From a virus, in the IMG/VR virus record IMGVR_UViG_3300036830_000277, positions 1 to 60,531 of that record: 60,531 bases of DNA. One strand, 5' to 3'. The notes under the pieces were generated by a model, which ran no database searches, was not told where the DNA came from, and saw nothing but the letters and a program-made list of their open reading frames with translations. Shown here in pieces: positions 1 through 60,531 of this stretch. How positions within the stretch are numbered: position 1 is the stretch's first letter; each line of letters begins with the position of its first letter. Made by a program: the position numbers and the translations under genes.

Positions 1-3
1 ACC

Positions 4-759
4 GTGCGCGCAGCACGATTTCTTTGTCTACGTGATTGGGGCATTTTGATTTCCCCATCCTGTACGCGTTGCGGGGATCCCGCCAAGCCGACCGGCGTCC
101 GCGGCCCCGCGCGTAAACGCGCCTTCTGCTCCGAGCCGTGCCGGGTGGCAATCGCCAGGACGGTCGGCGCCCGGTGCTGCCCGAAGTGCGGGAAGAGGAT
201 CGTCTCCACGGCGCGAACCTGCCGTCCATGCAGGAAGGGCGTTCGGAACGATCCAACGACGCTCAAGAAACTCCGGATCTGTGCATGCTGCGGCGAAACG
301 TTCCGCGCCGCACTGAATCCACTGGGATGGCAGTCTCCATATTGCTCGACGACATGTCGGTCAACCGGCAGAGTGCTTTCCTGTGTCGGCTGCGGAGAGA
401 GGTTTGAAGCGCGAGGATCGACCACAGTTCGCCATTGCGCGGGTTGTCGCGAAGAGAGAAAGCGTGCTGCATGGGCGGCGGACAATCATCGGAAGAGGAC
501 GCGCTCCAAGGGTCTTGAACGCGACCGTATCCTGCCTCGCGAGATATTCGACAGGGACGGCTGGAGGTGCCATCTCTGCGGCCGCCGAGTAAACAGCAGG
601 CTTCGAGCGCCGCATCCCGGATCGGCGACCCTAGACCACATAACTCCCGTGTCGAAGGGCGGCCCGCATACAAGGGCCAACGTCGCAATCGCGCACCTGT
701 CATGCAACAGCGCGAAGAGGGACAGGTCGGTCGGCGAGCAACTTCTACTCTTGGGATAG
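4..759 (+). CDS. HNH endonuclease with multiple zinc-ribbon motifs
   Basis: Predicted DNA endonuclease acting near genome packaging. The C-terminal third carries an HNH core: a CxxC pair (CHLCGRR), then LDHITPVSKGG and the closing N-x-x-x-x-C-N-S-A-K pattern. The N-terminal two thirds hold about four CxxC-type pairs (CTRCG, CPKCG, CACCG, CVGCG with partners), suggesting stacked zinc ribbons that bind DNA. HNH proteins next to terminase are often needed for packaging in HK97-like phages (family knowledge). The start is uncertain. GTG at 4 is at the window edge; TTG at 46 follows a G-rich stretch. If the genome is circular, the frame stays open across the junction to an ATG at 60511. It ends two bases before the small terminase start. 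Confidence 0.8.
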   Translation: MRAARFLCLRDWGILISPSCTRCGDPAKPTGVRGPARKRAFCSEPCRVAIARTVGARCCPKCGKRIVSTARTCRPCRKGVRNDPTTLKKLRICACCGETFRAALNPLGWQSPYCSTTCRSTGRVLSCVGCGERFEARGSTTVRHCAGCREERKRAAWAADNHRKRTRSKGLERDRILPREIFDRDGWRCHLCGRRVNSRLRAPHPGSATLDHITPVSKGGPHTRANVAIAHLSCNSAKRDRSVGEQLLLLG

Positions 760-761
760 CC

Positions 762-1241
762 ATGCCAGGACCGATCCCGAAGCCAGCTGATATCCGGCAG
801 CGGACCAACCGCCACTCCACCGCGGCAACTCTGCCGAGTGAGCGCGCGTCGAGACGCCGGAAGGTGCCACCGCTTCCGCCCCGGGAATCGCAGACGGAGG
901 TCTGGCACCCGAAGGTCATCGAGTGGTGGCGGACGGTCTGGACCTCGCCGATGGCCGGCGAGTATCTGCACGCCGATATGCGCGGTGGGCTCTTCAACCT
1001 GGCCGAGCTCTACCAGCGCCGGTGGTCCGAGAAGGATACCAAGGTCCTGATCGCCATCATCGCCGAGATCAGGCAGCAGGAGATCCGGTTCGGTCTCTCG
1101 CCGATCGATCGCCGTCGACTGCAGTGGGAGATCGAAAAGGGCGAAGAGGCCGCGGAGCGTACGACGAAGCGCCGAAAGAGTCGCAAGCTGGATGCCTCTG
1201 CGCGGAAAGACCCCCGAGATGTCCTGAAAGTGGTTGAATAG
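762..1241 (+). CDS. terS: terminase small subunit
   Basis: Small packaging subunit of 159 aa that recognises phage DNA and delivers it to the large subunit. The opening MPGPIPKPADIRQRTNR and following TAATLP are typical of P27-like small terminases. The middle is helical with aromatic and charged residues (WHPKVIEWWRTVW), and the C-terminus is basic. A longer open frame starts at 567, but it overlaps the HNH gene; the ATG at 762, two bases after that gene's stop, fits the family start. The stop overlaps the GTG of the large subunit by one base, so translation is probably coupled. Confidence 0.85.
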   Translation: MPGPIPKPADIRQRTNRHSTAATLPSERASRRRKVPPLPPRESQTEVWHPKVIEWWRTVWTSPMAGEYLHADMRGGLFNLAELYQRRWSEKDTKVLIAIIAEIRQQEIRFGLSPIDRRRLQWEIEKGEEAAERTTKRRKSRKLDASARKDPRDVLKVVE

Positions 1242-2929
1242 TGACGGTCCTGGTCTTCCCGCCGGCCGACGCTGATCCGTGGCCGACGCTCGGACCGCAG
1301 GTCTGCGAATGGATTGAGAACTGGCTGGTGCATGGCCCGGGCGATCTCTTCGGTGAACCGGTGCGACTCAACGACGAGATCCGGGCATGGATCTACCGGA
1401 TGTATGAGATCGAACCGGCGCTGCTGGTCGAGAAGCGGGGCCGCGGCACGTCGCGGTCGAAGAATCCTCTGGCTGGTCGCCGGCGGTTCGAGCGGTGCAT
1501 CCTCTCGTTGCGGAAGGGATCGTCGAAGACGGAACTCGCCGCCTGGATCGGCGCCGCTGAGCTGCATGCAGAGGCGCCGGTCCGCTGCACCGGGTTCGTG
1601 ACCAGGCGCGGCGTGCCAGCTGAACCCGACGGCGCCGGCGTCACCGATCCGTACATCCCGATGATGTCGTCGACCGAGGAGCAGACCGAGGAGCTGGCGT
1701 ACGGCGCACTACGCCGGATCCTCGATGCGAGTCCGCTGCGTCGCGACTTCGACATCGGGCTCAACCGGATACTCCGCGTCAGCGGCGACGGAAAAGCTGA
1801 GGCGGTCGCCGCAACGCCGAATGCCCGCGACGGTGCCCGCACCACCTTCCAGCATCTCGACGAGTCGCACCGCATCGTCCTCGACGCGCAGAAGCGCGCG
1901 TGGTCCGTCATGCTGGCGAACATGGGGAAGCGCCCGAAGGCGGATCCGTGGGCGCTCGAAACGACGACGGCGCCGGAGCCAGGCGGCGGCTCTGTCGCTG
2001 AATCGACGATGGACTACGTCCTCAAGCTCGCGGCGCAGAAGGATCCTGCGCGATCGAAGATCTTCTTCTACCACCGGGAAGCGTCACAGCGGCACGACCT
2101 CGCGACAAAGGCCGGTCTCCGTGCTGCGATCCTCGAGGCGTCCGGGCCGTTCATCGCCGAATGGACGGACGTCGATCGCATCATGCGCCGGTTCGAAGAC
2201 GGCGATGCCGATCGAGCGTACGCTGAGCGGGTCTGGTTGAACCGGCGAGTGCAGTCGACCGCCAAGGCGTTCGACGCGGCGGCGTGGCGCGCGCTGGTGC
2301 GTCCCGGATACACACCGGCGAACGGCACCGCGATCTCTCTTGGCTTCGACGGCGGTCGATTCGACGATGCGACCGGGATTGTGGCCACCGAGCTTGCAAC
2401 CGGCCACCAGTGGGTCATCGGGGTCTGGGAGCGGCCGGATGTCGTGGCATCGAAGGAGACGCCGGACGCTGCCCCGTGGGAAGTCTCCGGCCCCGAAGTC
2501 GATGGGGCGGTCGACGATGCGTTCGCTCGCTGGACGGTGACCCGTATGTATTGCGACCCGCCAAAGTGGGAGAGCTACGTCGCAGCGTGGGCCGGCAGGT
2601 ACGGCGAGACTCGCGTCGCTGAGTGGTGGACGAACCGCCGTCGCCCGATGGCGTACGCAATCCGGTCCTTCGCCAACGCGATCCGGACCGGCGAGATCTC
2701 ACACGATGGCGACGCCGCGCTCGCTCGTCACATCGGCAATAGTTGTCGGGCCTCCACCAACCTGGTCGACGATCAGGACCAGCCGCTCTGGGTCCTTCGC
2801 AAGGAACGCCCAGATAGTCCGCACAAGATCGATCTCGCGATGGCGGCGACGCTGAGCTGGGAAGCGCGCAACGACTCGATCGCGGCCGGCGAGGGCGCGG
2901 CACCGAACTACAGCGTCCATTTCCTGTAA
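1241..2929 (+). CDS. terL: terminase large subunit (ATPase-nuclease)
   Basis: Packaging motor of 562 aa that pumps DNA into the prohead and cuts it. The ATPase domain shows a degenerate Walker A, RKGSSKT (residues 91-97), and a Walker B ending in LDES (D207, E208). The C-terminal nuclease starts at LGFDGGRFDDATG (D370 and nearby acids), and YCDPPKW follows later. Length and order match HK97-type terminases. The GTG start overlaps the small subunit stop (TAGTG). Two bases after the stop lies a hairpin that recurs later in the genome. Confidence 0.95.
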   Translation: MTVLVFPPADADPWPTLGPQVCEWIENWLVHGPGDLFGEPVRLNDEIRAWIYRMYEIEPALLVEKRGRGTSRSKNPLAGRRRFERCILSLRKGSSKTELAAWIGAAELHAEAPVRCTGFVTRRGVPAEPDGAGVTDPYIPMMSSTEEQTEELAYGALRRILDASPLRRDFDIGLNRILRVSGDGKAEAVAATPNARDGARTTFQHLDESHRIVLDAQKRAWSVMLANMGKRPKADPWALETTTAPEPGGGSVAESTMDYVLKLAAQKDPARSKIFFYHREASQRHDLATKAGLRAAILEASGPFIAEWTDVDRIMRRFEDGDADRAYAERVWLNRRVQSTAKAFDAAAWRALVRPGYTPANGTAISLGFDGGRFDDATGIVATELATGHQWVIGVWERPDVVASKETPDAAPWEVSGPEVDGAVDDAFARWTVTRMYCDPPKWESYVAAWAGRYGETRVAEWWTNRRRPMAYAIRSFANAIRTGEISHDGDAALARHIGNSCRASTNLVDDQDQPLWVLRKERPDSPHKIDLAMAATLSWEARNDSIAAGEGAAPNYSVHFL

Positions 2930-2930
2930 C

Positions 2931-2954
2931 ACCAGCCTTCGCAGGTTGGTGGCG
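2931..2954 (+). repeat. intercistronic hairpin repeat, copy 1
   Basis: A 24-base element, starting one base after the terminase stop codon, forms an 8-bp stem (2931-2938 with 2943-2950) around a four-base loop. One pair is G-U, which pairs only in plus-strand RNA. The same 24 bases occur at 23937-23960 with a single change in the loop. There is no T-run, so a simple intrinsic terminator is unlikely; an RNA processing, stability or protein-binding element is more likely. Confidence 0.6.
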
Positions 2955-2986
2955 GTTGCGCCGGGCGTTTCCTAGCATCCTGCGCA

Positions 2987-4942
2987 ATGAAGCGCGTCTA
3001 CTCTCTGCTGACGATCAAGTCGATCGACGAGGACCAGCGGATCATCGAAGGCGTTGCGACGACGCCGGAGACGGATCGCGCTGGAGACATCGTCGAGCCG
3101 ATGGGCGCGTCGTTCACCCTTCCCATTCCGTTCTGCTGGCAGCACGAGTCCTACGACACGCCGGTGGGGAATGTCATTGCCGCCAAGCCGACGAAGGACG
3201 GGATCACTGTTCGCGTGCAGCTGGCGAAGGATGATGAGCCCGGACTCCTGAAGGATCGGCTCGACTATGCATGGCGTTCGATCAAGCTCGCATTGGTCAG
3301 GGGCCTGTCCATCGGATTCCAGCCAATTGAGTCGGCGGATATCGAAGGCACCTGGGGTACGCGGTACATCAAGTGGGACTGGTTGGAGCTCTCCGCCGTG
3401 ACCATTCCGGCGAATGCCCCCTCGACAATTCAGACCGTGAAGTCTCTGGACTCCAAGCATGATCGCGCCGCGTCAGGCGCACGCAGGTCTTCTCCCGGCG
3501 TTCCGGGGCCCGTGAAAGTCAACTCACCCCCTCGTAACGGAGCTACCGTGAAGATCGCCGAGCGTATCAGCGAAATCCGGGAGGCGCGCAAGTCGAAGGC
3601 CGCGCGCATGACCGAGATCCAGGAAGCCGCCAGCGCGGCTGGCCAGACCAAGGACGCGGCGCAGCAGGAAGAGTTCGACACCCTTCGCGACGAGATGACA
3701 GGCCTCGATCGGGAGATCAAGGACCTCGAGACGCTCGACACCGTCACCAAGTCGATCGACGCGCAGAAGATCGACTGTGCGACCCCTGCCAGGGGTGGCT
3801 CGTCGGACGATGCCTCCGGGAGTCGCGGCACTCGGGTGGTCGCTGCGCCGCAGTCGCTCCCGAAGGGCGTTCGCTTCGCTCGAATGGCCCGATGCATTGG
3901 GATCGCGAATCGCCGCAGCCGTGATGTGGAAACCGTCGCGCGCGAGCTGTACCCGGATGACGCGCTGATCGCCAAGGCTGCGGTGGCCGCGGGCACGGTC
4001 GGCGGCGACAGCTGGGCGAGTGGCCTGGTGGGCACGGAGACGTCGGTCTTCGCCGATTTCGTCGAGTTCCTGCGCCCGCAGACGATCCTCGGCAAGTTCG
4101 GCACGGGCAACATCCCGTCGCTGCGCCGGGTGCCGTTCCGGGTGCCGCTCATCGGCCAGACGGCCGGTGGCGACGCCTACTGGACCGGCGAGGGCAAGGC
4201 GAAGGGGCTCACCGCGCTGGACTTCGCTCGCTCCACGCTGACCCCGGTCAAGCTGGCCACCATCGCAGTCGTCTCGGAGGAGCTCCTGCGCGACAGCTCG
4301 CCGTCCGCCGACGCGCTGCTCCGCGACCAGCTCGCTGCTGCGCTTCGTGCTCGGCTGGACACGGATTTCGTCGACCCGTCCAAGGCACTGGTGGCCGACG
4401 TCTCGCCGGCGTCGATCACCAACGGCGTCAGCGGCATCGCGTCGGCAGGCACCTCGGCCGACAACGTCCGGACGGACATCAAGGCGATCATGGCGCCGTT
4501 CATCGCGGCGTTCAACGCCCCGCAGAATGGCGTCTGGATCATGCCGGCGACCAGTGCGCTGGCGCTGTCGCTCATGGTCAACGCGCTCGGCCAGCAGGAA
4601 TTCCCCGGGATCACGATGAACGGCGGCACGCTGTTCGGCCTCCCGGTGATCGTGTCGGAGTTCGTGCCGACCGACTCGAATGGCGCGATCGTGGTTCTCG
4701 CCAATGCGTCCGACATCTACTTCGCCGATGACGGCGACGTGGCTGTCGACGTCAGCCGCGAGGCGTCGCTGCAGATGGACACCGCTCCGTCTGGTCACAG
4801 CGACGGCACGCCTGCCGCGGCGCAGCTGGTCTCGATGTTCCAGACGAACAGCATCGCGTTCCGCGCCGAGCGGACGCTCAACTGGAAGAAGCGCCGGCCC
4901 GAAGCGGTGCAGGTGCTGACCGGCGTCGAATGGGGTTCGTGA
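2987..4942 (+). CDS. HK97-type prohead protease fused to major capsid protein
   Basis: A 651-aa fusion of capsid maturation protease and major capsid protein. Residues 1-150 form a U35-like protease with candidate catalytic His53 (WQHES), Ser108 (GLSIGF) and an acidic residue near 134 (LELSAVTIPANA). Residues about 188-260 are a charged helical segment resembling the HK97 delta/scaffold region. The rest is an HK97-fold capsid protein (SVFADFVEFLRPQTI, NGVWIMPATSA, EASLQMD). In most HK97-like phages the two are separate genes; here no stop separates them. A GTG with a good ribosome site at 3548 could give free capsid protein. The G-rich base-paired element at 4976-5003 follows. Confidence 0.9.
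   Translation: MKRVYSLLTIKSIDEDQRIIEGVATTPETDRAGDIVEPMGASFTLPIPFCWQHESYDTPVGNVIAAKPTKDGITVRVQLAKDDEPGLLKDRLDYAWRSIKLALVRGLSIGFQPIESADIEGTWGTRYIKWDWLELSAVTIPANAPSTIQTVKSLDSKHDRAASGARRSSPGVPGPVKVNSPPRNGATVKIAERISEIREARKSKAARMTEIQEAASAAGQTKDAAQQEEFDTLRDEMTGLDREIKDLETLDTVTKSIDAQKIDCATPARGGSSDDASGSRGTRVVAAPQSLPKGVRFARMARCIGIANRRSRDVETVARELYPDDALIAKAAVAAGTVGGDSWASGLVGTETSVFADFVEFLRPQTILGKFGTGNIPSLRRVPFRVPLIGQTAGGDAYWTGEGKAKGLTALDFARSTLTPVKLATIAVVSEELLRDSSPSADALLRDQLAAALRARLDTDFVDPSKALVADVSPASITNGVSGIASAGTSADNVRTDIKAIMAPFIAAFNAPQNGVWIMPATSALALSLMVNALGQQEFPGITMNGGTLFGLPVIVSEFVPTDSNGAIVVLANASDIYFADDGDVAVDVSREASLQMDTAPSGHSDGTPAAAQLVSMFQTNSIAFRAERTLNWKKRRPEAVQVLTGVEWGS
3548..4942 (+). CDS. nested in-frame start: major capsid protein alone
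   Basis: An in-frame GTG at 3548 (codon 188 of the fusion) is preceded by GGAG at 3539-3542 with a five-base spacer. It sits exactly where the protease ends and the helical delta-like segment begins, giving a protein of 464 aa that opens (M)KIAERISEIREARKSKAAR, very like stand-alone HK97-type capsid proteins. Initiating here would supply many capsid subunits per protease, which the 1:1 fusion cannot do. Seen: start, Shine-Dalgarno and frame. Inferred: use as a second product. Confidence 0.6.
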   Translation: MKIAERISEIREARKSKAARMTEIQEAASAAGQTKDAAQQEEFDTLRDEMTGLDREIKDLETLDTVTKSIDAQKIDCATPARGGSSDDASGSRGTRVVAAPQSLPKGVRFARMARCIGIANRRSRDVETVARELYPDDALIAKAAVAAGTVGGDSWASGLVGTETSVFADFVEFLRPQTILGKFGTGNIPSLRRVPFRVPLIGQTAGGDAYWTGEGKAKGLTALDFARSTLTPVKLATIAVVSEELLRDSSPSADALLRDQLAAALRARLDTDFVDPSKALVADVSPASITNGVSGIASAGTSADNVRTDIKAIMAPFIAAFNAPQNGVWIMPATSALALSLMVNALGQQEFPGITMNGGTLFGLPVIVSEFVPTDSNGAIVVLANASDIYFADDGDVAVDVSREASLQMDTAPSGHSDGTPAAAQLVSMFQTNSIAFRAERTLNWKKRRPEAVQVLTGVEWGS

Positions 4943-4975
4943 TCGTTCTGCGGCCCTGACAATCGGGTGAACGGG

Positions 4976-5003
4976 GTGCACCGGGGCGCGAGCCTCGGTG
5001 CAC
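4976..5003 (+). promoter_or_regulatory. GNRA-loop hairpin after the capsid gene
   Basis: A 12-bp stem (4976-4987 with 4992-5003, one G-U pair) is closed by a GCGA tetraloop, a stable GNRA fold. It lies 34 bases after the capsid stop and 20 before the next start. No T-run follows. It may protect the capsid mRNA 3' end or reduce read-through into the portal. Confidence 0.6.
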
Positions 5004-5022
5004 TCGCACTGAGGGGCCTGTC

Positions 5023-5199
5023 ATGGGAAATCCTACAGCAACAGTGATTCTGGCGAACGGGAAGACGGCGACGCTCGACGCCAGGCTCGCCGATCAGTTG
5101 GTCAAGATGGGCAAAGCGTCCTACCCGGAATCCTCACAGGAACAGGCCGAGACGAAGCCGCGGCGCTATCGCCGTCGCGACATGCAGGCCGAGAGCTGA
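5023..5199 (+). CDS. small head-module protein, unknown function
   Basis: A 58-aa protein starting at ATG 5023 behind GAGGGG. It reads MGNPTATVILANGKTATLDA and ends in a basic stretch RRYRRRD before a short acidic tail. Its stop overlaps the portal start (ATGA). Its place between capsid and portal, and its size, suggest a minor head or assembly protein; no family was recognised. Confidence 0.7.
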   Translation: MGNPTATVILANGKTATLDARLADQLVKMGKASYPESSQEQAETKPRRYRRRDMQAES

Positions 5200-6596
5200 T
5201 GCGGCTCTTCGGGCTGCAGATTCAACGCGCGCAACCGGTCGAGCGGGCGGTGCAGATATCGCCGGTGACGCCGTGGCGCGGGGGATGGTTTCCGCTCATT
5301 CGTGAGCGTGAGCCCGGCGCCTGGCAGCGGAACCGTGAGCACCGAGTCGACAACGTCATCTCGCACCATGCGGTTTACGCGTGTGTTAGCCTGATCGCAT
5401 CGGATATCGGGAAGCTGCGCCTGAAGCTGATGAAGGAAGACGACAAGAACGTTTGGTCCGAGGTCGACCACCGCAACCTGTCGCCGGTCCTGCTCAAGCC
5501 GAACGGGTTCCAGAACTACATCCAGTTCAAGGAATGGTGGGCGACGTCGAAGCTGCTGTACGGCAATACCTACGCCCTCAAGGAGCGGGACAACGCCGGC
5601 GTCATTCGCGCGCTCTACTTGCTCGATCCCTCGAGGGTCACCGTGCTGGTGGCCACCGACGGCACGGTCTTCTATCGACTCAGCCAGGACAATCTCAGCG
5701 GCGTCGAAGAGGCCTCGATCACGGTCCCGGCGTCAGAGATCATCCACGACCGGATGAACTGCCTGTTCCATCCGCTGGTGGGGATCTCACCGATCTATGC
5801 CTGCGGCACGGCGGCGGACATGGGGCTCAACATCCAGGACAACTCCACCAAGTTTTTCGGCAAGGGGAGCAACCCGAGCGGGATCCTGTCGGGCGATTCG
5901 ATTATCTCGGAGTCTTCGGCCAAGGATCTGGCGGACCGGTGGAATGAGGGATTCAGCGGTGGCAACAGCGGCCGCGTTGCCGTCCTGGGCAGCGGCCTGC
6001 AGTTCACCGCGCTTCGCATGAGCGCTGTCGACTCGCAGCTGATCGATCAGCTGAAATGGTCGGCGGAAACCGTCTGCTCTGCGTTTCACGTGCCACCGTT
6101 CAAGGTCGGTGTCGGCGACACGCCGACATATCAGAACGCCGAAACGCTGAACCAGATCTACTACTCGGACTGCTTGCAGAGTCATATCGAATCGTTCGAA
6201 GCCGTGATGAACGACGGCCTCGAACTCGACGACAAGCGCGCCAATCTCTGCATCGAGCTCGATCTGGACGCGCTGCTTCGGATGGACAGCGCTACCCAGA
6301 TGGAGACGCTCGCGAAAGGCGTCGCAGGTGCCATCCTGACGCCAAACGAGGCGCGCATGAAGCTCGACCTGAAGCCGCTCACCGGTGGCGATACGGCCTA
6401 CATGCAGCAGCAGAACTTCTCGCTCAGCGCCCTCGACGCCAGGGATCGCAGCAACCCGGCGCCATCGAGCATGGATCGTCGGACGCCGCCGGCCCCCGCT
6501 CCCGCGCCGTCCGCTGAGCCGACGGACGACATTCCGGCCAAGGCGATCGACGACTTCCTCGCGACCCTCGATGCGGAACTGCTGGTGGCCAAGTGA
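5199..6596 (+). CDS. portal protein
   Basis: A 465-aa HK97-family portal, the dodecameric ring at the packaging vertex. Typical features are HAVYACVSLIASDIGKL near residue 60, LLKPNGFQN with the following FKEWWATSKLLYGN, HDRMNCLFHPLVGISPIYA, and AETLNQIYYSDCLQ in the C-terminal half. The tail is Pro- and Ala-rich (PPAPAPAPSAEP), ending in a helix. It starts in an ATGA overlap with the 58-aa gene, and its stop overlaps the GTG of the collagen-like gene. Gene order capsid-portal is reversed relative to HK97, where portal precedes protease and capsid. Confidence 0.93.
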   Translation: MRLFGLQIQRAQPVERAVQISPVTPWRGGWFPLIREREPGAWQRNREHRVDNVISHHAVYACVSLIASDIGKLRLKLMKEDDKNVWSEVDHRNLSPVLLKPNGFQNYIQFKEWWATSKLLYGNTYALKERDNAGVIRALYLLDPSRVTVLVATDGTVFYRLSQDNLSGVEEASITVPASEIIHDRMNCLFHPLVGISPIYACGTAADMGLNIQDNSTKFFGKGSNPSGILSGDSIISESSAKDLADRWNEGFSGGNSGRVAVLGSGLQFTALRMSAVDSQLIDQLKWSAETVCSAFHVPPFKVGVGDTPTYQNAETLNQIYYSDCLQSHIESFEAVMNDGLELDDKRANLCIELDLDALLRMDSATQMETLAKGVAGAILTPNEARMKLDLKPLTGGDTAYMQQQNFSLSALDARDRSNPAPSSMDRRTPPAPAPAPSAEPTDDIPAKAIDDFLATLDAELLVAK

Positions 6597-7762
6597 ACGG
6601 CGAAGAGCTGGGGCGCCGCACGGCCGAGACCTTCCGGCGCGCGGTTGCCGCCGCAATCGATCCGATCCGGAAGGAACTCGCTGAGCTTCGCGAGAAGGCC
6701 GCCACGTTCCTGACGGCTGATTCGCTGCCAGACCCAGAAATGCTGATTGCGAAGGCGGCGCAGCGCGCCCGCGAGAATCTTCCGGAGCCCCGCGACGGCA
6801 AGGACGCTGATCCCGCTGTGATCGGGAAGATGGTGGACGACGCAGTCGCACTGGCCGTTGAGGCCATTCCCGCGCCCGCCGTTCAATCGGAGGACGATCT
6901 CGCGCGGCTCGTCTCGGCCGCGGTCGATACCGCGATCGCCAAGATCCCCGCGGCGCGCGACGGAAAGGACGTCGACCCAGCGCTGGTCGCCGAGATCATT
7001 ACTCGGCGCCTCGATGCGGCGATCGCTGATCTCCCGAGGCCTGCGGACGGTCGGAGCGTCACGATCGATGACGTCGCGCCGATGATCGCGTCAGAGGTCG
7101 CGAAAGCCGCAGGTCAGATCCGCGTGCCGCAGGACGGCAAGGACGCCGATCCGGCGCTGGTCCGGTCGCTGGTCGAGGAAGCGGTCGAGCGAGCTGTCGC
7201 CGAAATCCCGCTGCCGAAGGACGGCGCCAGCGTCACGGCCGACGACGTCGCGCCGATCGTGGACGCACAGGTGCGCCGCGCGATCGCCGCGTTGCCGAAG
7301 CCAGCCGAGGCCCGTGGCATCGCATCCGCCACGCTCACGTCCGACGGTACCCTGCTCCTTCGCATGACGGACGGCGAGGATCTCGACGTCGGGCGAGTGG
7401 TCGGCAAGGATGCCGACACGATGGCGATTCTGCGGCAGGTGACGGAGTCGGTTCCGAAGCCCCGCGACGGCCGCGACGGTGTGGCCACCAGGGACGAGCT
7501 GCAGTTGCTGATCCGAGACGGGATCGCCGCGGCGCTGGATGGCGCGGTGGAAGCCGCCGTAGCCAAGGCGTTCGAGAAGCACCCGAAGATCGAGTATCGC
7601 AATGTCTGGGAGCCGGGGATCTACAGCAAGGGCAACGTCGTGACCTTCGGCGGGTGTGGGTGGATCTGCCTCGTCGACTCGACCGAGCAGAAGCCAGGCA
7701 CCACCAAGGACTGGCAGCTCTTCGTGAAGAAGGGCCGCGACGGGCGGGACCGCGATCGATGA
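6593..7762 (+). CDS. collagen-like head fibre or decoration protein with binding module
   Basis: A 389-aa protein built of about six repeats starting L/I-P-x-P-x-D-G (for example PEPRDGKDADPA, PAARDGKDVDPA, PKPRDGRDGV), alternating with amphipathic helices rich in EAVERAVAEI-type sequence. The C-terminal 50 residues (NVWEPGIYSKGNVV, then CGWICLV and DWQLF) resemble a carbohydrate-binding type module seen at the ends of phage fibres. The last residues are GRDGRDRDR. It sits between portal and the glycan cassette and overlaps the LicD-like gene by four bases, so it is a candidate glycan acceptor (inference). It is probably an elongated trimeric fibre; attachment to head or neck is not shown. 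Confidence 0.7.
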   Translation: MNGEELGRRTAETFRRAVAAAIDPIRKELAELREKAATFLTADSLPDPEMLIAKAAQRARENLPEPRDGKDADPAVIGKMVDDAVALAVEAIPAPAVQSEDDLARLVSAAVDTAIAKIPAARDGKDVDPALVAEIITRRLDAAIADLPRPADGRSVTIDDVAPMIASEVAKAAGQIRVPQDGKDADPALVRSLVEEAVERAVAEIPLPKDGASVTADDVAPIVDAQVRRAIAALPKPAEARGIASATLTSDGTLLLRMTDGEDLDVGRVVGKDADTMAILRQVTESVPKPRDGRDGVATRDELQLLIRDGIAAALDGAVEAAVAKAFEKHPKIEYRNVWEPGIYSKGNVVTFGGCGWICLVDSTEQKPGTTKDWQLFVKKGRDGRDRDR

Positions 7763-8439
7763 GCGCGACAGGGCTCGCCGCCTCGACCCGTTCCGTCCCG
7801 TGCACCAGAGAGACGCAGCGCTGCGCCGACGCGACGCGCTACGACGCGGTCTTGCCGGACTGCTGCCGCGGACATCTCCGGCGCATGGTCGCGGATATCA
7901 TGCGGGTGCTCGATTCGCGGAACATCGTGTGGTGGGCCGACTACGGCACGCTGCTGGGCGCCGTGCGCAACCCGCTGACCACTGCGGCGGACTATCCGTG
8001 GCTCACGCTGCCCGCGGCGCCGATTCCTCCCGGCATCATTCCCCACGACAAGGACGCCGATTTCGGCATCCTTGGTGTCGGCTTCGATGTGCTCAAGAAT
8101 CTCCAGCAATTGCTGCAGCGCGAGGGATACGACGCGCAGCTGCGCCAGCTCGGTCCGTCACTGAAGGTTCGGCTCTCGTCGTCCAACAAGACCAACGTCG
8201 ACCTCTTCGTGTGGCGCGAGCGGTCCGATGGCATGCTGCTGCGGAACCACTACATCGCCGTCGACGCCTTCAAGGGCCGTGAATTCCCGAAGACCGAGCT
8301 CTTCCCGCTGTCGACGGTGGAATGGGAGGGCCTGGCGCTGCCAGCCCCGCGCGATCCGGCTGCGTTCTGCGAATTCCGATACGGGTCGACGTGGCGCACC
8401 CCCGTCGCAGCGAACCACGACGGTCGGCGGCGCCCTTGA
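7759..8439 (+). CDS. LicD-family phosphotransferase-like protein
   Basis: A 226-aa protein of the LicD/fukutin-related nucleotidyltransferase fold. WWADYGTLLGAVRN followed by IPHDKDADFGI matches the family pattern of G-T-L-L-G-A-x-R and a D-D/D-x-D metal site. LicD proteins transfer phosphocholine or similar groups from CDP donors to glycans (family knowledge). The ATG at 7759 overlaps the previous stop (ATGA), which settles it against an upstream start at 7654. The last gene of the cassette is a cytidylyltransferase, which could supply a CDP-linked donor. Confidence 0.8.
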   Translation: MSATGLAASTRSVPCTRETQRCADATRYDAVLPDCCRGHLRRMVADIMRVLDSRNIVWWADYGTLLGAVRNPLTTAADYPWLTLPAAPIPPGIIPHDKDADFGILGVGFDVLKNLQQLLQREGYDAQLRQLGPSLKVRLSSSNKTNVDLFVWRERSDGMLLRNHYIAVDAFKGREFPKTELFPLSTVEWEGLALPAPRDPAAFCEFRYGSTWRTPVAANHDGRRRP

Positions 8440-9449
8440 GAATCTTCCTCACCTGCCCCACACTCACTCCGCACGGCGGCATTCGCGTCATCCTGGAATG
8501 GGCGAACCGCCTGTCGCAGCGGGGCCACTTGATCCACCTCCGAGTCGACGACCGTCGGGACTCCGACTGGTTCGCGATCGATCGATCGGTGCGCATCGAG
8601 CGGACCGATGAGGCCCTACAGGCGTGCGATGTGCTGGTGGTCACGTCGCCGCACGCCGTCGACTACCTCGAAGTCGACGAGGCGCCGGCGCGGCGCTTCG
8701 CGTTCATGCAAATGGCGGAGCATCTGTTCAGGCCTGGCGACCTCCGCTGGCATCGGCAGTGCGAGCGGTTCTACACCACGCGCGCACCGCTGATCCTGAT
8801 CAGCGGCTGGAATCGCGACCTCGTGAGGGATTTTGGTCGGCACGGACCGGTGCATTACGTCCGGAATGCGGTCAACCTGGACGACTTCCCGATCGAGACG
8901 CCGCAGAAGGACGGCCGGACGGTGCTGATCGAAGGCTGGTGGCCGGACAACCCGACGAAGGACTCGGACCGCATCGGTGCCAAGGTCGCGGCGAGGCTGG
9001 CGCGCGAAGGGTATCGCATCACGGCGTACGGGCGGAATCCACTGCCGCAGCGGGATCCGTTCCGGCGCGTCCCGATGCGGTATATCGCCAATCCGACGCT
9101 GAAACAGCTCAACGCACTCTATCGCGAAGCTGCCATCCTGATCAAGGCGTCGCACGATGACGCGCGGGCATGCGCTCCGATGGAGGCGATGACCAAGGGT
9201 ACCGTGACAGCGCGAGCGATCGAGCGAGGCGACGACGACCTGGTGCACGACGCGAACTGCATGCGTGCACCGTATGACGAGATCGCGCTCTATCTGACAG
9301 CCAAGCAATTACTCGACGACGTCGACCTGCGCCAGCGTCTCGCGGCATCAGGTCGCGATTACGTCGCGTCGACGACATGGGATGACTGCCTCGACGAGAT
9401 CGAAGGCATCCTCAACGCCGAGGAGCTGGTACTGGAGCTCTCGGCATGA
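8436..9449 (+). CDS. GT-B type glycosyltransferase
   Basis: A 337-aa glycosyltransferase-like protein. The N-terminus (M)RIFLTCPTLTPHGGIRVILEWA is the nucleotide-sugar Rossmann entry with the common GG(I/V)xR pattern. The second half shows VHYVRNAVNLDDFPIE, then KASHDDARACAPMEAMTKGT, a family 4/1-like acidic signature. The start chosen is TTG 8436, which overlaps the LicD stop (TTGA) and places the first strand correctly; an upstream ATG would add 38 unrelated residues. It probably transfers a sugar onto a glycan or phage protein; donor and acceptor cannot be read from the sequence. Confidence 0.8.
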   Translation: MRIFLTCPTLTPHGGIRVILEWANRLSQRGHLIHLRVDDRRDSDWFAIDRSVRIERTDEALQACDVLVVTSPHAVDYLEVDEAPARRFAFMQMAEHLFRPGDLRWHRQCERFYTTRAPLILISGWNRDLVRDFGRHGPVHYVRNAVNLDDFPIETPQKDGRTVLIEGWWPDNPTKDSDRIGAKVAARLAREGYRITAYGRNPLPQRDPFRRVPMRYIANPTLKQLNALYREAAILIKASHDDARACAPMEAMTKGTVTARAIERGDDDLVHDANCMRAPYDEIALYLTAKQLLDDVDLRQRLAASGRDYVASTTWDDCLDEIEGILNAEELVLELSA

Positions 9450-10084
9450 TTCCGATCGCGATCGTCGCCGTCGAATACCTCGAACCGGGATACCAGGCCG
9501 TACGCGAGGCGATCGATGGCACCGGCGTGCCGGCGATCTACATCGATCGCCGCGGGGTCGGCAGTCTCGCGGCTGCATATAACAGCGGCGCCGCGCAGGC
9601 GGAGGCGCTCGAGCCGGAGTTCCTCTGGTTCATGTCGAACGTTGGCTTCGGTCCAACACTGCTCCCTCGATTGCACGACCAGCTGGCTGCGCGGTCCGAC
9701 TACGCGGCCATCCATCCTGCCTTCGCGAGCGATCACGTCGCCTGTCAGCCGGACGGCTCGGACGAGGTGAAGCCGGTGGCGTTTGTCGAATTCACGTGCC
9801 CGCTGGTTCGGGCCAGCGTCTTTCGCGCGCACCCGCTGGACGAGCGGATGCCGTACTGGGGTCATGACTTGGATTGGGGCTTTCGCGTCCGTGCCGCGCA
9901 CTGGAAGGTCGGCATCGATCATGGCGCGCCGGCGATCGAGCACACCTACATCCGCAACGAACGGCAGTCGCATCCGATCACCCGTCGACGCCACCAACTG
10001 CGGAAACAGTCGAACGCCGCGACGACCAGCGTCCTCGTGGACACATACGGCGCCGGGTGGCGCGGGAAGCTCGAATGGCGCTGA
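9446..10084 (+). CDS. GT-A/family 2-like glycosyltransferase, short
   Basis: A 212-aa protein resembling a compact family 2 glycosyltransferase. It starts with strand-like IPIAIVAVEY, has SLAAAYNSGAAQA and FLWFMSNVGF where a family 2 donor site would be, and ends with MPYWGHDLDWGFRVRAAHWKVGID, the usual E/D-D-x-x-W acceptor region. It is shorter than most members. It overlaps both neighbours by four and ten bases. Assignment rests on the order of these motifs, not on a search. Confidence 0.65.
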   Translation: MIPIAIVAVEYLEPGYQAVREAIDGTGVPAIYIDRRGVGSLAAAYNSGAAQAEALEPEFLWFMSNVGFGPTLLPRLHDQLAARSDYAAIHPAFASDHVACQPDGSDEVKPVAFVEFTCPLVRASVFRAHPLDERMPYWGHDLDWGFRVRAAHWKVGIDHGAPAIEHTYIRNERQSHPITRRRHQLRKQSNAATTSVLVDTYGAGWRGKLEWR

Positions 10085-10719
10085 ACGCGATGGACGCCGA
10101 TGGCGTCACCCATGAGGTGGGATTCTGGAAGGGGTTCGTTCGCACGCCGCGGTTCCTCGAGGGCTGGCTGTCCCAGACGCCGACGCCGGAGCTGCGGTCG
10201 ATCGTGCGGGATTTCCTCCTGGCTCGGCCGGCGGCGGATGTGCTGGATGTCGGCTCCGGTGTCGTGAGCCTGCTGACGGGAACCGTGCCGGCCGATCGAC
10301 TCGTGGCGGCTGACCCGCTGAGCGGATTCTACGCCGAGATCTTCGACTACCGGGCGCACGACCAGACACCACCGCTGCCGATCGCGGCCGAGGATCTCGG
10401 GTTTGATGCGGCGTTCGATATCGTGCATATGAGCAACGCGCTGGATCACAGTCAGGACCCGGCCATGGCGCTCGATCGACTCCGCGCAGCGGCCCGGCCT
10501 GGTGGCTGGGTGATCGTGCAGGGGTTCGAAGACGAGTCCACCGCGATGGGTGGCGCCGGCATGCATCAATGGGATATCAGGCTCGACGGAAGCCAGCTCG
10601 TACTCGTCCAGCCCTCGTCAGGATCCCGCAGGGAGCTCGGCGCCGCGGACGAACACCATCTCGTCGTGCTGCCTGACGGACGGCGCTGGTTCATCTGGAT
10701 CCAGCAGGTACCGGCGTGA
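10075..10719 (+). CDS. SAM-dependent methyltransferase, class I
   Basis: A 214-aa methyltransferase-like protein. Motif I is DVLDVGSGVVSLLTG, followed by an acidic strand end (LVAADPLSGFYAEIF), FDIVHMSNALDHSQDP (motif IV region) and RPGGWVIVQGFE (motif VI). It probably methylates a sugar or its carrier, given its place between glycosyltransferases. The ATG at 10075 gives a ten-base overlap with the previous gene; ATG 10090 is an alternative. Confidence 0.8.
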   Translation: MALNAMDADGVTHEVGFWKGFVRTPRFLEGWLSQTPTPELRSIVRDFLLARPAADVLDVGSGVVSLLTGTVPADRLVAADPLSGFYAEIFDYRAHDQTPPLPIAAEDLGFDAAFDIVHMSNALDHSQDPAMALDRLRAAARPGGWVIVQGFEDESTAMGGAGMHQWDIRLDGSQLVLVQPSSGSRRELGAADEHHLVVLPDGRRWFIWIQQVPA

Positions 10720-11150
10720 ACGCCCAGCAGATCTATCTCGACTGCGACGGCGTGCTGACGGACGGCACGCTGACGATCGATCACCGCGGCGAGAAGCTCT
10801 TCAAGCGGTTCCACACGCGGGACGTGCGCGCGATTCGCGAACTGGTGGCACGCGGATATACCGTGACGCTAGTCAGCGCGGATGATTGGGCGGGCCTGCC
10901 GCTCTTCGCCGAGAAGGTCGGCGCCGACGTGCTCATCCTGCGCGACAAGGGATCGTTGCCGCAGCCGTATATCGCCGTTGGCGATGACGCCTGGGATGTC
11001 TCGATGCTGGCGCGCGCCGAGCGCGCCTTCTGTCCGATCGATGCCGACGTATCGGTACTGGAGATCCCCAAGATCACGACGCTGTCCACGAAGGGCGGCG
11101 CCGGCGTCGTCGCCGAATTGGTGCGAGCACTGGTCGGTGCCGATGGCTAG
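10716..11150 (+). CDS. KdsC-like HAD phosphatase
   Basis: A 144-aa HAD enzyme of the small, capless KdsC type. Motif I is YLDCDGVLTDG (nucleophile D8, D10), motif II is in LVSADDWAG, and DKG precedes IAVGDDAWDVSML (motif IV). KdsC-type enzymes remove phosphate from 8- or 9-phosphorylated keto sugars such as Kdo or sialic acids (family knowledge). In the cassette it may free an acidic sugar or recycle a phosphorylated intermediate. The GTG start overlaps the methyltransferase stop. Confidence 0.8.
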   Translation: MNAQQIYLDCDGVLTDGTLTIDHRGEKLFKRFHTRDVRAIRELVARGYTVTLVSADDWAGLPLFAEKVGADVLILRDKGSLPQPYIAVGDDAWDVSMLARAERAFCPIDADVSVLEIPKITTLSTKGGAGVVAELVRALVGADG

Positions 11151-12135
11151 GATCGCGGTACTCGGACGCCGGCTGTCTGGCGTCGGCTCTGGCGCCCATC
11201 GGACGCATCTCGAGGTGGCCGGATTCCTCGCCGATCGCGGTCATCGGGTGACGTATGCTGCGCTCAGCGGCGGCTGGGAGACGCGATTCGGGGACCCGAT
11301 CGGCCTCGGCGCCGAGAGCGTACGTCGCGCGGTGGCCGGTGCCGACTGGGTGATGGTGCGCGACGAGACTCGGGTCGGAGAGCTACTGCCCTTTGTCGGC
11401 GAGCAGCGGCTGATGTTCTCGTGCCACTCGCCAGCCGGGCATCCGGCGTCGCTCGGCGTCCGGCTCCCGGCGCGCAGCGTGCTGGTCTGGGTGTCGACGG
11501 CGCTACAGCAGCAGGCGACGCACCGCTTCGGCGTCTACGACGGCGAGGCCGTGATCATCGAGGGCTGTCCGATCGATCAGGTGCGATTCCGCGTGTCGCC
11601 AGGCCGCAACGTGTCGTTGGTGAACCTCTCCCTCCGGAAGGGTGGCGGGGTGTTCTGGGCGCTCGCCGAGCGGATGCCAGACCTCTCATTCCTCGGCGTC
11701 ACCGGCTGGGGTAAGCAGATCCTGCGCGGTCGGCCGCCGGCGAACGTGCGCATCATGCCGCGCGTCACCGATTCGCGGGAGTTCTACCGAGAGACGCGGG
11801 TGCTGCTGCTACCGAGCGCCGAAACGTCGACGGTGGAGTGCAGCGAGTTGCCGCACTGGGGCGAGGCGTGGAACCGCGTGGGCGTCGAGGCCGCGATGAG
11901 CGGCATTCCGGCGATCGCGCACCCGGCGGTCGGGATCCGGGCATCGATGGGCGACACGCCGGTCTACGTCGATCGAGACGATCTCGACGGATGGGAGCGG
12001 GCGCTCCGACGGTTCGATGATCGCGAGTACTGGAACCTGCGATCGCACTATGCCACCAACCTGGGCGATCACGTCTCTGCCCGATGCGCCGACATCGTCC
12101 GGGCGTACGACGAGCTGATCAGGATGGCGGCATGA
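11143..12135 (+). CDS. GT-B type glycosyltransferase
   Basis: A 330-aa glycosyltransferase-like protein. The N-terminus RIAVLGRRLSGVGSGAHRTH is a nucleotide-binding entry. VSLVNLSLRKGGGVF, FLGVTGWGKQ and RVLLLPSAE follow, then WGEAWNRVGVEAAMSGIPAIAH, the classic E-x7-E-like GT-B donor site with a G-x-P loop. The ATG at 11143 overlaps the phosphatase by eight bases; the much longer upstream frame runs through that gene and was rejected. Likely a sugar transferase acting with the two upstream transferases. Confidence 0.85.
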   Translation: MARIAVLGRRLSGVGSGAHRTHLEVAGFLADRGHRVTYAALSGGWETRFGDPIGLGAESVRRAVAGADWVMVRDETRVGELLPFVGEQRLMFSCHSPAGHPASLGVRLPARSVLVWVSTALQQQATHRFGVYDGEAVIIEGCPIDQVRFRVSPGRNVSLVNLSLRKGGGVFWALAERMPDLSFLGVTGWGKQILRGRPPANVRIMPRVTDSREFYRETRVLLLPSAETSTVECSELPHWGEAWNRVGVEAAMSGIPAIAHPAVGIRASMGDTPVYVDRDDLDGWERALRRFDDREYWNLRSHYATNLGDHVSARCADIVRAYDELIRMAA

Positions 12136-12533
12136 CCCAGCGCATCGTGATGACGTCGGGCGTCTTCGACCTGCTCCACCGGGGCCATCTCAACCTGCTG
12201 CGCGCGAGCCGCGCTCTCGGTGATAAGCTGATCGTCGGCGTCGTCAGCGACGATGGCGCCGCAGCATACAAGCGACCGCCGATCCAGGACGAGCGGACGC
12301 GACTCGAGGTGATCCGGTCGCTCGTCGGCGTCGATTGCGCCCTGCTCCAATCGACCACTGACCCGACGCCGCTGGTCGAGCTGGTGCGGCCCGATGTCTT
12401 CACCCACGGCGACGACTGGGAGCGCCTCCTGCGGGGTCAGGAGACCTTGGAGCGGCTCGGCGTCGCCTTCGTCCGCCTGCCTTACACTCCCGGCATCTCC
12501 ACCAGCATGATCCGCGAACGGATCCACGCATGA
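12132..12533 (+). CDS. cytidylyltransferase (TagD/HldE-C type)
   Basis: A 133-aa nucleotidyltransferase that activates a small phosphate or sugar phosphate with a nucleotide. The ATP/CTP site is HRGH at residues 16-19 in the context SGVFDLLHRGH, LIVGVVSDD follows, and the C-terminus has GISTSMI, the family's second signature. Length matches glycerol-3-phosphate cytidylyltransferases and the HldE C-terminal domain. Together with the LicD-like transferase it suggests a CDP-donor pathway (inference). It overlaps both neighbours by four bases, including the head-tail connector, so the cassette is transcribed with structural genes. Confidence 0.85.
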   Translation: MTQRIVMTSGVFDLLHRGHLNLLRASRALGDKLIVGVVSDDGAAAYKRPPIQDERTRLEVIRSLVGVDCALLQSTTDPTPLVELVRPDVFTHGDDWERLLRGQETLERLGVAFVRLPYTPGISTSMIRERIHA

Positions 12534-13126
12534 TCGGCATTCTCAGGCTGCAATCCATCATCCCATCGCTCTCTCAGCTGAGTCCCGATGCCGTCATGGA
12601 CCTCGAGCGCCGCGCGGTCGCGTTCATCGAGAGCCAGACCGATCGGTATTTCGGCGTGCCGGAGTCGACGGTCGAATACCTGCAGGGAACCGACGGCCAC
12701 GCGCTTCGCCTCGCCGGCATCGCCGTCGAGCAGGACTCCGATGATGAGGTCACCGTCACGGAACGGTGCTGTCGCGGGACCGCGGCAGTTTCGCTGTCGT
12801 CGTCCGCCTTCGACGTGCGGCAGAATCGCTACGAGACGGTGCTGGTGCGCATCGATGGGCGGCGGTGGCGGCGCGGGACCGAATATGCGGCCACGTACTC
12901 GCGCGGCTACCGGCAGGACTGCGGTCCGGCCGACATCGAGCAGGCGATCATCGATCTGATCGCGCTTCGGGTCAACCTCCGCGGCAAGGAGGGGCTGTCG
13001 GGGGAAACGATCGGCGGCTACAGCTGGACGAAGTCCGCCACGTACAACTTCACCGATGGCGAGCTGCGCGCGGTCCCAGGACTGCTGTCGACGATCGGCG
13101 CCTGGAAGCGGCCGGTGATGGCGTGA
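12530..13126 (+). CDS. head-tail connector, gp6-like
   Basis: A 198-aa protein with the pattern of head-tail adaptors: an N-terminal helical part (VMDLERRAVAFIESQTDRYFG), a beta insertion with GTDGHALRLAGI, and a C-terminal helical segment IEQAIIDLIALRVNLRGKEG followed by IGGYSWTKS. It would bind under the portal. Four-base overlap with the cytidylyltransferase shows the normal head gene order resuming after the glycan cassette. Confidence 0.7.
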   Translation: MIGILRLQSIIPSLSQLSPDAVMDLERRAVAFIESQTDRYFGVPESTVEYLQGTDGHALRLAGIAVEQDSDDEVTVTERCCRGTAAVSLSSSAFDVRQNRYETVLVRIDGRRWRRGTEYAATYSRGYRQDCGPADIEQAIIDLIALRVNLRGKEGLSGETIGGYSWTKSATYNFTDGELRAVPGLLSTIGAWKRPVMA

Positions 13127-13494
13127 GCGTCGACTCGCTCTGCGATCACCGAGCGGTGGTGTACCGCGCAACGACAGCTCAGGGGCGCGCCGGCGACATC
13201 ATCGAGTCATGGGCACCGCTCGATGCGCCCGCCGGTCTCAACGCTCGCGCGAATCTGGTGTGGCTCGCCGGGCACTTGGAGAACCCCGGACCGGGAGAGG
13301 TCCAGGCGAAGCGGCGGCAGTGGTTTCTTCTCCCGTCGTTCGACGTGAGGGAGCGCGACATTCTCCGCATCGTGAGCGGGCCGGAAGCGCCGTCCGTGCT
13401 GCGCGTCCTCGCGGTGAACCGCACGACGGCCGGGCCCGTTTTCCACCACTTCGAAGTCGAAGTCGATCCGTCGACGGTGGAGCTCGACGGATGA
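13123..13494 (+). CDS. head closure / head-tail stopper-like protein
   Basis: A 123-aa beta-rich protein in the expected second neck position. WFLLPSFDVRERDILRI resembles the family's D-x-L or D-x-I strand. It starts at GTG 13123 in a TGA overlap; a much longer upstream frame is out of step with the preceding gene. Identity rests mainly on order and length. Confidence 0.6.
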   Translation: MSVDSLCDHRAVVYRATTAQGRAGDIIESWAPLDAPAGLNARANLVWLAGHLENPGPGEVQAKRRQWFLLPSFDVRERDILRIVSGPEAPSVLRVLAVNRTTAGPVFHHFEVEVDPSTVELDG

Positions 13495-13910
13495 GCCTAC
13501 GCGTCGTCGTCATGGCGCCCGACAAGCTCGATCTGGCGGACGAGCTGCAGGACGAGTTCAAGGCCGAGGCCAAGGCCGCGGTGAAAGAGGGCGCACAACT
13601 GCTGCTCTCCGAGATCCAGCGACTGCTCCGGCTCCGATCCGGGCCAGCCGGCATGACGGCGCCAGAGGGGGAACCGCCGGAGAAGCACACGGCTGCACTG
13701 CTCGAATCGTTCCGCCTGTTGCCGCCGCGGGTCTCGGGTGCCGTCGCGTCGTCCGGCATCATCAGCCGCCATCCCGGCGCCAACCGGCAAGAGTTCGGGT
13801 ACACCGATATCCGAGGCGTCCGCACCCTGCCGCATCCCTTCCTTCGGCCGGCGATCGCCGCGACCGAGGGCAAGATGTCCGAACTCCTGACCGAACGGTT
13901 GGCGTCCTGA
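13491..13910 (+). CDS. HK97 gp10-like neck protein
   Basis: A 139-aa protein beginning with a long helix (LADELQDEFKAEAKAAVKEGAQ), followed by GYTDIRGVRTLPHPFLRPAI, close to the gp10 signature in which RPHPFLRPA precedes a final helix. It joins head and tail. ATG 13491 overlaps the upstream stop by four bases, and its own stop overlaps the next ATG by one base. Confidence 0.75.
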   Translation: MSLRVVVMAPDKLDLADELQDEFKAEAKAAVKEGAQLLLSEIQRLLRLRSGPAGMTAPEGEPPEKHTAALLESFRLLPPRVSGAVASSGIISRHPGANRQEFGYTDIRGVRTLPHPFLRPAIAATEGKMSELLTERLAS

Positions 13911-14323
13911 TGCGCTGGTGGCCACTGCTCGATCCGTGGATCGCACAGCTGCTCAACGATGCGCAGTTGGTGGCGCTGCTTGGCGCTTCGCGTATCTATC
14001 CCGCGCAGGCCTCGCGGCCGGTGACGATCCCGAGTGTCGAGTGGCAAACGGTCGCCGATGACGAGAGCGAATCGTTCAACGTCATCCGCATCCAACTCGA
14101 CTTCTGGGCGCGTGGCGTGGAAGCGGCGGGAGCGATCGAGCGTCGGCTGCGGACCGTGCTGCACCATGAGACGGCCTTCGAGCTCAACGGTGAACGGCTC
14201 TGGTCGCGATACATCGACTCGCGATCGATCGACTATCTGAATGAGCCGGGTGTGCTCCACCGGGCGCTCGATTTCGAACTGGAAGCAATCCGCGGGCGGT
14301 ACATCCCTGACGAGGAGTCCTGA
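13910..14323 (+). CDS. tail terminator-like protein (DUF3168 type)
   Basis: A 137-aa protein. Helical LDPWIAQLLNDAQLVALLG is followed by RIYPAQASRPVTIPSVEWQ, a strand rich FNVIRIQLDFWARG, and a second helix AAGAIERRLRTVL. This order matches proteins that cap the tail tube. It overlaps the major tail gene by one base. Confidence 0.7.
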   Translation: MRWWPLLDPWIAQLLNDAQLVALLGASRIYPAQASRPVTIPSVEWQTVADDESESFNVIRIQLDFWARGVEAAGAIERRLRTVLHHETAFELNGERLWSRYIDSRSIDYLNEPGVLHRALDFELEAIRGRYIPDEES

Positions 14324-15021
14324 TGCCTGATATCACGCTGCTGCCGATCTTCGCCCAGGACTACGACGTCGGGCGCATGGTGCTGCTCCTCGCCAACCCC
14401 GGGACGCCACCCGACGACTATCCGCAGTACTGGGACGGCACCGCGCCAATCAAGTTCGAGCACGGCGGCAATACCGAGGGCAAGGTCGCGCCAGCAGCGA
14501 ACACCGAGTTCTCCGACCTCACGCTGCCCGAGAACACCGGGCCGGCGATCATCAAGCGGTATGTCACCGGGCACAAGCCGACGTTCACCTTCGACACCTT
14601 CGCTGATCCGCGGCGTCTCAGGATCTTCACGCCAACCGGCAGCGCCTCAGGCGGTCAGGAGCGCCAGCGGCTCGCGAAGGCGCACACCGTCTGGCTCGCG
14701 CCGGAGCAGCTCTTCATCAAGCGCAACGCCGACGGGACGGAAGTCGCCGTCTCGCTGAACCTGAACGCCGGGACCTGGACGAAGGACGGCGATGCCTTCA
14801 CCGCCGAGGATCAGCGGCTGTTCGACCTCAGCACCTTCTTCTGGAAGGTGATGTTCGACCAGCTGATGATTCCGTACAGCCACGACAACGGCGGCAAGGC
14901 GAACGTCACGGTGACTGCAACCGTCATGGGCGACTTCACGAAGCCGGACGGCCACCAACTGTGGACGAACGGCCAGGATCTCGCGACCAGCGGGGTCGAC
15001 CTCGAGGGCGACGCGTCGTAA
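14323..15021 (+). CDS. major tail (tube) protein
   Basis: A 232-aa beta-rich protein directly before the chaperone and tape measure, the usual tube position. It includes FEHGGNTEGKVA, FTFDTFADPRRLRI and KANVTVTATVMGDF. No Ig-like C-terminal extension is visible. Its stop overlaps the chaperone gene by one base (TAATG). Confidence 0.75.
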   Translation: MPDITLLPIFAQDYDVGRMVLLLANPGTPPDDYPQYWDGTAPIKFEHGGNTEGKVAPAANTEFSDLTLPENTGPAIIKRYVTGHKPTFTFDTFADPRRLRIFTPTGSASGGQERQRLAKAHTVWLAPEQLFIKRNADGTEVAVSLNLNAGTWTKDGDAFTAEDQRLFDLSTFFWKVMFDQLMIPYSHDNGGKANVTVTATVMGDFTKPDGHQLWTNGQDLATSGVDLEGDAS

Positions 15022-15710
15022 TGGTCGTCGCCCGGCTGATTCCGGCCGCGGAGCTTGAGGGGCAGCGCAAGGCGTACGTGAAGAAGATGACCAAGCGCAG
15101 CGGCCAACGGCCGCGATTGGTCAACGTCCAGGCGCTCCTCGAGATCGGCTGCAGTCGCGAACTGGAATGGAGTGGGCGGCGGTATCACGCGCCGCCACTC
15201 CCGTTCGATCTCGGCGTGCGCCTGCTGTCGCTGCAATCGGCCATCGCCGAACTGCGCGGCGCTCGTGGATCAGAAGAGCAGCTCGAAGCGAACCGGCGGC
15301 TCGCCACCCTGCTCCTTCACCGGGCCCTGCGGCCGCGCCACCTCCTGCGCCGTCTGTTCTGGCCAGTCTCCAGACCCTTCAAGTCCGACCACATCGAGCT
15401 GCTCGACGGTCTCATTACTTGGCTCCTCCACGTGCCGGATGCCGGAGCGCGCGGCGCGGAGCCGACGGGTGAACCGAAGCCGCTGGACATCGCGACCGAG
15501 CTCGCCCAGTTCGTGCACGAGATGCCGACGTGGTGCGATCGGCGTGGCCTGCCGCTCTCATGGGCCCACTTCGTTCTCGGCAACGCCTCGATCGCACGGA
15601 TGACACGTCGGCGCGATCTCCGGCTCGCCTCGGCATCAAGAATATCGCAGGCTGACGGGAAAGGGTTCAATCGCTGGCACAGCGAAACGGCCGCTGCGGG
15701 AGGATGGTGA
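15021..15710 (+). CDS. tail assembly chaperone-like protein
   Basis: A 229-aa, mostly helical protein between tube and tape measure, the position of tail assembly chaperones. Typical phages make a second, frameshifted product here; no second frame is open after this gene, since the tape measure starts four bases later, so no frameshift is proposed. ATG 15021 overlaps the tube stop. Function is assigned by position only. Confidence 0.55.
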   Translation: MVVARLIPAAELEGQRKAYVKKMTKRSGQRPRLVNVQALLEIGCSRELEWSGRRYHAPPLPFDLGVRLLSLQSAIAELRGARGSEEQLEANRRLATLLLHRALRPRHLLRRLFWPVSRPFKSDHIELLDGLITWLLHVPDAGARGAEPTGEPKPLDIATELAQFVHEMPTWCDRRGLPLSWAHFVLGNASIARMTRRRDLRLASASRISQADGKGFNRWHSETAAAGGW

Positions 15711-15713
15711 GCC

Positions 15714-18239
15714 GTGGCCGATAGCATCATGCGCAGGATCCTCAAGGTCGTCTTCGACCGCGTCTCGGCGGATGACGCGAGCGCGCAGCTATCGGCGGCT
15801 GTCACCGATGCCGGCACGAAGGGTGGCGCCGGGTTCGTCAAGGAACTGCGCGCCGCGTTCGACAAGTCCGTCGCCGACCTCAAGGTCAAGCTGGCGCAGG
15901 GGCTGATCGATCCGGTCCAGTTCAAGGCGCAAGCCAGCGCGGCCGCGCAGCAATTCAATGTCGGCATCCTCGCCGGGATGGAGCAGGCGCGCGCCGCGGG
16001 GAACCTGACCGATTCGGAATACCTGAAGCTTTCTCGCACCCTGAAGACCGTCGGCACCACCGGCGAGGCGAGCGGCTCGCTGATCGCGTCGTCCTTTGCC
16101 AAGGCCGGCGCAGCCATCGCCGCATTCTTCGCGCTGCAGAAGATCGAATCGTTCTTCGCCTCGGCGATTCACGGCGCGGCCGACCAGGAAGCGGCCACTG
16201 GTCAGCTGGATGGGGTGCTCCGGAACCTCGGCACCACCTATCAGGCGATCGCGCCCGAAGCGAATACCTACCTCGATGCGCTGACCGAAACGACCCGGTT
16301 CACGCGCAGCGATGCGATTCAGGCGCTCGCGAATCTCATCACGATCACCGGAGACTACGGCAAGAGCCTCGGGCTGCTCTCGCTGACCGCGGATGTCGCG
16401 ACCAAGAAGCACGAAACGATGGCCGAGGCCGCCGACACCGTCGGTAAGGCGTCGCTGGGGCTGGCGAAGGGGCTCGGCGATCTCGGCATCCGCACCGGTC
16501 AGACCGGGGATCTGATTGGCGCGCTGCGCGCGAACCTCAGCGGCCTGGCGGAACAGGAAGGCCAGACCACCGCCGGCAAGCTCCAGACCCTCAACAACCT
16601 GTGGGACGAATTCAAGATCAAGGTGGGTCAGGCGATCATCGCCTCCCACGGCTTCCAGGACGGATCGTCGGGGCTGGCGGGCTCGCTGATCAAGATGAAC
16701 CAGTGGGTCAATGAGAACGCGAAGGATATCGGAGCGCTGATCGATATCACGCTTCGCGTGGCATCGGCCTTCGGCAGCGTCGCGGCCAAGATCGTCGGCT
16801 TCATCGACGGCGTGAATCACTTCATCGCGGCCAAGGACACGTTCTGGGCGCAGCTCGCCCAGGGCAACGGTCTTGCCGGTTCCGCCACCGTAGCATGGAT
16901 GCAGTTCACCCAGAAGACGACCGACGCGACCGTCTCGGGTCAGGCTGCGCAGACGTCGGCGGTAGCGACTGGCATTGCGACCCGCCGCACGCTGACGGCC
17001 GCTGAGCAGGCGGTCCTCTCGAAACTGATCGGCGACGGGTCCGGCGAACGGGTCGCGCTGACGGCGAAGGAAGCGGCGCTCGTCTCAGAGATCTACAAAG
17101 AGACTGGCGCCGGTCACCTGACGCTGACGAAGGAACAAGCCGACGCGGTTACCAAATATCGAAAGGACCGGGCTGCCGACGCCACGAAGGCGGCTGAGGA
17201 TTTCGAGAAGACCTTCACCCAGATCCAGGACGACGCCGAATCCGATCGGCTGAAGCGCCTCGATCAGGCGCAGCGCGAACGCATCGAACTGCTTGAGAAA
17301 TACAACAAGCTGATCGCGCAGATGGAGAAGGATGCCGGCGCGAAGCCGAGCGCGGCGCAGCAATCGCAGATCGATCAGGCGAAGCATCTCCGGGATATCG
17401 CGCTCGCGGCTCAGGAGACGGCGGCGACGCCGGAGACGAAGGACACCACGCTCGGAGCGCTCGCTCCGGTCGAGCCGGAGGACGTCAACGACATCGCCTT
17501 CCTGCAGCGGATCCAGCAGGAAACCGATCTGCTCGATGCCCGGACCGCGGCCCAGAAGCGCGGCACCGATGCGCTGGCCGACTTTGATCGTCAGCAGAAG
17601 ATCGCCAACGCCTATGACGAGCTGGTGCAGGATGCGTTGCGCAATCACGTAAAGATCACCACCGATCTGATCGACAAGCTCCATCGACTCGCGGTGGCGC
17701 AGGTCGACAACAACGACAAGACCAAGCATTTCACGCTCGCCCAGCAGGCTGCCACCGACATCTCGAAGCAGCTGCAGAAGGAAGTCGGCGATCTCGCGAT
17801 GGCATGGGCGGAAGGCGGCATCGCTGGGATCGGTGCCTACGCCCGCCAGCAAGCCCGTCTGATGTTCGCCCAGGCACTGAGCGCTGCAGCGCAGGGCCTC
17901 CTCGGCTCGCTCTTCGGCGATCCGACCGCACTGGCGAAGGGCGAGGCCGCTGCGGCTGGCTTTGCGGCCGCTGGCGTGGCCATGGCCGCGATCGGCGGCG
18001 GGATCAGCGGTCCCACCTCCTCATCCGGATCCGCGGGCACCTCTGGCGCGTCCAGTGCGACATCGGCCGCGACGTCGACCGAACCCGCGCAGCAGGACGT
18101 CAATATCTACCTCGAGGGACCCGGCTTTGACGCGCTGAATCCACGCGTTCAGGATGTCGTGTTCGGCGCGCAGCAGGTGGCGCGCGAGCGGTATGGTGAC
18201 AATGCGCGGATCCGCGTCATTCGCCAGGGGACGTCCTGA
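15714..18239 (+). CDS. tape measure protein
   Basis: An 841-aa protein that sets tail length. It has long helical coiled-coil stretches (LKVKLAQGLIDPVQFKAQASAAAQ; the DAESDRLKRLDQAQRERIEL region), a hydrophobic segment at about 125-150 and another near 740-770 (AAAAGFAAAGVAMAAIGGGI), then a Ser/Gly-rich linker. It is short for a siphovirus tape measure, implying a short tail. It starts at GTG 15714 and overlaps the next ATG by one base. Confidence 0.85.
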   Translation: MADSIMRRILKVVFDRVSADDASAQLSAAVTDAGTKGGAGFVKELRAAFDKSVADLKVKLAQGLIDPVQFKAQASAAAQQFNVGILAGMEQARAAGNLTDSEYLKLSRTLKTVGTTGEASGSLIASSFAKAGAAIAAFFALQKIESFFASAIHGAADQEAATGQLDGVLRNLGTTYQAIAPEANTYLDALTETTRFTRSDAIQALANLITITGDYGKSLGLLSLTADVATKKHETMAEAADTVGKASLGLAKGLGDLGIRTGQTGDLIGALRANLSGLAEQEGQTTAGKLQTLNNLWDEFKIKVGQAIIASHGFQDGSSGLAGSLIKMNQWVNENAKDIGALIDITLRVASAFGSVAAKIVGFIDGVNHFIAAKDTFWAQLAQGNGLAGSATVAWMQFTQKTTDATVSGQAAQTSAVATGIATRRTLTAAEQAVLSKLIGDGSGERVALTAKEAALVSEIYKETGAGHLTLTKEQADAVTKYRKDRAADATKAAEDFEKTFTQIQDDAESDRLKRLDQAQRERIELLEKYNKLIAQMEKDAGAKPSAAQQSQIDQAKHLRDIALAAQETAATPETKDTTLGALAPVEPEDVNDIAFLQRIQQETDLLDARTAAQKRGTDALADFDRQQKIANAYDELVQDALRNHVKITTDLIDKLHRLAVAQVDNNDKTKHFTLAQQAATDISKQLQKEVGDLAMAWAEGGIAGIGAYARQQARLMFAQALSAAAQGLLGSLFGDPTALAKGEAAAAGFAAAGVAMAAIGGGISGPTSSSGSAGTSGASSATSAATSTEPAQQDVNIYLEGPGFDALNPRVQDVVFGAQQVARERYGDNARIRVIRQGTS

Positions 18240-18658
18240 TGCGGAGACGGCCGCGGTTCGAATACGGGGACGGGTTCTTCTTCGAGGCGAGCCTCACCGC
18301 GCTCGCCTGGACGCCCAAGGACATCACCACCGGCGGCCGCCGCATCGCCTCAGCAGGTTTGCCGGCGAGCTATGTGGTTCGACGGGACGCGGTGCTCGAC
18401 GTGCAGCTGCGCTTCACCGAAGACGAGTGGCCAGATCTGCTCGCCGTGATCGCTGCGGGCCAGTCCGACGCCGTGCTGACCTTTTATCCTGACGCCGAAG
18501 AGTCCACCACCTTCCAGGTCTATCTCGACGCGCCAGCTTCGGGAGACACGTTCCAGCCCGTGCGAGACTCTGCGTTCCCCCGCATGCTCACCGTGACGCT
18601 GACGCTGCGCGGCGTCTCCGGGACGCCGCCGTGGGTCGGCTACTTCGCCGATGACTGA
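18239..18658 (+). CDS. tail tip protein, unknown (distal tail position)
   Basis: A 139-aa beta-rich protein directly after the tape measure, where distal tail proteins sit. It reads FEYGDGFFFEASLTALAW and ends in TPPWVGYFADD. The family was not recognised. It overlaps the next gene by eight bases. Confidence 0.6.
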   Translation: MRRRPRFEYGDGFFFEASLTALAWTPKDITTGGRRIASAGLPASYVVRRDAVLDVQLRFTEDEWPDLLAVIAAGQSDAVLTFYPDAEESTTFQVYLDAPASGDTFQPVRDSAFPRMLTVTLTLRGVSGTPPWVGYFADD

Positions 18659-19049
18659 TCGCACGCTGCAGTTCGAGGCCGATTTCGAATCACCGACCCA
18701 CCACGTCGCGGGTACTTCGACGTCGCGACGTCCTGACGCGGTGTCGCCCGACTACCTCACCGCATGGTCCCTGGGTCCAGCGATTCTCGGGGATCCCGGA
18801 TCTGGCTACGACTCCCGCTGCTGGTATGCCGTCTTTCGCGACGGCGCGATCTACCTCGCAGTGGCCACAGCCGACAACAGCAAGTGGCAGGATGAGCAGT
18901 TCCTGACCGATATCGATGGCGAGCCTCCGGTCGAGATAAGCCTCGCCTTTACCACGTCCGGCTGGCCGGTCATCGCGATGGAGCGGAACACCGGCGCCGG
19001 CGGCTCACCAGAGGTCTGGCTCCTCTGGCGCGACCCTGTCTTTGCCTGA
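18651..19049 (+). CDS. tail protein, unknown
   Basis: A 132-aa protein with beta-propeller-like phrases (CWYAVFRDGAIYLAVATADN, VWLLWRDPVFA), suggesting a small virion domain. It is coupled to the previous gene by an eight-base overlap. Confidence 0.6.
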   Translation: MTDRTLQFEADFESPTHHVAGTSTSRRPDAVSPDYLTAWSLGPAILGDPGSGYDSRCWYAVFRDGAIYLAVATADNSKWQDEQFLTDIDGEPPVEISLAFTTSGWPVIAMERNTGAGGSPEVWLLWRDPVFA

Positions 19050-19058
19050 GGTGAACGC

Positions 19059-19451
19059 ATGAACGTGAATCTGAACGACGGACTCGCCAACGCGCTGCTC
19101 GACCGCTTCGATACGGAGTTCCCGGCCGGATCGGTTCTGGAGATTCGCACCGGTGCCGGCGCCGGCGCGAACAACCCCGCGGGCGGTGATCTCCTCGACG
19201 CCATCACCGCACCTGCCTCGCCGTGGGCCACGGCGGCCGACGGCACGAAGGTGATGACCGGCAACTGGAATGCGACGGCGACCGCAGGCGGCATCGCTGG
19301 CCACTTCCGGCTCCGCAATGCCGCCGATACCCGGCGTCTCGAGGGCGCGGTCAGCGATCTCGCGGGCGACGGCGCGCTCAAGCTCAGTGCGACCGCGATC
19401 CACATCGGCCAGCCCATCAACCTGAGCGGTTCCACGCTCAGCTTCGCCTAG
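19059..19451 (+). CDS. small tail/decoration protein, paralogue A
   Basis: A 130-aa protein, ATG 19059 behind GAGGTGAA. The N-terminus NDGLANALLDRFDTEFPAGSVLEI and the segment FRLRNAADTRRLEG match, in the same order, the 128-aa protein at 28440 (ALFPSGAIVEV, VRIKNAADTERVDL). The two are probably an old duplication of a virion surface protein family. Function is unknown. Confidence 0.7.
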   Translation: MNVNLNDGLANALLDRFDTEFPAGSVLEIRTGAGAGANNPAGGDLLDAITAPASPWATAADGTKVMTGNWNATATAGGIAGHFRLRNAADTRRLEGAVSDLAGDGALKLSATAIHIGQPINLSGSTLSFA

Positions 19452-19459
19452 GAGATTCG

Positions 19460-19825
19460 ATGTCCACCACGCAGACGACGCTTCACCAGGTCAGCGCAGC
19501 CAACACGAATCGCGACGGTACCGGCACCATCGTCGACTGCTACGATGCCGGGAGCCTCGGGACCCTCATCACCAAGGTCCAGATGAAGGCCGTCGGGAGC
19601 ACCAGTGCCGGCATGCTTCGCATGTATCTCAGCGACGGCACGAACATCCGGCTCTATCAGGAGTTCCCGGTCGCATCGATCTCCCCCAGCGCGAGCGTCT
19701 CCGCCTTCGAGCGCACCTTCGTGCCGACGGACGGGATCTGGCTGCCGACGGGTTGGTCTCTGCAATTCTCGACGCACAACGCCGAGACGTACAACGTCGT
19801 CGTGACCGGCGAGGACGCCTCGTAA
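19460..19825 (+). CDS. small tail/decoration protein
   Basis: A 121-aa protein starting at ATG 19460 with GGAG at 19451-19454, just after the previous stop. WLPTGWSLQFSTHNAETYNV is a phrase seen in small phage virion proteins with a jelly-roll-like fold. A start at 19223 would overlap the previous gene and was rejected. Function is unknown. Confidence 0.65.
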   Translation: MSTTQTTLHQVSAANTNRDGTGTIVDCYDAGSLGTLITKVQMKAVGSTSAGMLRMYLSDGTNIRLYQEFPVASISPSASVSAFERTFVPTDGIWLPTGWSLQFSTHNAETYNVVVTGEDAS

Positions 19826-21691
19826 ATGGGCGGCTGGCGCACCATCCTCGAGGAGGACTTCCAACCGATACCCGGGAGCGACGAGAACCTGTCGCTCCGG
19901 GTGATGGCGGGCGATCGTACGAGCTCGACCCGGATCACGGGGTGGGAATACTCCGGGACGCAGAGCGACTACGTCCGCAAGTCGTATGGGGGCGAGGAGC
20001 GCGCGGCAGCCGGGACCGGCCAGGTCGTCCGGTCCAACGCCGATCTGCCGCTGGGCCAGAAGTTCAGGCTTCGGGCGTTCATGCAGAAGATCGCGGATGC
20101 CGGCGCGATCAACTGCGAAATCGCGTGCTTCATTCCGAATACCGATCTCGCCGTCTACTCCAACGACGACTACCTCCGGCTGCGCGTGAATACCGTCACT
20201 TCCGGCTCCACGTCCTCGGTCACGCTGGAGTGGGTGCAGCCCGGTGGCAGTGTGACGGTGTTCGCCGACTCCGGCGCGCTGCCGTTCGGCGTCCAGGATG
20301 CCGGACGGGTGCTCACGATGCAGGTGCAATGGCCGCACGTCTGGGTCTATCTGCAGGTCGACAACGACGTCGAGCAGCTGCTGTTCGAAGTTGACCTCGT
20401 CGACGATATCGCCAGGGATGTGAATCACCGCCGCGTCGGGTTCGCGGGAAGCCTGAGCGGATCCGGTCGATATAACCTTGGCTATTTCGCCGTCGAGCAG
20501 CCCACCGATTATGTCATCGGATCGGAAAGCGAGAGCACCGATCCGGCCGACGCGTCGCCGATCACCGGCACGCTATCCGCCTCGCTCGGTCTCACGCTCT
20601 TGGCCGAGGACTCCGGCCCCAGCGCCTTCACCTTGTCGAAGCTCGAGGCGGGACGAAGCCCGCGTGTCGTGATGGACTTCCCCGCGCAGTGCCAGCCCGG
20701 TCCCTGGGTGCAGCTGTTCTACGCGACGGATGCGGGCACGATTCGTCGCGACCAGGATGAACGATTCCTGATGCCCCATACGACGACGATCACGGACAAC
20801 AACCCGAATCGTAGGATCGAGGAGGCCTTCCGCACCGCGACGCGTCGGCTGACGGTGGTTCATTCGATTCGGGACCCAGCGCTGGGGACATATTCGCTGC
20901 AGCGGATGAACAGCGGCATCTATCCGAATCCGACCGTGAAGCCGCAGCGCCCCAACTTCCTGAAGAACGTCGGTGCCAACCGCGATCTCTTTTGGATTGC
21001 CGGCGAGGCGTGGCGCGACTCGGGCGGCGTGGTCACGGAGAGCTGGAATCTCCGGGTCCAGTGCGTAGAACCGGTCGACGCCATCGAAGTCGGTGCGTTG
21101 AATACCTACCCGAGCGGCTACCGACCGGCGTTCGACGTGCAGCCGCAGACATGGGAGGCGCCGGTCCGGACGCAGGCGCTCGATTTCCATGATTTTCCGT
21201 TCGATCTCACCCACGGCGGATTCACGATGACGCCGTGCGCCTTCCGGGCGAGGACGCGGATCGGGACCTGCTACAGTCCGTGGCGCTATTTCATCGCGGC
21301 ATTCGAAGGGGATCCTCCCAGCGCGATCGCTCAGATCCACACAGAACTCGTCAACTGCGGGCACGACATCGTCGTTGACCTGCCGCCGGCCGGCGAGATC
21401 ATCTTCGAGCACATCCAGCGTGGCCGTCCGCAGAACCCGTGCGAAAGCGAGTCTCCGCCATCTCCTCCTGGGGGCGGCGGCTTCATCGAAGGCGGCTATT
21501 CGCCGCAGAACAACGGCATCTTCACGCAGGACTGGATCGTCGGGGTGCGCAGCCAGATCCCGGTCTCGTTTGAAGATGAGAACGGCGACACCTTCGGATT
21601 CGCGCAGGTGGGTGCCGTATATGCGGATATAGGCGGCGGCGCGCCACCGGGGACAATTGCACCGTTCCAAGACCCGGAGCAGTTCCCGTGA
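19826..21691 (+). CDS. large tail tip/baseplate protein
   Basis: A 621-aa protein, ATG directly after the upstream stop. The N-terminal 220 residues look like a lectin-type jelly roll (LPLGQKFRLRAFMQKI, GRVLTMQVQWPHVWVYLQ, RRVGFAGSLSGSGRYNLGYF). The rest is beta-rich with several cysteines near the C-terminus and a Gly/Pro-rich linker (PPSPPGGGG). It lies between the tail tube genes and the hub-like 749-aa gene. Likely a tip component, possibly receptor-binding. Confidence 0.6.
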   Translation: MGGWRTILEEDFQPIPGSDENLSLRVMAGDRTSSTRITGWEYSGTQSDYVRKSYGGEERAAAGTGQVVRSNADLPLGQKFRLRAFMQKIADAGAINCEIACFIPNTDLAVYSNDDYLRLRVNTVTSGSTSSVTLEWVQPGGSVTVFADSGALPFGVQDAGRVLTMQVQWPHVWVYLQVDNDVEQLLFEVDLVDDIARDVNHRRVGFAGSLSGSGRYNLGYFAVEQPTDYVIGSESESTDPADASPITGTLSASLGLTLLAEDSGPSAFTLSKLEAGRSPRVVMDFPAQCQPGPWVQLFYATDAGTIRRDQDERFLMPHTTTITDNNPNRRIEEAFRTATRRLTVVHSIRDPALGTYSLQRMNSGIYPNPTVKPQRPNFLKNVGANRDLFWIAGEAWRDSGGVVTESWNLRVQCVEPVDAIEVGALNTYPSGYRPAFDVQPQTWEAPVRTQALDFHDFPFDLTHGGFTMTPCAFRARTRIGTCYSPWRYFIAAFEGDPPSAIAQIHTELVNCGHDIVVDLPPAGEIIFEHIQRGRPQNPCESESPPSPPGGGGFIEGGYSPQNNGIFTQDWIVGVRSQIPVSFEDENGDTFGFAQVGAVYADIGGGAPPGTIAPFQDPEQFP

Positions 21692-23937
21692 GCTTTCCCG
21701 TCGACTGGGAAGACCCGTCCATCCTGCGAACCGACTCGCCGGAGAAGCGGTTGCTGCCGAAGCCGGCGATGCTGCGCTGGTACGATCCCGATCCGCTGGG
21801 TGGCTTCGGGACAGATGTGCCAGCGGTAGCGCCGTTCATAGGGGCCGCGCGGTGCTCGGTGCGCCAGATCGGCCTCTCGCTCGAGGCGACGCTGCGTCGT
21901 CCGGAAGTCTTCGGCGTCGTGCTGCTTGACAGCATCACGCCGGACGCCGGCGCGCCGTGTGCGCTGGTTCTCGACGTCTACAACGACGACAAGGAAACGA
22001 TCAAGTGGACCGTGGGCACCTCGCCGACGGATCCGTTTGCGTACCTCGTCGAACCTGAGGACTACGCCCAGCAGGAAATCGACGTCGGCGTCGGGAGCTC
22101 CACCGTGGGAACGGTGACCGTCATCATCATCGATCCCGCAACGAATCCGGCGGACAAGCAGTCGCGCTGGATGACCGCGAAGCTCGCCGACCTCGGCATC
22201 CCCGATATCCAGGGGCGCCGCTGCAGGCTGCGCCGCTTCATCAGCGATGCGCTGGGATACACCGTGATCGCCGACGGCCCGGCAGGCACGCCGACGATGG
22301 ACGACAGCTACGCCGCGTACAGCTTCACGATTCGCGACACGCGGGACGTCGAACGGAAGCTGACGGCGTTCACCTCAGGGTTCGGACGCGAGACCGGGGG
22401 ACCCGAGGATGGGTTCGATCCGACTGGCCTGAAGTCGCTGGTACCTGACGGCGTCGCGGGAGGCTATGGGCATGTCGGCTCATCGTACCTGATCTCGCCG
22501 GCAACACCGATCACCGGGACCTGGCACTACGACTCGCGCGACTACGCGGCACCGCCCGGATCGAACCAGGTGACGCCGGCCGGAATCATCCAGCCCGTCA
22601 CAGGCTTCATCTCGTTCGCCGATTCGACGCTGTCGGATGCCGTCCAGACGGCGATCAGGAACGCGACGGTGCTCGGTGGCGAGGTGCTGGTCACGTATCC
22701 GATCGGTGGCGGCCATTTCGTCCGTGATACCGGCTACAACTATCTCCTCTTCAAGGGCCTGAAGGTGATCTGGCGAGACGCCACCACCCCCGAGGCGTGG
22801 CACGTGATCACCGATGAGAACCTCGTGCAAGTCGGCTTTCACATCCATCCGGACGGCAGCGCTGATACCCGGACCCAACTCATCTCGGCGACGATCGCTG
22901 GCCGCCCCGGCGATGGCGATGTCATCGCGCCGGCGAACTACCTCCAATTCGGTGATCTCCGGTACACGCCGAACTGGAATCCGCTCCCTGGCGCGCCGGA
23001 GGGAACCGGCGGAGCTGGTGATCTGCCCGCCGAAGGCCAGAATATCGAGATCATGCTGCTGTACGTCGGCGCTCCCAGCGCTGACTTGCCGCTCTACCTC
23101 GAAGGCATGACGGTCGGCGAGCTGACGAAGGATCTCTACGACGGGGTCTATTCCGATCGGACCGTCCTCGGCGCCGTTCGGCCGACAGGCATTCTCTACG
23201 ATGAAGACGCCCTCCTGGCGATGACGGAGGTCGTGCGGGCTCGCATCACCGCCCCGGTCGATGACATGCGCGATTGGCTGGAGAAGAGCGTCTATGCGCC
23301 GACTGGGCGGGCGCCAGCGCTCGATCGACTCGGGCAGGTCTCACCAGTGTCCCAGATCCCGCCGACCGATACGAGCGACCTGCAGGTCATCAGCGACAGC
23401 GTCGCCGAGGCGAGCGCCGACTGGAACGCCGGCGAGCGCCTCGTCAACATCGTGCGCTTCACATACCCTCGAGACTACAAGCCGAGCGACGAAACCCAGA
23501 CCGATCCCGATGGGCTGGTCGAGATCTCCGTGGTGGACGAGTTCGATGATGAGCCCTCGATCGACCGCAACGGCGAGCAGGTCGTTGAGATCGTGGCGCC
23601 GCTCTTCACAGCGGTCGGTGACGACATTGGGCACCCACGCAACAACGACGAAACACAGGAGCTCGGCAACCAGCTCGCGCAGGATCGCGGCAAATACCTC
23701 ATCAATCGATACTCCTATGGGGCGCCGACAATCACCGTCGCGGTCCGCCGCGCCGCGACCGTGCTCCTCCGAAACGGCGACTGGGTCCTACTCGATCTCA
23801 GCTGGCTGCCCGACTACGTGACGAACCGCCGCGGCCTGCTGGCGCTGGGACAGATCGTGTCACTCGGCGACTTGGATTGCGCCTGGCGCCAGCTGCTGAT
23901 CGAACAGGTCTCGCCGATCACAGAGGAATACAGCTAA
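21688..23937 (+). CDS. tail hub/tip protein
   Basis: A 749-aa protein at the end of the tail-tip run. It includes DVGVGSSTVGTVTVIII, DIQGRRCRLRRFI and a C-terminal half with NIVRFTYPRDYKPSDE and a helical GNQLAQDRGKYLINRYSYGAPT, which resembles hub proteins that replace the gp27/gp44 ring. It starts at GTG 21688 in a four-base overlap. The second hairpin repeat lies on its stop codon. Confidence 0.6.
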   Translation: MSFPVDWEDPSILRTDSPEKRLLPKPAMLRWYDPDPLGGFGTDVPAVAPFIGAARCSVRQIGLSLEATLRRPEVFGVVLLDSITPDAGAPCALVLDVYNDDKETIKWTVGTSPTDPFAYLVEPEDYAQQEIDVGVGSSTVGTVTVIIIDPATNPADKQSRWMTAKLADLGIPDIQGRRCRLRRFISDALGYTVIADGPAGTPTMDDSYAAYSFTIRDTRDVERKLTAFTSGFGRETGGPEDGFDPTGLKSLVPDGVAGGYGHVGSSYLISPATPITGTWHYDSRDYAAPPGSNQVTPAGIIQPVTGFISFADSTLSDAVQTAIRNATVLGGEVLVTYPIGGGHFVRDTGYNYLLFKGLKVIWRDATTPEAWHVITDENLVQVGFHIHPDGSADTRTQLISATIAGRPGDGDVIAPANYLQFGDLRYTPNWNPLPGAPEGTGGAGDLPAEGQNIEIMLLYVGAPSADLPLYLEGMTVGELTKDLYDGVYSDRTVLGAVRPTGILYDEDALLAMTEVVRARITAPVDDMRDWLEKSVYAPTGRAPALDRLGQVSPVSQIPPTDTSDLQVISDSVAEASADWNAGERLVNIVRFTYPRDYKPSDETQTDPDGLVEISVVDEFDDEPSIDRNGEQVVEIVAPLFTAVGDDIGHPRNNDETQELGNQLAQDRGKYLINRYSYGAPTITVAVRRAATVLLRNGDWVLLDLSWLPDYVTNRRGLLALGQIVSLGDLDCAWRQLLIEQVSPITEEYS

Positions 23938-23960
23938 CCAGCCTCCGCAGGTTGGTGGCG
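23937..23960 (+). repeat. intercistronic hairpin repeat, copy 2
   Basis: The same 24-base element as at 2931, with one change (C for T) inside the loop, so the eight base pairs are kept. It begins on the last base of the hub gene stop codon and precedes a 105-base gap without an obvious gene. As at copy 1, no T-run follows. Confidence 0.6.
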
Positions 23961-24041
23961 ATCACCCCACGCGCGTCCCACTCTTCCGGCTCAACGAGCT
24001 CGCCTCTGTCGCCGGGAGCCGCATGCGTCACCCAGCATCAC

Positions 24042-24464
24042 ATGCTTGATCCCACCATGCACATCTACGGCGACAGCATCGTGCCCGCGCTGTTGTCGGG
24101 ATCGATCGTGGCCGGATTGGCGCTCTGGCGGAACCACGCGGTCGTCACGGCGCTCTTCCAGGTGCACAAGGATCAGGTCGCGAAGGATCGCGAGACAGAT
24201 ATCGAGACGCGGCGCGAAGAGTGGCAGCAACTGCGCGAGCAGCTCAACGGACTCGGCAGCCGGATTCAGGACACCGAAAACAAGTTGATCGAGGTCCGCA
24301 CCTTGGTCGTTGGCGTCGACGGGCGAAACGGATTGAAGAGCGATGTGCGCGAGCTCTACGGCAAGACCAACGGTCTCGCGACCCGGGTCACCACCGTCGA
24401 AGGCATCGCCGACGAATCGCGTCGACGGATCGAGGCCCTGCCGACCTTCCGAGGCCGCAATTGA
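24042..24464 (+). CDS. membrane-anchored coiled-coil protein in lysis module
   Basis: A 140-aa protein with one N-terminal membrane segment (IVPALLSGSIVAGLALW), then a charged coiled coil with heptad spacing (REEWQQLREQLNGLGSRIQDTENKLIEV). It directly precedes the endolysin. It may be a holin-like or spanin-like lysis protein. The start is uncertain: neither ATG 24042 nor 24057 has a clear ribosome site. A mini-ORF at 24023-24049 with a good site ends over the ATG 24042. Confidence 0.6.
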   Translation: MLDPTMHIYGDSIVPALLSGSIVAGLALWRNHAVVTALFQVHKDQVAKDRETDIETRREEWQQLREQLNGLGSRIQDTENKLIEVRTLVVGVDGRNGLKSDVRELYGKTNGLATRVTTVEGIADESRRRIEALPTFRGRN

Positions 24465-25024
24465 TCCTCTCCGCGCCCGCTGGCTACCACGCCAGCACAG
24501 CAATCCGCGATCTCGCGACCGGCCATCCGTTCCTCCAGGAGCGCGTGCCGAAGCTGCGGTCCCTGCTCGAGATGCGCGGATACCCGACGATGGTCATCGA
24601 GGTCTACCGGTACAACATCCGGCAGCAATACCTCTTCGGCGGCGGTCGGACCGGGATCGACTGCATTCGCCGCGGCGTGCCGTCGGAGTTCGCCCGACCG
24701 AACGACAAGGTCGTCACCGACGCATGGTTGTCGCTCACGTCCGCCCACGGATACACCATCTCGGATTCGACCGGCCGAATCGTCCCGGCTGCCGCTGCCA
24801 TCGACATCGTCCCCGTCGGCGCCGATGGCAAGCCGTTCACCGCCGACGATCAGTGGGCCGACTTCCTCGGCAAGCTCGAGGCCGACGCCAACGCCTGCGG
24901 ACTCCGTCACTTCCGCAACGCACATCACGAGATCACTGACCCGCCCCACCTGCAGCTGGTGGAGTGGGATGACGCCATCCGCTCGCTCGTCGAGCGCCCA
25001 GCACCGCCGCCGACCGCGGCATAA
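24461..25024 (+). CDS. M15-type endolysin (peptidoglycan peptidase)
   Basis: A 187-aa peptidase of the D-Ala-D-Ala/L-Ala-D-Glu type that cuts peptidoglycan cross-links. The N-terminal half has LQERVPKLRSLLEMRGYPTMV and RTGIDCIRRG. KVVTDAWLSLTSAHGY and AAIDIVPVGADG give the zinc H and D, and DPPHLQLVEW the second H. The usual S-x-H-x-x-G-x-A-x-D spacing is stretched by an insertion. It starts at TTG 24461 over the upstream stop. No signal peptide, so release needs a holin. Confidence 0.75.
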   Translation: MILSAPAGYHASTAIRDLATGHPFLQERVPKLRSLLEMRGYPTMVIEVYRYNIRQQYLFGGGRTGIDCIRRGVPSEFARPNDKVVTDAWLSLTSAHGYTISDSTGRIVPAAAAIDIVPVGADGKPFTADDQWADFLGKLEADANACGLRHFRNAHHEITDPPHLQLVEWDDAIRSLVERPAPPPTAA

Positions 25025-25036
25025 CCAGGAGCCTTC

Positions 25037-25486
25037 ATGCGGCTGTTTCGAACACTGCTCTTCAGCGTTGTCGCGATGATGATCGCCATCCCCCTGCATG
25101 CCGCTGCACCGATCGCGCACGGTGCCCGGATGCTTGCCGACACCGCCGCGACCAGCGGCGGCGGCGCGGACACCGGCAGCCTCGTCTCACTGATCATCCC
25201 GACGGTCATCGCCGCGCTGGTGGGATGGGTCTGGCCGGTGATCGTGAAAGCGCAGGCATGGATCACCACGAGCCCGGTGCACGCAATCATCTCCACTGTG
25301 CTTGGCGCGCTGCTCACCGCGAGCGCCGCCTCGCTGCACGTCACGCTACAGACGAGCGATCCCGGGATGTTGGGAAAGGGAGATGTCCAAGTGCTCTTCG
25401 CCGGAGTAGTGACGCTCATTGTCCACGTCATCTCGACGCTTCATTCCCACGCCACGACGCCTGCTGTCGTCGCGCATTCCACCTGA
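25037..25486 (+). CDS. holin-like membrane protein
   Basis: A 149-aa membrane protein behind AGGAG. It has an N-terminal signal-like segment (MRLFRTLLFSVVAMMIAIPLHAAA), then two or three membrane segments (LIIPTVIAALVGWVWPVIV, ISTVLGALLTASAASL, VLFAGVVTLIVHVI). Position right after the endolysin and size fit a holin. Topology is not tested. Confidence 0.65.
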   Translation: MRLFRTLLFSVVAMMIAIPLHAAAPIAHGARMLADTAATSGGGADTGSLVSLIIPTVIAALVGWVWPVIVKAQAWITTSPVHAIISTVLGALLTASAASLHVTLQTSDPGMLGKGDVQVLFAGVVTLIVHVISTLHSHATTPAVVAHST

Positions 25487-25487
25487 T

Positions 25488-28100
25488 ATGCATCGCCGAT
25501 CAGCAACCGGACGATCGGATCAGCTAGGGACTGGCTGGTCGGCGGTGCCCGTTCAACGGATCGCCATCGCCATCGCGGTCCTGATGTCCGGTTGCCTCGC
25601 TTTGGCGCCGGTGGCCGCGCAGGGAAAGGTCATCACTGCCGTGCCGACGATCTCCTGTCCCTCGACGGCGCCTGGCACCGTACTCTGCGCGGTGGGAGCC
25701 GTCCTCAAGATTGTGCCTGACACGGTCTGGATGCCGGCACCGCCGCCGATTCACGACAGCGTGCCGGTGAATCACTACTGCGTCCTGAAGACGACGTGGG
25801 ACTGTTCCGCGCTGACCGCACCGGTCGTGCAGGCACCGGCGCCGGTGATCCCGATCATCGGCCACACGTTTCACCAGGTCTCGATCGACCAGCCGGTGAG
25901 CGTCGACAGCTTCGGCCTCACGAAGGCGCAGACGCTGGGCAACAAATGGGTCGCATCGACGGCAACGCCGTGGGTGAAGCTGCTCAATTCGTACAACGGG
26001 TACGTCGGCGGGTATGACTCGGGGAACCTGCGCTGGCAAACCGATCTCACCGGCAAGTCGCTCGGGTTCTATGTCGATACCATCGCGATCGCGCTGACCG
26101 ATGGCACCCACCCGATCGTCATCGACACCGAGCACGTCGTCGCAGCTGGTACCGCACCGATCGTTCCACAGCCTCCCCCGCCGTCGTCGAGCTCGAGCGG
26201 AGGATCCGCGCCGGCCGCGCCGCCGCCAGCTCCCGCTCCGCCACCGCCGTTCCTGACGTCGGCACTCCCGGCGCACCCGCGCGTCTGGATGACGCCGGCA
26301 CGGCTTGCGCAGCTGAAGGCTCAAGCGGCGGCGAACACGTCGCGCTGGCAGGTCGTGAAGCAGTACGCTGATGCTTCGCTCGCGAAGGGCGCCGTCTATA
26401 CCGGCGCCGACGAGTTCGCGCTGCCCGCGCTGTGCGCGGTCTACCTCGGCACCGGCAACCAGGCGTATGCGACGCGCGCCGGCGTCGTGATCGCCGGCGG
26501 TGCGGTCGAGGACGACAACCTGCAGGGTGATTCGGGATACGCATACCGGTTCAACCTCCCCGATTTCATCATGGGGCTCGACTGGTGCTACGCCGGGCTC
26601 ACCGTCGCGCAGCGGCATCAAGCCGCGACTTGGCTGATGAATCGCGCCGACTGGGTCTGGCCCGAAACCAATCCGTCGCGCGCGAACGGCTGGGGGCTCT
26701 GGCCGTCGAACAACTACTACTGGGGCTTCATGATGTCGGGCCCGGCGGCGATCGCAGCCGCCGGCGACGACACCATCACCACCACCGCGGTGAGCGGTCC
26801 TGATCGTCCGGCGTATCATCGCGCGCTGGCGATGCAGCATTGGAACCTCGTCGCGGTGCCATATCTCGCCGGCGAGGGTGCCGGCGGCGCATGGGATGAA
26901 GGCACGAACTACGGAGCCGGCAGCCAGTGGTCTCTCGGCCGCTTCGCCGACGCCTACGCCACCAGCGGGACGCCGATCGCGAACAGCTGGTTGAGCGATG
27001 CGCTCCGGTGGGGATTCGCCTCGATGATGCCGGGTGGCCACTTCAAGGCGCCGTTCGGTGACCAGGCGCGCGAGAGCGATGCCGCGGAGTATGCATACGA
27101 TCGCGTCGCGGCCCTCGACGTCCTCGCCGCGATCAACGATCCGACGCTCGCCGCCCAGGTGCAGACCTTCCTCGGTCTCATCGGCAACGTGCCGACGAGC
27201 GATGCCGGTACCGCCGTGGCCACCGACGAGCTGATCCACTTCAATCCCGCGGCACCAGCGGCGGCGGATCTGTCCGCGCAGCCAAAGTGCTTCCTCGCCG
27301 CTGGACCGGGATACGCGGTGTGCCGTACCAGCTGGACCGATCCCAACGCACTCGCCTTCACCTTCCAGGCGGGCGCCGTCGGTGATGGCCACAACTCGCT
27401 GCAGGCGAACGGGCTGATGATCTGGGGCGGTGGCGGCTGGATCACGGCGTCGGCGAACCTCTACTCCGCCAGCGGCATCGAGCAGGCGAGCCGCCACTAC
27501 AACACGCTGACGATCGGCGACAGCGGCCAGGTCTTCTTCGGTGGCAACGACGGCGCGATCACCGCGACGCAGTTCACTGACACGCTGATGGTGCTGCGCG
27601 GCGAGGCCGGGAATGCGTACGGCCATCCGTGGGGCATCGGTAACGGTCGCAACATCGCCAGCGGGTATGCCCGCACCGTCGCGTTCCTGCCCGCACTCAG
27701 CGCCTTCGTGGTCGTCGACCAGGCGACCGCGGTCACGGCGTCGATGCAGAAGGTCTGGCGCTGGCAGATGCATCACCAGCCGACGATCACAGGCAACTCC
27801 TTCACCCTGTCGAATGACGCCGGTACCGCGAAGTGCCTCGGTACCATCGCGCTCGGTACGCCGGTGCTCGCGATCAAACCGGACAGCATCGGACCCGGCT
27901 TTGCCCAGAGCAGCTACGCCGTGACCGTCTCGCCGCCGGCGGGACACGCCACCGATCTCATCGTGACGGTGCTGCAATGCGGCGCGGGTGCACCGGTCGC
28001 TGTCAGTGCCGCCGATGGAACCGCTGCGACGACGGTGACGATCGGCTCCCGTCGCATCACCGTGCCGCATGATCCCACGTCAGCCGTTGCGATCCAGTAA
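25488..28100 (+). CDS. secreted heparinase II/III-like polysaccharide lyase
   Basis: An 870-aa predicted depolymerase. Residues about 25-45 are a signal peptide (IAIAIAVLMSGCLALAP, then VAAQG). An Ig-like part precedes a Pro/Ser linker at about 226-262. From about 265 the sequence follows heparinase II/III-like lyases: HPRVWMTPARLAQLK, MGLDWCYAGL, GLWPSNNYYWGFM, and AVGDGHNSLQANGLMIWGGGG with a candidate catalytic His near 634. Such enzymes cleave uronic-acid polysaccharides by beta-elimination. The signal peptide is odd for a virion part, so it may be exported by the infected cell. ATG 25488 lacks a ribosome site; GTG 25545 gives a cleaner signal. Confidence 0.75.
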   Translation: MHRRSATGRSDQLGTGWSAVPVQRIAIAIAVLMSGCLALAPVAAQGKVITAVPTISCPSTAPGTVLCAVGAVLKIVPDTVWMPAPPPIHDSVPVNHYCVLKTTWDCSALTAPVVQAPAPVIPIIGHTFHQVSIDQPVSVDSFGLTKAQTLGNKWVASTATPWVKLLNSYNGYVGGYDSGNLRWQTDLTGKSLGFYVDTIAIALTDGTHPIVIDTEHVVAAGTAPIVPQPPPPSSSSSGGSAPAAPPPAPAPPPPFLTSALPAHPRVWMTPARLAQLKAQAAANTSRWQVVKQYADASLAKGAVYTGADEFALPALCAVYLGTGNQAYATRAGVVIAGGAVEDDNLQGDSGYAYRFNLPDFIMGLDWCYAGLTVAQRHQAATWLMNRADWVWPETNPSRANGWGLWPSNNYYWGFMMSGPAAIAAAGDDTITTTAVSGPDRPAYHRALAMQHWNLVAVPYLAGEGAGGAWDEGTNYGAGSQWSLGRFADAYATSGTPIANSWLSDALRWGFASMMPGGHFKAPFGDQARESDAAEYAYDRVAALDVLAAINDPTLAAQVQTFLGLIGNVPTSDAGTAVATDELIHFNPAAPAAADLSAQPKCFLAAGPGYAVCRTSWTDPNALAFTFQAGAVGDGHNSLQANGLMIWGGGGWITASANLYSASGIEQASRHYNTLTIGDSGQVFFGGNDGAITATQFTDTLMVLRGEAGNAYGHPWGIGNGRNIASGYARTVAFLPALSAFVVVDQATAVTASMQKVWRWQMHHQPTITGNSFTLSNDAGTAKCLGTIALGTPVLAIKPDSIGPGFAQSSYAVTVSPPAGHATDLIVTVLQCGAGAPVAVSAADGTAATTVTIGSRRITVPHDPTSAVAIQ

Positions 28101-28118
28101 CCGCGAGGACTACCACCG

Positions 28119-28436
28119 ATGAATGAACCCGAAGTGAAGGCGCCGACGGCGCACGAGCAGTTCCTCGAGGCGATCAAGGATCACAAGGTCGCGCCTGGTC
28201 ACGTGATCCGCGACGCCATGAAGGAGAAGGGCGTCGAGACGGCGTCCGAGCTGCATCCGCTCTTCGGCGCCAGGGTCACCTACGACGGTGCGCCGGGGAC
28301 GATCGACTATGCGGTCGGCACGCGGTTCCGATGCACCCTGGACGGTGAGCCCCGGCAGCCGTGGGGCGACATCGCCGACCTGAAGGTCGATGGCGACCAC
28401 TCCTACTCGTACACCACGCCGAAGACGGAGGGCTGA
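28119..28436 (+). CDS. small protein, tail region, unknown
   Basis: A 105-aa soluble protein with an N-terminal helix (AHEQFLEAIKDHKVAPGHVIRDAM) and a beta C-terminal half ending YSYTTPKTEG. It precedes the small decoration-type genes by three bases. No family was recognised. Confidence 0.6.
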   Translation: MNEPEVKAPTAHEQFLEAIKDHKVAPGHVIRDAMKEKGVETASELHPLFGARVTYDGAPGTIDYAVGTRFRCTLDGEPRQPWGDIADLKVDGDHSYSYTTPKTEG

Positions 28437-28439
28437 TCC

Positions 28440-28826
28440 ATGAACGTCAAGGACAGCTCGATGAACGCGATGCTCAACGCGCTGGCAGCGTTGTTCCCAT
28501 CCGGCGCGATCGTCGAGGTCTACAAGGGCACGCAGCCGGCGGACGCCAATACGGCGATCAGTTCGCAGACGCTGCTGGCCTCGATCACCACCGGCGCGAA
28601 CTTCGGGTCCGCATCGGCTCGATCGGCCGCGAAGGGCGGGACGTGGGAAGACACGTCCGCGAACGCCGGGGCCGGCGACGCGCCGACGTTCGTCCGCATC
28701 AAGAATGCGGCCGATACGGAACGCGTCGATCTGACCGCTGGCGTCGGCAGCGGTGAGATCTCGGTCAACGGCACGATCACCGCTGGCCAGGACGTCACGA
28801 TCTCCACCTTCGCGTTCAGCGGCTGA
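28440..28826 (+). CDS. small tail/decoration protein, paralogue B
   Basis: A 128-aa protein homologous by eye to the 130-aa protein at 19059 along its whole length (shared xLFPSGAxVEV and RIKNAADTERV regions and a closing beta stretch ISTFAFSG). The pair flanks the tip and lysis genes. Likely a virion surface domain. Confidence 0.7.
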   Translation: MNVKDSSMNAMLNALAALFPSGAIVEVYKGTQPADANTAISSQTLLASITTGANFGSASARSAAKGGTWEDTSANAGAGDAPTFVRIKNAADTERVDLTAGVGSGEISVNGTITAGQDVTISTFAFSG

Positions 28827-28831
28827 CGCAC

Positions 28832-29368
28832 GTGCTGACACCGGCGCAGCTCCACGACGAGATCACCCGGGATCCGGAAGGACTCGGGTATGCTCGCTTT
28901 GTGGAGTCAGGTGAAGACGACGAAATCGCGGCGCTGCTCAACGCGCCGCGCGACGGGGCCGCGCTTCCCGCCGGCACCATGCCGACCGAGCAGCTGTCGA
29001 GCGCGATCGGTATCGACGAGTATCTCGCGCTCGATGCCGATCGGAAGGCGTGGCTCGGCATGATAACGAAGAACCCGACGATCGTCGTGAGCCATGCCCT
29101 CGCCAAGGATCTGCTCGGGCTCTTTCCAAAGAACACCGCATTGCCGTCGATCGTCTTCCGGCCCGCATCGCGCGCCCAGCAGCTCGCCGCGGCGCTCGAT
29201 CCTGCGGTGCGGCATCAGGATGTGTCGATTGCTATCCGCGAGCGCAAGCACATTCAGGAGTGGACGCACGAGGATGGGTCAGTGCACGCCTACGAGATCG
29301 GGGTCTATCCGAAGGGATCGACGGTGCTGCAGCGGCATGCGGAGCCGATCCATCTCGGGGACGGCTGA
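28832..29368 (+). CDS. conserved tail-region protein
   Basis: A 178-aa protein. The opening MLTPAQLHDEITRDPEGLGYA is a phrase found in many phage proteins near tail fibre genes (DP-x-GLGYA). The C-terminal 50 residues (RKHIQEWTHEDGSVHAYEIGVY) are beta-rich. It starts at GTG 28832 and overlaps the next gene by one base. Confidence 0.65.
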   Translation: MLTPAQLHDEITRDPEGLGYARFVESGEDDEIAALLNAPRDGAALPAGTMPTEQLSSAIGIDEYLALDADRKAWLGMITKNPTIVVSHALAKDLLGLFPKNTALPSIVFRPASRAQQLAAALDPAVRHQDVSIAIRERKHIQEWTHEDGSVHAYEIGVYPKGSTVLQRHAEPIHLGDG

Positions 29369-29796
29369 TGTCTTCGAACATCAGCCGCGTTCCGGTCTCG
29401 CTCGTCACCGCGCTGTCGACGGCGTTGAATTCGCTCGCGAGCGGCAGCGCGGTGCAGTCGTCTGCGATCACCGTGGCCGCGGCGCTGTGGATGGACATCA
29501 TCCTCACGGGGACGTTCGCCTCCACCGTTACGGCGGACGCGATGGTCGACGTCTACGTCGTCCGGCAGGACGGCAGCGGCAATTATGAGGATACCGCCGT
29601 CGGTGGCTATGGGCGCGATGCGCTCGTCGGCACCTTCTTCCTGCAGGCGTTGACCACCGCGCAGCGCCTCCGCATCCGGGATATTCCGGCGCCGGCCCGC
29701 GACTTCGAGATCTACGTCGTCAACAATTCGGGCAAGGCGATGGCGGCGAGCGGGAACACGATCCAAATCGATTTCCACACAGAACAGGCGTCGTAA
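29368..29796 (+). CDS. small virion protein, jelly-roll-like
   Basis: A 142-aa protein starting at ATG 29368 over the previous stop. It has an N-terminal helix (LVTALSTALNSLASG), then alternating strands (LWMDIILTGTF, MVDVYVVRQDG, FEIYVVNNSGKAMAASGN). It resembles the 121-aa protein at 19460 in layout but not clearly in sequence. Probably a tail or neck decoration. Confidence 0.6.
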   Translation: MSSNISRVPVSLVTALSTALNSLASGSAVQSSAITVAAALWMDIILTGTFASTVTADAMVDVYVVRQDGSGNYEDTAVGGYGRDALVGTFFLQALTTAQRLRIRDIPAPARDFEIYVVNNSGKAMAASGNTIQIDFHTEQAS

Positions 29797-31517
29797 TGCA
29801 GCCGGGCAATCCGATCGCGTTCGCCCGGCACCGCGACGACTGCGAGCCGCGCTTCCGCTGGATGTGGGAGATGCTGCTGTTCGGCCTCCCGTTCGGCGCA
29901 TCGCGCTCCTGGGCGCGCGTCGGACCGGGCATCGGGGGATTGACGTTCAGCCCGGCGGGATCGCCGGTGATCGCGCACGGCGGCCTCTATACGCCGACGA
30001 GTAGCGACCAGCTCAACAGCAACTCGCTGCCCACTGCGTCACTGCTGCGGATCTCGACCAACATCACGCTGCTCTGGGCGGTCCGGCTCTCGGCGTTCGT
30101 GAGCGACGCCACCGGCGGCGCCGGCGTCCTCTACAACAACCCGAACAGCAGCCCGTTCACCTCGTACTGGCTCTCGACACTTTCCGCGGCTGGTGGGATC
30201 TGGGCATTCGACAATGCGAAGGGGTCGTTCCGCCAGGTGAATAGCGGATCGAGCTTCGCATCGACGGCGGGCGCGCATGCGATCGTCGGCGTCACCGATT
30301 CGTCGACCGATCGGATCTGGGTCGATGGCAAGCTGGCCAACACCAGCGCCAGCAACCTTGCCGCGGCGAATGGCTACTCCTCGACGTCGTTCTTCCAGGT
30401 GGCCGGGTCGACCGGCGGGTCGATTCACCGCGCCGTCACGGTCTGGCGTGCTGCACTCGAGCCGGGGATGATCGAGCGGATCAGCCGCGATCCGCTGGCG
30501 ATGTATCGCTGGCGTCGGCGTCGTAACTACCACTACGCCAGTGCCGCGATCATCGGGTCAGGTGGCGGATCGGTCTCGATTCACGCGAGCGGGACGGCCA
30601 AGGTTGCGGTCGTTGGATCCGGCGGCGGCGTGGTGCATGTGTCCGCGGCGGGGACAGGCACGGTGAAGGTCCAGGGCGCGGGCGGCGGCGCGATCATTAC
30701 GCTGGCGGCGAGCGGTGCCGGGGTGATCAAAGTGGTGGCGGCTGGTGCGGGTGCCATCACAGTTCTGGCAGCCGGATCCGGTGCGATCAAGATCGCGGGC
30801 GCGGGATCAGGAGCCATCACGATCCACGCGGCTGGCGCTGCCGTCATCCCTGTGGTCGCATCTGGCGGTGCCACGATCACGATCGGCGCAGCGGGATCGG
30901 CAGCCGTAAAGGTCACCGGGGCCGGATCCGGGGCGATCGCGATCCATGCTGCTGGGGCAGCGATCGTCGCGATCATCGGGTCTGGCGGCGGGATCGTCGT
31001 CATCCATTCAGCCGGCACCGCGATCATTCCTGTTGTCGGAGCGGGTGGCGCTGCGATCGCCGTCCAGGCGGCTGGCTCTGCCGTCATCCCGATCCTCGGC
31101 ACCGGCGGCGGCGCGATCTCGGTCGGCGGGAGCGGGACGATCGGCTCCGGCACAACGGGCACCGGCGGGGGAGCAGTGGTGCTCCACGGCGCTGGTGTCG
31201 CGACCGTCACCGTGGTCGCGCACGGCACCGGGTTCATCACTCTTGCCGCGGCTGGCATCGGGCTCATTCCAATCACCGGCCACGGTGGTGGGACCGCGGC
31301 AGTGCGCGCAGCTGGTACCGCCAAGGTGGTCGTCAACGGCATCGGGGTCGGTGTGGTTCACATCGCCGCGGCCGGAACCGGGCGCGTCCGCGACACGGTG
31401 ATCCCCAACATCCCGATCGTGAAGTTCTCGAATGGTGTGCTGCGCATCGCCGGCGGCCGCCTCGCGGAGCTGCGCGTTGCTGGCCTTCGCGATGGTTCAT
31501 TCGAGGCGGCTGAATGA
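29796..31517 (+). CDS. repeat-rich tail fibre with LamG-like head
   Basis: A 573-aa fibre. Residues about 1-245 have a LamG/concanavalin-like layout (WAVRLSAFVSDATGGAGVLY, DRIWVDGKLANTSAS, HRAVTVWRAALEPGMIERI). Residues 254-534 are fourteen tandem repeats of 20 residues of the form G-x-G-G-G-x-I-x-I-x-A-A-G-x-A-x-I-x-V-x. The last 40 residues are a different tip (NGVLRIAGGRLAELRVAG). Alternating hydrophobic beta positions with Gly turns suggest a beta-solenoid or stacked beta-hairpin shaft. The ATG overlaps the previous stop. Confidence 0.75.
   Translation: MQPGNPIAFARHRDDCEPRFRWMWEMLLFGLPFGASRSWARVGPGIGGLTFSPAGSPVIAHGGLYTPTSSDQLNSNSLPTASLLRISTNITLLWAVRLSAFVSDATGGAGVLYNNPNSSPFTSYWLSTLSAAGGIWAFDNAKGSFRQVNSGSSFASTAGAHAIVGVTDSSTDRIWVDGKLANTSASNLAAANGYSSTSFFQVAGSTGGSIHRAVTVWRAALEPGMIERISRDPLAMYRWRRRRNYHYASAAIIGSGGGSVSIHASGTAKVAVVGSGGGVVHVSAAGTGTVKVQGAGGGAIITLAASGAGVIKVVAAGAGAITVLAAGSGAIKIAGAGSGAITIHAAGAAVIPVVASGGATITIGAAGSAAVKVTGAGSGAIAIHAAGAAIVAIIGSGGGIVVIHSAGTAIIPVVGAGGAAIAVQAAGSAVIPILGTGGGAISVGGSGTIGSGTTGTGGGAVVLHGAGVATVTVVAHGTGFITLAAAGIGLIPITGHGGGTAAVRAAGTAKVVVNGIGVGVVHIAAAGTGRVRDTVIPNIPIVKFSNGVLRIAGGRLAELRVAGLRDGSFEAAE
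30555..31397 (+). repeat. fourteen 60-base coding repeats
   Basis: Tandem repeat within the fibre gene, period 60 bases (20 codons); one unit has an extra codon. The protein pattern is stricter than the DNA: third positions vary freely, so the copies are old and kept by selection on the protein. Repeat number could vary between relatives. Confidence 0.8.
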
Positions 31518-31894
31518 CCGACTTCCGCCAGGCGTTCTACACGCCAGTCGCCTCTGGCACCAGCGCGTCACTGCAACTGCAGCTGACCGATGGCGACGAT
31601 GCCGACCTCGCCGGCAACGTCGTCGACGAGGTCACGTTGACGCTCTTCGACCGGGCAACCGGCCGCATCCTGAATAGCCGCTCGGCCTCGAACGTCCTCA
31701 ACGCTGGCGGCGGGACACTCAGCGATAGTGGCCTGCTCGACCTGGATCTCTCGCCGGCGGATAACGCCATGGCTGACGCCGGCGCCTGCACCGAAGAGCA
31801 TGTGGCGCGGCTCGATTGGACATGGAATGGCGGCGATGATACCGGCACGAAAGAGATGACCTTCACCGTCATCCGTCGGCTCGCGCCCGCCTGA
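31514..31894 (+). CDS. Ig-like tail-region protein
   Basis: A 126-aa protein with a bacterial Ig-like strand order: LQLQLTDGDDADLAG, VVDEVTLTLFDRATG, VARLDWTWNGGDD, MTFTVIRRLAP. Similar small proteins follow fibre genes in many phages. The ATG overlaps the fibre stop. Confidence 0.65.
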   Translation: MTDFRQAFYTPVASGTSASLQLQLTDGDDADLAGNVVDEVTLTLFDRATGRILNSRSASNVLNAGGGTLSDSGLLDLDLSPADNAMADAGACTEEHVARLDWTWNGGDDTGTKEMTFTVIRRLAPA

Positions 31895-31898
31895 TCGG

Positions 31899-32588
31899 AT
31901 GACCTCCTGGCAGAAGGCGCTCGCAGTCGTCGGACTCGTCGTCGCTGCACTCGCGGGCGGCTACGCCATCTGTCATTCCGCCGCGGCCGCGGCGGCGCAG
32001 CGATCGGCCGACAGTCTGGCTGTTATCGAGCGGTCGCGCGATAGCCTGGCAGCGATCGCTGACGCGGAGCGGGCGCGCGCCGACTCGATTGCTCGCGCCG
32101 ACACGCTGATGGCGTCGGCTGCGGAGCGGGTAGCGGCCGCCGCACGGGCGCTGGCCCGCAAGGACTCCGTCGCAGCCGATGACGCGATGGCCGAACTCGC
32201 AACGAAGACGTCCGCTGCGGACTCCTTCCCGGTATATCGGGATCGAATTGTGCCGGCCAAGGATCGTGAAATCGCCGATCTGCGTATTTCGGCCGACTCA
32301 TCGAGGAAAGCCGCTGACGGATGGCACGATGCCTATCTCTGGCAGATCGAGAGCAGCGCAGCGCTCTGGCGTCGGCTGGCGATCACCGATTCAACCAACG
32401 CCGATCAGCGGGCGCAGCTGCTCGCCGACGCGAAGGCGATGACGAAGGTGCCATCGCCGTGGTCGAAGCTGGAGTCCGCGGCCGAGACCGGCGCGATCGG
32501 CGCCGCGACGACCGGCGCCTGCGCTCACAAACTACTTTCTGTCGGCTGCATCGCCGGTGCGGTGGTCATCGTGAAGAGGGTGCTGTGA
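31899..32588 (+). CDS. i-spanin-like membrane coiled-coil protein
   Basis: A 229-aa protein with one N-terminal membrane segment (ALAVVGLVVAALAGGYAI), a long charged coiled coil (RSRDSLAAIADAERARADSIARADT), and a second hydrophobic stretch near the C-terminus (GCIAGAVVIVKRVL). An inner-membrane anchor plus periplasmic coil fits an Rz-like spanin that breaks the outer membrane. No matching o-spanin lipoprotein was found nested or next to it. Confidence 0.55.
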   Translation: MTSWQKALAVVGLVVAALAGGYAICHSAAAAAAQRSADSLAVIERSRDSLAAIADAERARADSIARADTLMASAAERVAAAARALARKDSVAADDAMAELATKTSAADSFPVYRDRIVPAKDREIADLRISADSSRKAADGWHDAYLWQIESSAALWRRLAITDSTNADQRAQLLADAKAMTKVPSPWSKLESAAETGAIGAATTGACAHKLLSVGCIAGAVVIVKRVL

Positions 32589-33082
32589 GCGGCCGAACGA
32601 CCGGTCACGGCAGCTTCCTTCTGTGGCCACTCGTGAGGCATGAGACCATCGTCGACAGCGACGATCCCCGGCTGGCGCACATCATTCCTGCCTTCCGTCA
32701 GCGGCTTGTTGCCGAAGCGAATAGCCTCGCAGGGCTGTATGGTGCGCCGGTCTTCCTCGTCGGATCGGCCATTCGCGTCGACAACCAGATTCCGCGAGAC
32801 TTCGATCTCCGGGTTCCGCTGAAGGATTTCGATTTCCAGATCCGATTCGGCGGCTCGGCCGGGGACTGGGAGGAACAGGGGGTCACCGGCGATTGGCAGG
32901 GCGTCCGCTGGCAGTGGTCAGATGATTGCGTGCATCAATCGAAGAACGCCACCATGAACGTGCATCACCTCTGCGATGTGCAGATCCAGCCGCTCAGCTA
33001 CTTCGAGAAGCACGGCGGCCCTCGCATTCGACTCGACACCCGCGGTCGCTTCGCCGCATCATTGCAGATCCATGGCGGATAA
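32585..33082 (+). CDS. nucleotidyltransferase-fold protein
   Basis: A 165-aa protein. FLVGSAIRVDNQIPRDFDLRV matches the G-S-x(n)-D-x-D core of the pol-beta-type nucleotidyltransferase fold; DFDFQIRF could give a further acid. Proteins of this kind occur in phages, but their targets are mostly unknown. It starts at GTG 32585 over the spanin-like stop and is the last gene of the rightward late block. Confidence 0.6.
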   Translation: MSGRTTGHGSFLLWPLVRHETIVDSDDPRLAHIIPAFRQRLVAEANSLAGLYGAPVFLVGSAIRVDNQIPRDFDLRVPLKDFDFQIRFGGSAGDWEEQGVTGDWQGVRWQWSDDCVHQSKNATMNVHHLCDVQIQPLSYFEKHGGPRIRLDTRGRFAASLQIHGG

Positions 33083-33139
33083 TCGTCGCCCGATCCCCCC
33101 GCTGGGCCGTCGGCATGGTGCTCCCCGCGCTCCATATCA

Positions 33140-33159
33140 ACGGCCCCTCACGGGGCCGT
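33140..33159 (+). terminator. GC-rich hairpin, probable terminator
   Basis: A perfect 8-bp stem (33140-33147 with 33152-33159) with a TCAC loop lies 57 bases after the last late gene. No T-run follows, so termination may be weak or factor-dependent. Confidence 0.5.
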
Positions 33160-33230
33160 CTCGCCGTCATGGGAAAGCAAACGCCCCGGATCTCTCCGGA
33201 GCGTGTCGATTGGGTCCCTTCCATGAAACG

Positions 33231-33261
33231 CCAGCGCCCCGAAACCTGACCGGGGCGTTGG
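33231..33261. terminator. 11-bp hairpin, probable bidirectional terminator
   Basis: Stem 33231-33241 with 33251-33261 (ten Watson-Crick pairs and one G-U) around a nine-base loop, between converging gene blocks. No T-run on either side. Confidence 0.5.
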
Positions 33262-33394
33262 AGGTAAGCCTGGCCGCGACGGTGAGTCACATCGCCTTCC
33301 GCGCGTCAGTTGCTCATGGCTCGCTCCCAGATCGAGTGAACAGCGTCCCTCCAATGGCGACGCTTCAAGGTACTGTATCGGCACGTTTCGTCAA

Positions 33395-34204
33395 CTATTC
33401 ATATCCGATCGGCTGCTCTGGGTCCTTCCGAGGGCCGCCCTGCTCGAGCTCCATCAACTGCTTCACAAGGCTATGGACCTTTGCTGCCCGATGGGCATCC
33501 ATCCGGCCGCTATGCCAACGGTCGAACAACCATACGCAGCTCGGAAAGTTCCCCGACGTCTCGCGCGCGCGTGCTTCAATAAAGAGAGGATAGAAGAGCA
33601 TGATCATCTCGCAATAGATCGGGGTGAGCGCCTCAGCCGCGACGTCGCAGCCTGCAAGTCCGCTGCGGAAATACATCGCCCACCATTCGAGATTGTTCAT
33701 GAACGCCATCGCGCGGTTGCTCAGATCTCCGGGCAACTTCCTGATCCATTCGACGGCGCGCGGAACTTGATCCCGTTCGACGTGCGTGCCGAAGACGACG
33801 TTCTCAGAGTTGGACACGAAAAGCTGAACCTTCTGCTCGCGGAACGCCTGCCGAATCGCCCAGTAGTTGTTGAGGATCGATTTCGCGAATTCGACACAGC
33901 GCTCGGTCGCATTCGCTCGCGCCTCGCGTAATGCCCGGTCACGCATGTCCTTCTTGGTCAGCCGGAGCGCATAGAGCCCAAATACAGCGACGAGCCCCAG
34001 GGCCAGCGTCGCGAGCACAAGGACTGCCGTCCAAAATGCCGTCGGGTTGTCCGGCATCGCGAGCGATGCGAGCTGCGGCCACGAGCGAATGACGACTGAC
34101 CATATGATCGCCCCCAGCACCGCGCTGATAGTCACGACCACGATGAGGATCCGCCATCCGAACGTGGCTACGATGCGCTTGCCGATGTGCTTGGCGCTGG
34201 TCAT
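33395..34204 (-). CDS. membrane protein with cytoplasmic helical domain
   Basis: A 269-aa protein with two N-terminal membrane segments (ILIVVVTISAVLGAIIWSVVI and FWTAVLVLATLALGLVAVFGLYAL), then about 180 soluble residues rich in helices and aromatics (YWAIRQAFREQKVQLFV, NNLEWWAMYFRSGLAG). The layout recalls DUF4760-like proteins, some of which sit in phage exclusion or defence loci. GAGG lies three bases before the ATG. It follows the antitoxin by four bases and may be co-transcribed with it. Confidence 0.65.
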   Translation of the reverse strand: MTSAKHIGKRIVATFGWRILIVVVTISAVLGAIIWSVVIRSWPQLASLAMPDNPTAFWTAVLVLATLALGLVAVFGLYALRLTKKDMRDRALREARANATERCVEFAKSILNNYWAIRQAFREQKVQLFVSNSENVVFGTHVERDQVPRAVEWIRKLPGDLSNRAMAFMNNLEWWAMYFRSGLAGCDVAAEALTPIYCEMIMLFYPLFIEARARETSGNFPSCVWLFDRWHSGRMDAHRAAKVHSLVKQLMELEQGGPRKDPEQPIGYE

Positions 34205-34208
34205 TGCC

Positions 34209-34655
34209 TCACGCCACCTTCGTCGATCGCCGTGCTGCCACCTGACGCGCCGGCTTCGATCGCCGGCCGGACGGCGCGCGGGATTCCAGATAGTTCACGA
34301 GCCCGGTCCGGCTGATCTGCGTCATCTTCCCCACCTTGCGAAGTACGCCAGCGGGGATGCGGCCCTGGTGGATCTGGACGCGGAGCGTCGCCGGGGTGAG
34401 CTGCTCTCCCTCTTCGGCGGCGTACGCTGCGGCCTCGACGAGGGAGAGCCACTTGTCCTCGGGCTCGGGCACCTCATCGAACACGCCCTTCGGCAGCATG
34501 ACGGAGGCACTGAGCACGGTGAACGAGACGACCTGCCCTGCCCGGTTCCGGTCGACAAGGATTCCCGGAATGTTCTCCTCTGTCGTCAGCGGACCGGGCC
34601 GGAGGTCGAGGGCGATGCGGAACGTGTCCGCATCGCGAGAGTAGGTCGCCTTCAT
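34209..34655 (-). CDS. antitoxin-like protein: DUF2283 plus helix-turn-helix
   Basis: A 148-aa protein. The N-terminal 60 residues (MKATYSRDADTFRIALDLRP, then IPGILVDRNRAGQVVSFTVL) follow the DUF2283/YuzE pattern. The C-terminal part (WLSLVEAAAYAAEEG, TPATLRVQIHQGRIPAGVLRK, ISRTGLVNYLES) looks like an excisionase-type DNA-binding helix-turn-helix. DUF2283 proteins often pair with DUF4258 toxins (family knowledge). ATG 34655 has GGAAG upstream and overlaps the toxin stop (ATGA). It probably binds the palindrome at 34938. Confidence 0.75.
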   Translation of the reverse strand: MKATYSRDADTFRIALDLRPGPLTTEENIPGILVDRNRAGQVVSFTVLSASVMLPKGVFDEVPEPEDKWLSLVEAAAYAAEEGEQLTPATLRVQIHQGRIPAGVLRKVGKMTQISRTGLVNYLESRAPSGRRSKPARQVAARRSTKVA

Positions 34656-34930
34656 TTCTTCTTCCCTTCCAACCGCCGCCGTTTCGTGGGGCGATTGATC
34701 CAATGGTTTGAGATGACGAGGTCGTGGTCTGGACGGCGTAGGAAGACCACCTTGAGGGTCTTCCGGCCGAACGTCGCGCACCGGGAGAACCGGGTCTCAG
34801 CGCCCGTGTGGGTCACCGCTTCACACTCGCGACCTGCTTCCATCGTTATCCGAACCTGCCACCGCTTCACATTATGGTCGGTGAGGTCATCGACCGCGTG
34901 CACCGAGAGAACCAGCTTCCGTATCGTCAT
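34652..34930 (-). CDS. toxin-like DUF4258 protein
   Basis: A 92-aa basic protein. LSVHAVDDLTDHNVKRWQV and the later FGRKTLKVVFLRRPDHDLVIS match the DUF4258 order (S-x-H-A near the start, a VV strand near the end). Such proteins are RelE/BrnT-like toxin candidates. It is first in an operon with the antitoxin. The start codon lies at the predicted transcription start, so its mRNA may be leaderless. Confidence 0.65.
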   Translation of the reverse strand: MTIRKLVLSVHAVDDLTDHNVKRWQVRITMEAGRECEAVTHTGAETRFSRCATFGRKTLKVVFLRRPDHDLVISNHWINRPTKRRRLEGKKK

Positions 34931-34936
34931 GCAAGG

Positions 34937-34965
34937 AATATAAACGCTGTCGTTTATATAGTCAA
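34937..34965 (-). promoter_or_regulatory. sigma70-type promoter of toxin-antitoxin operon
   Basis: On the reverse strand, TTGACT (34965-34960), a 17-base spacer and TATATT (34942-34937) form a near-consensus promoter. Its AT-richness stands out from the surrounding sequence. The expected start point is about 34930, at the toxin's ATG. Confidence 0.8.
34938..34959. promoter_or_regulatory. palindromic operator over the promoter
   Basis: A perfect 9-bp inverted repeat (34938-34946 and 34951-34959, four-base centre) covers the spacer and most of the -10 box. A bound repressor here, most likely the antitoxin, would block RNA polymerase. Confidence 0.75.
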
Positions 34966-35393
34966 GGGGTCGGTTTCGACCCTCTTGGCTTCCCGCCCAG
35001 CACCGTCATCCCATGCAGGATCGCCAGTTGCAGCTTGGCCGATGCCGGCTGCCGGTGCATCTGGATGGCGTAGGGATCGCCGCGCTTGCCGGTGAGGTAA
35101 ACGGCCGCGACCTGCTCGCCGTCGATCGCGGCGGATGCAATCCCCTTCGCCACCGTCCAGACGATCTGCATCTCGTCACTCGCCTGCTTCGCGGCGAGCA
35201 CGACGGCGGCACCCCGCGGCACGCCAACGTGAATGTCGGGCCGCGCCTTGCGCGAGATCTCGGCGTGCAGCACGTCCGGGCCATACATCAGCGATACCCG
35301 CACGTCATCGAATGCCGTCTCATAGCGGACATTCCCGCTGCGTGGATCGCCGAGCTTCACCGGATCGGACCACGGCCATGGACGGCGCGTCAT
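34962..35393 (-). CDS. unknown accessory protein
   Basis: A 143-aa soluble protein. It includes YETAFDDVRVSLMYGPDVLHAE and helical stretches (AAVVLAAKQASDEMQIVW). No family was recognised. It overlaps the exported protein upstream by four bases, and its stop lies in the -35 box of the toxin-antitoxin promoter. Confidence 0.6.
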   Translation of the reverse strand: MTRRPWPWSDPVKLGDPRSGNVRYETAFDDVRVSLMYGPDVLHAEISRKARPDIHVGVPRGAAVVLAAKQASDEMQIVWTVAKGIASAAIDGEQVAAVYLTGKRGDPYAIQMHRQPASAKLQLAILHGMTVLGGKPRGSKPTP

Positions 35394-36001
35394 GGCTTGT
35401 CGTAGATCGCGCTATCGGGAAAGACGGTGGCGAGGAAGAGACGGAGCGAAAGGAGCCGCTTCACCTCGAGCTTGCCTTCGCGATAACCATGCGCTCCCTG
35501 CAATCGCCAATAGCCGGAATCGGCTCGGGCCAGCGTGAAGAGCTGCTGAGATGATATGATCAGCGGCACCGACTCCGACGCATGTTTCCCGGGGCCGCGA
35601 TCTCCGACCTCCCGATCCGGGGCATCGATGGCCCGGAGAGAGATCTCTTCATCGTTGGCGATGAATTGGAGCGCGACGCTGCCCGTCTCCGGGATGAATT
35701 GCCAGTCCACTCCGCAGTAGGAAATTGCGACGACGAACATGGTGTCAATCGGCGTCGTAATCAGGCGGCGCCAGCTCGCGGAGATGGTCGCCTCGCAGGC
35801 TCCGAGTGTGCATCCGCTTCGCGCGATCTCGCGGGGATACGTGAACAGCTTCTGCACGTGGGTGAATCGGTCGATCTCCGAAACCTGAAAATCGTCCTTC
35901 GAATGAAGGTCAAGCGGTCGCAGCGGTGGCCGCGGAGTTTTCTGCCCCGACGCTGCGCTGGCGACGACAAGCACCAACGAAATGGCGGAGACCATCCTCA
36001 C
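35390..36001 (-). CDS. exported accessory protein
   Basis: A 203-aa protein with a signal peptide (MRMVSAISLVLVVASAASGQ) and a mature part with two cysteines close together (SGCTLGACEA) and one more later (ISYCGVDW). GGGAG lies eight bases before the GTG start. It looks like a bacterial periplasmic or surface protein rather than a phage part, so it may alter the lysogen. Function is unknown. Confidence 0.65.
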   Translation of the reverse strand: MRMVSAISLVLVVASAASGQKTPRPPLRPLDLHSKDDFQVSEIDRFTHVQKLFTYPREIARSGCTLGACEATISASWRRLITTPIDTMFVVAISYCGVDWQFIPETGSVALQFIANDEEISLRAIDAPDREVGDRGPGKHASESVPLIISSQQLFTLARADSGYWRLQGAHGYREGKLEVKRLLSLRLFLATVFPDSAIYDKP

Positions 36002-36032
36002 GGCGATGCTCCCTTAATGGGGATGAGAATGA

Positions 36033-36500
36033 TCACGGCGACGGCATCTGAAGCTGGCCATCCTGCCAATGTCCAGAGTTCAGCGCCCAGTCACCGTAAC
36101 CGATCGCGAGTCCGGCTCCAGCGAATATCCCGATCTCTCCCAGGCGGTGACCTGTCCACGGTCGACGCGACTCATTCAGCCCCTGCGCACCGAGATCTGC
36201 GACCACAAAGAGCATCGTCCAGATGAGGATCGGCGGACCAGCGCTCCGGCCCTCCCATCGCTGCACGCGCAGGTTGGCGAGGGCTCGACGCGCGTTTCCG
36301 CGGTCGGTGTCGAGGACGATAGAATCCCTGGAGATCGCCAGCAGCGATCCCTCTGTCCAATCGCGATCTGCCGGGCCACGGATTCTCATCGCATCACCCT
36401 GCGTTACGTGCTGGCCAATTGGGAGCGCACCGGGGAGTGACGCAGACTGCGCGTGAAGCGGCGACGCTACCGCGAAAATGGCGAATGCGATCCACTTCAC
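36033..36500 (-). CDS. exported or membrane accessory protein
   Basis: A 155-aa protein with a signal peptide ending SPLHAQ, then a small beta domain (LLAISRDSIVLDTD, then ANLRVQRWEGR) and a hydrophobic C-terminal half (ILIWTMLFVVADLGA, IGIFAGAGLAIGYG). The beta part resembles short regulatory or envelope domains seen in Gemmatimonadota-type proteins (impression, untested). GAGG precedes the GTG start by six bases. Confidence 0.6.
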   Translation of the reverse strand: MKWIAFAIFAVASPLHAQSASLPGALPIGQHVTQGDAMRIRGPADRDWTEGSLLAISRDSIVLDTDRGNARRALANLRVQRWEGRSAGPPILIWTMLFVVADLGAQGLNESRRPWTGHRLGEIGIFAGAGLAIGYGDWALNSGHWQDGQLQMPSP

Positions 36501-36592
36501 GTTGATCCTCTGTTGACGGGGTTGCGGGATCTTGGATTTCGTGCGACTATCTGCCGGTGCTTCTTCGGTACCGCTGTTCCTCGGAGAAACGT

Positions 36593-36862
36593 ATGGCTGT
36601 GACTTGGTATATCGCCCGCCGGCGTCACCGGCATCTTGGAGCTTGGCCCGGCGACTACGTCGCCTACGACCCCTCTTCCTCAGACCCCATCAGGCTATAT
36701 CGACGGCTGCCCCCGAATCACGGAGCCTTGCTCGGCGCGATTGAAATGGGCGCGCTCGTCGAATGCGACCCTAACCTGCCTTCCGCCCGGTTGAACCAGG
36801 AGGTGCATCACCGCCAGGCCGATTCTCATCCAGTTCGACCGCCCATCCGGGTCGTGAAGTAG
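36593..36862 (+). CDS. small unknown protein, overlaps repressor 3' end
   Basis: An 89-aa protein starting at ATG 36593 with GGAG at 36583-36586. MAVTWYIARRRHRHLGAWPG and LYRRLPPNHGALLGAIEMG look like real protein sequence. Its last 92 bases overlap the 3' end of the reverse-strand repressor gene, so the two transcripts would be antisense. The final 30 residues may be low in meaning. Confidence 0.5.
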   Translation: MAVTWYIARRRHRHLGAWPGDYVAYDPSSSDPIRLYRRLPPNHGALLGAIEMGALVECDPNLPSARLNQEVHHRQADSHPVRPPIRVVK

Positions 36863-37238
36863 CCAGCAGCGCCTCGAGCTCTGCGATCTGGCCGGTCAGC
36901 TTCGCGACGGTCTGACGCATCCGCGAGACCAGATCCGGCTGCGGCATCGCGCCCGCGTCGCGGATAATGGCACGCTTAGCTCGCGCGGCCGATTGATCAG
37001 GACCATGGAGTAGCCTTTCCGTAGTCGTTTCAAGCACATCAGCTAGGCGCCGCATCGTCCGTTTCTGCGGCTCGAATTCGTTGCGCTCCCATCGCGAGAC
37101 CGTCACCGAATCCTTTCCAACCTTCGCGCCGAGCTCTTGTTGAGTGAGCATGCGCGTTTCACGTGCAATCCGTATCCGATCGCCGAGGGTTTCTGGCCCT
37201 CGGGCAGGGGGCTTGACAGCTAGGCGTTTTCTAGCCAT
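36771..37238 (-). CDS. CI/Cro-type repressor
   Basis: A 155-aa transcription regulator with an HTH_3 domain at residues 16-75 (LGDRIRIARETRMLTQQELGAK, DSVTVSRWERNEFEPQKRT). The C-terminal half is a helix that may dimerise, and there is no S24 peptidase domain, so induction by RecA cleavage is not expected. It faces a strong forward promoter that lies inside its own 5' end. Likely the lysogeny repressor. Confidence 0.8.
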   Translation of the reverse strand: MARKRLAVKPPARGPETLGDRIRIARETRMLTQQELGAKVGKDSVTVSRWERNEFEPQKRTMRRLADVLETTTERLLHGPDQSAARAKRAIIRDAGAMPQPDLVSRMRQTVAKLTGQIAELEALLATSRPGWAVELDENRPGGDAPPGSTGRKAG

Positions 37239-37241
37239 TAT
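37213..37241 (+). promoter_or_regulatory. forward early promoter inside the repressor gene
   Basis: TTGACA (37213-37218), a 17-base spacer and CATTAT (37236-37241) make a near-consensus promoter pointing to the early genes. It overlaps the repressor's start codon, so transcription of the two is mutually exclusive. Confidence 0.7.
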
Positions 37242-37288
37242 GATGGCGTTGACGTAACAAACGATAGGTCACTAGGCACCCACTAGGC
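37219..37288. promoter_or_regulatory. candidate repressor operators
   Basis: The spacer (37219-37235) is an inverted repeat, GCTAG and CTAGC, seven bases apart. CTAGGC recurs in the same direction at 37220, 37272 and 37283. The spacing suggests operator sites around the early promoter. Which protein binds is not shown; the repressor and the ribbon-helix-helix protein are both candidates. Confidence 0.5.
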
Positions 37289-37297
37289 GGTAACGTA

Positions 37298-37501
37298 ATG
37301 GCAGACAACAACTTGGACGGCTCAACGCTACGTGAAATCAACGGTCGCAGCAAGCGTGCGTGGGCCGCTACCTCGATCAACTTCCCGCCGGAACTGATCG
37401 AGAAGGTTGATCAGATCGCCAGAGAGTTCGAAATGCCGCGCAACACGGTGGTCATCTACGCAGTCGAACTCATGCTCGCATCCGCGCCGGTCCAGCCGTG
37501 A
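37298..37501 (+). CDS. ribbon-helix-helix DNA-binding protein
   Basis: A 67-aa protein with an RHH/CopG-like fold: the strand AATSINFPPELIEKV, then helices VDQIAREFEM and TVVIYAVELMLA. First gene after the early promoter, in the Cro/Arc position, so probably an early regulator. The ribosome site is weak. Confidence 0.75.
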   Translation: MADNNLDGSTLREINGRSKRAWAATSINFPPELIEKVDQIAREFEMPRNTVVIYAVELMLASAPVQP

Positions 37502-37938
37502 CCTCGATCGCGAGCGAGACAATGCAGCCGAGCAATCGGCGGCGCTACGGGGGATCGCAGCCAGCCCCCCACACCGCCATCGTCTACCAGCACGTCGCAG
37601 AGCGACTCGGGCCGCGTTGCACTGCGAAAGGCGTCGAGCACAAGGTGGCCCGCGCCGTGCTGCTGCTCGAAATCACGATCGAGGAAGCCCACCGGACCGG
37701 CAACTTCGCGCAATGCGATGAGATCTTCGCGCGATTGAACGCCCATCGTCACACGCACGCGACCTCCCGCGACAACGCACTGCGTCGTCACGCGATCGCT
37801 GACTCCACTGAGCAGGTCGAACGATGCGCTTGGCAGGAGGCGACGAACGCCGCCGCGGCCCGCCGAGAAATCGACGCGCTCGCGGACGAGATCGCCGCGG
37901 CCGAGGTGCTCATGGTGCAGATGGAGGGCGCCAAGTGA
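37498..37938 (+). CDS. unknown early protein
   Basis: A 146-aa mostly helical protein (KVARAVLLLEITIEEAHRTG, ARREIDALADEIAAAEVLMV). It overlaps the RHH gene by four bases and the next tiny membrane gene by four. No family was recognised. Confidence 0.6.
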   Translation: MTSIASETMQPSNRRRYGGSQPAPHTAIVYQHVAERLGPRCTAKGVEHKVARAVLLLEITIEEAHRTGNFAQCDEIFARLNAHRHTHATSRDNALRRHAIADSTEQVERCAWQEATNAAAARREIDALADEIAAAEVLMVQMEGAK

Positions 37939-38039
37939 ATCCAGCTGACCTGTTGGGCCGTGCCGTCGTCGTGCTGCTCGCTTCGGTGTTCGTCTGCTCC
38001 CTCCTCGACCTCGCGCGTGCTGCGTGGCGGCACCTGTGA
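37935..38039 (+). CDS. 34-aa membrane protein
   Basis: GTG start over the upstream stop. One membrane segment (AVVVLLASVFVCSLLDLA) and a basic end. First of four overlapping micro-genes with the same layout. Support comes from the coupled overlaps. Confidence 0.55.
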   Translation: MNPADLLGRAVVVLLASVFVCSLLDLARAAWRHL

Positions 38040-38221
38040 ACCCGGCCCTCTGGCTGATCAACGCCATCGGCTTCGTGATGCTCGGCGTTCTCGGACTGAT
38101 CGTCGCGCTGGCGGCGGTGTTCTTCGCCTGCGTCGCGATCGCGGCGGTGATCTGCCTCCCATTCTACCGTGATGACTGGCGCAGTGTGCCGGGCGCGATG
38201 ATCCCCGGGGGTGAGGGATGA
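38036..38221 (+). CDS. 61-aa membrane protein
   Basis: GTG start overlapping the previous stop by four bases. It has a long hydrophobic stretch, probably two segments (LWLINAIGFVMLGVLGLI, AAVFFACVAIAAVICLP), then YRDDW and a short polar tail. Confidence 0.6.
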   Translation: MNPALWLINAIGFVMLGVLGLIVALAAVFFACVAIAAVICLPFYRDDWRSVPGAMIPGGEG

Positions 38222-38346
38222 ACGCCCATGAATGGTTCATCACGATCGGGATCTTCGCGGCCGCGATGATCGTGGTCGGCGGAATCATGTGGGGTATCGG
38301 CCGAGTGCTCGACAAGATGCTCAAACCGATGGGAGACGAACGGTGA
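38218..38346 (+). CDS. 42-aa membrane protein
   Basis: ATG behind GAGGG, overlapping the previous gene by four bases. One membrane segment (FITIGIFAAAMIVVGGIMWG) followed by a basic helix. Confidence 0.6.
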   Translation: MNAHEWFITIGIFAAAMIVVGGIMWGIGRVLDKMLKPMGDER

Positions 38347-38537
38347 GGCCGGAATACTTGGCGGCGCTGGATCACCCCACGGTCGGAGCGATCGTGTCGC
38401 GAATCGTGGTGGGGCTGCTGCCATTCGCTGTCGCAGTACTCGGCTGGGCGGTCTATCGCCTGGGTCGCGTCGACTGGGCGCGCGCGCAGCAGGCGCATCT
38501 CGACAAGGTGGGACGGAGCGGGACGCTGGACTGGTAG
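38343..38537 (+). CDS. 64-aa membrane protein
   Basis: GTG start in a four-base overlap. One membrane segment (IVVGLLPFAVAVLGWAVYRL), then an amphipathic tail. Last of the micro-gene run. Confidence 0.6.
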   Translation: MRPEYLAALDHPTVGAIVSRIVVGLLPFAVAVLGWAVYRLGRVDWARAQQAHLDKVGRSGTLDW

Positions 38538-38545
38538 CAGCACAA

Positions 38546-38565
38546 AGCCCGGCGCGAACCGGGCT
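38546..38565 (+). terminator. hairpin after the membrane micro-genes
   Basis: A 7-bp stem (38546-38552 with 38559-38565) with a six-base loop, nine bases after the last micro-gene. No T-run. The following 130 bases to the next start hold no clear gene. Confidence 0.45.
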
Positions 38566-38698
38566 CTGGTAGGACGGGTGTCCAGTGAGGACCCCTCAAC
38601 GATCACCACGACCAATTCGAGGGTCAAGTGCAGCAATCATCGCATCGCATCCGCGTTGCGCCGGCGATCCCGGCTGCGGCGCCGGTCCGGAGGATCAC

Positions 38699-39631
38699 GT
38701 GAGCGCCGCCGCGACGAAAGCGCGCGGCTCCGCGGCGCGTGACCTCCAGCTGGCGCGGGCCGACGCGCATCAAGACTTCATGAGTCAGTCCGGGAAGACC
38801 TTGGCGGACCTATCTGATGAGCAATTCGAGGAAGGGCTCCGGCGCGTGAAGGTCATGCACGACCGGGTCGAGAAGGCGTTCGCCTCGATTCTCCGCGAGG
38901 GTGTCCACTACGGCAACCCGGAAGAGAACGGCCAGAAGAAGTTCAAGAAGCCGATGCTCTACGAGGTCGGAGCCCAGGCGCTTCGAACCGTGGTGCGGCT
39001 CTCCGTGCGCCACATGGATCGCTCGCCGACGATCGAGCACTCGGGCGATTACGTCACGGTCGTCGTCCAGATGGGAATCTTCGATGCCGTCGGAAGGCTG
39101 ATCGCGACGCGGGCAGCTGCCTGCAATACCACGGAGGAAGTCTTCCGGTCCTCCGACGGCGCCGGATGGCTGTACGACGATGCGCGCTCCGAGATCCATC
39201 ACTGCCTGACCACCGCCGAGAAGCGGTGTGCGACCTTGCTCACGAAGGAAGCGACGGGCGCCACCGAGTTCTTCACCAACGAAGAGCAGATCCCCTGCGC
39301 CGACGAGGATCGCGACACCTCCCGGATGACCGACGAGGAAAAGCGGACCATCGTCGCGGCCGCGCTGGCGCGCCGGATGAACCGGGGCCAGTTGGAGAAG
39401 CTGGTCATCGATGTGCTCGGACGGCTGCAGGTCGGGACCGGCGCCGAGGTCAAGAAGGTGCTCGGCCAGATCGCGAAGTGGGAACCGCCGGCGAAGAAGA
39501 CGGGCGAAGCGCCGACACCGGCCGCGCCGGCCACGCGCGACACCAGCTTCGACGAAATGCCGGAGGCATTGGCCGATGAATCCGATGCGCTGGGCGATGG
39601 CGTTCCCGCGGCGGAAGGCGGTGCATCGTGA
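38699..39631 (+). CDS. conserved phage protein, possible ssDNA-annealing role
   Basis: A 310-aa protein. LREGVHYGNPEEN and the following KPMLYEVGAQAL match a pattern (x-YG-x-P... K-P-x-L-x-K/E-x-GA-x-x-L) common in phage proteins near recombination genes; the exact role is not established here. The C-terminus is a helix and an acidic, Pro-rich tail. GTG 38699 has GGAGG at 38689-38693, better than the GTG at 38585. Confidence 0.65.
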   Translation: MSAAATKARGSAARDLQLARADAHQDFMSQSGKTLADLSDEQFEEGLRRVKVMHDRVEKAFASILREGVHYGNPEENGQKKFKKPMLYEVGAQALRTVVRLSVRHMDRSPTIEHSGDYVTVVVQMGIFDAVGRLIATRAAACNTTEEVFRSSDGAGWLYDDARSEIHHCLTTAEKRCATLLTKEATGATEFFTNEEQIPCADEDRDTSRMTDEEKRTIVAAALARRMNRGQLEKLVIDVLGRLQVGTGAEVKKVLGQIAKWEPPAKKTGEAPTPAAPATRDTSFDEMPEALADESDALGDGVPAAEGGAS

Positions 39632-40110
39632 CGCGCCGCGGACCCGCACGGGACGACGATGAGGATGGCGTCACGTCAGTGACGATATCAGGCCCAGGCG
39701 AGGTTGGCGTTACCCTGATCCCGATCGGTGTCGCTGATCGGCCGCTCTGCTCGATCGCGTCCGATCTCCTCACGAAGGCATGCACCCGAGCCGACAAGGC
39801 CTGCCTGATGATTGAGCTGGTGCCGGACGTCGTCGCCCGTCGTGCGGAGGAATCCAACGAGCTGCAGCGGCGCTTCAGCGCGACGGGGTCGACGGTCGAG
39901 AAGGCGATGCTCGATCTCGGGCTGCCTGCTCGCCTGCTCCCGGCGCTCAAGGCCGGGCTGAAGATCGAGATTCACAATACCGAGCGACTCATCAAGAAGC
40001 AGACCGAGCTCCGGCTCGAAACGGAGGAGACGGAGGCGCGCCAGTCGCAGCTCTCCCGCTTGCTGGAACGGCTCGACGTGGCTGGCCTCGGCGCGGAGGC
40101 TGCGGAATGA
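39628..40110 (+). CDS. unknown early protein with coiled coil
   Basis: A 160-aa protein. A beta-like N-terminus is followed by a long C-terminal coiled coil (IEIHNTERLIKKQTELRLET, then SRLLERLD). ATGA-type overlap with both neighbours suggests it works with the preceding protein. Confidence 0.6.
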   Translation: MTRRGPARDDDEDGVTSVTISGPGEVGVTLIPIGVADRPLCSIASDLLTKACTRADKACLMIELVPDVVARRAEESNELQRRFSATGSTVEKAMLDLGLPARLLPALKAGLKIEIHNTERLIKKQTELRLETEETEARQSQLSRLLERLDVAGLGAEAAE

Positions 40111-40445
40111 CAGCCGTCGCGGTTCACGTCATCGATCCGGCGCTGCCATTGCTCGGCCAGGATGCGATCGGCGCGGCGGTAGCTCGCCCATCGCACGCGA
40201 TCCTGATCGACGAAAACATCCGGCTGCGCACCGAGAACGCCGTCCATCTTGCGCGCCAGGCCGCGGACTCGGAGCTCATCCGCCAGGCGACTACGAAGTT
40301 GATCCGGCATCGCATCGATGCGCATGCCGTGGACGTCCGGCTGCAGGCGCGCGAACTGGAGATCGAGCGGCGCGACGAGCGGATCGCGTTCCTCGAGGCC
40401 GAGCTCGCGCGAGCGGGCGCGCAGGTCTCGGAGTTCGTTCGATGA
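40107..40445 (+). CDS. unknown helical early protein
   Basis: A 112-aa protein, helical with a closing coiled coil (ELEIERRDERIAFLEAELARAG). Four-base overlaps on both sides. No family was recognised. Confidence 0.55.
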   Translation: MTAVAVHVIDPALPLLGQDAIGAAVARPSHAILIDENIRLRTENAVHLARQAADSELIRQATTKLIRHRIDAHAVDVRLQARELEIERRDERIAFLEAELARAGAQVSEFVR

Positions 40446-40837
40446 CACGCCTCCTCCGATGGCGCGTGCGCACCACCGTGCCGATCACGTCCCGACCGAA
40501 TACCTGCGCCGGGTTCACCGTCGAGCGGATCCGCGCGCCGCGGCGCGGGATCGACCGCGGGCTCTATCTCGTCCGTGCGCCCGATGGTCGGTCGCGCACG
40601 GCGGTGCTCCGTGGCGCGTCGATGGGCGAGCGCCTCCTGGCACACCTCGTCTACCTCGTCGCCGATGGCTTCGAGCTCGGCGCCGAAGTCGGCCGGTTCT
40701 GGCCGAAGCGCAAGATGTTCCCGGCAACTCCCTCTCTCCGCGATGCCCACGGCGACTTCTACGATGCCGTCCGCTTCGCCTGTCTCGCGGGCCACGGTCA
40801 CGCGGCCGCCTCTTCGATGGAGCATACCGATGAGTAA
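40442..40837 (+). CDS. unknown basic early protein
   Basis: A 131-aa arginine-rich protein (LLRWRVRTTVPITSRPNTCA, RFWPKRKMF). It overlaps its neighbours by four and eight bases. Possibly nucleic-acid binding; no family was recognised. Confidence 0.55.
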   Translation: MTRLLRWRVRTTVPITSRPNTCAGFTVERIRAPRRGIDRGLYLVRAPDGRSRTAVLRGASMGERLLAHLVYLVADGFELGAEVGRFWPKRKMFPATPSLRDAHGDFYDAVRFACLAGHGHAAASSMEHTDE

Positions 40838-41786
40838 GACCGTCAAGGCGCCGCGCATTGTGCGCGAGCTCCCCGCAGGGCTCCGGCTCACCACGGGCGC
40901 CCACCCCGACCATAAAGGGTTCTGCTTCAACGAGGCGATCGCCTTCGTCGCCGGTGAGAAATGGAGCGACGCGCCCGCGTGCGTGAGCCCGGTGATTCGG
41001 CGCTTCGGGATGGGATTGAACGACCGATGGCCCGAGGATGACAAGCAGCTCCTCATTCCCTTCATCATTCCAGCGATCGGGACGCGGACGACCGACGCCG
41101 ACGAGCTCACGCGGAAGTTCATGGCGCTCGACTGGGCCTACCGCACGGCAGCTCCGGCCGCATTCCGTCTCCTCAAGCTCGACGAGCAGGCGGAACGGCT
41201 CGCCACGATCGCACCGATCGTCGATCAGGCGACGTGGGATCTGGCGTGGCCGGTGATGCGCCAGCTGCGCGACAAGGCGTGGGAGCGCCGCGCAGCGGCG
41301 CTCAAAAAAATCCGCGCAATCGTGAAACCGGCGGCGGTGGCGGCGGAGGCGGTGGCGGCGGTGGCGGCGGAGGCGGCGGCGGCGGCGGCGGTGGCGGCGG
41401 AGGCGGTGGCGGCGGTGGCGGCGGAGGCGGTGGCGGTGGCGGCGGTGGCGGCGGAGGCGGTGGCGGCGGAGGTGGCGGCGATTTCGCGAATTCTCGGCGA
41501 TGAATCCGCCGAGAATTCGCTCCTGCGTCGCGAGCTCGTCGAGATCATCCGCAAGGGCACGGCATCACTCCCGAAGAATCCGAGCTGGGGCCAAGCGTGG
41601 GACGCGGTCTACCGGCCGGTCCGCCGCAAGATTCGCGAGCTGATCGGCACGCCCGGTGTCCTCGGGCCCGCGTACGACGCGCACCGCGTCTGGGTGCGCG
41701 ACTCCGCGCTCGAGCTCCTCGATCGGATGATCGCCGTCGGTCGCGTCGAGCCGACGATCGCCATCAAGAAGGGCGCCCAGGCGTGA
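40830..41786 (+). CDS. early protein with Ala/Val/Glu tandem repeat
   Basis: A 318-aa protein in three parts. Residues 1-165 are a conserved-looking domain (HPDHKGFCFNEAIAFVAGEKW, VIRRFGMGLNDRWPEDD). Residues about 167-218 are low complexity, repeats such as VAAEAVAA. The rest is a helical domain (LLRRELVEIIRKGTASLP, YRPVRRKIRELI). The repeat probably forms a long helix linking the two. ATG 40830 overlaps the previous gene by eight bases. Confidence 0.65.
   Translation: MSKTVKAPRIVRELPAGLRLTTGAHPDHKGFCFNEAIAFVAGEKWSDAPACVSPVIRRFGMGLNDRWPEDDKQLLIPFIIPAIGTRTTDADELTRKFMALDWAYRTAAPAAFRLLKLDEQAERLATIAPIVDQATWDLAWPVMRQLRDKAWERRAAALKKIRAIVKPAAVAAEAVAAVAAEAAAAAAVAAEAVAAVAAEAVAVAAVAAEAVAAEVAAISRILGDESAENSLLRRELVEIIRKGTASLPKNPSWGQAWDAVYRPVRRKIRELIGTPGVLGPAYDAHRVWVRDSALELLDRMIAVGRVEPTIAIKKGAQA
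41328..41483 (+). repeat. GGC-type tandem repeat in coding sequence
   Basis: About 155 bases of near-perfect GGCGGN units. In the gene's frame they read Ala, Val and Glu; in a second frame poly-Gly and in the minus strand Ala/Thr/Ser runs. Unit number is likely to change by slippage; six-base steps keep the frame. Confidence 0.85.
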
Positions 41787-43540
41787 GTCGTTCGCCTGTC
41801 GTCCGCCTGGGACTGGATCCCGACGAGCTGATCATCGACAGCTTCGCCGGCGGCGGTGGCGCGTCGGAGGGAATCCGTCTCGCGCTCGGCCGGGATCCCG
41901 ACGTCGCGATCAACCACGACGCCGAAGCGATCGCGCTCCACAAGGCGAACCACCCCGGCACGAAGCACTACTGCGAGAACGTCTGGAAGGTCGACCCAGA
42001 GGAAGCCGCTGACGGCCGGCCGATCGGGCTGATGTGGCTGTCACCGGACTGCAAGCACTTCAGCAAGGCGAAGGGCGGCAAGCCCGTTGAGAAGAAGATT
42101 CGCGGCCTGGCGTGGCTCGCGGTCCGCTGGGCGTCGTTGCCGGAGGGCAAGCGACCGCGCTGCATCTTCCTCGAAAACGTCGAGGAGTTTCAGGGGTGGG
42201 GGCCGGTGCTCGCCGATGGGAAGCCGTGCCCGGTCCGGAAGGGGAAGACGTTCCGCGCGTTCGTGCGGAAGCTCGTGCGGCTCGGCTATCGAGTGGAATG
42301 GCGCGAGATGCGCGCCTGTGATTTCGGCGCGCCGACGATCCGCAAGCGCCTTTTCCTGATCGCTCGATGCGACGGTCAGCCGATCGTCTGGCCGCAGGCA
42401 ACCCACGGGAAGCACCACGCGCTGCCATGGCGCACCGCGGCGGAGTGCATCGACTGGTCGATTCCCTGCCCGTCGATCTTCGACCGCAAGAAGCCGCTGG
42501 CCCCGAACACGCTCCGGCGCATTGCCCGCGGACTCGATCGGTTCGTGATTAACTCGCCGAAGCCCTTCATCGTCAACATGGCGCACGGCGGGAAGATCGA
42601 GGACATCGATCGCCCCATCAGCACGATCGCGACCGAGAAGGGCGGTTGCAGGGCGTTGACCGCCCCTGTCCTCGCACCAGTGCGCCATGCCGACGACAAG
42701 CGTCGGCAACGTGTCGACGACCCGATGCCGACGATCACTGCGTCGCAGCGCGGGGAGATCGCGCTCGCCGGTGCCACGCTCGTCCAGACCGGTTACGGCG
42801 AGCGTGAGGGGCAGGCGCCGCGCGCGCTTGATCCGGAGAAGCCGCTGGGGACGATCGTCGGATCCGAAAAGCACGGGATCGCCGCCGCGTCACTGGTGCA
42901 GTACCACTCGGCCCGGCGACCGGGCGACGATCGCGTCGCGGATCTCGCCGATCCGCTGCGGACGCAATCGACCGAGAACCGGTTCGGTCTCGTGGCGGCG
43001 TTCCTTGCCAAGCATTACAGCGAAACCCACGACACTGTCCAGGCGGCTTCGCTGTTCGCGCCCACTCCCACGGTCACCGCGGTCGACCACAACGCGCTCG
43101 TCGCTGCGTCCCTGACGCAGTTCAACGGCACCAGCGACGGTCAACCGGCCGACAAGCCGCTCCCGTCGATCACGGCGCAGGGCTGGAAGTTCGCCGAGGT
43201 GCGGGCGTTCCTTGTGGCGTACTACGGGAACGAGAAGGACGGTGGGACGCTCTTCGATCCGATGCGCACCGTCACGTCGAAGGACCGGCTTGGGCTCGTG
43301 GCGGTCGAGGGGATCGACTACGCGATCGCGGACATCGGGATGCGGATGCTGGCGCCGCGCGAGCTCTACAATGCCCAGGGCTTCCGGCCAGACTACCGGA
43401 TCGACATCGAGTTCAACGGCAAGCCGCTGACGAAGACCGCGCAGGTGCGCATGGTTGGCAACAGCGTCTGCCCCCCGATGGCCGCGGCGCTCATTCGCGC
43501 GAACTTCGCCACCGAGCAGCGCGCCGAGGTCGCCGCGTGA
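41783..43540 (+). CDS. C5 cytosine DNA methyltransferase with repeated target domain
   Basis: A 585-aa enzyme that adds a methyl group to C5 of cytosine in DNA. Motif I is DSFAGGGGASEG (19-30), motif IV SPDCKHFSKAKGG (catalytic Cys89; the common PPCQ is replaced by SPDCK), motif VI LENV (E130) and motif VIII RKRLFLIAR. The long target region (about 255-530) is seven diverged repeats, each with D/x-P-x-x-T-I/V-T followed by a strand ALVAASLVQY. The C-terminus carries the N-x-V motif (MVGNSVCPP). It may protect phage DNA from restriction. The GTG start overlaps the previous stop. Confidence 0.85.
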   Translation: MSRSPVVRLGLDPDELIIDSFAGGGGASEGIRLALGRDPDVAINHDAEAIALHKANHPGTKHYCENVWKVDPEEAADGRPIGLMWLSPDCKHFSKAKGGKPVEKKIRGLAWLAVRWASLPEGKRPRCIFLENVEEFQGWGPVLADGKPCPVRKGKTFRAFVRKLVRLGYRVEWREMRACDFGAPTIRKRLFLIARCDGQPIVWPQATHGKHHALPWRTAAECIDWSIPCPSIFDRKKPLAPNTLRRIARGLDRFVINSPKPFIVNMAHGGKIEDIDRPISTIATEKGGCRALTAPVLAPVRHADDKRRQRVDDPMPTITASQRGEIALAGATLVQTGYGEREGQAPRALDPEKPLGTIVGSEKHGIAAASLVQYHSARRPGDDRVADLADPLRTQSTENRFGLVAAFLAKHYSETHDTVQAASLFAPTPTVTAVDHNALVAASLTQFNGTSDGQPADKPLPSITAQGWKFAEVRAFLVAYYGNEKDGGTLFDPMRTVTSKDRLGLVAVEGIDYAIADIGMRMLAPRELYNAQGFRPDYRIDIEFNGKPLTKTAQVRMVGNSVCPPMAAALIRANFATEQRAEVAA

Positions 43541-44406
43541 AGGGTCTCGACTACGTGGCGATCTCTCCAACGATCCGAAAGGATCCGAAGATCGGCGCCA
43601 TCGCGCTCGCGCTGGGTCGCGAGTCGCGGTGGATCGCTGGCTGCTTTCCCGAGTTCTTCGGCATGGTTGCCGAACACGCGCCGGACGGATCGCTCGGTGC
43701 GATCGCGGACGCGACACTCGACGAATGGGCCGGCGAGGTGCAGGGGTTCGGTGCACAGGTGCGAAAGCACCTCTGTGGCGAGGACGGCGTGCTCACCGCC
43801 TGGTGGCGGTACAACGGCAGCGCGCTCGCCAAGTTGGAGGCCGACCGAGCCCGGAAACGGAATAGTCGCGGACATTCCGGGGACGGTGATGGGAAAGGGC
43901 GCGGAAAGTCCGAGGATAGACCCACTGACAATAATGGGAATGTCCGCGCCGCTTCCGACGGCTATACCGACACCGACACCGGTACCTCTTCTCCTTCGGA
44001 GAAGATCACCACATCACCGCGCGCGGCCTTGGCACGGCTCAGGGAGCTACTCCCGGAGACTTGTTACGAGGCGCTGCAGCGTGTGCTAATCGCCTCATAT
44101 CGGGGCGCTGACGGGGCGGTGGGATCGATGCTCCAGATGCTCGATCCGAACGACGGCACGACCGGCCCTGGCGGTAGCCCGGTGACGCCCATTGAACTCG
44201 CCACTGCGCTGCAACAGCTGGACGGCATGAAGGACCCGGGATGGAATGGGGGCAACTACGTCCGCAAGGTGATCCAGACCATGCGCGCCGCCGGTGGGGC
44301 GACAGGTTCGACAGGCACCGCGCCTGCCACCGAAGACGGCGACGCAGTGCTCAAGCGCGCCAGGGAACTAAAGGAACGTGAAAAGGCGGCCGGCTATGCC
44401 GCGTGA
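43537..44406 (+). CDS. replication-initiation-like protein
   Basis: A 289-aa protein. The N-terminus MKGLDYVAISPTIRKDPKIG and LGRESRWIAGCFPEFFG match phage proteins at the lambda O/DnaT-like position. A Ser/Asp-rich linker (about 110-150) joins a C-terminal domain (LELATALQQLDG, NGGNYVRKVIQTM). A role in starting replication is inferred from family resemblance and position. It overlaps the methyltransferase by four bases. Confidence 0.65.
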   Translation: MKGLDYVAISPTIRKDPKIGAIALALGRESRWIAGCFPEFFGMVAEHAPDGSLGAIADATLDEWAGEVQGFGAQVRKHLCGEDGVLTAWWRYNGSALAKLEADRARKRNSRGHSGDGDGKGRGKSEDRPTDNNGNVRAASDGYTDTDTGTSSPSEKITTSPRAALARLRELLPETCYEALQRVLIASYRGADGAVGSMLQMLDPNDGTTGPGGSPVTPIELATALQQLDGMKDPGWNGGNYVRKVIQTMRAAGGATGSTGTAPATEDGDAVLKRARELKEREKAAGYAA

Positions 44407-44866
44407 TGAACTGCCCGACGCGCTGATTCTGGATCAGCTAAACCGGCTGGTCGCGTGTAACTGCCTCGGTCGCAAATCCGACGCGGAAAAGGGCACGCTC
44501 GTTGTCGAGATTCAGCGCGCGACGAGGGGATGGAGCCCGACGGAGCTGGTCACTGCCACGACGTCGCTCATCCAATCCGGTGAAAAGTTCGCCGGCATCG
44601 GATCGATCAAGCTCCATCGCGCTGCGCGGGAAACGCCGCAGAAGGCGCAGGGGTCGTTCGACGTCTGCAATGCCTGCGGGCGCCATCGGTACTACGCCGG
44701 ATTCGAATTCCCCGACGGTACGGTAAAACCGCGGCTTCGCTGCGACTGCCCACACGCCGGCGCGGGATGGGAGACCGAGAAGGCAAAGGCGTACGTCGAG
44801 CAGGACAAGGTGCTTCTCGCCGCTGGATTCGGCACGCCGCCGGATCGCGAGGAGTTCAGCGCGTGA
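44396..44866 (+). CDS. zinc-binding protein, replication module
   Basis: A 156-aa protein with a helical N-terminus and one zinc site (CNACGRHRYYAG, then LRCDCPH). It may help load a helicase or regulate the following helicase fusion; this is inferred from position only. ATG 44396 overlaps the previous gene by 11 bases; GTG 44378 is an alternative. Confidence 0.6.
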   Translation: MPRDELPDALILDQLNRLVACNCLGRKSDAEKGTLVVEIQRATRGWSPTELVTATTSLIQSGEKFAGIGSIKLHRAARETPQKAQGSFDVCNACGRHRYYAGFEFPDGTVKPRLRCDCPHAGAGWETEKAKAYVEQDKVLLAAGFGTPPDREEFSA

Positions 44867-47361
44867 ATCAGGCGTACCTCGACTTCCTCCGCGCCAAGGC
44901 TGTGGCCGCGCCGCAGTTCGGTCGCGGCGTTGAGCCCGGTCAGGTGAACGCCCTGCTCAAGGGCCACCAGGGCGCGATCGTCGAGTGGGCTGTTGGCGGC
45001 GGGCGTCGGGCGATCTTCGCGTCGTTCGGGCTCGGGAAGACGATCATGCAACTGGAGACGGTTCGACTCACACTGAATCCCGACGAGCGCGGCCTCATCA
45101 TCTGCCCGCTCGGCGTGCGCGCCGAATTCGCGAAGGACGCCGCGATGCTCGGCGTGGCCACGACGTTCGTTCGCTCCTCTGACCACGTTGCCGGTCCGGG
45201 CATCTACATCACGAACTACGAGAGCGTGCGCGAGGGAAAGATCGACCCCGCCCTCTTCACGGCGATCAGCTTGGATGAAGCCGCGATCCTTCGCGGCATG
45301 GGCGGGACGAAGACGTTCCGCGAGTTCATGCGGCTCTTCGAGCAGACACCATTCCGGTTCGTGGCCACGGCCACGCCGAGCCCCAACGACTACATCGAGT
45401 TCCTCTCCTACGCCGCGTTCCTCGGCATCATGGACATCGGCGAGGCCAAGACTCGGTTCTTCCAGCGGAACAGCGAGAAGGCCGACGAGCTCACCATCCT
45501 CCCCCACAAGGAGGACGAGTTCTGGGCGTGGGTTGCCTCATGGGCGGTGGTGATCCTCCGGCCGTCGGATCTCGGCTTCTCGGACGACGGGTACGAGCTG
45601 CCCGCGCTCGACGTGCACTGGCACTGCGTCACGCCGGCGGTCGATGATCACGGGACCGAGTACGACGGCCAGGGAAAGCTGCTGCGCGATGCGTCGCTCG
45701 GGGTACAGCAGGCCGCGGCCGAGAAGCGGCTGTCCCTTCCCGCTCGCGTCGCTGAGGTCGGGCGGCTCATCGATGCGCGGCCGGGCGACCACGTCATCGT
45801 CTGGCACGACCTCGAGTCGGAGCGTCACGCCATCACGTCATCGATCAATGGGATCGAAGCCGTCTACGGCTCACAAGATCTCGACGAGCGGGAGGACCTC
45901 GTCGCGGCATTCGCCGAGGGCCGTCTCGCTCGCCTCGCCGCCAAGCCCGTCATGCTCGGCGCCGGGTGCAACCTCCAGCGGCATTGCCACTGGGCGATCT
46001 TCGCCGGGATCGGCTTCAAATTCCGCGACTTCATCCAGGCGATCCATCGGATCCACCGGTTCCTCCAGCCACATCAGGTCACGATTGACATCATCCACTC
46101 CGACGCCGAGGCGGAGATCGTACGAGACCTGCAGGCGAAATGGCGCCGGCACGATGCGATGATGGAGCGGATGTCGGCACTGATGCGGGAATGCGGACTC
46201 GGCGGAGAACTGGCCCGGGCGCGACTGCAGCGCTCGATCGGGTGCGAACGAAAGGAAGAACGCGGCGAGCAGTTCGTGGCCGTGCTGAATGATTGCGTCG
46301 ACGAGACAACCGCGATGCCAGAGGCCTCGGTCGACCTGATCATCACATCGATCCCATTCGGCACCCAGTACGAATACACGCCGTCCTACAACGACTTCGG
46401 CCACACCGACGACGACGAGCATTTCTTCCTGCAGATGGATTTCCTCTCGCCGCAGCTACTCCGAGTACTCCAGCCGGGGCGAGTGATGGCGGTACACGTC
46501 AAGGACCGGATCCGGCCCGGAAGCCTCGACGGGCTCGGGTTCCAGACTGCCAGCCCGTTCCACGCCGAGTGCATTCTCCACTACCGGCGCCACGGGTTCG
46601 CGTACCTCGGCATGATCACGGTCGTCACCGACGTGGTGCGGGAGAACAACCAGACCTACCGGCTCGGCTACTCCGAACAGTGCAAGGACGGATCCCGGAT
46701 GGGCGTCGGGATGCCGGAATACGTCCTGCTCTTCCGGAAGCCACCGACCGATGCCAGCAATGGTTACGCGGATCACCGGGTCATGAAATCGAAGTCGGAG
46801 TACTCGCGCGCCCGCTGGCAGGTCGACGCGCACGCGCTCTGGCGCTCGAGTGGCGAACGACTGATCGGCGAAGAAGAGCTCGTCGGCCTCCCGGCCGAGC
46901 AGGTCTTCAAGCGGTACCGGGCCATGTCCTTCGCCACCGTCTACGACCACGAGCGGCACATCGCGATCGGCGAGGCGCTCGAGCGGGCGAAGCAGCTGCC
47001 GCCCGGCTTCATGCTCCTGCAGCCGCAAAGCCACGACGAGGACGTCTGGTCGGACGTGACTCGGATGCGCACGCTGAACGGCACGCAGGAGGCAGCGGGG
47101 CGCGAGAAGCATCTCTGCCCGCTCCAGTTCGACATCGTAGACCGGTTGATCGCCCGGTATTCCAATCCGGGCGAGCTGGTGATGGATCCATTCGGCGGCC
47201 TGATGACAGTCCCGCTCCGCGCGATCGAGACGGGACGGCGAGGCCTCGGGATCGAACTGGCGCCGCCGTACTTCGCCGATGGCGTGCAGTATCTACGCGC
47301 TGCGGAGGAGAAGATCGCGATGCCAACCCTCTTCGACTTCCTTGACGAGGCTGCGGCATGA
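44863..47361 (+). CDS. SNF2-like helicase fused to N4/N6 DNA methyltransferase
   Basis: An 832-aa fusion. Residues 1-450 are a superfamily 2 helicase: Walker A FASFGLGKT (about 50-58), SLDEAAIL (DEAA in place of DEAH, about 137), ATATPSPND (motif III), and GAGCNLQRHCHW with QAIHRIHRF (motifs V and VI). Residues about 475-832 are a beta-class amino-methyltransferase: SVDLIITSIPFGTQYEYTPS (motif IV; TSIPF where TSPPY is usual) and MDPFGGLMTVPLRAIETGRRG with GIELAPPYF (motif I). Combined helicase and modification suggests methylation linked to DNA tracking. GTG 44863 overlaps the previous gene by four bases. Confidence 0.85.
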   Translation: MNQAYLDFLRAKAVAAPQFGRGVEPGQVNALLKGHQGAIVEWAVGGGRRAIFASFGLGKTIMQLETVRLTLNPDERGLIICPLGVRAEFAKDAAMLGVATTFVRSSDHVAGPGIYITNYESVREGKIDPALFTAISLDEAAILRGMGGTKTFREFMRLFEQTPFRFVATATPSPNDYIEFLSYAAFLGIMDIGEAKTRFFQRNSEKADELTILPHKEDEFWAWVASWAVVILRPSDLGFSDDGYELPALDVHWHCVTPAVDDHGTEYDGQGKLLRDASLGVQQAAAEKRLSLPARVAEVGRLIDARPGDHVIVWHDLESERHAITSSINGIEAVYGSQDLDEREDLVAAFAEGRLARLAAKPVMLGAGCNLQRHCHWAIFAGIGFKFRDFIQAIHRIHRFLQPHQVTIDIIHSDAEAEIVRDLQAKWRRHDAMMERMSALMRECGLGGELARARLQRSIGCERKEERGEQFVAVLNDCVDETTAMPEASVDLIITSIPFGTQYEYTPSYNDFGHTDDDEHFFLQMDFLSPQLLRVLQPGRVMAVHVKDRIRPGSLDGLGFQTASPFHAECILHYRRHGFAYLGMITVVTDVVRENNQTYRLGYSEQCKDGSRMGVGMPEYVLLFRKPPTDASNGYADHRVMKSKSEYSRARWQVDAHALWRSSGERLIGEEELVGLPAEQVFKRYRAMSFATVYDHERHIAIGEALERAKQLPPGFMLLQPQSHDEDVWSDVTRMRTLNGTQEAAGREKHLCPLQFDIVDRLIARYSNPGELVMDPFGGLMTVPLRAIETGRRGLGIELAPPYFADGVQYLRAAEEKIAMPTLFDFLDEAAA

Positions 47362-47705
47362 GTCTCACAAAGAAGCAGGCTGCGCTCCTCGATTTCTTGA
47401 AGGTGGAGATTCATCGGAACGGATATGCGCCGACGATCGCGGAGATCGCCAGCTATTTCAATCTCAGTTCGTTTGCCACTGTGCACGAGCATCTCACGAA
47501 CCTGGAACGGATGGGATATATCCGGCGCCGACCGACCGCGGCTCGGTCGATCGAGATTATCGATCGGGATGCCCCACGTTCAGCCGTCGACGAAACGCTC
47601 GACCGGATCCGGGGGAAATGCGATGCCGATGGGACCGTACCGTGGGGCGACGGTCGCGCCGACTTCCTCGCATTGGCCGACCAGATTCGGGAGCTCGCAT
47701 GTTGA
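47358..47705 (+). CDS. LexA-type DNA-binding domain protein
   Basis: A 115-aa protein. Residues 1-65 match the LexA winged helix (LTKKQAALLDFLKVEIHRNGYAPTI, SFATVHEHLTNLERMGYIRR). The C-terminal part lacks the S24 peptidase motifs, so it cannot self-cleave. It may compete for host SOS boxes or act as a phage repressor. It overlaps the helicase fusion by four bases. Confidence 0.75.
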   Translation: MSLTKKQAALLDFLKVEIHRNGYAPTIAEIASYFNLSSFATVHEHLTNLERMGYIRRRPTAARSIEIIDRDAPRSAVDETLDRIRGKCDADGTVPWGDGRADFLALADQIRELAC

Positions 47706-48031
47706 CGCTCGAAGAGATTCTGGCTTCGGAGCGGGAAGACGCCGCCGTCCTGCGCGCGCGCGGCCTCGCCGATCGCGCTGCTGACATCGAACGCGTCTGC
47801 GACCGCGTGCAGGAATCGCTCGGCAACTATCTTCGCTGGCTCTCGGAGACTGAAGCGATTCTCTGGTCTGGTCGCAGCGCGAAGTACCTCCGCGATCGGT
47901 TCGCCGGATGGGTCGCCCAGGGTGATGCGAGGAAGGTCGGCCGGAACCGGCAGTATCGCGCCAGCGCGATCCCGCGCAACGTCGACGTCGCCGGGCTGCG
48001 GCAACGGGCGCGACAGGAGGCAGCGGCGTGA
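47699..48031 (+). CDS. small protein before integrase, possible excisionase-like
   Basis: A 110-aa helical protein. It ends in SETEAILWSGRSAKYLRDRFAGW and a basic QGDARKVGRNRQYRASAIPR, resembling helix-turn-helix proteins upstream of phage integrases. ATG 47699 overlaps the LexA-like gene by seven bases; its stop overlaps the integrase GTG. Confidence 0.55.
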   Translation: MLTLEEILASEREDAAVLRARGLADRAADIERVCDRVQESLGNYLRWLSETEAILWSGRSAKYLRDRFAGWVAQGDARKVGRNRQYRASAIPRNVDVAGLRQRARQEAAA

Positions 48032-49515
48032 CCCCGAACCGTTCGCGGATCGATGAGTGGGGGAAGAAGGGCGAATCGCTCGTGGCCTGTTACCACGAGC
48101 CGAAGCGCCGCCGCTTCATCGTGGAATGGTATCCGACGAGCGGGAAACCGCGCCGGCAGACCTTTCCGTACGCCCCGGGCCAGCAGGCGCAGGCGCGACG
48201 CGAGGCCAAGGTGTTCGGCGCCGAGATGGCGCTCAGTCGCGGTGTCATCGTGCACCCCGACGTGCCGGAAACCACCCACGCGATGTATGAGCGGTTCGTG
48301 AAGGCGATGGAGTCGGCCTGGCGCCCAGCGACGCGCACGTCGAATAGTTACCGATGGAAGCTGTGGGAGGCGTTCTACAAGCCGCAGACCGAGCCGAACC
48401 TGGTGACCGAGGACATCCTCGATGATTTCCTCGCACGGCTGCGGGTCACGAAGACCTCAGCGTACCAGATCCGGCAGGTGTTCGCGCTGCTGCGCGCGGT
48501 GTACCGGCTCGGCGTCCGGCGGAAATGGCTCGTCGCCGCGGCGCCGCTCACCTACGAGCTGCGGCTCGGCAAGGACGAGGTCGCCAACGATCCTGAGGAG
48601 TACCATCCGTCGGAGTGGACCGCGCTGCTCAACCATATCCCGGACGACGTCCACGGCTGGCGGCTCCGCGTGGCCATCCTACTGGCCGGGGCGCAGGGTG
48701 CGCGGATCAACTCGATCACGCACCTGCGCTGGTCGGACGTCGATGCCGAGTCTAACGAGATCCGCTGGCCGGCGGCGTTCATGAAGCAGGGTCGGGAATT
48801 CGCGCAGCCGATGACGCCGGTCGCGGTCGAGGCATTGAACGTCGCCTGGCGTTGGCGGCGGCAACTCGGATACACCGGCGACTGGGTGCTCCCCGTCGTC
48901 CGATTCGGGACCGTCGACGCGCCGGTCAAGTACCAGACCCTCCATACCGCGTTGGTCAAAGCCGAGACGCGCGCGGGATTGACGCACAAGGGACTGCGAG
49001 CATTTCACGGCTTGCGGCGGATGGCGGCCGAGAACGTCTACGGCCAGAGCAACGACATGCTGATGGCCGCGGCGTGGATCGGCGACCGGGATGTGAAGCA
49101 GTTGCGGAGCTACTTGAAGCGGCGGGACGAGCGACTGGACGGGGCAGCGAAAGCGGCGGGAGAAACATCGTCGGCGATGGTGCACCATACCCACAACCAT
49201 ACCCAAGAATCGCCGAGTGCCCGCAAACCCAGTCAGGACAAGAGCCACTGGTCGGAATTGAACCGACGACCGCAACAATCTGAACCACCTGCCAAACCAA
49301 CTGAAACCGGCATATATCAAGGGGTCGACGGCTCCGAAACCCACCTTTCGGAATCCCGAACCGCCCCCGAATCGCTCGTTTCACCATACCCGGAACCATA
49401 CCCAGACCCGGCGTCCACCTCGGATGCCGAGGGGTCTGACCGCACCTCAAATCCGCACCTGAATTCGACGACGGCAACAGTTCCGAATCGGGCCGCGGGC
49501 GAGGCATCCGAATGA
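48028..49515 (+). CDS. int: tyrosine recombinase (integrase)
   Basis: A 495-aa integrase catalysing site-specific insertion of phage DNA. Catalytic residues are R226 (GARINSITHLRW), H327 and R330 (FHGLRRMAAE), the AAAWIGD region and nucleophile Y362 (LRSYLKR). The N-terminal 170 residues include a SAM-like core-binding domain (LDDFLARLRVTKTSAYQI). About 130 residues follow the Tyr, more than usual; residues about 405-421 are translated from a tRNA T-arm-like sequence. The gene runs rightward, and the ASCH gene overlaps its stop. Confidence 0.9.
   Translation: MTPNRSRIDEWGKKGESLVACYHEPKRRRFIVEWYPTSGKPRRQTFPYAPGQQAQARREAKVFGAEMALSRGVIVHPDVPETTHAMYERFVKAMESAWRPATRTSNSYRWKLWEAFYKPQTEPNLVTEDILDDFLARLRVTKTSAYQIRQVFALLRAVYRLGVRRKWLVAAAPLTYELRLGKDEVANDPEEYHPSEWTALLNHIPDDVHGWRLRVAILLAGAQGARINSITHLRWSDVDAESNEIRWPAAFMKQGREFAQPMTPVAVEALNVAWRWRRQLGYTGDWVLPVVRFGTVDAPVKYQTLHTALVKAETRAGLTHKGLRAFHGLRRMAAENVYGQSNDMLMAAAWIGDRDVKQLRSYLKRRDERLDGAAKAAGETSSAMVHHTHNHTQESPSARKPSQDKSHWSELNRRPQQSEPPAKPTETGIYQGVDGSETHLSESRTAPESLVSPYPEPYPDPASTSDAEGSDRTSNPHLNSTTATVPNRAAGEASE
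49242..49289 (-). other. attP: candidate attP core with tRNA T-arm sequence
   Basis: On the minus strand 49267-49251 reads GTCGG TTCAATT CCGAC, a perfect 5-bp T-stem with a seven-base loop that fits the GGTTCRANNCC box. The next bases, CAGTGGC, could be the 3' side of an acceptor stem. No 5' tRNA half is present. Phage attachment cores often copy tRNA 3' ends, and the resulting peptide here (SELNRRP) is a known by-product of that. The exact ends of the core are not known. Confidence 0.6.
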
Positions 49516-50012
49516 GGCTCCCGGCGCTGTCTCTGACGCAGCCCTGGGCGTCGCTTGTCGCGCTCGGAATCAAGTCGTGCGAGACCCGTTCTTGGCCGAC
49601 CCGGGTTCAGGGGCGCATCGCCATCCATGCCGCGAAGGGATACCCCGGTTGGGCGAAGGAGTTCCGGGAAGACCTCCAAGAGGATCGCGGCATCGCGTTG
49701 CTCGATCCCCTGCCCCTCGGATCGATCGTCGCCGTGGCGCGCCTGCTCCGTTGCGATTCAACCAATGACCCGATGGCGATTCCAACGGACCCGATCGAAC
49801 AGGAATGCGGCGACTACTCGCCCGATCGGTTCGTCTTCCGCCTCGGCAACGTGGTCAGTCTTACGACGCCGATTCCGATTCGCGGGGCGCTCGGATTCTG
49901 GCCTGTCCCCGACGATGTGATTGCGGAAATCGGCCGGCAAATCGGCCCCAAATCTTCGCACCCGCTCGGGGGCTCCGCGCCTCAAACCCACCAAGAGGAG
50001 TTTGTCCTGTGA
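49512..50012 (+). CDS. ASCH-domain protein
   Basis: A 166-aa RNA-binding-fold protein. LSLTQPWASLVALGIKSCETR and the later GRIAIHAAKGYP are the ASCH opening and its basic groove; ALGFWPVP closes the domain. ASCH proteins act in RNA modification or regulation, and some phage forms are anti-defence candidates (family knowledge). It overlaps the integrase by four bases. Confidence 0.8.
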   Translation: MRLPALSLTQPWASLVALGIKSCETRSWPTRVQGRIAIHAAKGYPGWAKEFREDLQEDRGIALLDPLPLGSIVAVARLLRCDSTNDPMAIPTDPIEQECGDYSPDRFVFRLGNVVSLTTPIPIRGALGFWPVPDDVIAEIGRQIGPKSSHPLGGSAPQTHQEEFVL

Positions 50013-50278
50013 TAGAGCTCGGATCGAAGTGCCGTGACCGGATGACGGGTTTCGAGGGGATCGCCATCGGTCGTCATGAATACCTCTATGGCTGCACGCG
50101 GTTCAGCGTCCAGCCACTCGAATTGAAGGACGGCAAACCTCAGGAGAGCCAAGCCTTCGACGAGCCACAGCTCGAGGTCTTCCAGGTCGCGGCCTTTGTC
50201 CCGGTTCGCCCTCAAGCCGTGCCTCCCGGTGGACCGCGCGACGACCTCCGCCGCACGCATTCCGTGGACGGGCGCTAG
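50009..50278 (+). CDS. conserved phage protein, unknown
   Basis: An 89-aa protein. KCRDRMTGFEGIAIGRHEYLYGCTRFSV follows a recurrent phage pattern (DKVT/SGFxGIA...EYLNGCxR). It may form a small SH3-like barrel. GTG 50009 overlaps the ASCH gene; GAGGAG precedes it by 11 bases. Confidence 0.7.
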   Translation: MIELGSKCRDRMTGFEGIAIGRHEYLYGCTRFSVQPLELKDGKPQESQAFDEPQLEVFQVAAFVPVRPQAVPPGGPRDDLRRTHSVDGR

Positions 50279-50279
50279 C

Positions 50280-50855
50280 GTGATCACCACGTTCACTCCC
50301 CTCGGCTTCTTCCTGCTGATCATCGTCGCGGCCGCCCTCGGCTGCTGGCTCTTCTCCGCCCTGTCTGGCGCCCACAGGGACTCGCGGATGCTGCGCGCCA
50401 CTCTCGCCACACTCTCGAAAAGGATGGACGACGTGAATTCTGGGATGGACCACCTCAACTCGGCCGACAAGAACATTGGAACGGCCGTCACTACCGCGAT
50501 CAACACCTTCAAGGATCTGGCGAGCCACCTCGGCGACCCGGATGCTGATGTCGAGGCGATCGCCGGCGACATCCAGTCGAAGGCCGACGAGCTCAACGCG
50601 ATCTTCGCGGCTCCGATCGGCACGACGCCGGCGCCGGTCCTGACGGCAACCCCGTCGACGCTCGGCGTCTCGGTCGGCAACTCGGCCGCGATTGCAACCC
50701 AGAACCCGGCCGGTGCGCTGACGTTCGCATCCGCCGATCCGACCATCGCGACGGTCGATGGCAACGGCAACGTGACTGGTGTCCTGGCCGGCTCGACGTC
50801 GATCAGCATCACGGATGGCACCACGACGGTCAGCGTGGCGGTCACCGTCAGCTGA
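50280..50855 (+). CDS. membrane-anchored BIG2-domain protein
   Basis: A 191-aa protein. An N-terminal membrane segment (LGFFLLIIVAAALGCWLF) is followed by a coiled coil (MDDVNSGMDHLNSADKNIG) and a C-terminal bacterial Ig-like group 2 domain (TATPSTLGVSVGNSA, TIATVDGNGNVTGVLAGS). The Ig domain would lie outside the inner membrane. It starts at GTG 50280, directly after the previous stop. It could act at the cell surface, for example in superinfection control. Confidence 0.65.
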   Translation: MITTFTPLGFFLLIIVAAALGCWLFSALSGAHRDSRMLRATLATLSKRMDDVNSGMDHLNSADKNIGTAVTTAINTFKDLASHLGDPDADVEAIAGDIQSKADELNAIFAAPIGTTPAPVLTATPSTLGVSVGNSAAIATQNPAGALTFASADPTIATVDGNGNVTGVLAGSTSISITDGTTTVSVAVTVS

Positions 50856-50924
50856 AGTAGAGCGAAGCGGAAGCATGAACGCAGGACGGTGCGCCGGGCT
50901 TGATCATGGCGCGGTGCACCCCTC

Positions 50925-50996
50925 GCTCCTGTAGCTCAGCGGTAGAGCAGCGCACTCGTAACGCGCAGGTCGCCCGTTCGATTCGGGCCGGGAGCT
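50925..50996 (+). tRNA. tRNA-Thr (anticodon CGT)
   Basis: A 72-base tRNA. Acceptor stem 50925-50931 with 50989-50995 (seven pairs including T-G), D stem GCTC/GAGC, anticodon loop 50955-50961 with CGT at 50957-50959, T arm GCCCG-TTCGATT-CGGGC. The anticodon stem has one A-C mismatch (50954 with 50962). G1-C72 and C2-G71 fit threonine identity. No CCA is encoded. Confidence 0.88.
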
Positions 50997-51015
50997 TCAC
51001 GGGGAGGACAGAGAA

Positions 51016-51369
51016 ATGGGCTGGTCGATCGGTTACGACAGGCGATGGAATCGGGACATTGGATATGGCGTGCCAGCGACGTGCGATCATCCGGGCTGCA
51101 ACGCGGAGATCGACCGTGGCCTCGCCTACGTCTGCTGTGATCAGCAGCCCTACGGAGGGGACAAGGGATGCGGGCTCTACTTCTGCTATGACCATCGTTC
51201 AGGTGCGCTCGGCCGATGCGCTCGCTGCATGAAGTACCGGAAGCCCTTCAAGCCCACGCCCGACACGCGCGAATGGATGGAGCATAAGTTGACCGATGAC
51301 AGCTGGGCAGCGTGGCGAGCGGAGAATCCGGATGACGTTGCCGCGATTCGTAACGAGATGGCGAAATGA
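51016..51369 (+). CDS. conserved phage zinc-finger protein
   Basis: A 117-aa protein. GWSIGYDRRWNRDIGYGVPA and the later CDHPGCNAEIDRG are a recurrent phage signature. More cysteines (CGLYFCYDH, CARCM) make two zinc sites. GGGAGGA precedes the ATG. Function is unknown. Confidence 0.8.
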   Translation: MGWSIGYDRRWNRDIGYGVPATCDHPGCNAEIDRGLAYVCCDQQPYGGDKGCGLYFCYDHRSGALGRCARCMKYRKPFKPTPDTREWMEHKLTDDSWAAWRAENPDDVAAIRNEMAK

Positions 51370-51536
51370 TCCTCCTCGGCCCACTGGTCTACCTCGCTAT
51401 CGCCCTCTGGCATTACGGGTGGTACCGAGAAACCCACGAAGGTGTATCGACGTGGGTCGACATCGCGATCTCAATCGGCTGGTTCCCGTTCTGGTGCTAC
51501 CTGCTCTGGCGCCTCTTCCTGGCGAGGTCGAAATGA
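51366..51536 (+). CDS. 56-aa membrane protein
   Basis: Two hydrophobic segments (LLGPLVYLAIALWHYGW and IAISIGWFPFWCYLLWRLFL) and a basic end. ATG in a four-base overlap with the zinc-finger gene; its stop overlaps the next ATG. Confidence 0.6.
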   Translation: MILLGPLVYLAIALWHYGWYRETHEGVSTWVDIAISIGWFPFWCYLLWRLFLARSK

Positions 51537-51817
51537 GCGACGAGATCTCGATGATCCGCCATTTCGGCGACGTCTCCGATCTTGAGCGATGCCGGGTCGG
51601 TGCGTTCTGCTGGCGTCCCTCCGACAAGGCCGGCGCACGGGTGCTCCTCGTGATCGCGCCGCTGGTTGGTCTCGTGAGATTGCCAGTCAATGACGGGGGC
51701 ACTTGGACTTGGGACCGCAATGAGGATCGGCCGACGATTACGCCGTCGATCCGCGTCGGTCAGGGTGACCGCCAATGGCACGGTAGCATCAGCGCCGGAA
51801 ACTTGGTGAAGGCATGA
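51533..51817 (+). CDS. DUF6527-like small protein
   Basis: A 94-aa protein. The closing pattern W-x-W-D-x-N-x-D-x-P-T-I-T-P-S-I and later QWHGSISAGNL resembles DUF6527 (W-N-x-D-x-P-T-x-x-P-S-I, then WHG-x-I). A start at 51296 was rejected because the ATG at 51533 gives the four-base overlap. Confidence 0.65.
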   Translation: MSDEISMIRHFGDVSDLERCRVGAFCWRPSDKAGARVLLVIAPLVGLVRLPVNDGGTWTWDRNEDRPTITPSIRVGQGDRQWHGSISAGNLVKA

Positions 51818-51847
51818 ACGGCCCGGCTCAGCAAGAGGGAGCGACGA

Positions 51848-52129
51848 ATGGCTAAGAGGCGCCTTCACACTTTCTGGCAACGGCACCCCATGGCCCGCAA
51901 CGCGGTCGCGTGGTTCCTACTCTTTATGATCGGGACGCCGCTCGCGATTGCGGCGGCTACGGGCCGTGAACTCTGGCGGGCGTGGAGGAACTTCCATCTC
52001 GTCCGCGAGGTCGAGCACGAATTGTCGGAGAATCGCTATGCATATCGGCGCGTCAAGACCCAGAAGACGGCGCGGGAAGAGTTCGCGGACCGCTTGCGCA
52101 AAGGCAGCGCAGTGAAGGAGTGCCAGTGA
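51848..52129 (+). CDS. 93-aa membrane protein
   Basis: One membrane segment (NAVAWFLLFMIGTPLAIAAA) after a basic start, then a charged coiled coil (LVREVEHELSENRYAYRRVKT). AGGGAG precedes the ATG. No family was recognised. Confidence 0.6.
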   Translation: MAKRRLHTFWQRHPMARNAVAWFLLFMIGTPLAIAAATGRELWRAWRNFHLVREVEHELSENRYAYRRVKTQKTAREEFADRLRKGSAVKECQ

Positions 52130-52368
52130 TCGTGGAACTCCGCGGCGGTCCGCGCGATGGCGACCGCGTGATGGTCGGCGAGAACGCGCAATTCCTCTAC
52201 GCCGCGCGCATGGCGAACGGCACGAAGGCATGGATCTCCCTCAGCGGTGACCCATTGGCAGCGCGACCGCCAGCCGGGGCAGAGCGCTACGAGCGGACGG
52301 TGGATCTCACTGGCCAGAAGGATGCCTTCGTCTGGCGTCCGGCTTCTGAACCAACGGGTGAACGATGA
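52126..52368 (+). CDS. small conserved phage protein
   Basis: An 80-aa protein. (M)IVELRGGPRDGDRVMVG is a phrase found in small phage proteins (L-x-GGP-x-DG). GTG 52126 overlaps the previous gene by four bases. Function is unknown. Confidence 0.65.
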   Translation: MIVELRGGPRDGDRVMVGENAQFLYAARMANGTKAWISLSGDPLAARPPAGAERYERTVDLTGQKDAFVWRPASEPTGER

Positions 52369-52676
52369 GCCGTCGCAAGCGGTGGCGTTGCTTTCACTGC
52401 GACGCCGTATTCACGAATCAGCGGGATGCCTCCGAACACTTCGGGGGCCACCAGGGAGAGCTCGCCGGCTGCCAGATCAAGGGGCACGAGAACGCGCTGC
52501 TTCGAATCATTCGAGATCAGCAGCTCGAGCTCTCCGTCCTTCGCGCAGAAGACGGCCAGTTCATCCGCGCGATGATGTCGATGCAGGTCGATCACGCTCA
52601 AGCGGTTAGGAAAGCGGAAGAGGCTGGCTACGACAAGGGCGTGCGTGACATGGCTTCCAAGGTCGGCAGCGCATGA
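52365..52676 (+). CDS. C2H2-type zinc-finger phage protein
   Basis: A 103-aa protein. CFHCDAVFTNQRDASEHFGGH is a single C2H2-like finger common in phage accessory runs. The C-terminus is helical. Overlaps by four bases on both sides. Probably nucleic-acid or protein binding. Confidence 0.75.
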   Translation: MSRRKRWRCFHCDAVFTNQRDASEHFGGHQGELAGCQIKGHENALLRIIRDQQLELSVLRAEDGQFIRAMMSMQVDHAQAVRKAEEAGYDKGVRDMASKVGSA

Positions 52677-53176
52677 CCGCGAAAAAGAAGTCGAGCCTCC
52701 CGGCCACGCTCGTGATGTGCGACGGCGGCGTTCTCTGCCAGCGCTGCTGGAAGGTCGAGCGGATGCCCACGCCGATGCCGATGGAAGCGATGCAGCACTG
52801 GTTCGCGTACATCGGCGAGCTGCATCGCAACTGCGAGATCCGTCCCGCACCGCCACCACCGCGGACGCCTGAAGAATGGCTCGCGAGCCACGACACGGGG
52901 ACGAGCTCGAAGACGATCTATCGGCACATGATGGGGCTGCCGCAGAGCTCGACGAGAATCGGATATCCGCACGATCCTGACGACTTCGGACGCTGCTTTC
53001 GGCTGCTCAGACTCATGCCGGCGTGGCGCGATCGTATCGGTGAGATGGCAGCATACGGGCGAGTCTGGAACGCGCTGGCGCAGCATTGGGCGAACTTCAC
53101 CGAACTCTATCTCGAGGAGCTGCCATCCGGCAGCTGCCCGAAACTCTATGCACGCATGAAGGAACTGGGCGCATGA
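52673..53176 (+). CDS. conserved phage protein with CxxC site
   Basis: A 167-aa protein. The N-terminal half has CDGGVLCQRCWK; the C-terminal half has YPHDPDDFGRCFRLLRLMP, a recurrent phage phrase, and closing helices around W and Y residues. Function is unknown. Confidence 0.65.
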   Translation: MTAKKKSSLPATLVMCDGGVLCQRCWKVERMPTPMPMEAMQHWFAYIGELHRNCEIRPAPPPPRTPEEWLASHDTGTSSKTIYRHMMGLPQSSTRIGYPHDPDDFGRCFRLLRLMPAWRDRIGEMAAYGRVWNALAQHWANFTELYLEELPSGSCPKLYARMKELGA

Positions 53177-53442
53177 GCAAATCCAGCACGGCCAAGCACA
53201 TCGTCACCGAAAGCCGGGACAAGCTCCTGGTCCAGCTTGGACTCCACGCGCTCCAGTTGGAATACGTGCGGGAGCATCCGGAGTGCCGGGAAACGCTGGC
53301 GACGGCTCGGAACAACTACAGCATCGCGCTCGCCGCGGTGCGGCAATACGACGTGGTCGCGAAGGCGCTGCGCGCGGGCCCATTTCGACCGGACCGAACG
53401 TCGGACGTCGACATGCCGGCCAACCTTGAGGTGTCCCGATGA
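53173..53442 (+). CDS. small helical protein before the HerA-like ATPase
   Basis: An 89-aa protein starting at ATG 53173 in a four-base overlap. Helical (LLVQLGLHALQLEYVREHPE, then NNYSIALAAVRQYDVVAKAL). It overlaps the ATPase by four bases and may be its partner. Confidence 0.6.
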   Translation: MSKSSTAKHIVTESRDKLLVQLGLHALQLEYVREHPECRETLATARNNYSIALAAVRQYDVVAKALRAGPFRPDRTSDVDMPANLEVSR

Positions 53443-55286
53443 CCGGTCTTCGCATCAGTCCCGATCTGGATCTCCCGACCGATGTCGTGACGTCGACCAG
53501 CGTTGTCTTTGGCGGCAAGGGGATGGGCAAGACAAACCTCGGCAGCGTGCTGGTCGAGGAGCTGACGAAGCGCCGGCTACGCTGGGCGTTCCTCGACCCG
53601 ATGGGTGTCGCCTGGGGACTGCGGCACTCGAAAGACGGCAAAGGCCCCGGGATCGAGTGCGTCATCCTCGGCGGGATCCACGGCGACATCCCGATCGAGC
53701 CAACGTCAGGCGACGTCGTCGCGGATCTCGTCGTCGACGAGCCGGTGAATACGATCATCGACTTCTCCCGCAACGCCGCCGGCGTCCCGTGGTCGAAGGG
53801 CGAGAAGATCAAGTTCGTGACCGCGTACGTGAACCGGCTGTTCCGCCGGCAGGGCGAGATGATCGGCCGCGAGCGTCGCGAACCGCTACTGCAGATCATC
53901 GACGAGGCGGCGCGCTACATCCCCCAGGTGATTCCGCACGGCGATCCGGGTCTCGCGCAATGTGTCGGCGCTTGGGAACAGGCCGCCGAAGAGGGGCGCA
54001 ACATCGGGCTCGGTGTCTGCTTCCTCACCCAGCGGTCGGCCCGCATCAATAAGAGCGTCTCCGAGCTCGCCGACGTGATGTTCGCCTTTCGCACGGTCGG
54101 GCCCAACTCGGTCGATGCCATCATCGACTGGCTGGGGGAGCATATGGAGAAGACCCGGGCGCGCGAGCTCGCCGGGAAGATCCGCGAGCTCGACGTCGGG
54201 CAATGCCTGGTGGTGTCGCCGGGCTGGCTCAAGGTCAGCGATCGCGTGGTCCAGATCCGCGAGCGTGAGACCTTCGACTCGAGCGCGACACCGAAGCCCG
54301 GTGAACGCTCGCGCCGTGTCAGCGGTCAGGCCGCAAAGCCGGATCTGGCGAAGTATCAGGCGCGGATGGCCGAGACGATCGAGAAGGCGAAGGCCGACGA
54401 CCCGAAGATCCTGCGGTCACGGATTGCGGCGCTGGAAAAACAGGTGGCCACTGGACAGTCCAGCAAGGCTGGACAAACCAGCGCGCCGGCGAAGATCGAA
54501 GTAAAGGTCGTCGAGAAGCCGGTCTTCGCGCCGAACGACATCGCCGCGCTGGAGCGGCTCGTCGATCGAGTGGTCCAGGAACGCGCCGGCATCGCCGATC
54601 GCTGGGGCAAGTTGGAAAACGGGCTCTCCGTGCTGGTCGCGATCGCGAAGAAGATGGTGGACGAAAAACATTCCCACTCTATCGCGCGGAATATTCCAAA
54701 TCGGCCGGTAGTCTCGACGTCGCAACAGGTTACTCCTCCCCGTCCGGTGGCGCAGATCGCGCCGCGAAAGGTGCCGGCCGTTCCATCCGACAGCGGCGAC
54801 GCCGCGTTCACCCCCGCGATGCGCCGCGTCCTGGATGCGGTTGCGTGGTGGGAGGCGGCAGGCGTTGAGCAACCGACCCGTCATCAGGTCGCGTTCGTGG
54901 CTCGATATACGGTGAACGGACATTTCAACAACCTCGTCGGCGCGCTGCGGACCTGCGGGCTCGTGCACTATCCAGGCGGCGCCACCATCGCCCTGACGCC
55001 GGATGGCCGCGGAGCGGCGATGGCGCCAGCTGCCGCTCCAACCCGCGACGAGCTGATCGACCGGGTCACGACCGTGCTGAAGGGCGAATCGGTCCGGAAG
55101 ATCTTCGCCGTCGTGGTCGAGGCCTCGCCAAATGCGATCGCACGGTCCGAACTCGCCGAGCGCACCGGCTATACGGTCAACGGGCATTTCAACAACATGG
55201 TGGGAAGCCTCAAGTCGCTCGGGGTCATCGATTACCCCGGCAACGCGACCGTGGTGCTGTCCGATCTCTTTGAGGCCGTCTCGTGA
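53439..55286 (+). CDS. HerA/FtsK-like ATPase with two winged helices
   Basis: A 615-aa ATPase likely to pump or process DNA. Walker A is GGKGMGKT (25-32) and Walker B LLQIIDEAARY (about 149-158). VCFLTQRSARINKSV is a sensor region with the family's QR. A Pro-rich linker leads to two tandem winged-helix domains that share the exact phrase YTVNGHFNN (in VARYTVNGHFNNLVGAL and RTGYTVNGHFNNMVGSL). The RuvC-like gene overlaps its stop by four bases, so the two probably act together on branched DNA. Confidence 0.8.
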   Translation: MTGLRISPDLDLPTDVVTSTSVVFGGKGMGKTNLGSVLVEELTKRRLRWAFLDPMGVAWGLRHSKDGKGPGIECVILGGIHGDIPIEPTSGDVVADLVVDEPVNTIIDFSRNAAGVPWSKGEKIKFVTAYVNRLFRRQGEMIGRERREPLLQIIDEAARYIPQVIPHGDPGLAQCVGAWEQAAEEGRNIGLGVCFLTQRSARINKSVSELADVMFAFRTVGPNSVDAIIDWLGEHMEKTRARELAGKIRELDVGQCLVVSPGWLKVSDRVVQIRERETFDSSATPKPGERSRRVSGQAAKPDLAKYQARMAETIEKAKADDPKILRSRIAALEKQVATGQSSKAGQTSAPAKIEVKVVEKPVFAPNDIAALERLVDRVVQERAGIADRWGKLENGLSVLVAIAKKMVDEKHSHSIARNIPNRPVVSTSQQVTPPRPVAQIAPRKVPAVPSDSGDAAFTPAMRRVLDAVAWWEAAGVEQPTRHQVAFVARYTVNGHFNNLVGALRTCGLVHYPGGATIALTPDGRGAAMAPAAAPTRDELIDRVTTVLKGESVRKIFAVVVEASPNAIARSELAERTGYTVNGHFNNMVGSLKSLGVIDYPGNATVVLSDLFEAVS

Positions 55287-55792
55287 TCGTGCTCGGGCTG
55301 GATCCGGGACTCGCGCATCTGGGCGCAGCAGTCGTCGATCGGGAGGCGCCGGGAAAATTCCGGCTCCTCGAGTCCGGATCGATCAACACCTCGCCCGACG
55401 ACGTGATCACCGTCCGGCTGCAGCTCCTCGCCAGTCACCTGCAGGCGCTGTTCGCGCGCAACCCCATCGACGTGGTGCTGATCGAGAAGCCAGCCATCTT
55501 GGGCAAATACGGCCGTGCGAAGGGCGATAGCTCCGAAGGCCTCGCGATCGAGCGCGGAATGACTGATTTCCATCTCGCCCGGGGCGCGATTCTGGTGACC
55601 TGTGCCAATTGCTGTCGCCGAGTGATCGAGGTGCCGGCGAATCGGTGCATGAAAGGCGACAGGGCGAAACGGAACCTGCTGGTGTTCCCGGATTTCGCGA
55701 AGCGGACGTCGGAGCATGAACGAGACGCCATCTTCTACGCGTGGGCTGCTCCGATCATTGACCTTCCGCTCCCAAAGCGGAGGGCGTCGTGA
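55283..55792 (+). CDS. RuvC-like Holliday junction resolvase
   Basis: A 169-aa RNase H-fold nuclease. Catalytic acids are D7 (LGLDPGLAHLG), E68 (VVLIEKPA) and D148, within HERDAIFYAW, with H145 nearby. CANCCRRV (about 107-114) may be an added zinc site. It probably resolves recombination junctions before packaging. Coupled to the ATPase and the next nuclease by four-base overlaps. Confidence 0.85.
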   Translation: MIVLGLDPGLAHLGAAVVDREAPGKFRLLESGSINTSPDDVITVRLQLLASHLQALFARNPIDVVLIEKPAILGKYGRAKGDSSEGLAIERGMTDFHLARGAILVTCANCCRRVIEVPANRCMKGDRAKRNLLVFPDFAKRTSEHERDAIFYAWAAPIIDLPLPKRRAS

Positions 55793-56523
55793 GTGAATTC
55801 AAGACCGAAGCCGAGCTCTGCGTGGCATTCACCGCTTGGGTTGCCCGGCGTCGTCCGGACCTGAAGTGTTACGCCGAATGCGACGGATGGGACCTGCTCA
55901 TCGTCTACCCCGACGGCACCCAGCTCGGAATTCAAGCCAAGCTCCGGCTGAACGCCGAAGTGATCATGCAGGCGGTGCCATCCGACTGGCACGGCGAGCA
56001 TGGCCCCGAGTTTCGCGCGGTCCTGGTCCCGGAGGAGCGTGGCGCATTCATCGGCCTCGCCAGACACTGCGGACTCATCGTCTTCGCCGGCCGTTCCGTC
56101 GGCCGACGGTCATGGCGTGGCGACGAATTCTGCCCTGATCTCACCCCACACAATCCCTACGGCTTGCCGTGGATCGATTGGTGCCCCGAGACGCGGTCCA
56201 CCGTCCCAGAATTCGCCACCGATTCGATTGCCGGCTCGCCATCCCCGATTACACTGACGCAATGGAAGACCGGCGCGCTGCGTGTCCTCGCCGAACTGGA
56301 AGTGGCTGGGAAGATCACGCGGCAGAAGATGCGTGCGTTGCGGGTCGATGAACGCCGCTGGATCCAGATGGGCTGGCTGAAATCGACGGAGCCGCGGGGG
56401 ACTTATGTCATCGATAAGCGGCCGCCGTTCGCCGACCAGCATCCGACTGCCTACGCCGCGATTCTCGCCGAACGTCGAGCGACCGAAGTCCGTGCACCGG
56501 TGCCGGAAGGAGCGAACGCGTGA
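55789..56523 (+). CDS. PD-(D/E)XK-like nuclease with winged helix
   Basis: A 244-aa protein. E at about 7, GWDLLIV (D), and QLGIQAKLRLN (Q-x-K) make a PD-(D/E)XK-type site. The C-terminal 90 residues (RVLAELEVAGKITRQKMRAL, ERRWIQMGWL) form a winged helix. Related phage proteins carry the same opening but no known role. It closes the recombination run. Confidence 0.65.
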   Translation: MSEFKTEAELCVAFTAWVARRRPDLKCYAECDGWDLLIVYPDGTQLGIQAKLRLNAEVIMQAVPSDWHGEHGPEFRAVLVPEERGAFIGLARHCGLIVFAGRSVGRRSWRGDEFCPDLTPHNPYGLPWIDWCPETRSTVPEFATDSIAGSPSPITLTQWKTGALRVLAELEVAGKITRQKMRALRVDERRWIQMGWLKSTEPRGTYVIDKRPPFADQHPTAYAAILAERRATEVRAPVPEGANA

Positions 56524-56792
56524 CGGAACTGACCGCGGCTGACATTCGGCGGATGCATCGCGACCTCCTGCGCGCGATGTTCCCGCCCTGTAGGGGTGTT
56601 CCGCTGATCGTCAGCGGGGAACCGATCGGGAGCGAAGCCTGCGCAGCCCTCAGGGAATTCGCCAGCGAAAAACAGGGACCACTCTGGAACAAGGTGTGGA
56701 GTGGCACGCCGAAGGGTCAGGCTTACGTGCTCGACCGAGACGAGATGCTCGTGCGTGATTGGATGACGACGCCATCGGGACCGATCTCGTGA
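56520..56792 (+). CDS. small unknown protein
   Basis: A 90-aa protein, GTG start over the nuclease stop. Helical beginning (AADIRRMHRDLLRAMF), then WNKVWSGTPKGQAYVL. No family was recognised. Confidence 0.6.
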   Translation: MTELTAADIRRMHRDLLRAMFPPCRGVPLIVSGEPIGSEACAALREFASEKQGPLWNKVWSGTPKGQAYVLDRDEMLVRDWMTTPSGPIS

Positions 56793-57046
56793 AAGAGCGC
56801 CTCCTTCTCTTGGCGTGGGCGATCGGTATCCTCTGGCTCGGCTTCGCACTTGGCCGGATCCGCCGTCCCGATCGGCAGGCTATCGCCATCGATCGACTCT
56901 TCCCGGACGGCCAAGTCACCGATCGCAGCATCCAGCGCTACGCCGACGGGGAATGGGTCGTGACGCGGCGCACGCCGGACGACTCCGCAGTCACCTGCCC
57001 CACCCTGGCTGAAGCGATCGAGGAAGATCTGAGGCGCGGTCGATGA
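56789..57046 (+). CDS. 85-aa membrane protein
   Basis: GTG 56789 in a four-base overlap. One N-terminal membrane segment (LLLLAWAIGILWLGFALG), then a soluble part with YADGEWVVTRR. No family was recognised. Confidence 0.6.
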   Translation: MKERLLLLAWAIGILWLGFALGRIRRPDRQAIAIDRLFPDGQVTDRSIQRYADGEWVVTRRTPDDSAVTCPTLAEAIEEDLRRGR

Positions 57047-58173
57047 CGGCCGATCTGATCGAGAGCCTCAACGTCGTTCACCGGCAACTTGTCGCACGGT
57101 ATGTCGCGATCGACGAAGAATCCCAGCGCCTCGCCGTGGCAGTTGAGTCAATCGAAGCGCTGCTGCGCGTCTATGGCTGCCCGCGTCCTGATGAGATCTT
57201 CGAGCCTCAAGGAGACTTCGAGGGCGAGAAAAAGCCCGGAAATGAACTCGGACAACCAGCTGGACAGCCTGCTGGCCAAGAATCGGCCAACTCGAAGCCG
57301 GATAATGACCTGCGAATGACAGAGGTCGTGCCACCACGCGGAAATGAACCGGCGGCGACCGAGACGGTGAAGGCCCGAAATCCTGTAGCCGACTGGCCAC
57401 TTGCCCGGCAGCTCTGGGAGACCACGAGCCAGGCGATGACGGAAATCTGCGGCCGCGTCCCCTGTACCGTCGCAACGTTGAAGCGCCATGCGACGATCGA
57501 GGGATGGGCTGCTCGCCCATTCGATTCGGAGGCTGAGGAGGATGACGAGGACGAAGAACCGACGCCGTCGCCCCAGCTCGATCGAGAGCGTGTCGCTCCA
57601 GGCGATATCGATCCCCGAACCGGCCGGCGGCGAAACCCTGGCGGCAATGGCTTCAATGCTCGGCAGACCGACGAAATCGTGGCGATAGCTCGGCCGGTGT
57701 GGGAGAGCGCTTCGCCACGATATGGCATCAGCGCGATCGCGAAGGCAGCTGGCGTCTCGGCGACGACGATCTACCGAATCGCGAACGATCGCGGGTGGGT
57801 ATCGAGCGGCCGTCTGCACAGTTCGAACGATCGCATCGAGGCGGCCATCGTGCACGTCCTCGATTCCACGCCGATTCGACCCGCTCCGACGACAGCATCT
57901 CAGCTCCCCCGAGGGTCGGAAGGCGATCCAGAGGAAGGGGATGACGAGGAAATTCCGCCGGCACCGCGCGCGCCGCGTCGGCCATCGATGATCTCGCACC
58001 GCGATATCACCACCGAATCGATCCGCGGTCCGCGACCAGGAACGCTCAACGGCATTCGGCGGCGTTGTGCCGATTGCAATTCCATCACGATGACCGACCC
58101 ATGTGAATGGTGCGTCAAGAGACTGGCCCGGGAGCGCGATGGCGAACCGAAGCTGGCCGAGAGCTTGGCGTGA
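57043..58173 (+). CDS. DNA-binding protein with helix-turn-helix motifs
   Basis: A 376-aa protein. Helical start, then two helix-turn-helix-like segments: SQAMTEICGRVPCTVATLKRHA (about 128-150) and ISAIAKAAGVSATTIYRIAND (about 232-255). An acidic stretch (EAEEDDEDEE) lies between them. A C-terminal zinc site (CADCNSITMTDPCEWC) ends the protein. Perhaps a late regulator; this is inferred from motif content and position only. Confidence 0.65.
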   Translation: MTADLIESLNVVHRQLVARYVAIDEESQRLAVAVESIEALLRVYGCPRPDEIFEPQGDFEGEKKPGNELGQPAGQPAGQESANSKPDNDLRMTEVVPPRGNEPAATETVKARNPVADWPLARQLWETTSQAMTEICGRVPCTVATLKRHATIEGWAARPFDSEAEEDDEDEEPTPSPQLDRERVAPGDIDPRTGRRRNPGGNGFNARQTDEIVAIARPVWESASPRYGISAIAKAAGVSATTIYRIANDRGWVSSGRLHSSNDRIEAAIVHVLDSTPIRPAPTTASQLPRGSEGDPEEGDDEEIPPAPRAPRRPSMISHRDITTESIRGPRPGTLNGIRRRCADCNSITMTDPCEWCVKRLARERDGEPKLAESLA

Positions 58174-58412
58174 CGGCGCTGGACGCCTTCACGGCGATCT
58201 GCGAGATCTGCGGCTGCGATTGGTATCACGCCTGTCCCGGTGGCTGCGGCTGGGACCGAGGATTCTGGAAGAAGCGCCGCGCAGTATGCACCGCCTGCGT
58301 GGCGAAAGTGCACCCGCGCCGTACGGGTAAACGACGGAAGCGACGGCGGTCAACATGGCCTGCAGGGAAGGCCGACGGCGGTGTCAGCAACACTCTCTCG
58401 GGGGAGAGATGA
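58170..58412 (+). CDS. small zinc-ribbon protein
   Basis: An 80-aa protein. CEICGCDWYHACPGGCGW and the later CTAC give several Cys pairs, a pattern found in many phage accessory genes. Basic C-terminus. GTG 58170 overlaps the previous stop. Confidence 0.7.
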   Translation: MTALDAFTAICEICGCDWYHACPGGCGWDRGFWKKRRAVCTACVAKVHPRRTGKRRKRRRSTWPAGKADGGVSNTLSGER

Positions 58413-58831
58413 CGAATCGATCACGGCAATGCGGCGGCATACTGGCCGACAGGGTCGCCAAGTGCGGTCCGTTCGGCGCGCACCGCCACGATCCCCATCG
58501 GGATCTCTTCATCTTCGACCGGCTTCGCGAGGGCTGGACGAGACCTGAATGCGCCTGGTCGCTGGGGATCACGACGCAGGCCGTCGACAATCGTATCGCG
58601 CGGTTTCGCCGGGCGTCACCAGCTGCCGCGTACCGTGAGATCAATGACGGTACCGACGTGTGGTGGCGCTGCGTCGACGGTCGATTTCAATACCGGGTCA
58701 TGCAGCACGGCATCTGGCGCGAGCTCAGCGACGACGATGCTGCTGCGATCGTCCATCCTGGCCGGGTTGCCGTCATGGCTGTCGTGAGATCCCAGCCATT
58801 CCTCGACGAGGATTCGGAAGTGGCGGCGTGA
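58409..58831 (+). CDS. unknown protein with helix-turn-helix segment
   Basis: A 140-aa protein behind GGGGAGAG. It has two N-terminal cysteines and a helix-turn-helix-like stretch (EGWTRPECAWSLGITTQAVDNRIARF). The following WWRCVDGRFQYRV is beta-like. It could be a small sigma- or regulator-type protein; not resolved. Confidence 0.55.
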   Translation: MTNRSRQCGGILADRVAKCGPFGAHRHDPHRDLFIFDRLREGWTRPECAWSLGITTQAVDNRIARFRRASPAAAYREINDGTDVWWRCVDGRFQYRVMQHGIWRELSDDDAAAIVHPGRVAVMAVVRSQPFLDEDSEVAA

Positions 58832-59268
58832 GTCTGGCGCGCTGGCTCGCATCCATTCGCCTCGCGTGGGATCGGGATAAGTCCCCGATCGGACGGATGA
58901 TCCCCCCCCCCGCCGCGGCCGTGGCCTCGCCCCGCATTCGATCCGTTCGCGTCCGGCTATCGGCCGACAGGCGGCCCGACGGACCCCGCCCCCTGTGGAC
59001 CGCAAGGCGGATCGGGACTGATTGGGGCATCTTCATCTGGGGCCCAGCCCCCATTCTTCGAGGGAGGCGTTGTGAGCGAAGTATTCGAAACAGTAGCCGT
59101 GCCAGAGCACGTCGAGCATTGCCGAATCGCGTTCGAATGCGACGTCTGCCATCGACAGACCCGGTCAACCGATCAATGGCCCGATCCTTCGGGAGTCAGT
59201 CGGGACAACAAATATTTGGTCCGCGAGGGATGCTCCCTGGAGACAAATATCGGCGAGGTCTACCCTGA
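58828..59268 (+). CDS. uncertain small protein across a poly-C run
   Basis: GTG start in a four-base overlap. About 25 credible residues (MSLARWLASIRLAWDRDKSP) are followed by a 10-base C-run, after which the reading is Arg-rich and overlaps the next gene by 197 bases. One base more or less in the run would give a different end: one alternative frame stops near 59020. A sequencing error or slippage site is possible, so the 3' end is not trusted. Confidence 0.35.
   Translation: MSLARWLASIRLAWDRDKSPIGRMIPPPAAAVASPRIRSVRVRLSADRRPDGPRPLWTARRIGTDWGIFIWGPAPILRGRRCERSIRNSSRARARRALPNRVRMRRLPSTDPVNRSMARSFGSQSGQQIFGPRGMLPGDKYRRGLP
58902..58911. repeat. ten-base poly-C run
   Basis: Ten C in a row, the longest C homopolymer noticed in the window, inside a short gene. 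Prone to slippage and sequencing error. Confidence 0.9.
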
Positions 59269-59383
59269 GGGAGGATCAACGATTCTGCGGCAAGTGTTGT
59301 TGTGTTTTGACTGTGCCGCGTCCCTCATCGCCGAGGTCGTGGAACGAGGCGCGAAGGTTACGGAATCGACGGTAGAACTCTAG
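59072..59383 (+). CDS. zinc-binding unknown protein
   Basis: A 103-aa protein. GAGGGAGG precedes the GTG. It has CDVCHRQTR and a later LLCFDCAA, a two-site zinc ribbon. No family was recognised. Confidence 0.6.
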   Translation: MSEVFETVAVPEHVEHCRIAFECDVCHRQTRSTDQWPDPSGVSRDNKYLVREGCSLETNIGEVYPEGGSTILRQVLLCFDCAASLIAEVVERGAKVTESTVEL

Positions 59384-59393
59384 GAGCCATGGC

Positions 59394-59657
59394 ATGACGA
59401 AGGACGAAACGGCATTTGAGAAGTTGTTCCGCGCGTGCGAAGAGGCAGGTACGGTCGCTGGGTTGAAGTCGGTATCGCTTGAAACCCAGGCAATGCAAGA
59501 CGGAATGCTATTCGTGCGCTCAACATCAACTCCGCTGGCCGGCGCGGCATGGTGGAGAGATTGGGCAATCACGAGCGAAGTCATTGACGGCGTAGAGTGG
59601 TGCTCGCTTGTAAGCATTGTTGCCGGGTTCATCATGCAGAGACCGGAGGCAACGTGA
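59394..59657 (+). CDS. unknown protein
   Basis: An 87-aa protein, helical start (TAFEKLFRACEEAGTVAGL), then a mixed region with SLVSIVAGFIMQ. No family was recognised. It overlaps the next GTG by four bases. Confidence 0.55.
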   Translation: MTKDETAFEKLFRACEEAGTVAGLKSVSLETQAMQDGMLFVRSTSTPLAGAAWWRDWAITSEVIDGVEWCSLVSIVAGFIMQRPEAT

Positions 59658-60097
59658 CAGAATGGAGCAAGCCTGAAAAGGGAGATGATGGCATTTGGAG
59701 AACCCGATCGCTTGATCCGTCCGATATAGGTGGCGCAGATATCGGCGGCGCCGAATTGAATAAATGGGGACTCGAGGTTCAACGAGTCGCTGGCGAACAG
59801 TCTCACGCCGGGACGGTGATTATGCCTCCGGCCGCCGCCGTCGCGCTGCTTGCCGCCGAGGCAAGCGATCGATTGGGATGGAAATGGAGGCGATACCAGC
59901 CGACGCCGACGGCGCCGATCCACATGTGCAACCCATACAGCGACTGGTGGTTCGACGCCGGCGCGAAGGTGCCGACATTTCGCTATGAAGTCTGCATCCC
60001 CGATCCGGATACCCATCTCAGCCGCACAGCAGATGAACTGCTCGCATCTCTGCACGGCCTGACGTTGCTGCGAGAAGCGATGGCGGTGAAGGCGTGA
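59654..60097 (+). CDS. unknown protein
   Basis: A 147-aa protein. It has an ATVIMPPAAAV-like hydrophobic stretch and WKWRRYQPTP, then NPYSDWWFDAG. GTG 59654 overlaps the previous stop; its stop overlaps the HNH gene. Function is unknown. Confidence 0.55.
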   Translation: MTEWSKPEKGDDGIWRTRSLDPSDIGGADIGGAELNKWGLEVQRVAGEQSHAGTVIMPPAAAVALLAAEASDRLGWKWRRYQPTPTAPIHMCNPYSDWWFDAGAKVPTFRYEVCIPDPDTHLSRTADELLASLHGLTLLREAMAVKA

Positions 60098-60474
60098 CTC
60101 GCGCTTCACGCATCTGTTCGCACCCAGGCTGCCCCCAGTTCGATCCCTGTCCCATGCACGGCAAGGCATCGATCGACGGTCGTCCGAGCGCCGAAGCTCG
60201 TGGTTACGGTGCGAAGTGGACGGCGTACAGTGCTGAATACCGCGAGCGAAATCCGTGGTGTGTCACCTGCGCTCGGAACGGCAAGCGCATCGCGGTCGCG
60301 TTGGTCGATCACATCAAGCCCGTGGCCGGACCGGACGACCCGACATTCTGGGACCCGAACAATCATCAGGGGCTTTGCCGATCCTGCCATGCAGTGAAGA
60401 CGAAGGCAGAGGGCCTCACCGCGCGATCACAGGCCGCTGCTGACGCCGGATCCCGAAAGGTCATTCTCGCATGA
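60094..60474 (+). CDS. HNH endonuclease upstream of terminase
   Basis: A 126-aa HNH nuclease. It has YGAKWTAYSAEYRERNPWCVTC (first Cys pair), VDHIKPVAGPDD, WDPNNHQGLCRSCHAVKTKAEG, the full H-N-H pattern, and a short basic end. Small HNH genes directly before terminase are typical of HK97-like phages, where they help packaging. On a circle the other HNH gene and terminase follow after a promoter. Confidence 0.85.
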   Translation: MTRASRICSHPGCPQFDPCPMHGKASIDGRPSAEARGYGAKWTAYSAEYRERNPWCVTCARNGKRIAVALVDHIKPVAGPDDPTFWDPNNHQGLCRSCHAVKTKAEGLTARSQAAADAGSRKVILA

Positions 60475-60480
60475 TTGGAG

Positions 60481-60508
60481 TTGACGGTGGGGGGGTAGTC
60501 TATACAAT
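60481..60508 (+). promoter_or_regulatory. late promoter at the window end
   Basis: TTGACG (60481-60486), a 16-base spacer and TACAAT (60503-60508) point rightward out of the window. On a circular or permuted genome this would drive the terminase and head genes at position 1 onward. Confidence 0.65.
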
Positions 60509-60531
60509 GCATGGACCGCTTTTTGACCGTG

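Follow-up and report, generated by a model that had tools for sequence, protein, structure and literature searches.

A LicD and cytidylyltransferase-like gene pair in a seven-gene cassette among phage head genes: a candidate module for virion modification

In the polyol-phosphate pathway of human alpha-dystroglycan, cytidylyltransferases (PCYT2, CRPPA) supply the CDP donor: PCYT2 makes CDP-glycerol, and FKRP together with FKTN transfers ribitol- or glycerol-phosphate from CDP donors (PMC8587909). In the bacterial LicC-LicD and Fom1/PntC systems, CTP activates a phospho- or phosphono-alcohol, LicD-type transferases are encoded nearby, and what is modified is a cell surface or a small molecule (PMC6697681). 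Phages can carry such a pair too, since in the Flandersviridae of the gut licD lies beside ispD, a cytidylyltransferase gene (PMC8008677). Virion glycosylation is documented for only a few phages. Its precedent is found in the mycobacteriophages, whose capsid and tail tube glycans are described in two papers citing Freeman et al. 2023 (PMC12619734; PMC11256854); by such citing accounts, glycosyltransferases of phage Che8 are thought to modify virion proteins, and the related phage Maravista carries its glycosyltransferases near the 3′ end of its genome (PMC11256854). Who would have looked, then, for a LicD and its presumptive donor synthase among the head genes of a phage? This article concerns such a locus in a 60,531-nucleotide viral sequence (IMG/VR record IMGVR_UViG_3300036830_000277, the whole of which we call the window).

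A seven-gene cassette within the virion operon

The first-pass annotation had placed seven overlapping genes between a collagen-like protein and the head-tail connector, and the existence of this cassette is confirmed. It consists of seven complete genes (7759-12533, plus strand, as are its neighbors) lying between a portal/fiber gene and a head-tail adaptor gene. Along the cassette, both flank junctions included, successive genes overlap by 4, 4, 4, 10, 4, 8, 4, and 4 bases. Upstream are the portal gene (5199-6596; Pfam Phage_portal, E 1.4e-88) and a fiber-like gene (6593-7762), and downstream is the adaptor gene (12530-13126; phrog_442, E 1.3e-10), so that both cassette ends overlap structural genes and the block is part of the virion operon, as had been proposed. 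The window also encodes a tyrosine integrase and DNA methylases, and its TerL is closest to those of Gordonia and Mycobacterium phages (45-46%), which is only a hint of the host.

The first gene (7759-8439) encodes a predicted LicD/FKRP-type phosphotransferase and the last (12132-12533) a cytidylyltransferase-like protein (CT). Between them, three glycosyltransferase-like proteins had been announced, two of which stand as GT4-like. GT1 (8436-9449, TTG start) matches NCBIfam GT4 models (E 8.6e-6 and 4e-5) and, weakly, Pfam Glyco_transf_4 (0.003), while GT3 (11143-12135) belongs to a phage family (phrog_26352, E 5e-39) and falls slightly under the cut-off of Pfam Glyco_trans_1_4 (E 2.5e-5). GT2 (9446-10084, 212 aa) is a putative GT-A/GT2-like enzyme, named from one weak profile match (NCBIfam HfsG, E 1.6e-6); a Pfam search gave no match, and a structure prediction from two sequences reached a pLDDT of 35. 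The methyltransferase (MT, 10075-10719) is of the class I SAM type, as first read (Methyltransf_23, 36.9 bits against a cut-off of 27, E 3.9e-9). The expected KdsC-like phosphatase (10716-11150) is a HAD superfamily member by Hydrolase_3 (25.1 bits, cut-off 20.9), carries the motifs DCDGVLTDG and GDDAWD, and matches KdsC in the PDB (E 1e-8) and in TIGR01670, there at 42.6 bits (E 5.8e-11) under a cut-off of 106.95. Across the cassette proteins, 19-residue hydropathy is at most 1.31, indicating no membrane-spanning stretch, and no flippase or polymerase is found in the cassette.

A second phage, G001 (circular, 48.8 kb), has all seven genes in identical order at 59-79% amino acid identity. Codon differences between it and the window lie mostly at third positions (0.21, 0.15, and 0.45 at the three positions for GT1), and the GC3 of the cassette genes (0.80-0.86) resembles that of neighboring genes. 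These third-position differences, the orthologues in the same order, and the neighbor-like GC3 together show that the seven frames are real. The capsid and portal of G001 are unrelated to those of the window, and it has no homologue of the fiber protein. Since the whole cassette is kept nonetheless, the gene combination is a functional unit, one that does not require the neighboring fiber protein as its target.

The label “collagen-like” for that neighbor holds in part: within the window the protein has DGK/DG-rich repeats and no Pfam Collagen match, but homologues have true Gly-X-Y collagen repeats, and one of them (L099, 2880-3746) matches Pfam Collagen with E 5e-23. Its best PHROG matches are families labeled “portal protein” (E 1.6e-43).

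The LicD-CT core

LicD scores 29.4 bits against Pfam PF04991 (cut-off 22.6), and its relatives score 33-54 bits, which bears out the original family call. It carries the GTLLGA motif and an Asp-rich metal site (DYGTLLGAVR...PHDKDAD). When its profile was searched against the PDB, human FKRP was the sole match (E 1e-24), and the structure model (pLDDT 86.9) matches FKRP in Foldseek with E 9e-14. With the residue assignments of PMC6965139, C15, C22, C35, and C36 align with the FKRP C4 zinc finger (C289, C296, C317, and C318), R21 with Arg295, and the catalytic aspartates 97, 99, 101, and 148, invariant in an alignment of 12 sequences, find their counterparts in FKRP Asp360, 362, 364, and 416. 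All the zinc-finger, Arg295, and catalytic positions are invariant among the aligned phage LicDs. At 226 aa the protein has no room for the FKRP stem domain, and the Foldseek alignment spans half of FKRP. By sequence and by modeled fold, then, the phage LicD is FKRP-type, and by analogy it may transfer a polyol-phosphate from a CDP donor. The zinc-finger loop has been described as conserved in FKRP orthologues only (PMC6965139), and the bacterial LicDs that we recovered have neither the C4 zinc finger nor Arg295. Bacterial genome contigs were scanned with patterns derived from the phage sequences, and in samples of 299 and 149 genomes from two groups no match extended as far as the zinc finger; Actinobacteria lie outside these samples, and the FKRP-type LicD may have a cellular source.

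CT, a member of the superfamily that includes Fom1 CyTase, PCYT2, TagD, and HldE, has the nucleotidyltransferase fold foreseen for the last gene (Pfam CTP_transf_like, PF01467, 70.7 bits against a cut-off of 21, E 1.8e-19), with an HRGH (HxGH) motif and a GISTS (ISTS-type) motif. Its profile (A3) ranks PCYT2 (108 bits) and the Fom1 CyTase domain (102) above HldC (79) and TagD (70) in the PDB. It scores below the family cut-offs of both NCBIfam TagD (TIGR01518, 59.8 against 165.4 bits) and HldE/RfaE domain II (TIGR02199, 100.7 against 181.5 bits), and the Arg of the TagD motif RTEGIST is replaced by Tyr, as in Fom1. Because it scores higher with RfaE domain II, an ATP-using heptose enzyme, than with TagD, CT could make an NDP-sugar or even use ATP. 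The likeness to Fom1 also led us to consider a phosphonate donor; PEP mutase is absent from the annotated proteins, in a genome whose annotation is not exhaustive.

In broader searches an FKRP-type LicD turned up on 19 phage contigs, sited in structural genes. LicD comes first, CT nearly always last, and the middle is variable; LicD and CT are the only constant members, while glycosyltransferases, methyltransferase, and phosphatase differ between phages. Both are present on all 13 contigs long enough to tell (the window and 12 others). The six LicD contigs lacking CT end at LicD or within 1 kb of it, and the single CT contig lacking LicD begins at CT. Five of the LicD-CT contigs were first picked up by CT alone and proved to have LicD as well; for viral CTs of lower similarity, the corresponding counts are 3 of 47 and 0 of 18. 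A more distant phage LicD (L137) is fused to CT in one 299-aa ORF. This co-occurrence and the fused protein support the reading of LicD as the transferase and CT as the donor maker. In the loci examined the cassette lies directly 3′ of the major capsid protein (MCP), portal plus fiber, or connector gene, the identities of MCP, portal, terminase, and adaptor being confirmed with PHROGs and Pfam. Among isolate phages, a DNA search found no relative of the cassette, and tblastn none of LicD or GT1.

A proposed relay and its rivals

We think it probable that the cassette is a virion-modification module with a two-enzyme LicD-CT relay at its core and an acceptor glycan on a virion protein. CT would use CTP to activate a small phosphate compound, most likely a host-supplied polyol- or ethanolamine-phosphate such as glycerol-3-phosphate, and LicD would move the phospho-group from the resulting CDP-linked donor to the acceptor glycan. 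In this phage the glycan would be assembled in the cytoplasm by two or three of the cassette glycosyltransferases, trimmed or capped by MT and the phosphatase, and built directly on one of the virion proteins that the operon encodes, be it tail tube, capsid, adaptor, or fiber, with surface shielding, particle stability, or adsorption as the possible benefit. The sequences themselves back the families of the enzymes, their active-site residues, the coupling of LicD with CT, and the conserved structural-gene position; CTP use, the group moved, the order of steps, the acceptor, and the benefit are inferred. The minimal cassette of L124 (MCP-LicD-CT-connector) does without a glycosyltransferase, which makes a host glycan or a protein side chain a possible acceptor. 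The first-pass reading is thus partly supported: one enzyme making an activated group and another moving it fits the data, whereas the CDP nature of the donor is what we infer.

Could the cassette modify the host surface instead, late in infection or in lysogens, for superinfection exclusion or lysogenic conversion? Bacterial LicDs do work on envelope glycans (teichoic acids, LPS), this role has been proposed for the Flandersviridae pair (PMC8008677), and the integrase leaves room for lysogenic conversion. We nevertheless judge it unlikely: the cassette is tied by its 4-10 base overlaps to head genes and not to a lysogeny or early module, it keeps its structural-gene position across phages with different heads, and its lack of membrane proteins, flippase, and polymerase argues against lipid-linked envelope glycans. 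The adjacent fiber/collagen-like protein, which would be modified as the head fiber, was one of the targets first suggested. Collagen-like proteins can be glycosylated, and a fiber-like gene with collagen or CBM5/12-like segments adjoins the cassette in the window and in L099, L100, L101, L118, and L104; yet L102, L124, and L094 have LicD with no collagen-like gene upstream, and the G001 cassette, kept beside an unrelated capsid and portal with no fiber homologue, weakens this reading to the point where we find it quite doubtful.

Heptose pathways have a HAD phosphatase step before the nucleotidyltransferase, and CT could accordingly be an HldE-like heptose-1-phosphate nucleotidyltransferase that, with the phosphatase, feeds NDP-heptose or another NDP-sugar to the glycosyltransferases, LicD acting separately. 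RfaE domain II is indeed the top-scoring NCBIfam family for CT, and HldE-like genes occur in cyanophages, but CT stays under that family's cut-off, the CTP enzymes PCYT2 and Fom1 outrank HldC, and the HAD gene is absent from the annotated middles of other LicD-CT cassettes, where LicD is always present. With the HAD gene outside the constant core, we did not adopt this reading, which we also rate as unlikely. Hypermodification of the phage DNA for restriction evasion seems highly improbable. Some phage glycosyltransferases act on DNA (PMC12619734, in its citation of Pyle 2024), and this phage has DNA methylases, but the cassette sits in head genes and contains no base hydroxymethylase or DNA-modification partner. 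Moreover, we know of no role on DNA for LicD/FKRP or CT.

Comparison with known systems

A virion relay of the kind we favor was not found in the literature searched. The combination had been called unusual; this must be tempered, as virion glycosylation and phage licD are both on record, but a LicD-CT pair in head genes was not found there. For mycobacteriophage virions, the citing literature reports no such relay. The Streptomyces phage TurkishDelight encodes, between its capsid and tail genes, a glycosyltransferase of the GT3 family (gp20, two copies fused), but the LicD, CT, HAD, and methyltransferase cassette was not found in it. In the Flandersviridae, licD and ispD lie in the replication module, the enzyme is of IspD type, and teichoic acid is the proposed target, whereas here a CTP_transf_like enzyme is encoded in head genes. 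As for the bacterial systems, the Fom1 CyTase domain is among the two closest solved relatives of CT, but LicC and PntC belong to a different nucleotidyltransferase family, and neither choline genes nor PEP mutase are among the annotated phage proteins.

By its genes, the phage pairing is like that of the human pathway. Tentatively, these phages could use an FKRP-type transferase of their own, served by a phage-encoded donor synthase, to place polyol-phosphate-capped glycans (teichoic-acid- or dystroglycan-like) on virion proteins. Such a system would be the first of FKRP type in prokaryotes, and its virion coat would belong to a chemical class that has not been described before. Phages with the pair may thus coat their particles with phosphate-linked sugars, and a coat rich in phosphate or charge could alter stability, adsorption, and antibody recognition; the pair could also be put to use for attaching phosphodiesters to glycans. 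Compared with human FKRP (495 aa), the phage LicD is compact, lacks the stem domain, and is encoded with virion genes, yet it shares the zinc finger and catalytic residues of this muscular-dystrophy enzyme, so that it bears on the origin of the FKRP fold and could serve as a tractable model enzyme.

A seven-gene cassette in two head modules

The window, a virus record from IMG/VR (60,531 bases; GC content 65%), carries seven complete plus-strand genes (LicD, GT1, GT2, MT, HAD, GT3 and CT; 7759-12533) between the fibre-like gene that follows the portal (6593-7762) and the head-tail adaptor (start 12530), adjacent genes overlapping by 4-10 bases. Pfam backs the portal, phrog_442 the adaptor, and PHROGs the terminase and the capsid-protease fusion; the genes labelled major tail protein and tape measure have no PHROGs match and owe these names to position only. 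The LicD and methyltransferase proposed in the first-pass annotation are borne out, as the proteins pass the Pfam cut-offs for LicD and Methyltransf_23. HAD Hydrolase_3 and CTP_transf_like cut-offs are also passed, which supports a phosphatase and a cytidylyltransferase-like enzyme; the names KdsC, TagD and HldE are approximate, since the scores fall short of these equivalog cut-offs. As for the three glycosyltransferases, GT3 is GT4-like and a member of phrog_26352, GT1 is weakly GT4-like, and the sole support for GT2 is a weak HfsG match.

The same gene order, for which a search of other phages had been suggested, is found in full in G001 (contig 3300043538_000030; 48,939 bases), which is opened within the cassette and, given its 127-base terminal repeat, is probably circular. 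Identities with the window are 59% for LicD, 72% for GT1, 73% for GT2, 78% for MT, 74% for HAD, 70% for GT3 and 79% for CT. TerL is 70-77% identical and the adaptor-to-tail genes 37-64%, but the portal just 23%, and G001 has no relatives of the capsid-protease fusion or the fibre-like protein. To judge from these comparisons, the cassette is kept through a swap of the head module.

The window phage is probably temperate, because it encodes a tyrosine integrase (48028-49515) and, 1.4 kb downstream, a complete tRNA-Thr gene (50925-50996) that is a possible attachment site. C5-cytosine and N6/N4 DNA methylase domains lie at 41597-43540 and 44767-47361. In other phages (L005, L008, and L012:16432-18468, which is Streptomyces phage TurkishDelight gp20), a glycosyltransferase of GT3's family, phrog_26352, is present in two copies in the stretch from capsid to tail genes, where neither LicD nor CT accompanies it; this family seems to be linked to virions independently, as a second one.

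LicD and CT as a pair in head genes

Scans of viral contigs with LicD and CT alignments yield 19 distinct contigs with an FKRP-type LicD, counting the window. Among the loci examined, the cassette lies directly 3' of the major capsid protein gene (e.g., L103, L119, L120, L124, L144, L146, L149, L150), after portal and fibre (window, L099, L100, L101, L118) or downstream of the connector (L094, L102). LicD leads and CT closes nearly all, with a second LicD downstream of CT in L146; the middle genes vary, and include GT2-family transferases, GT29 sialyltransferase-like, weak pyruvyl transferase, TupA-like ATP-grasp, Methyltransf_24 and second LicD genes. The minimal arrangement, capsid-LicD-CT-connector, is that of L124. 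Both genes occur in 13/13 contigs long enough to show both, and wherever one is missing the locus meets the contig end. With a CT profile trained on LicD-linked members, five contigs (L117, L118, L119, L120, L124) were picked up via CT alone and 5/5 have LicD; less similar viral CTs are accompanied by LicD in 3/47 and 0/18.

Several loci show further features. A single 299-aa ORF (L137:5467-6366) joins an N-terminal LicD to a C-terminal cytidylyltransferase domain, amid structural-looking genes of a more distant, low-GC phage contig of 82 kb; its neighbours have no match in PHROGs. Between CT and connector, L104 (2927-5716) encodes a fibre-like protein of 930 aa that includes a weak CBM5/12 module, mirroring the fibre gene that adjoins the window cassette. 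The LicDs of L103 (9827-10714), L105, L146 (7773-9494) and L150 bear an N-terminal domain that resembles the small proteins (e.g., MGFRHHGQAIRPGRVFEASVAEAEVLM) whose genes immediately follow that of the capsid.

Phage LicDs are already on record, as is the glycosylation of virions, which tempers the claim that the combination is unusual; a constant head-gene unit of FKRP-type LicD and CT was not found in the open-licence literature. No isolate phage record matches the cassette DNA, LicD or GT1, apart from partial weak matches to LicD.

Proposed chemistry and target of the modification

Against solved structures, the CT profile scores 108 bits with PCYT2 (two domains), 102 with Fom1 CyTase, 79 with HldC and 70 with TagD. 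Fom1 CyTase makes CMP-hydroxyethylphosphonate (PMC6697681); PCYT2 also yields CDP-glycerol, from which FKTN and FKRP can transfer glycerol phosphate (PMC8587909), and one LicD from Mycoplasma moves either phosphocholine or phosphoethanolamine (PMC11982090). Since no other substrate is as widely available as glycerol-3-phosphate, CDP-glycerol is the parsimonious guess for the CT product. HAD is taken as accessory, being confined to the window and G001 among annotated cassettes.

What would be modified? Cytoplasmic modification of a virion protein is favoured, because the genes occupy a virion operon, their products carry no membrane segments, and the cassette includes neither flippase nor polymerase. 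Glycans on mycobacteriophage capsid and tail tube offer a precedent (PMC12619734, PMC11256854). Gene position and the make-up of the cassette weigh against the main rival, modification of the host surface, a role proposed for licD of Flandersviridae (PMC8008677). The adjacent fibre-like ("collagen-like") protein had been put forward as a target; retention of the cassette in G001 argues against it, or the window's capsid, as sole target. Candidates that remain are the better conserved proteins of the adaptor and tail side, some generic acceptor, or a glycan of the host.

Likeness to human FKRP

A profile from 12 phage LicDs has a single PDB match, the human muscular-dystrophy enzyme FKRP (E 1e-24). 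Invariant C15, C22, C35 and C36 align to its zinc-finger C289, C296, C317 and C318, invariant R21 to Arg295, which binds the acceptor phosphate (PMC6965139), and invariant D97, D99, D101 and D148 to D360, D362, D364 and D416 (PMC6965139). The AlphaFold model (pLDDT 86.9) best matches FKRP structures (E 9e-14; TM 0.65-0.69 on the query), while a viral structure library returned chiefly giant-virus LicDs. The L124 LicD carries the zinc-finger cysteines (CTADWERC...CC); ahead of their GTLLG box, the bacterial LicDs recovered and the distant phage LicDs show no C4 motif, and in sampled bacterial genomes matches start only past the zinc-finger region. In L105 and L146, the cassette pairs a LicD that has the zinc finger with another that lacks it, a duo that recalls the FKRP/fukutin pair. 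Unlike FKRP, the phage enzyme is missing the stem domain.
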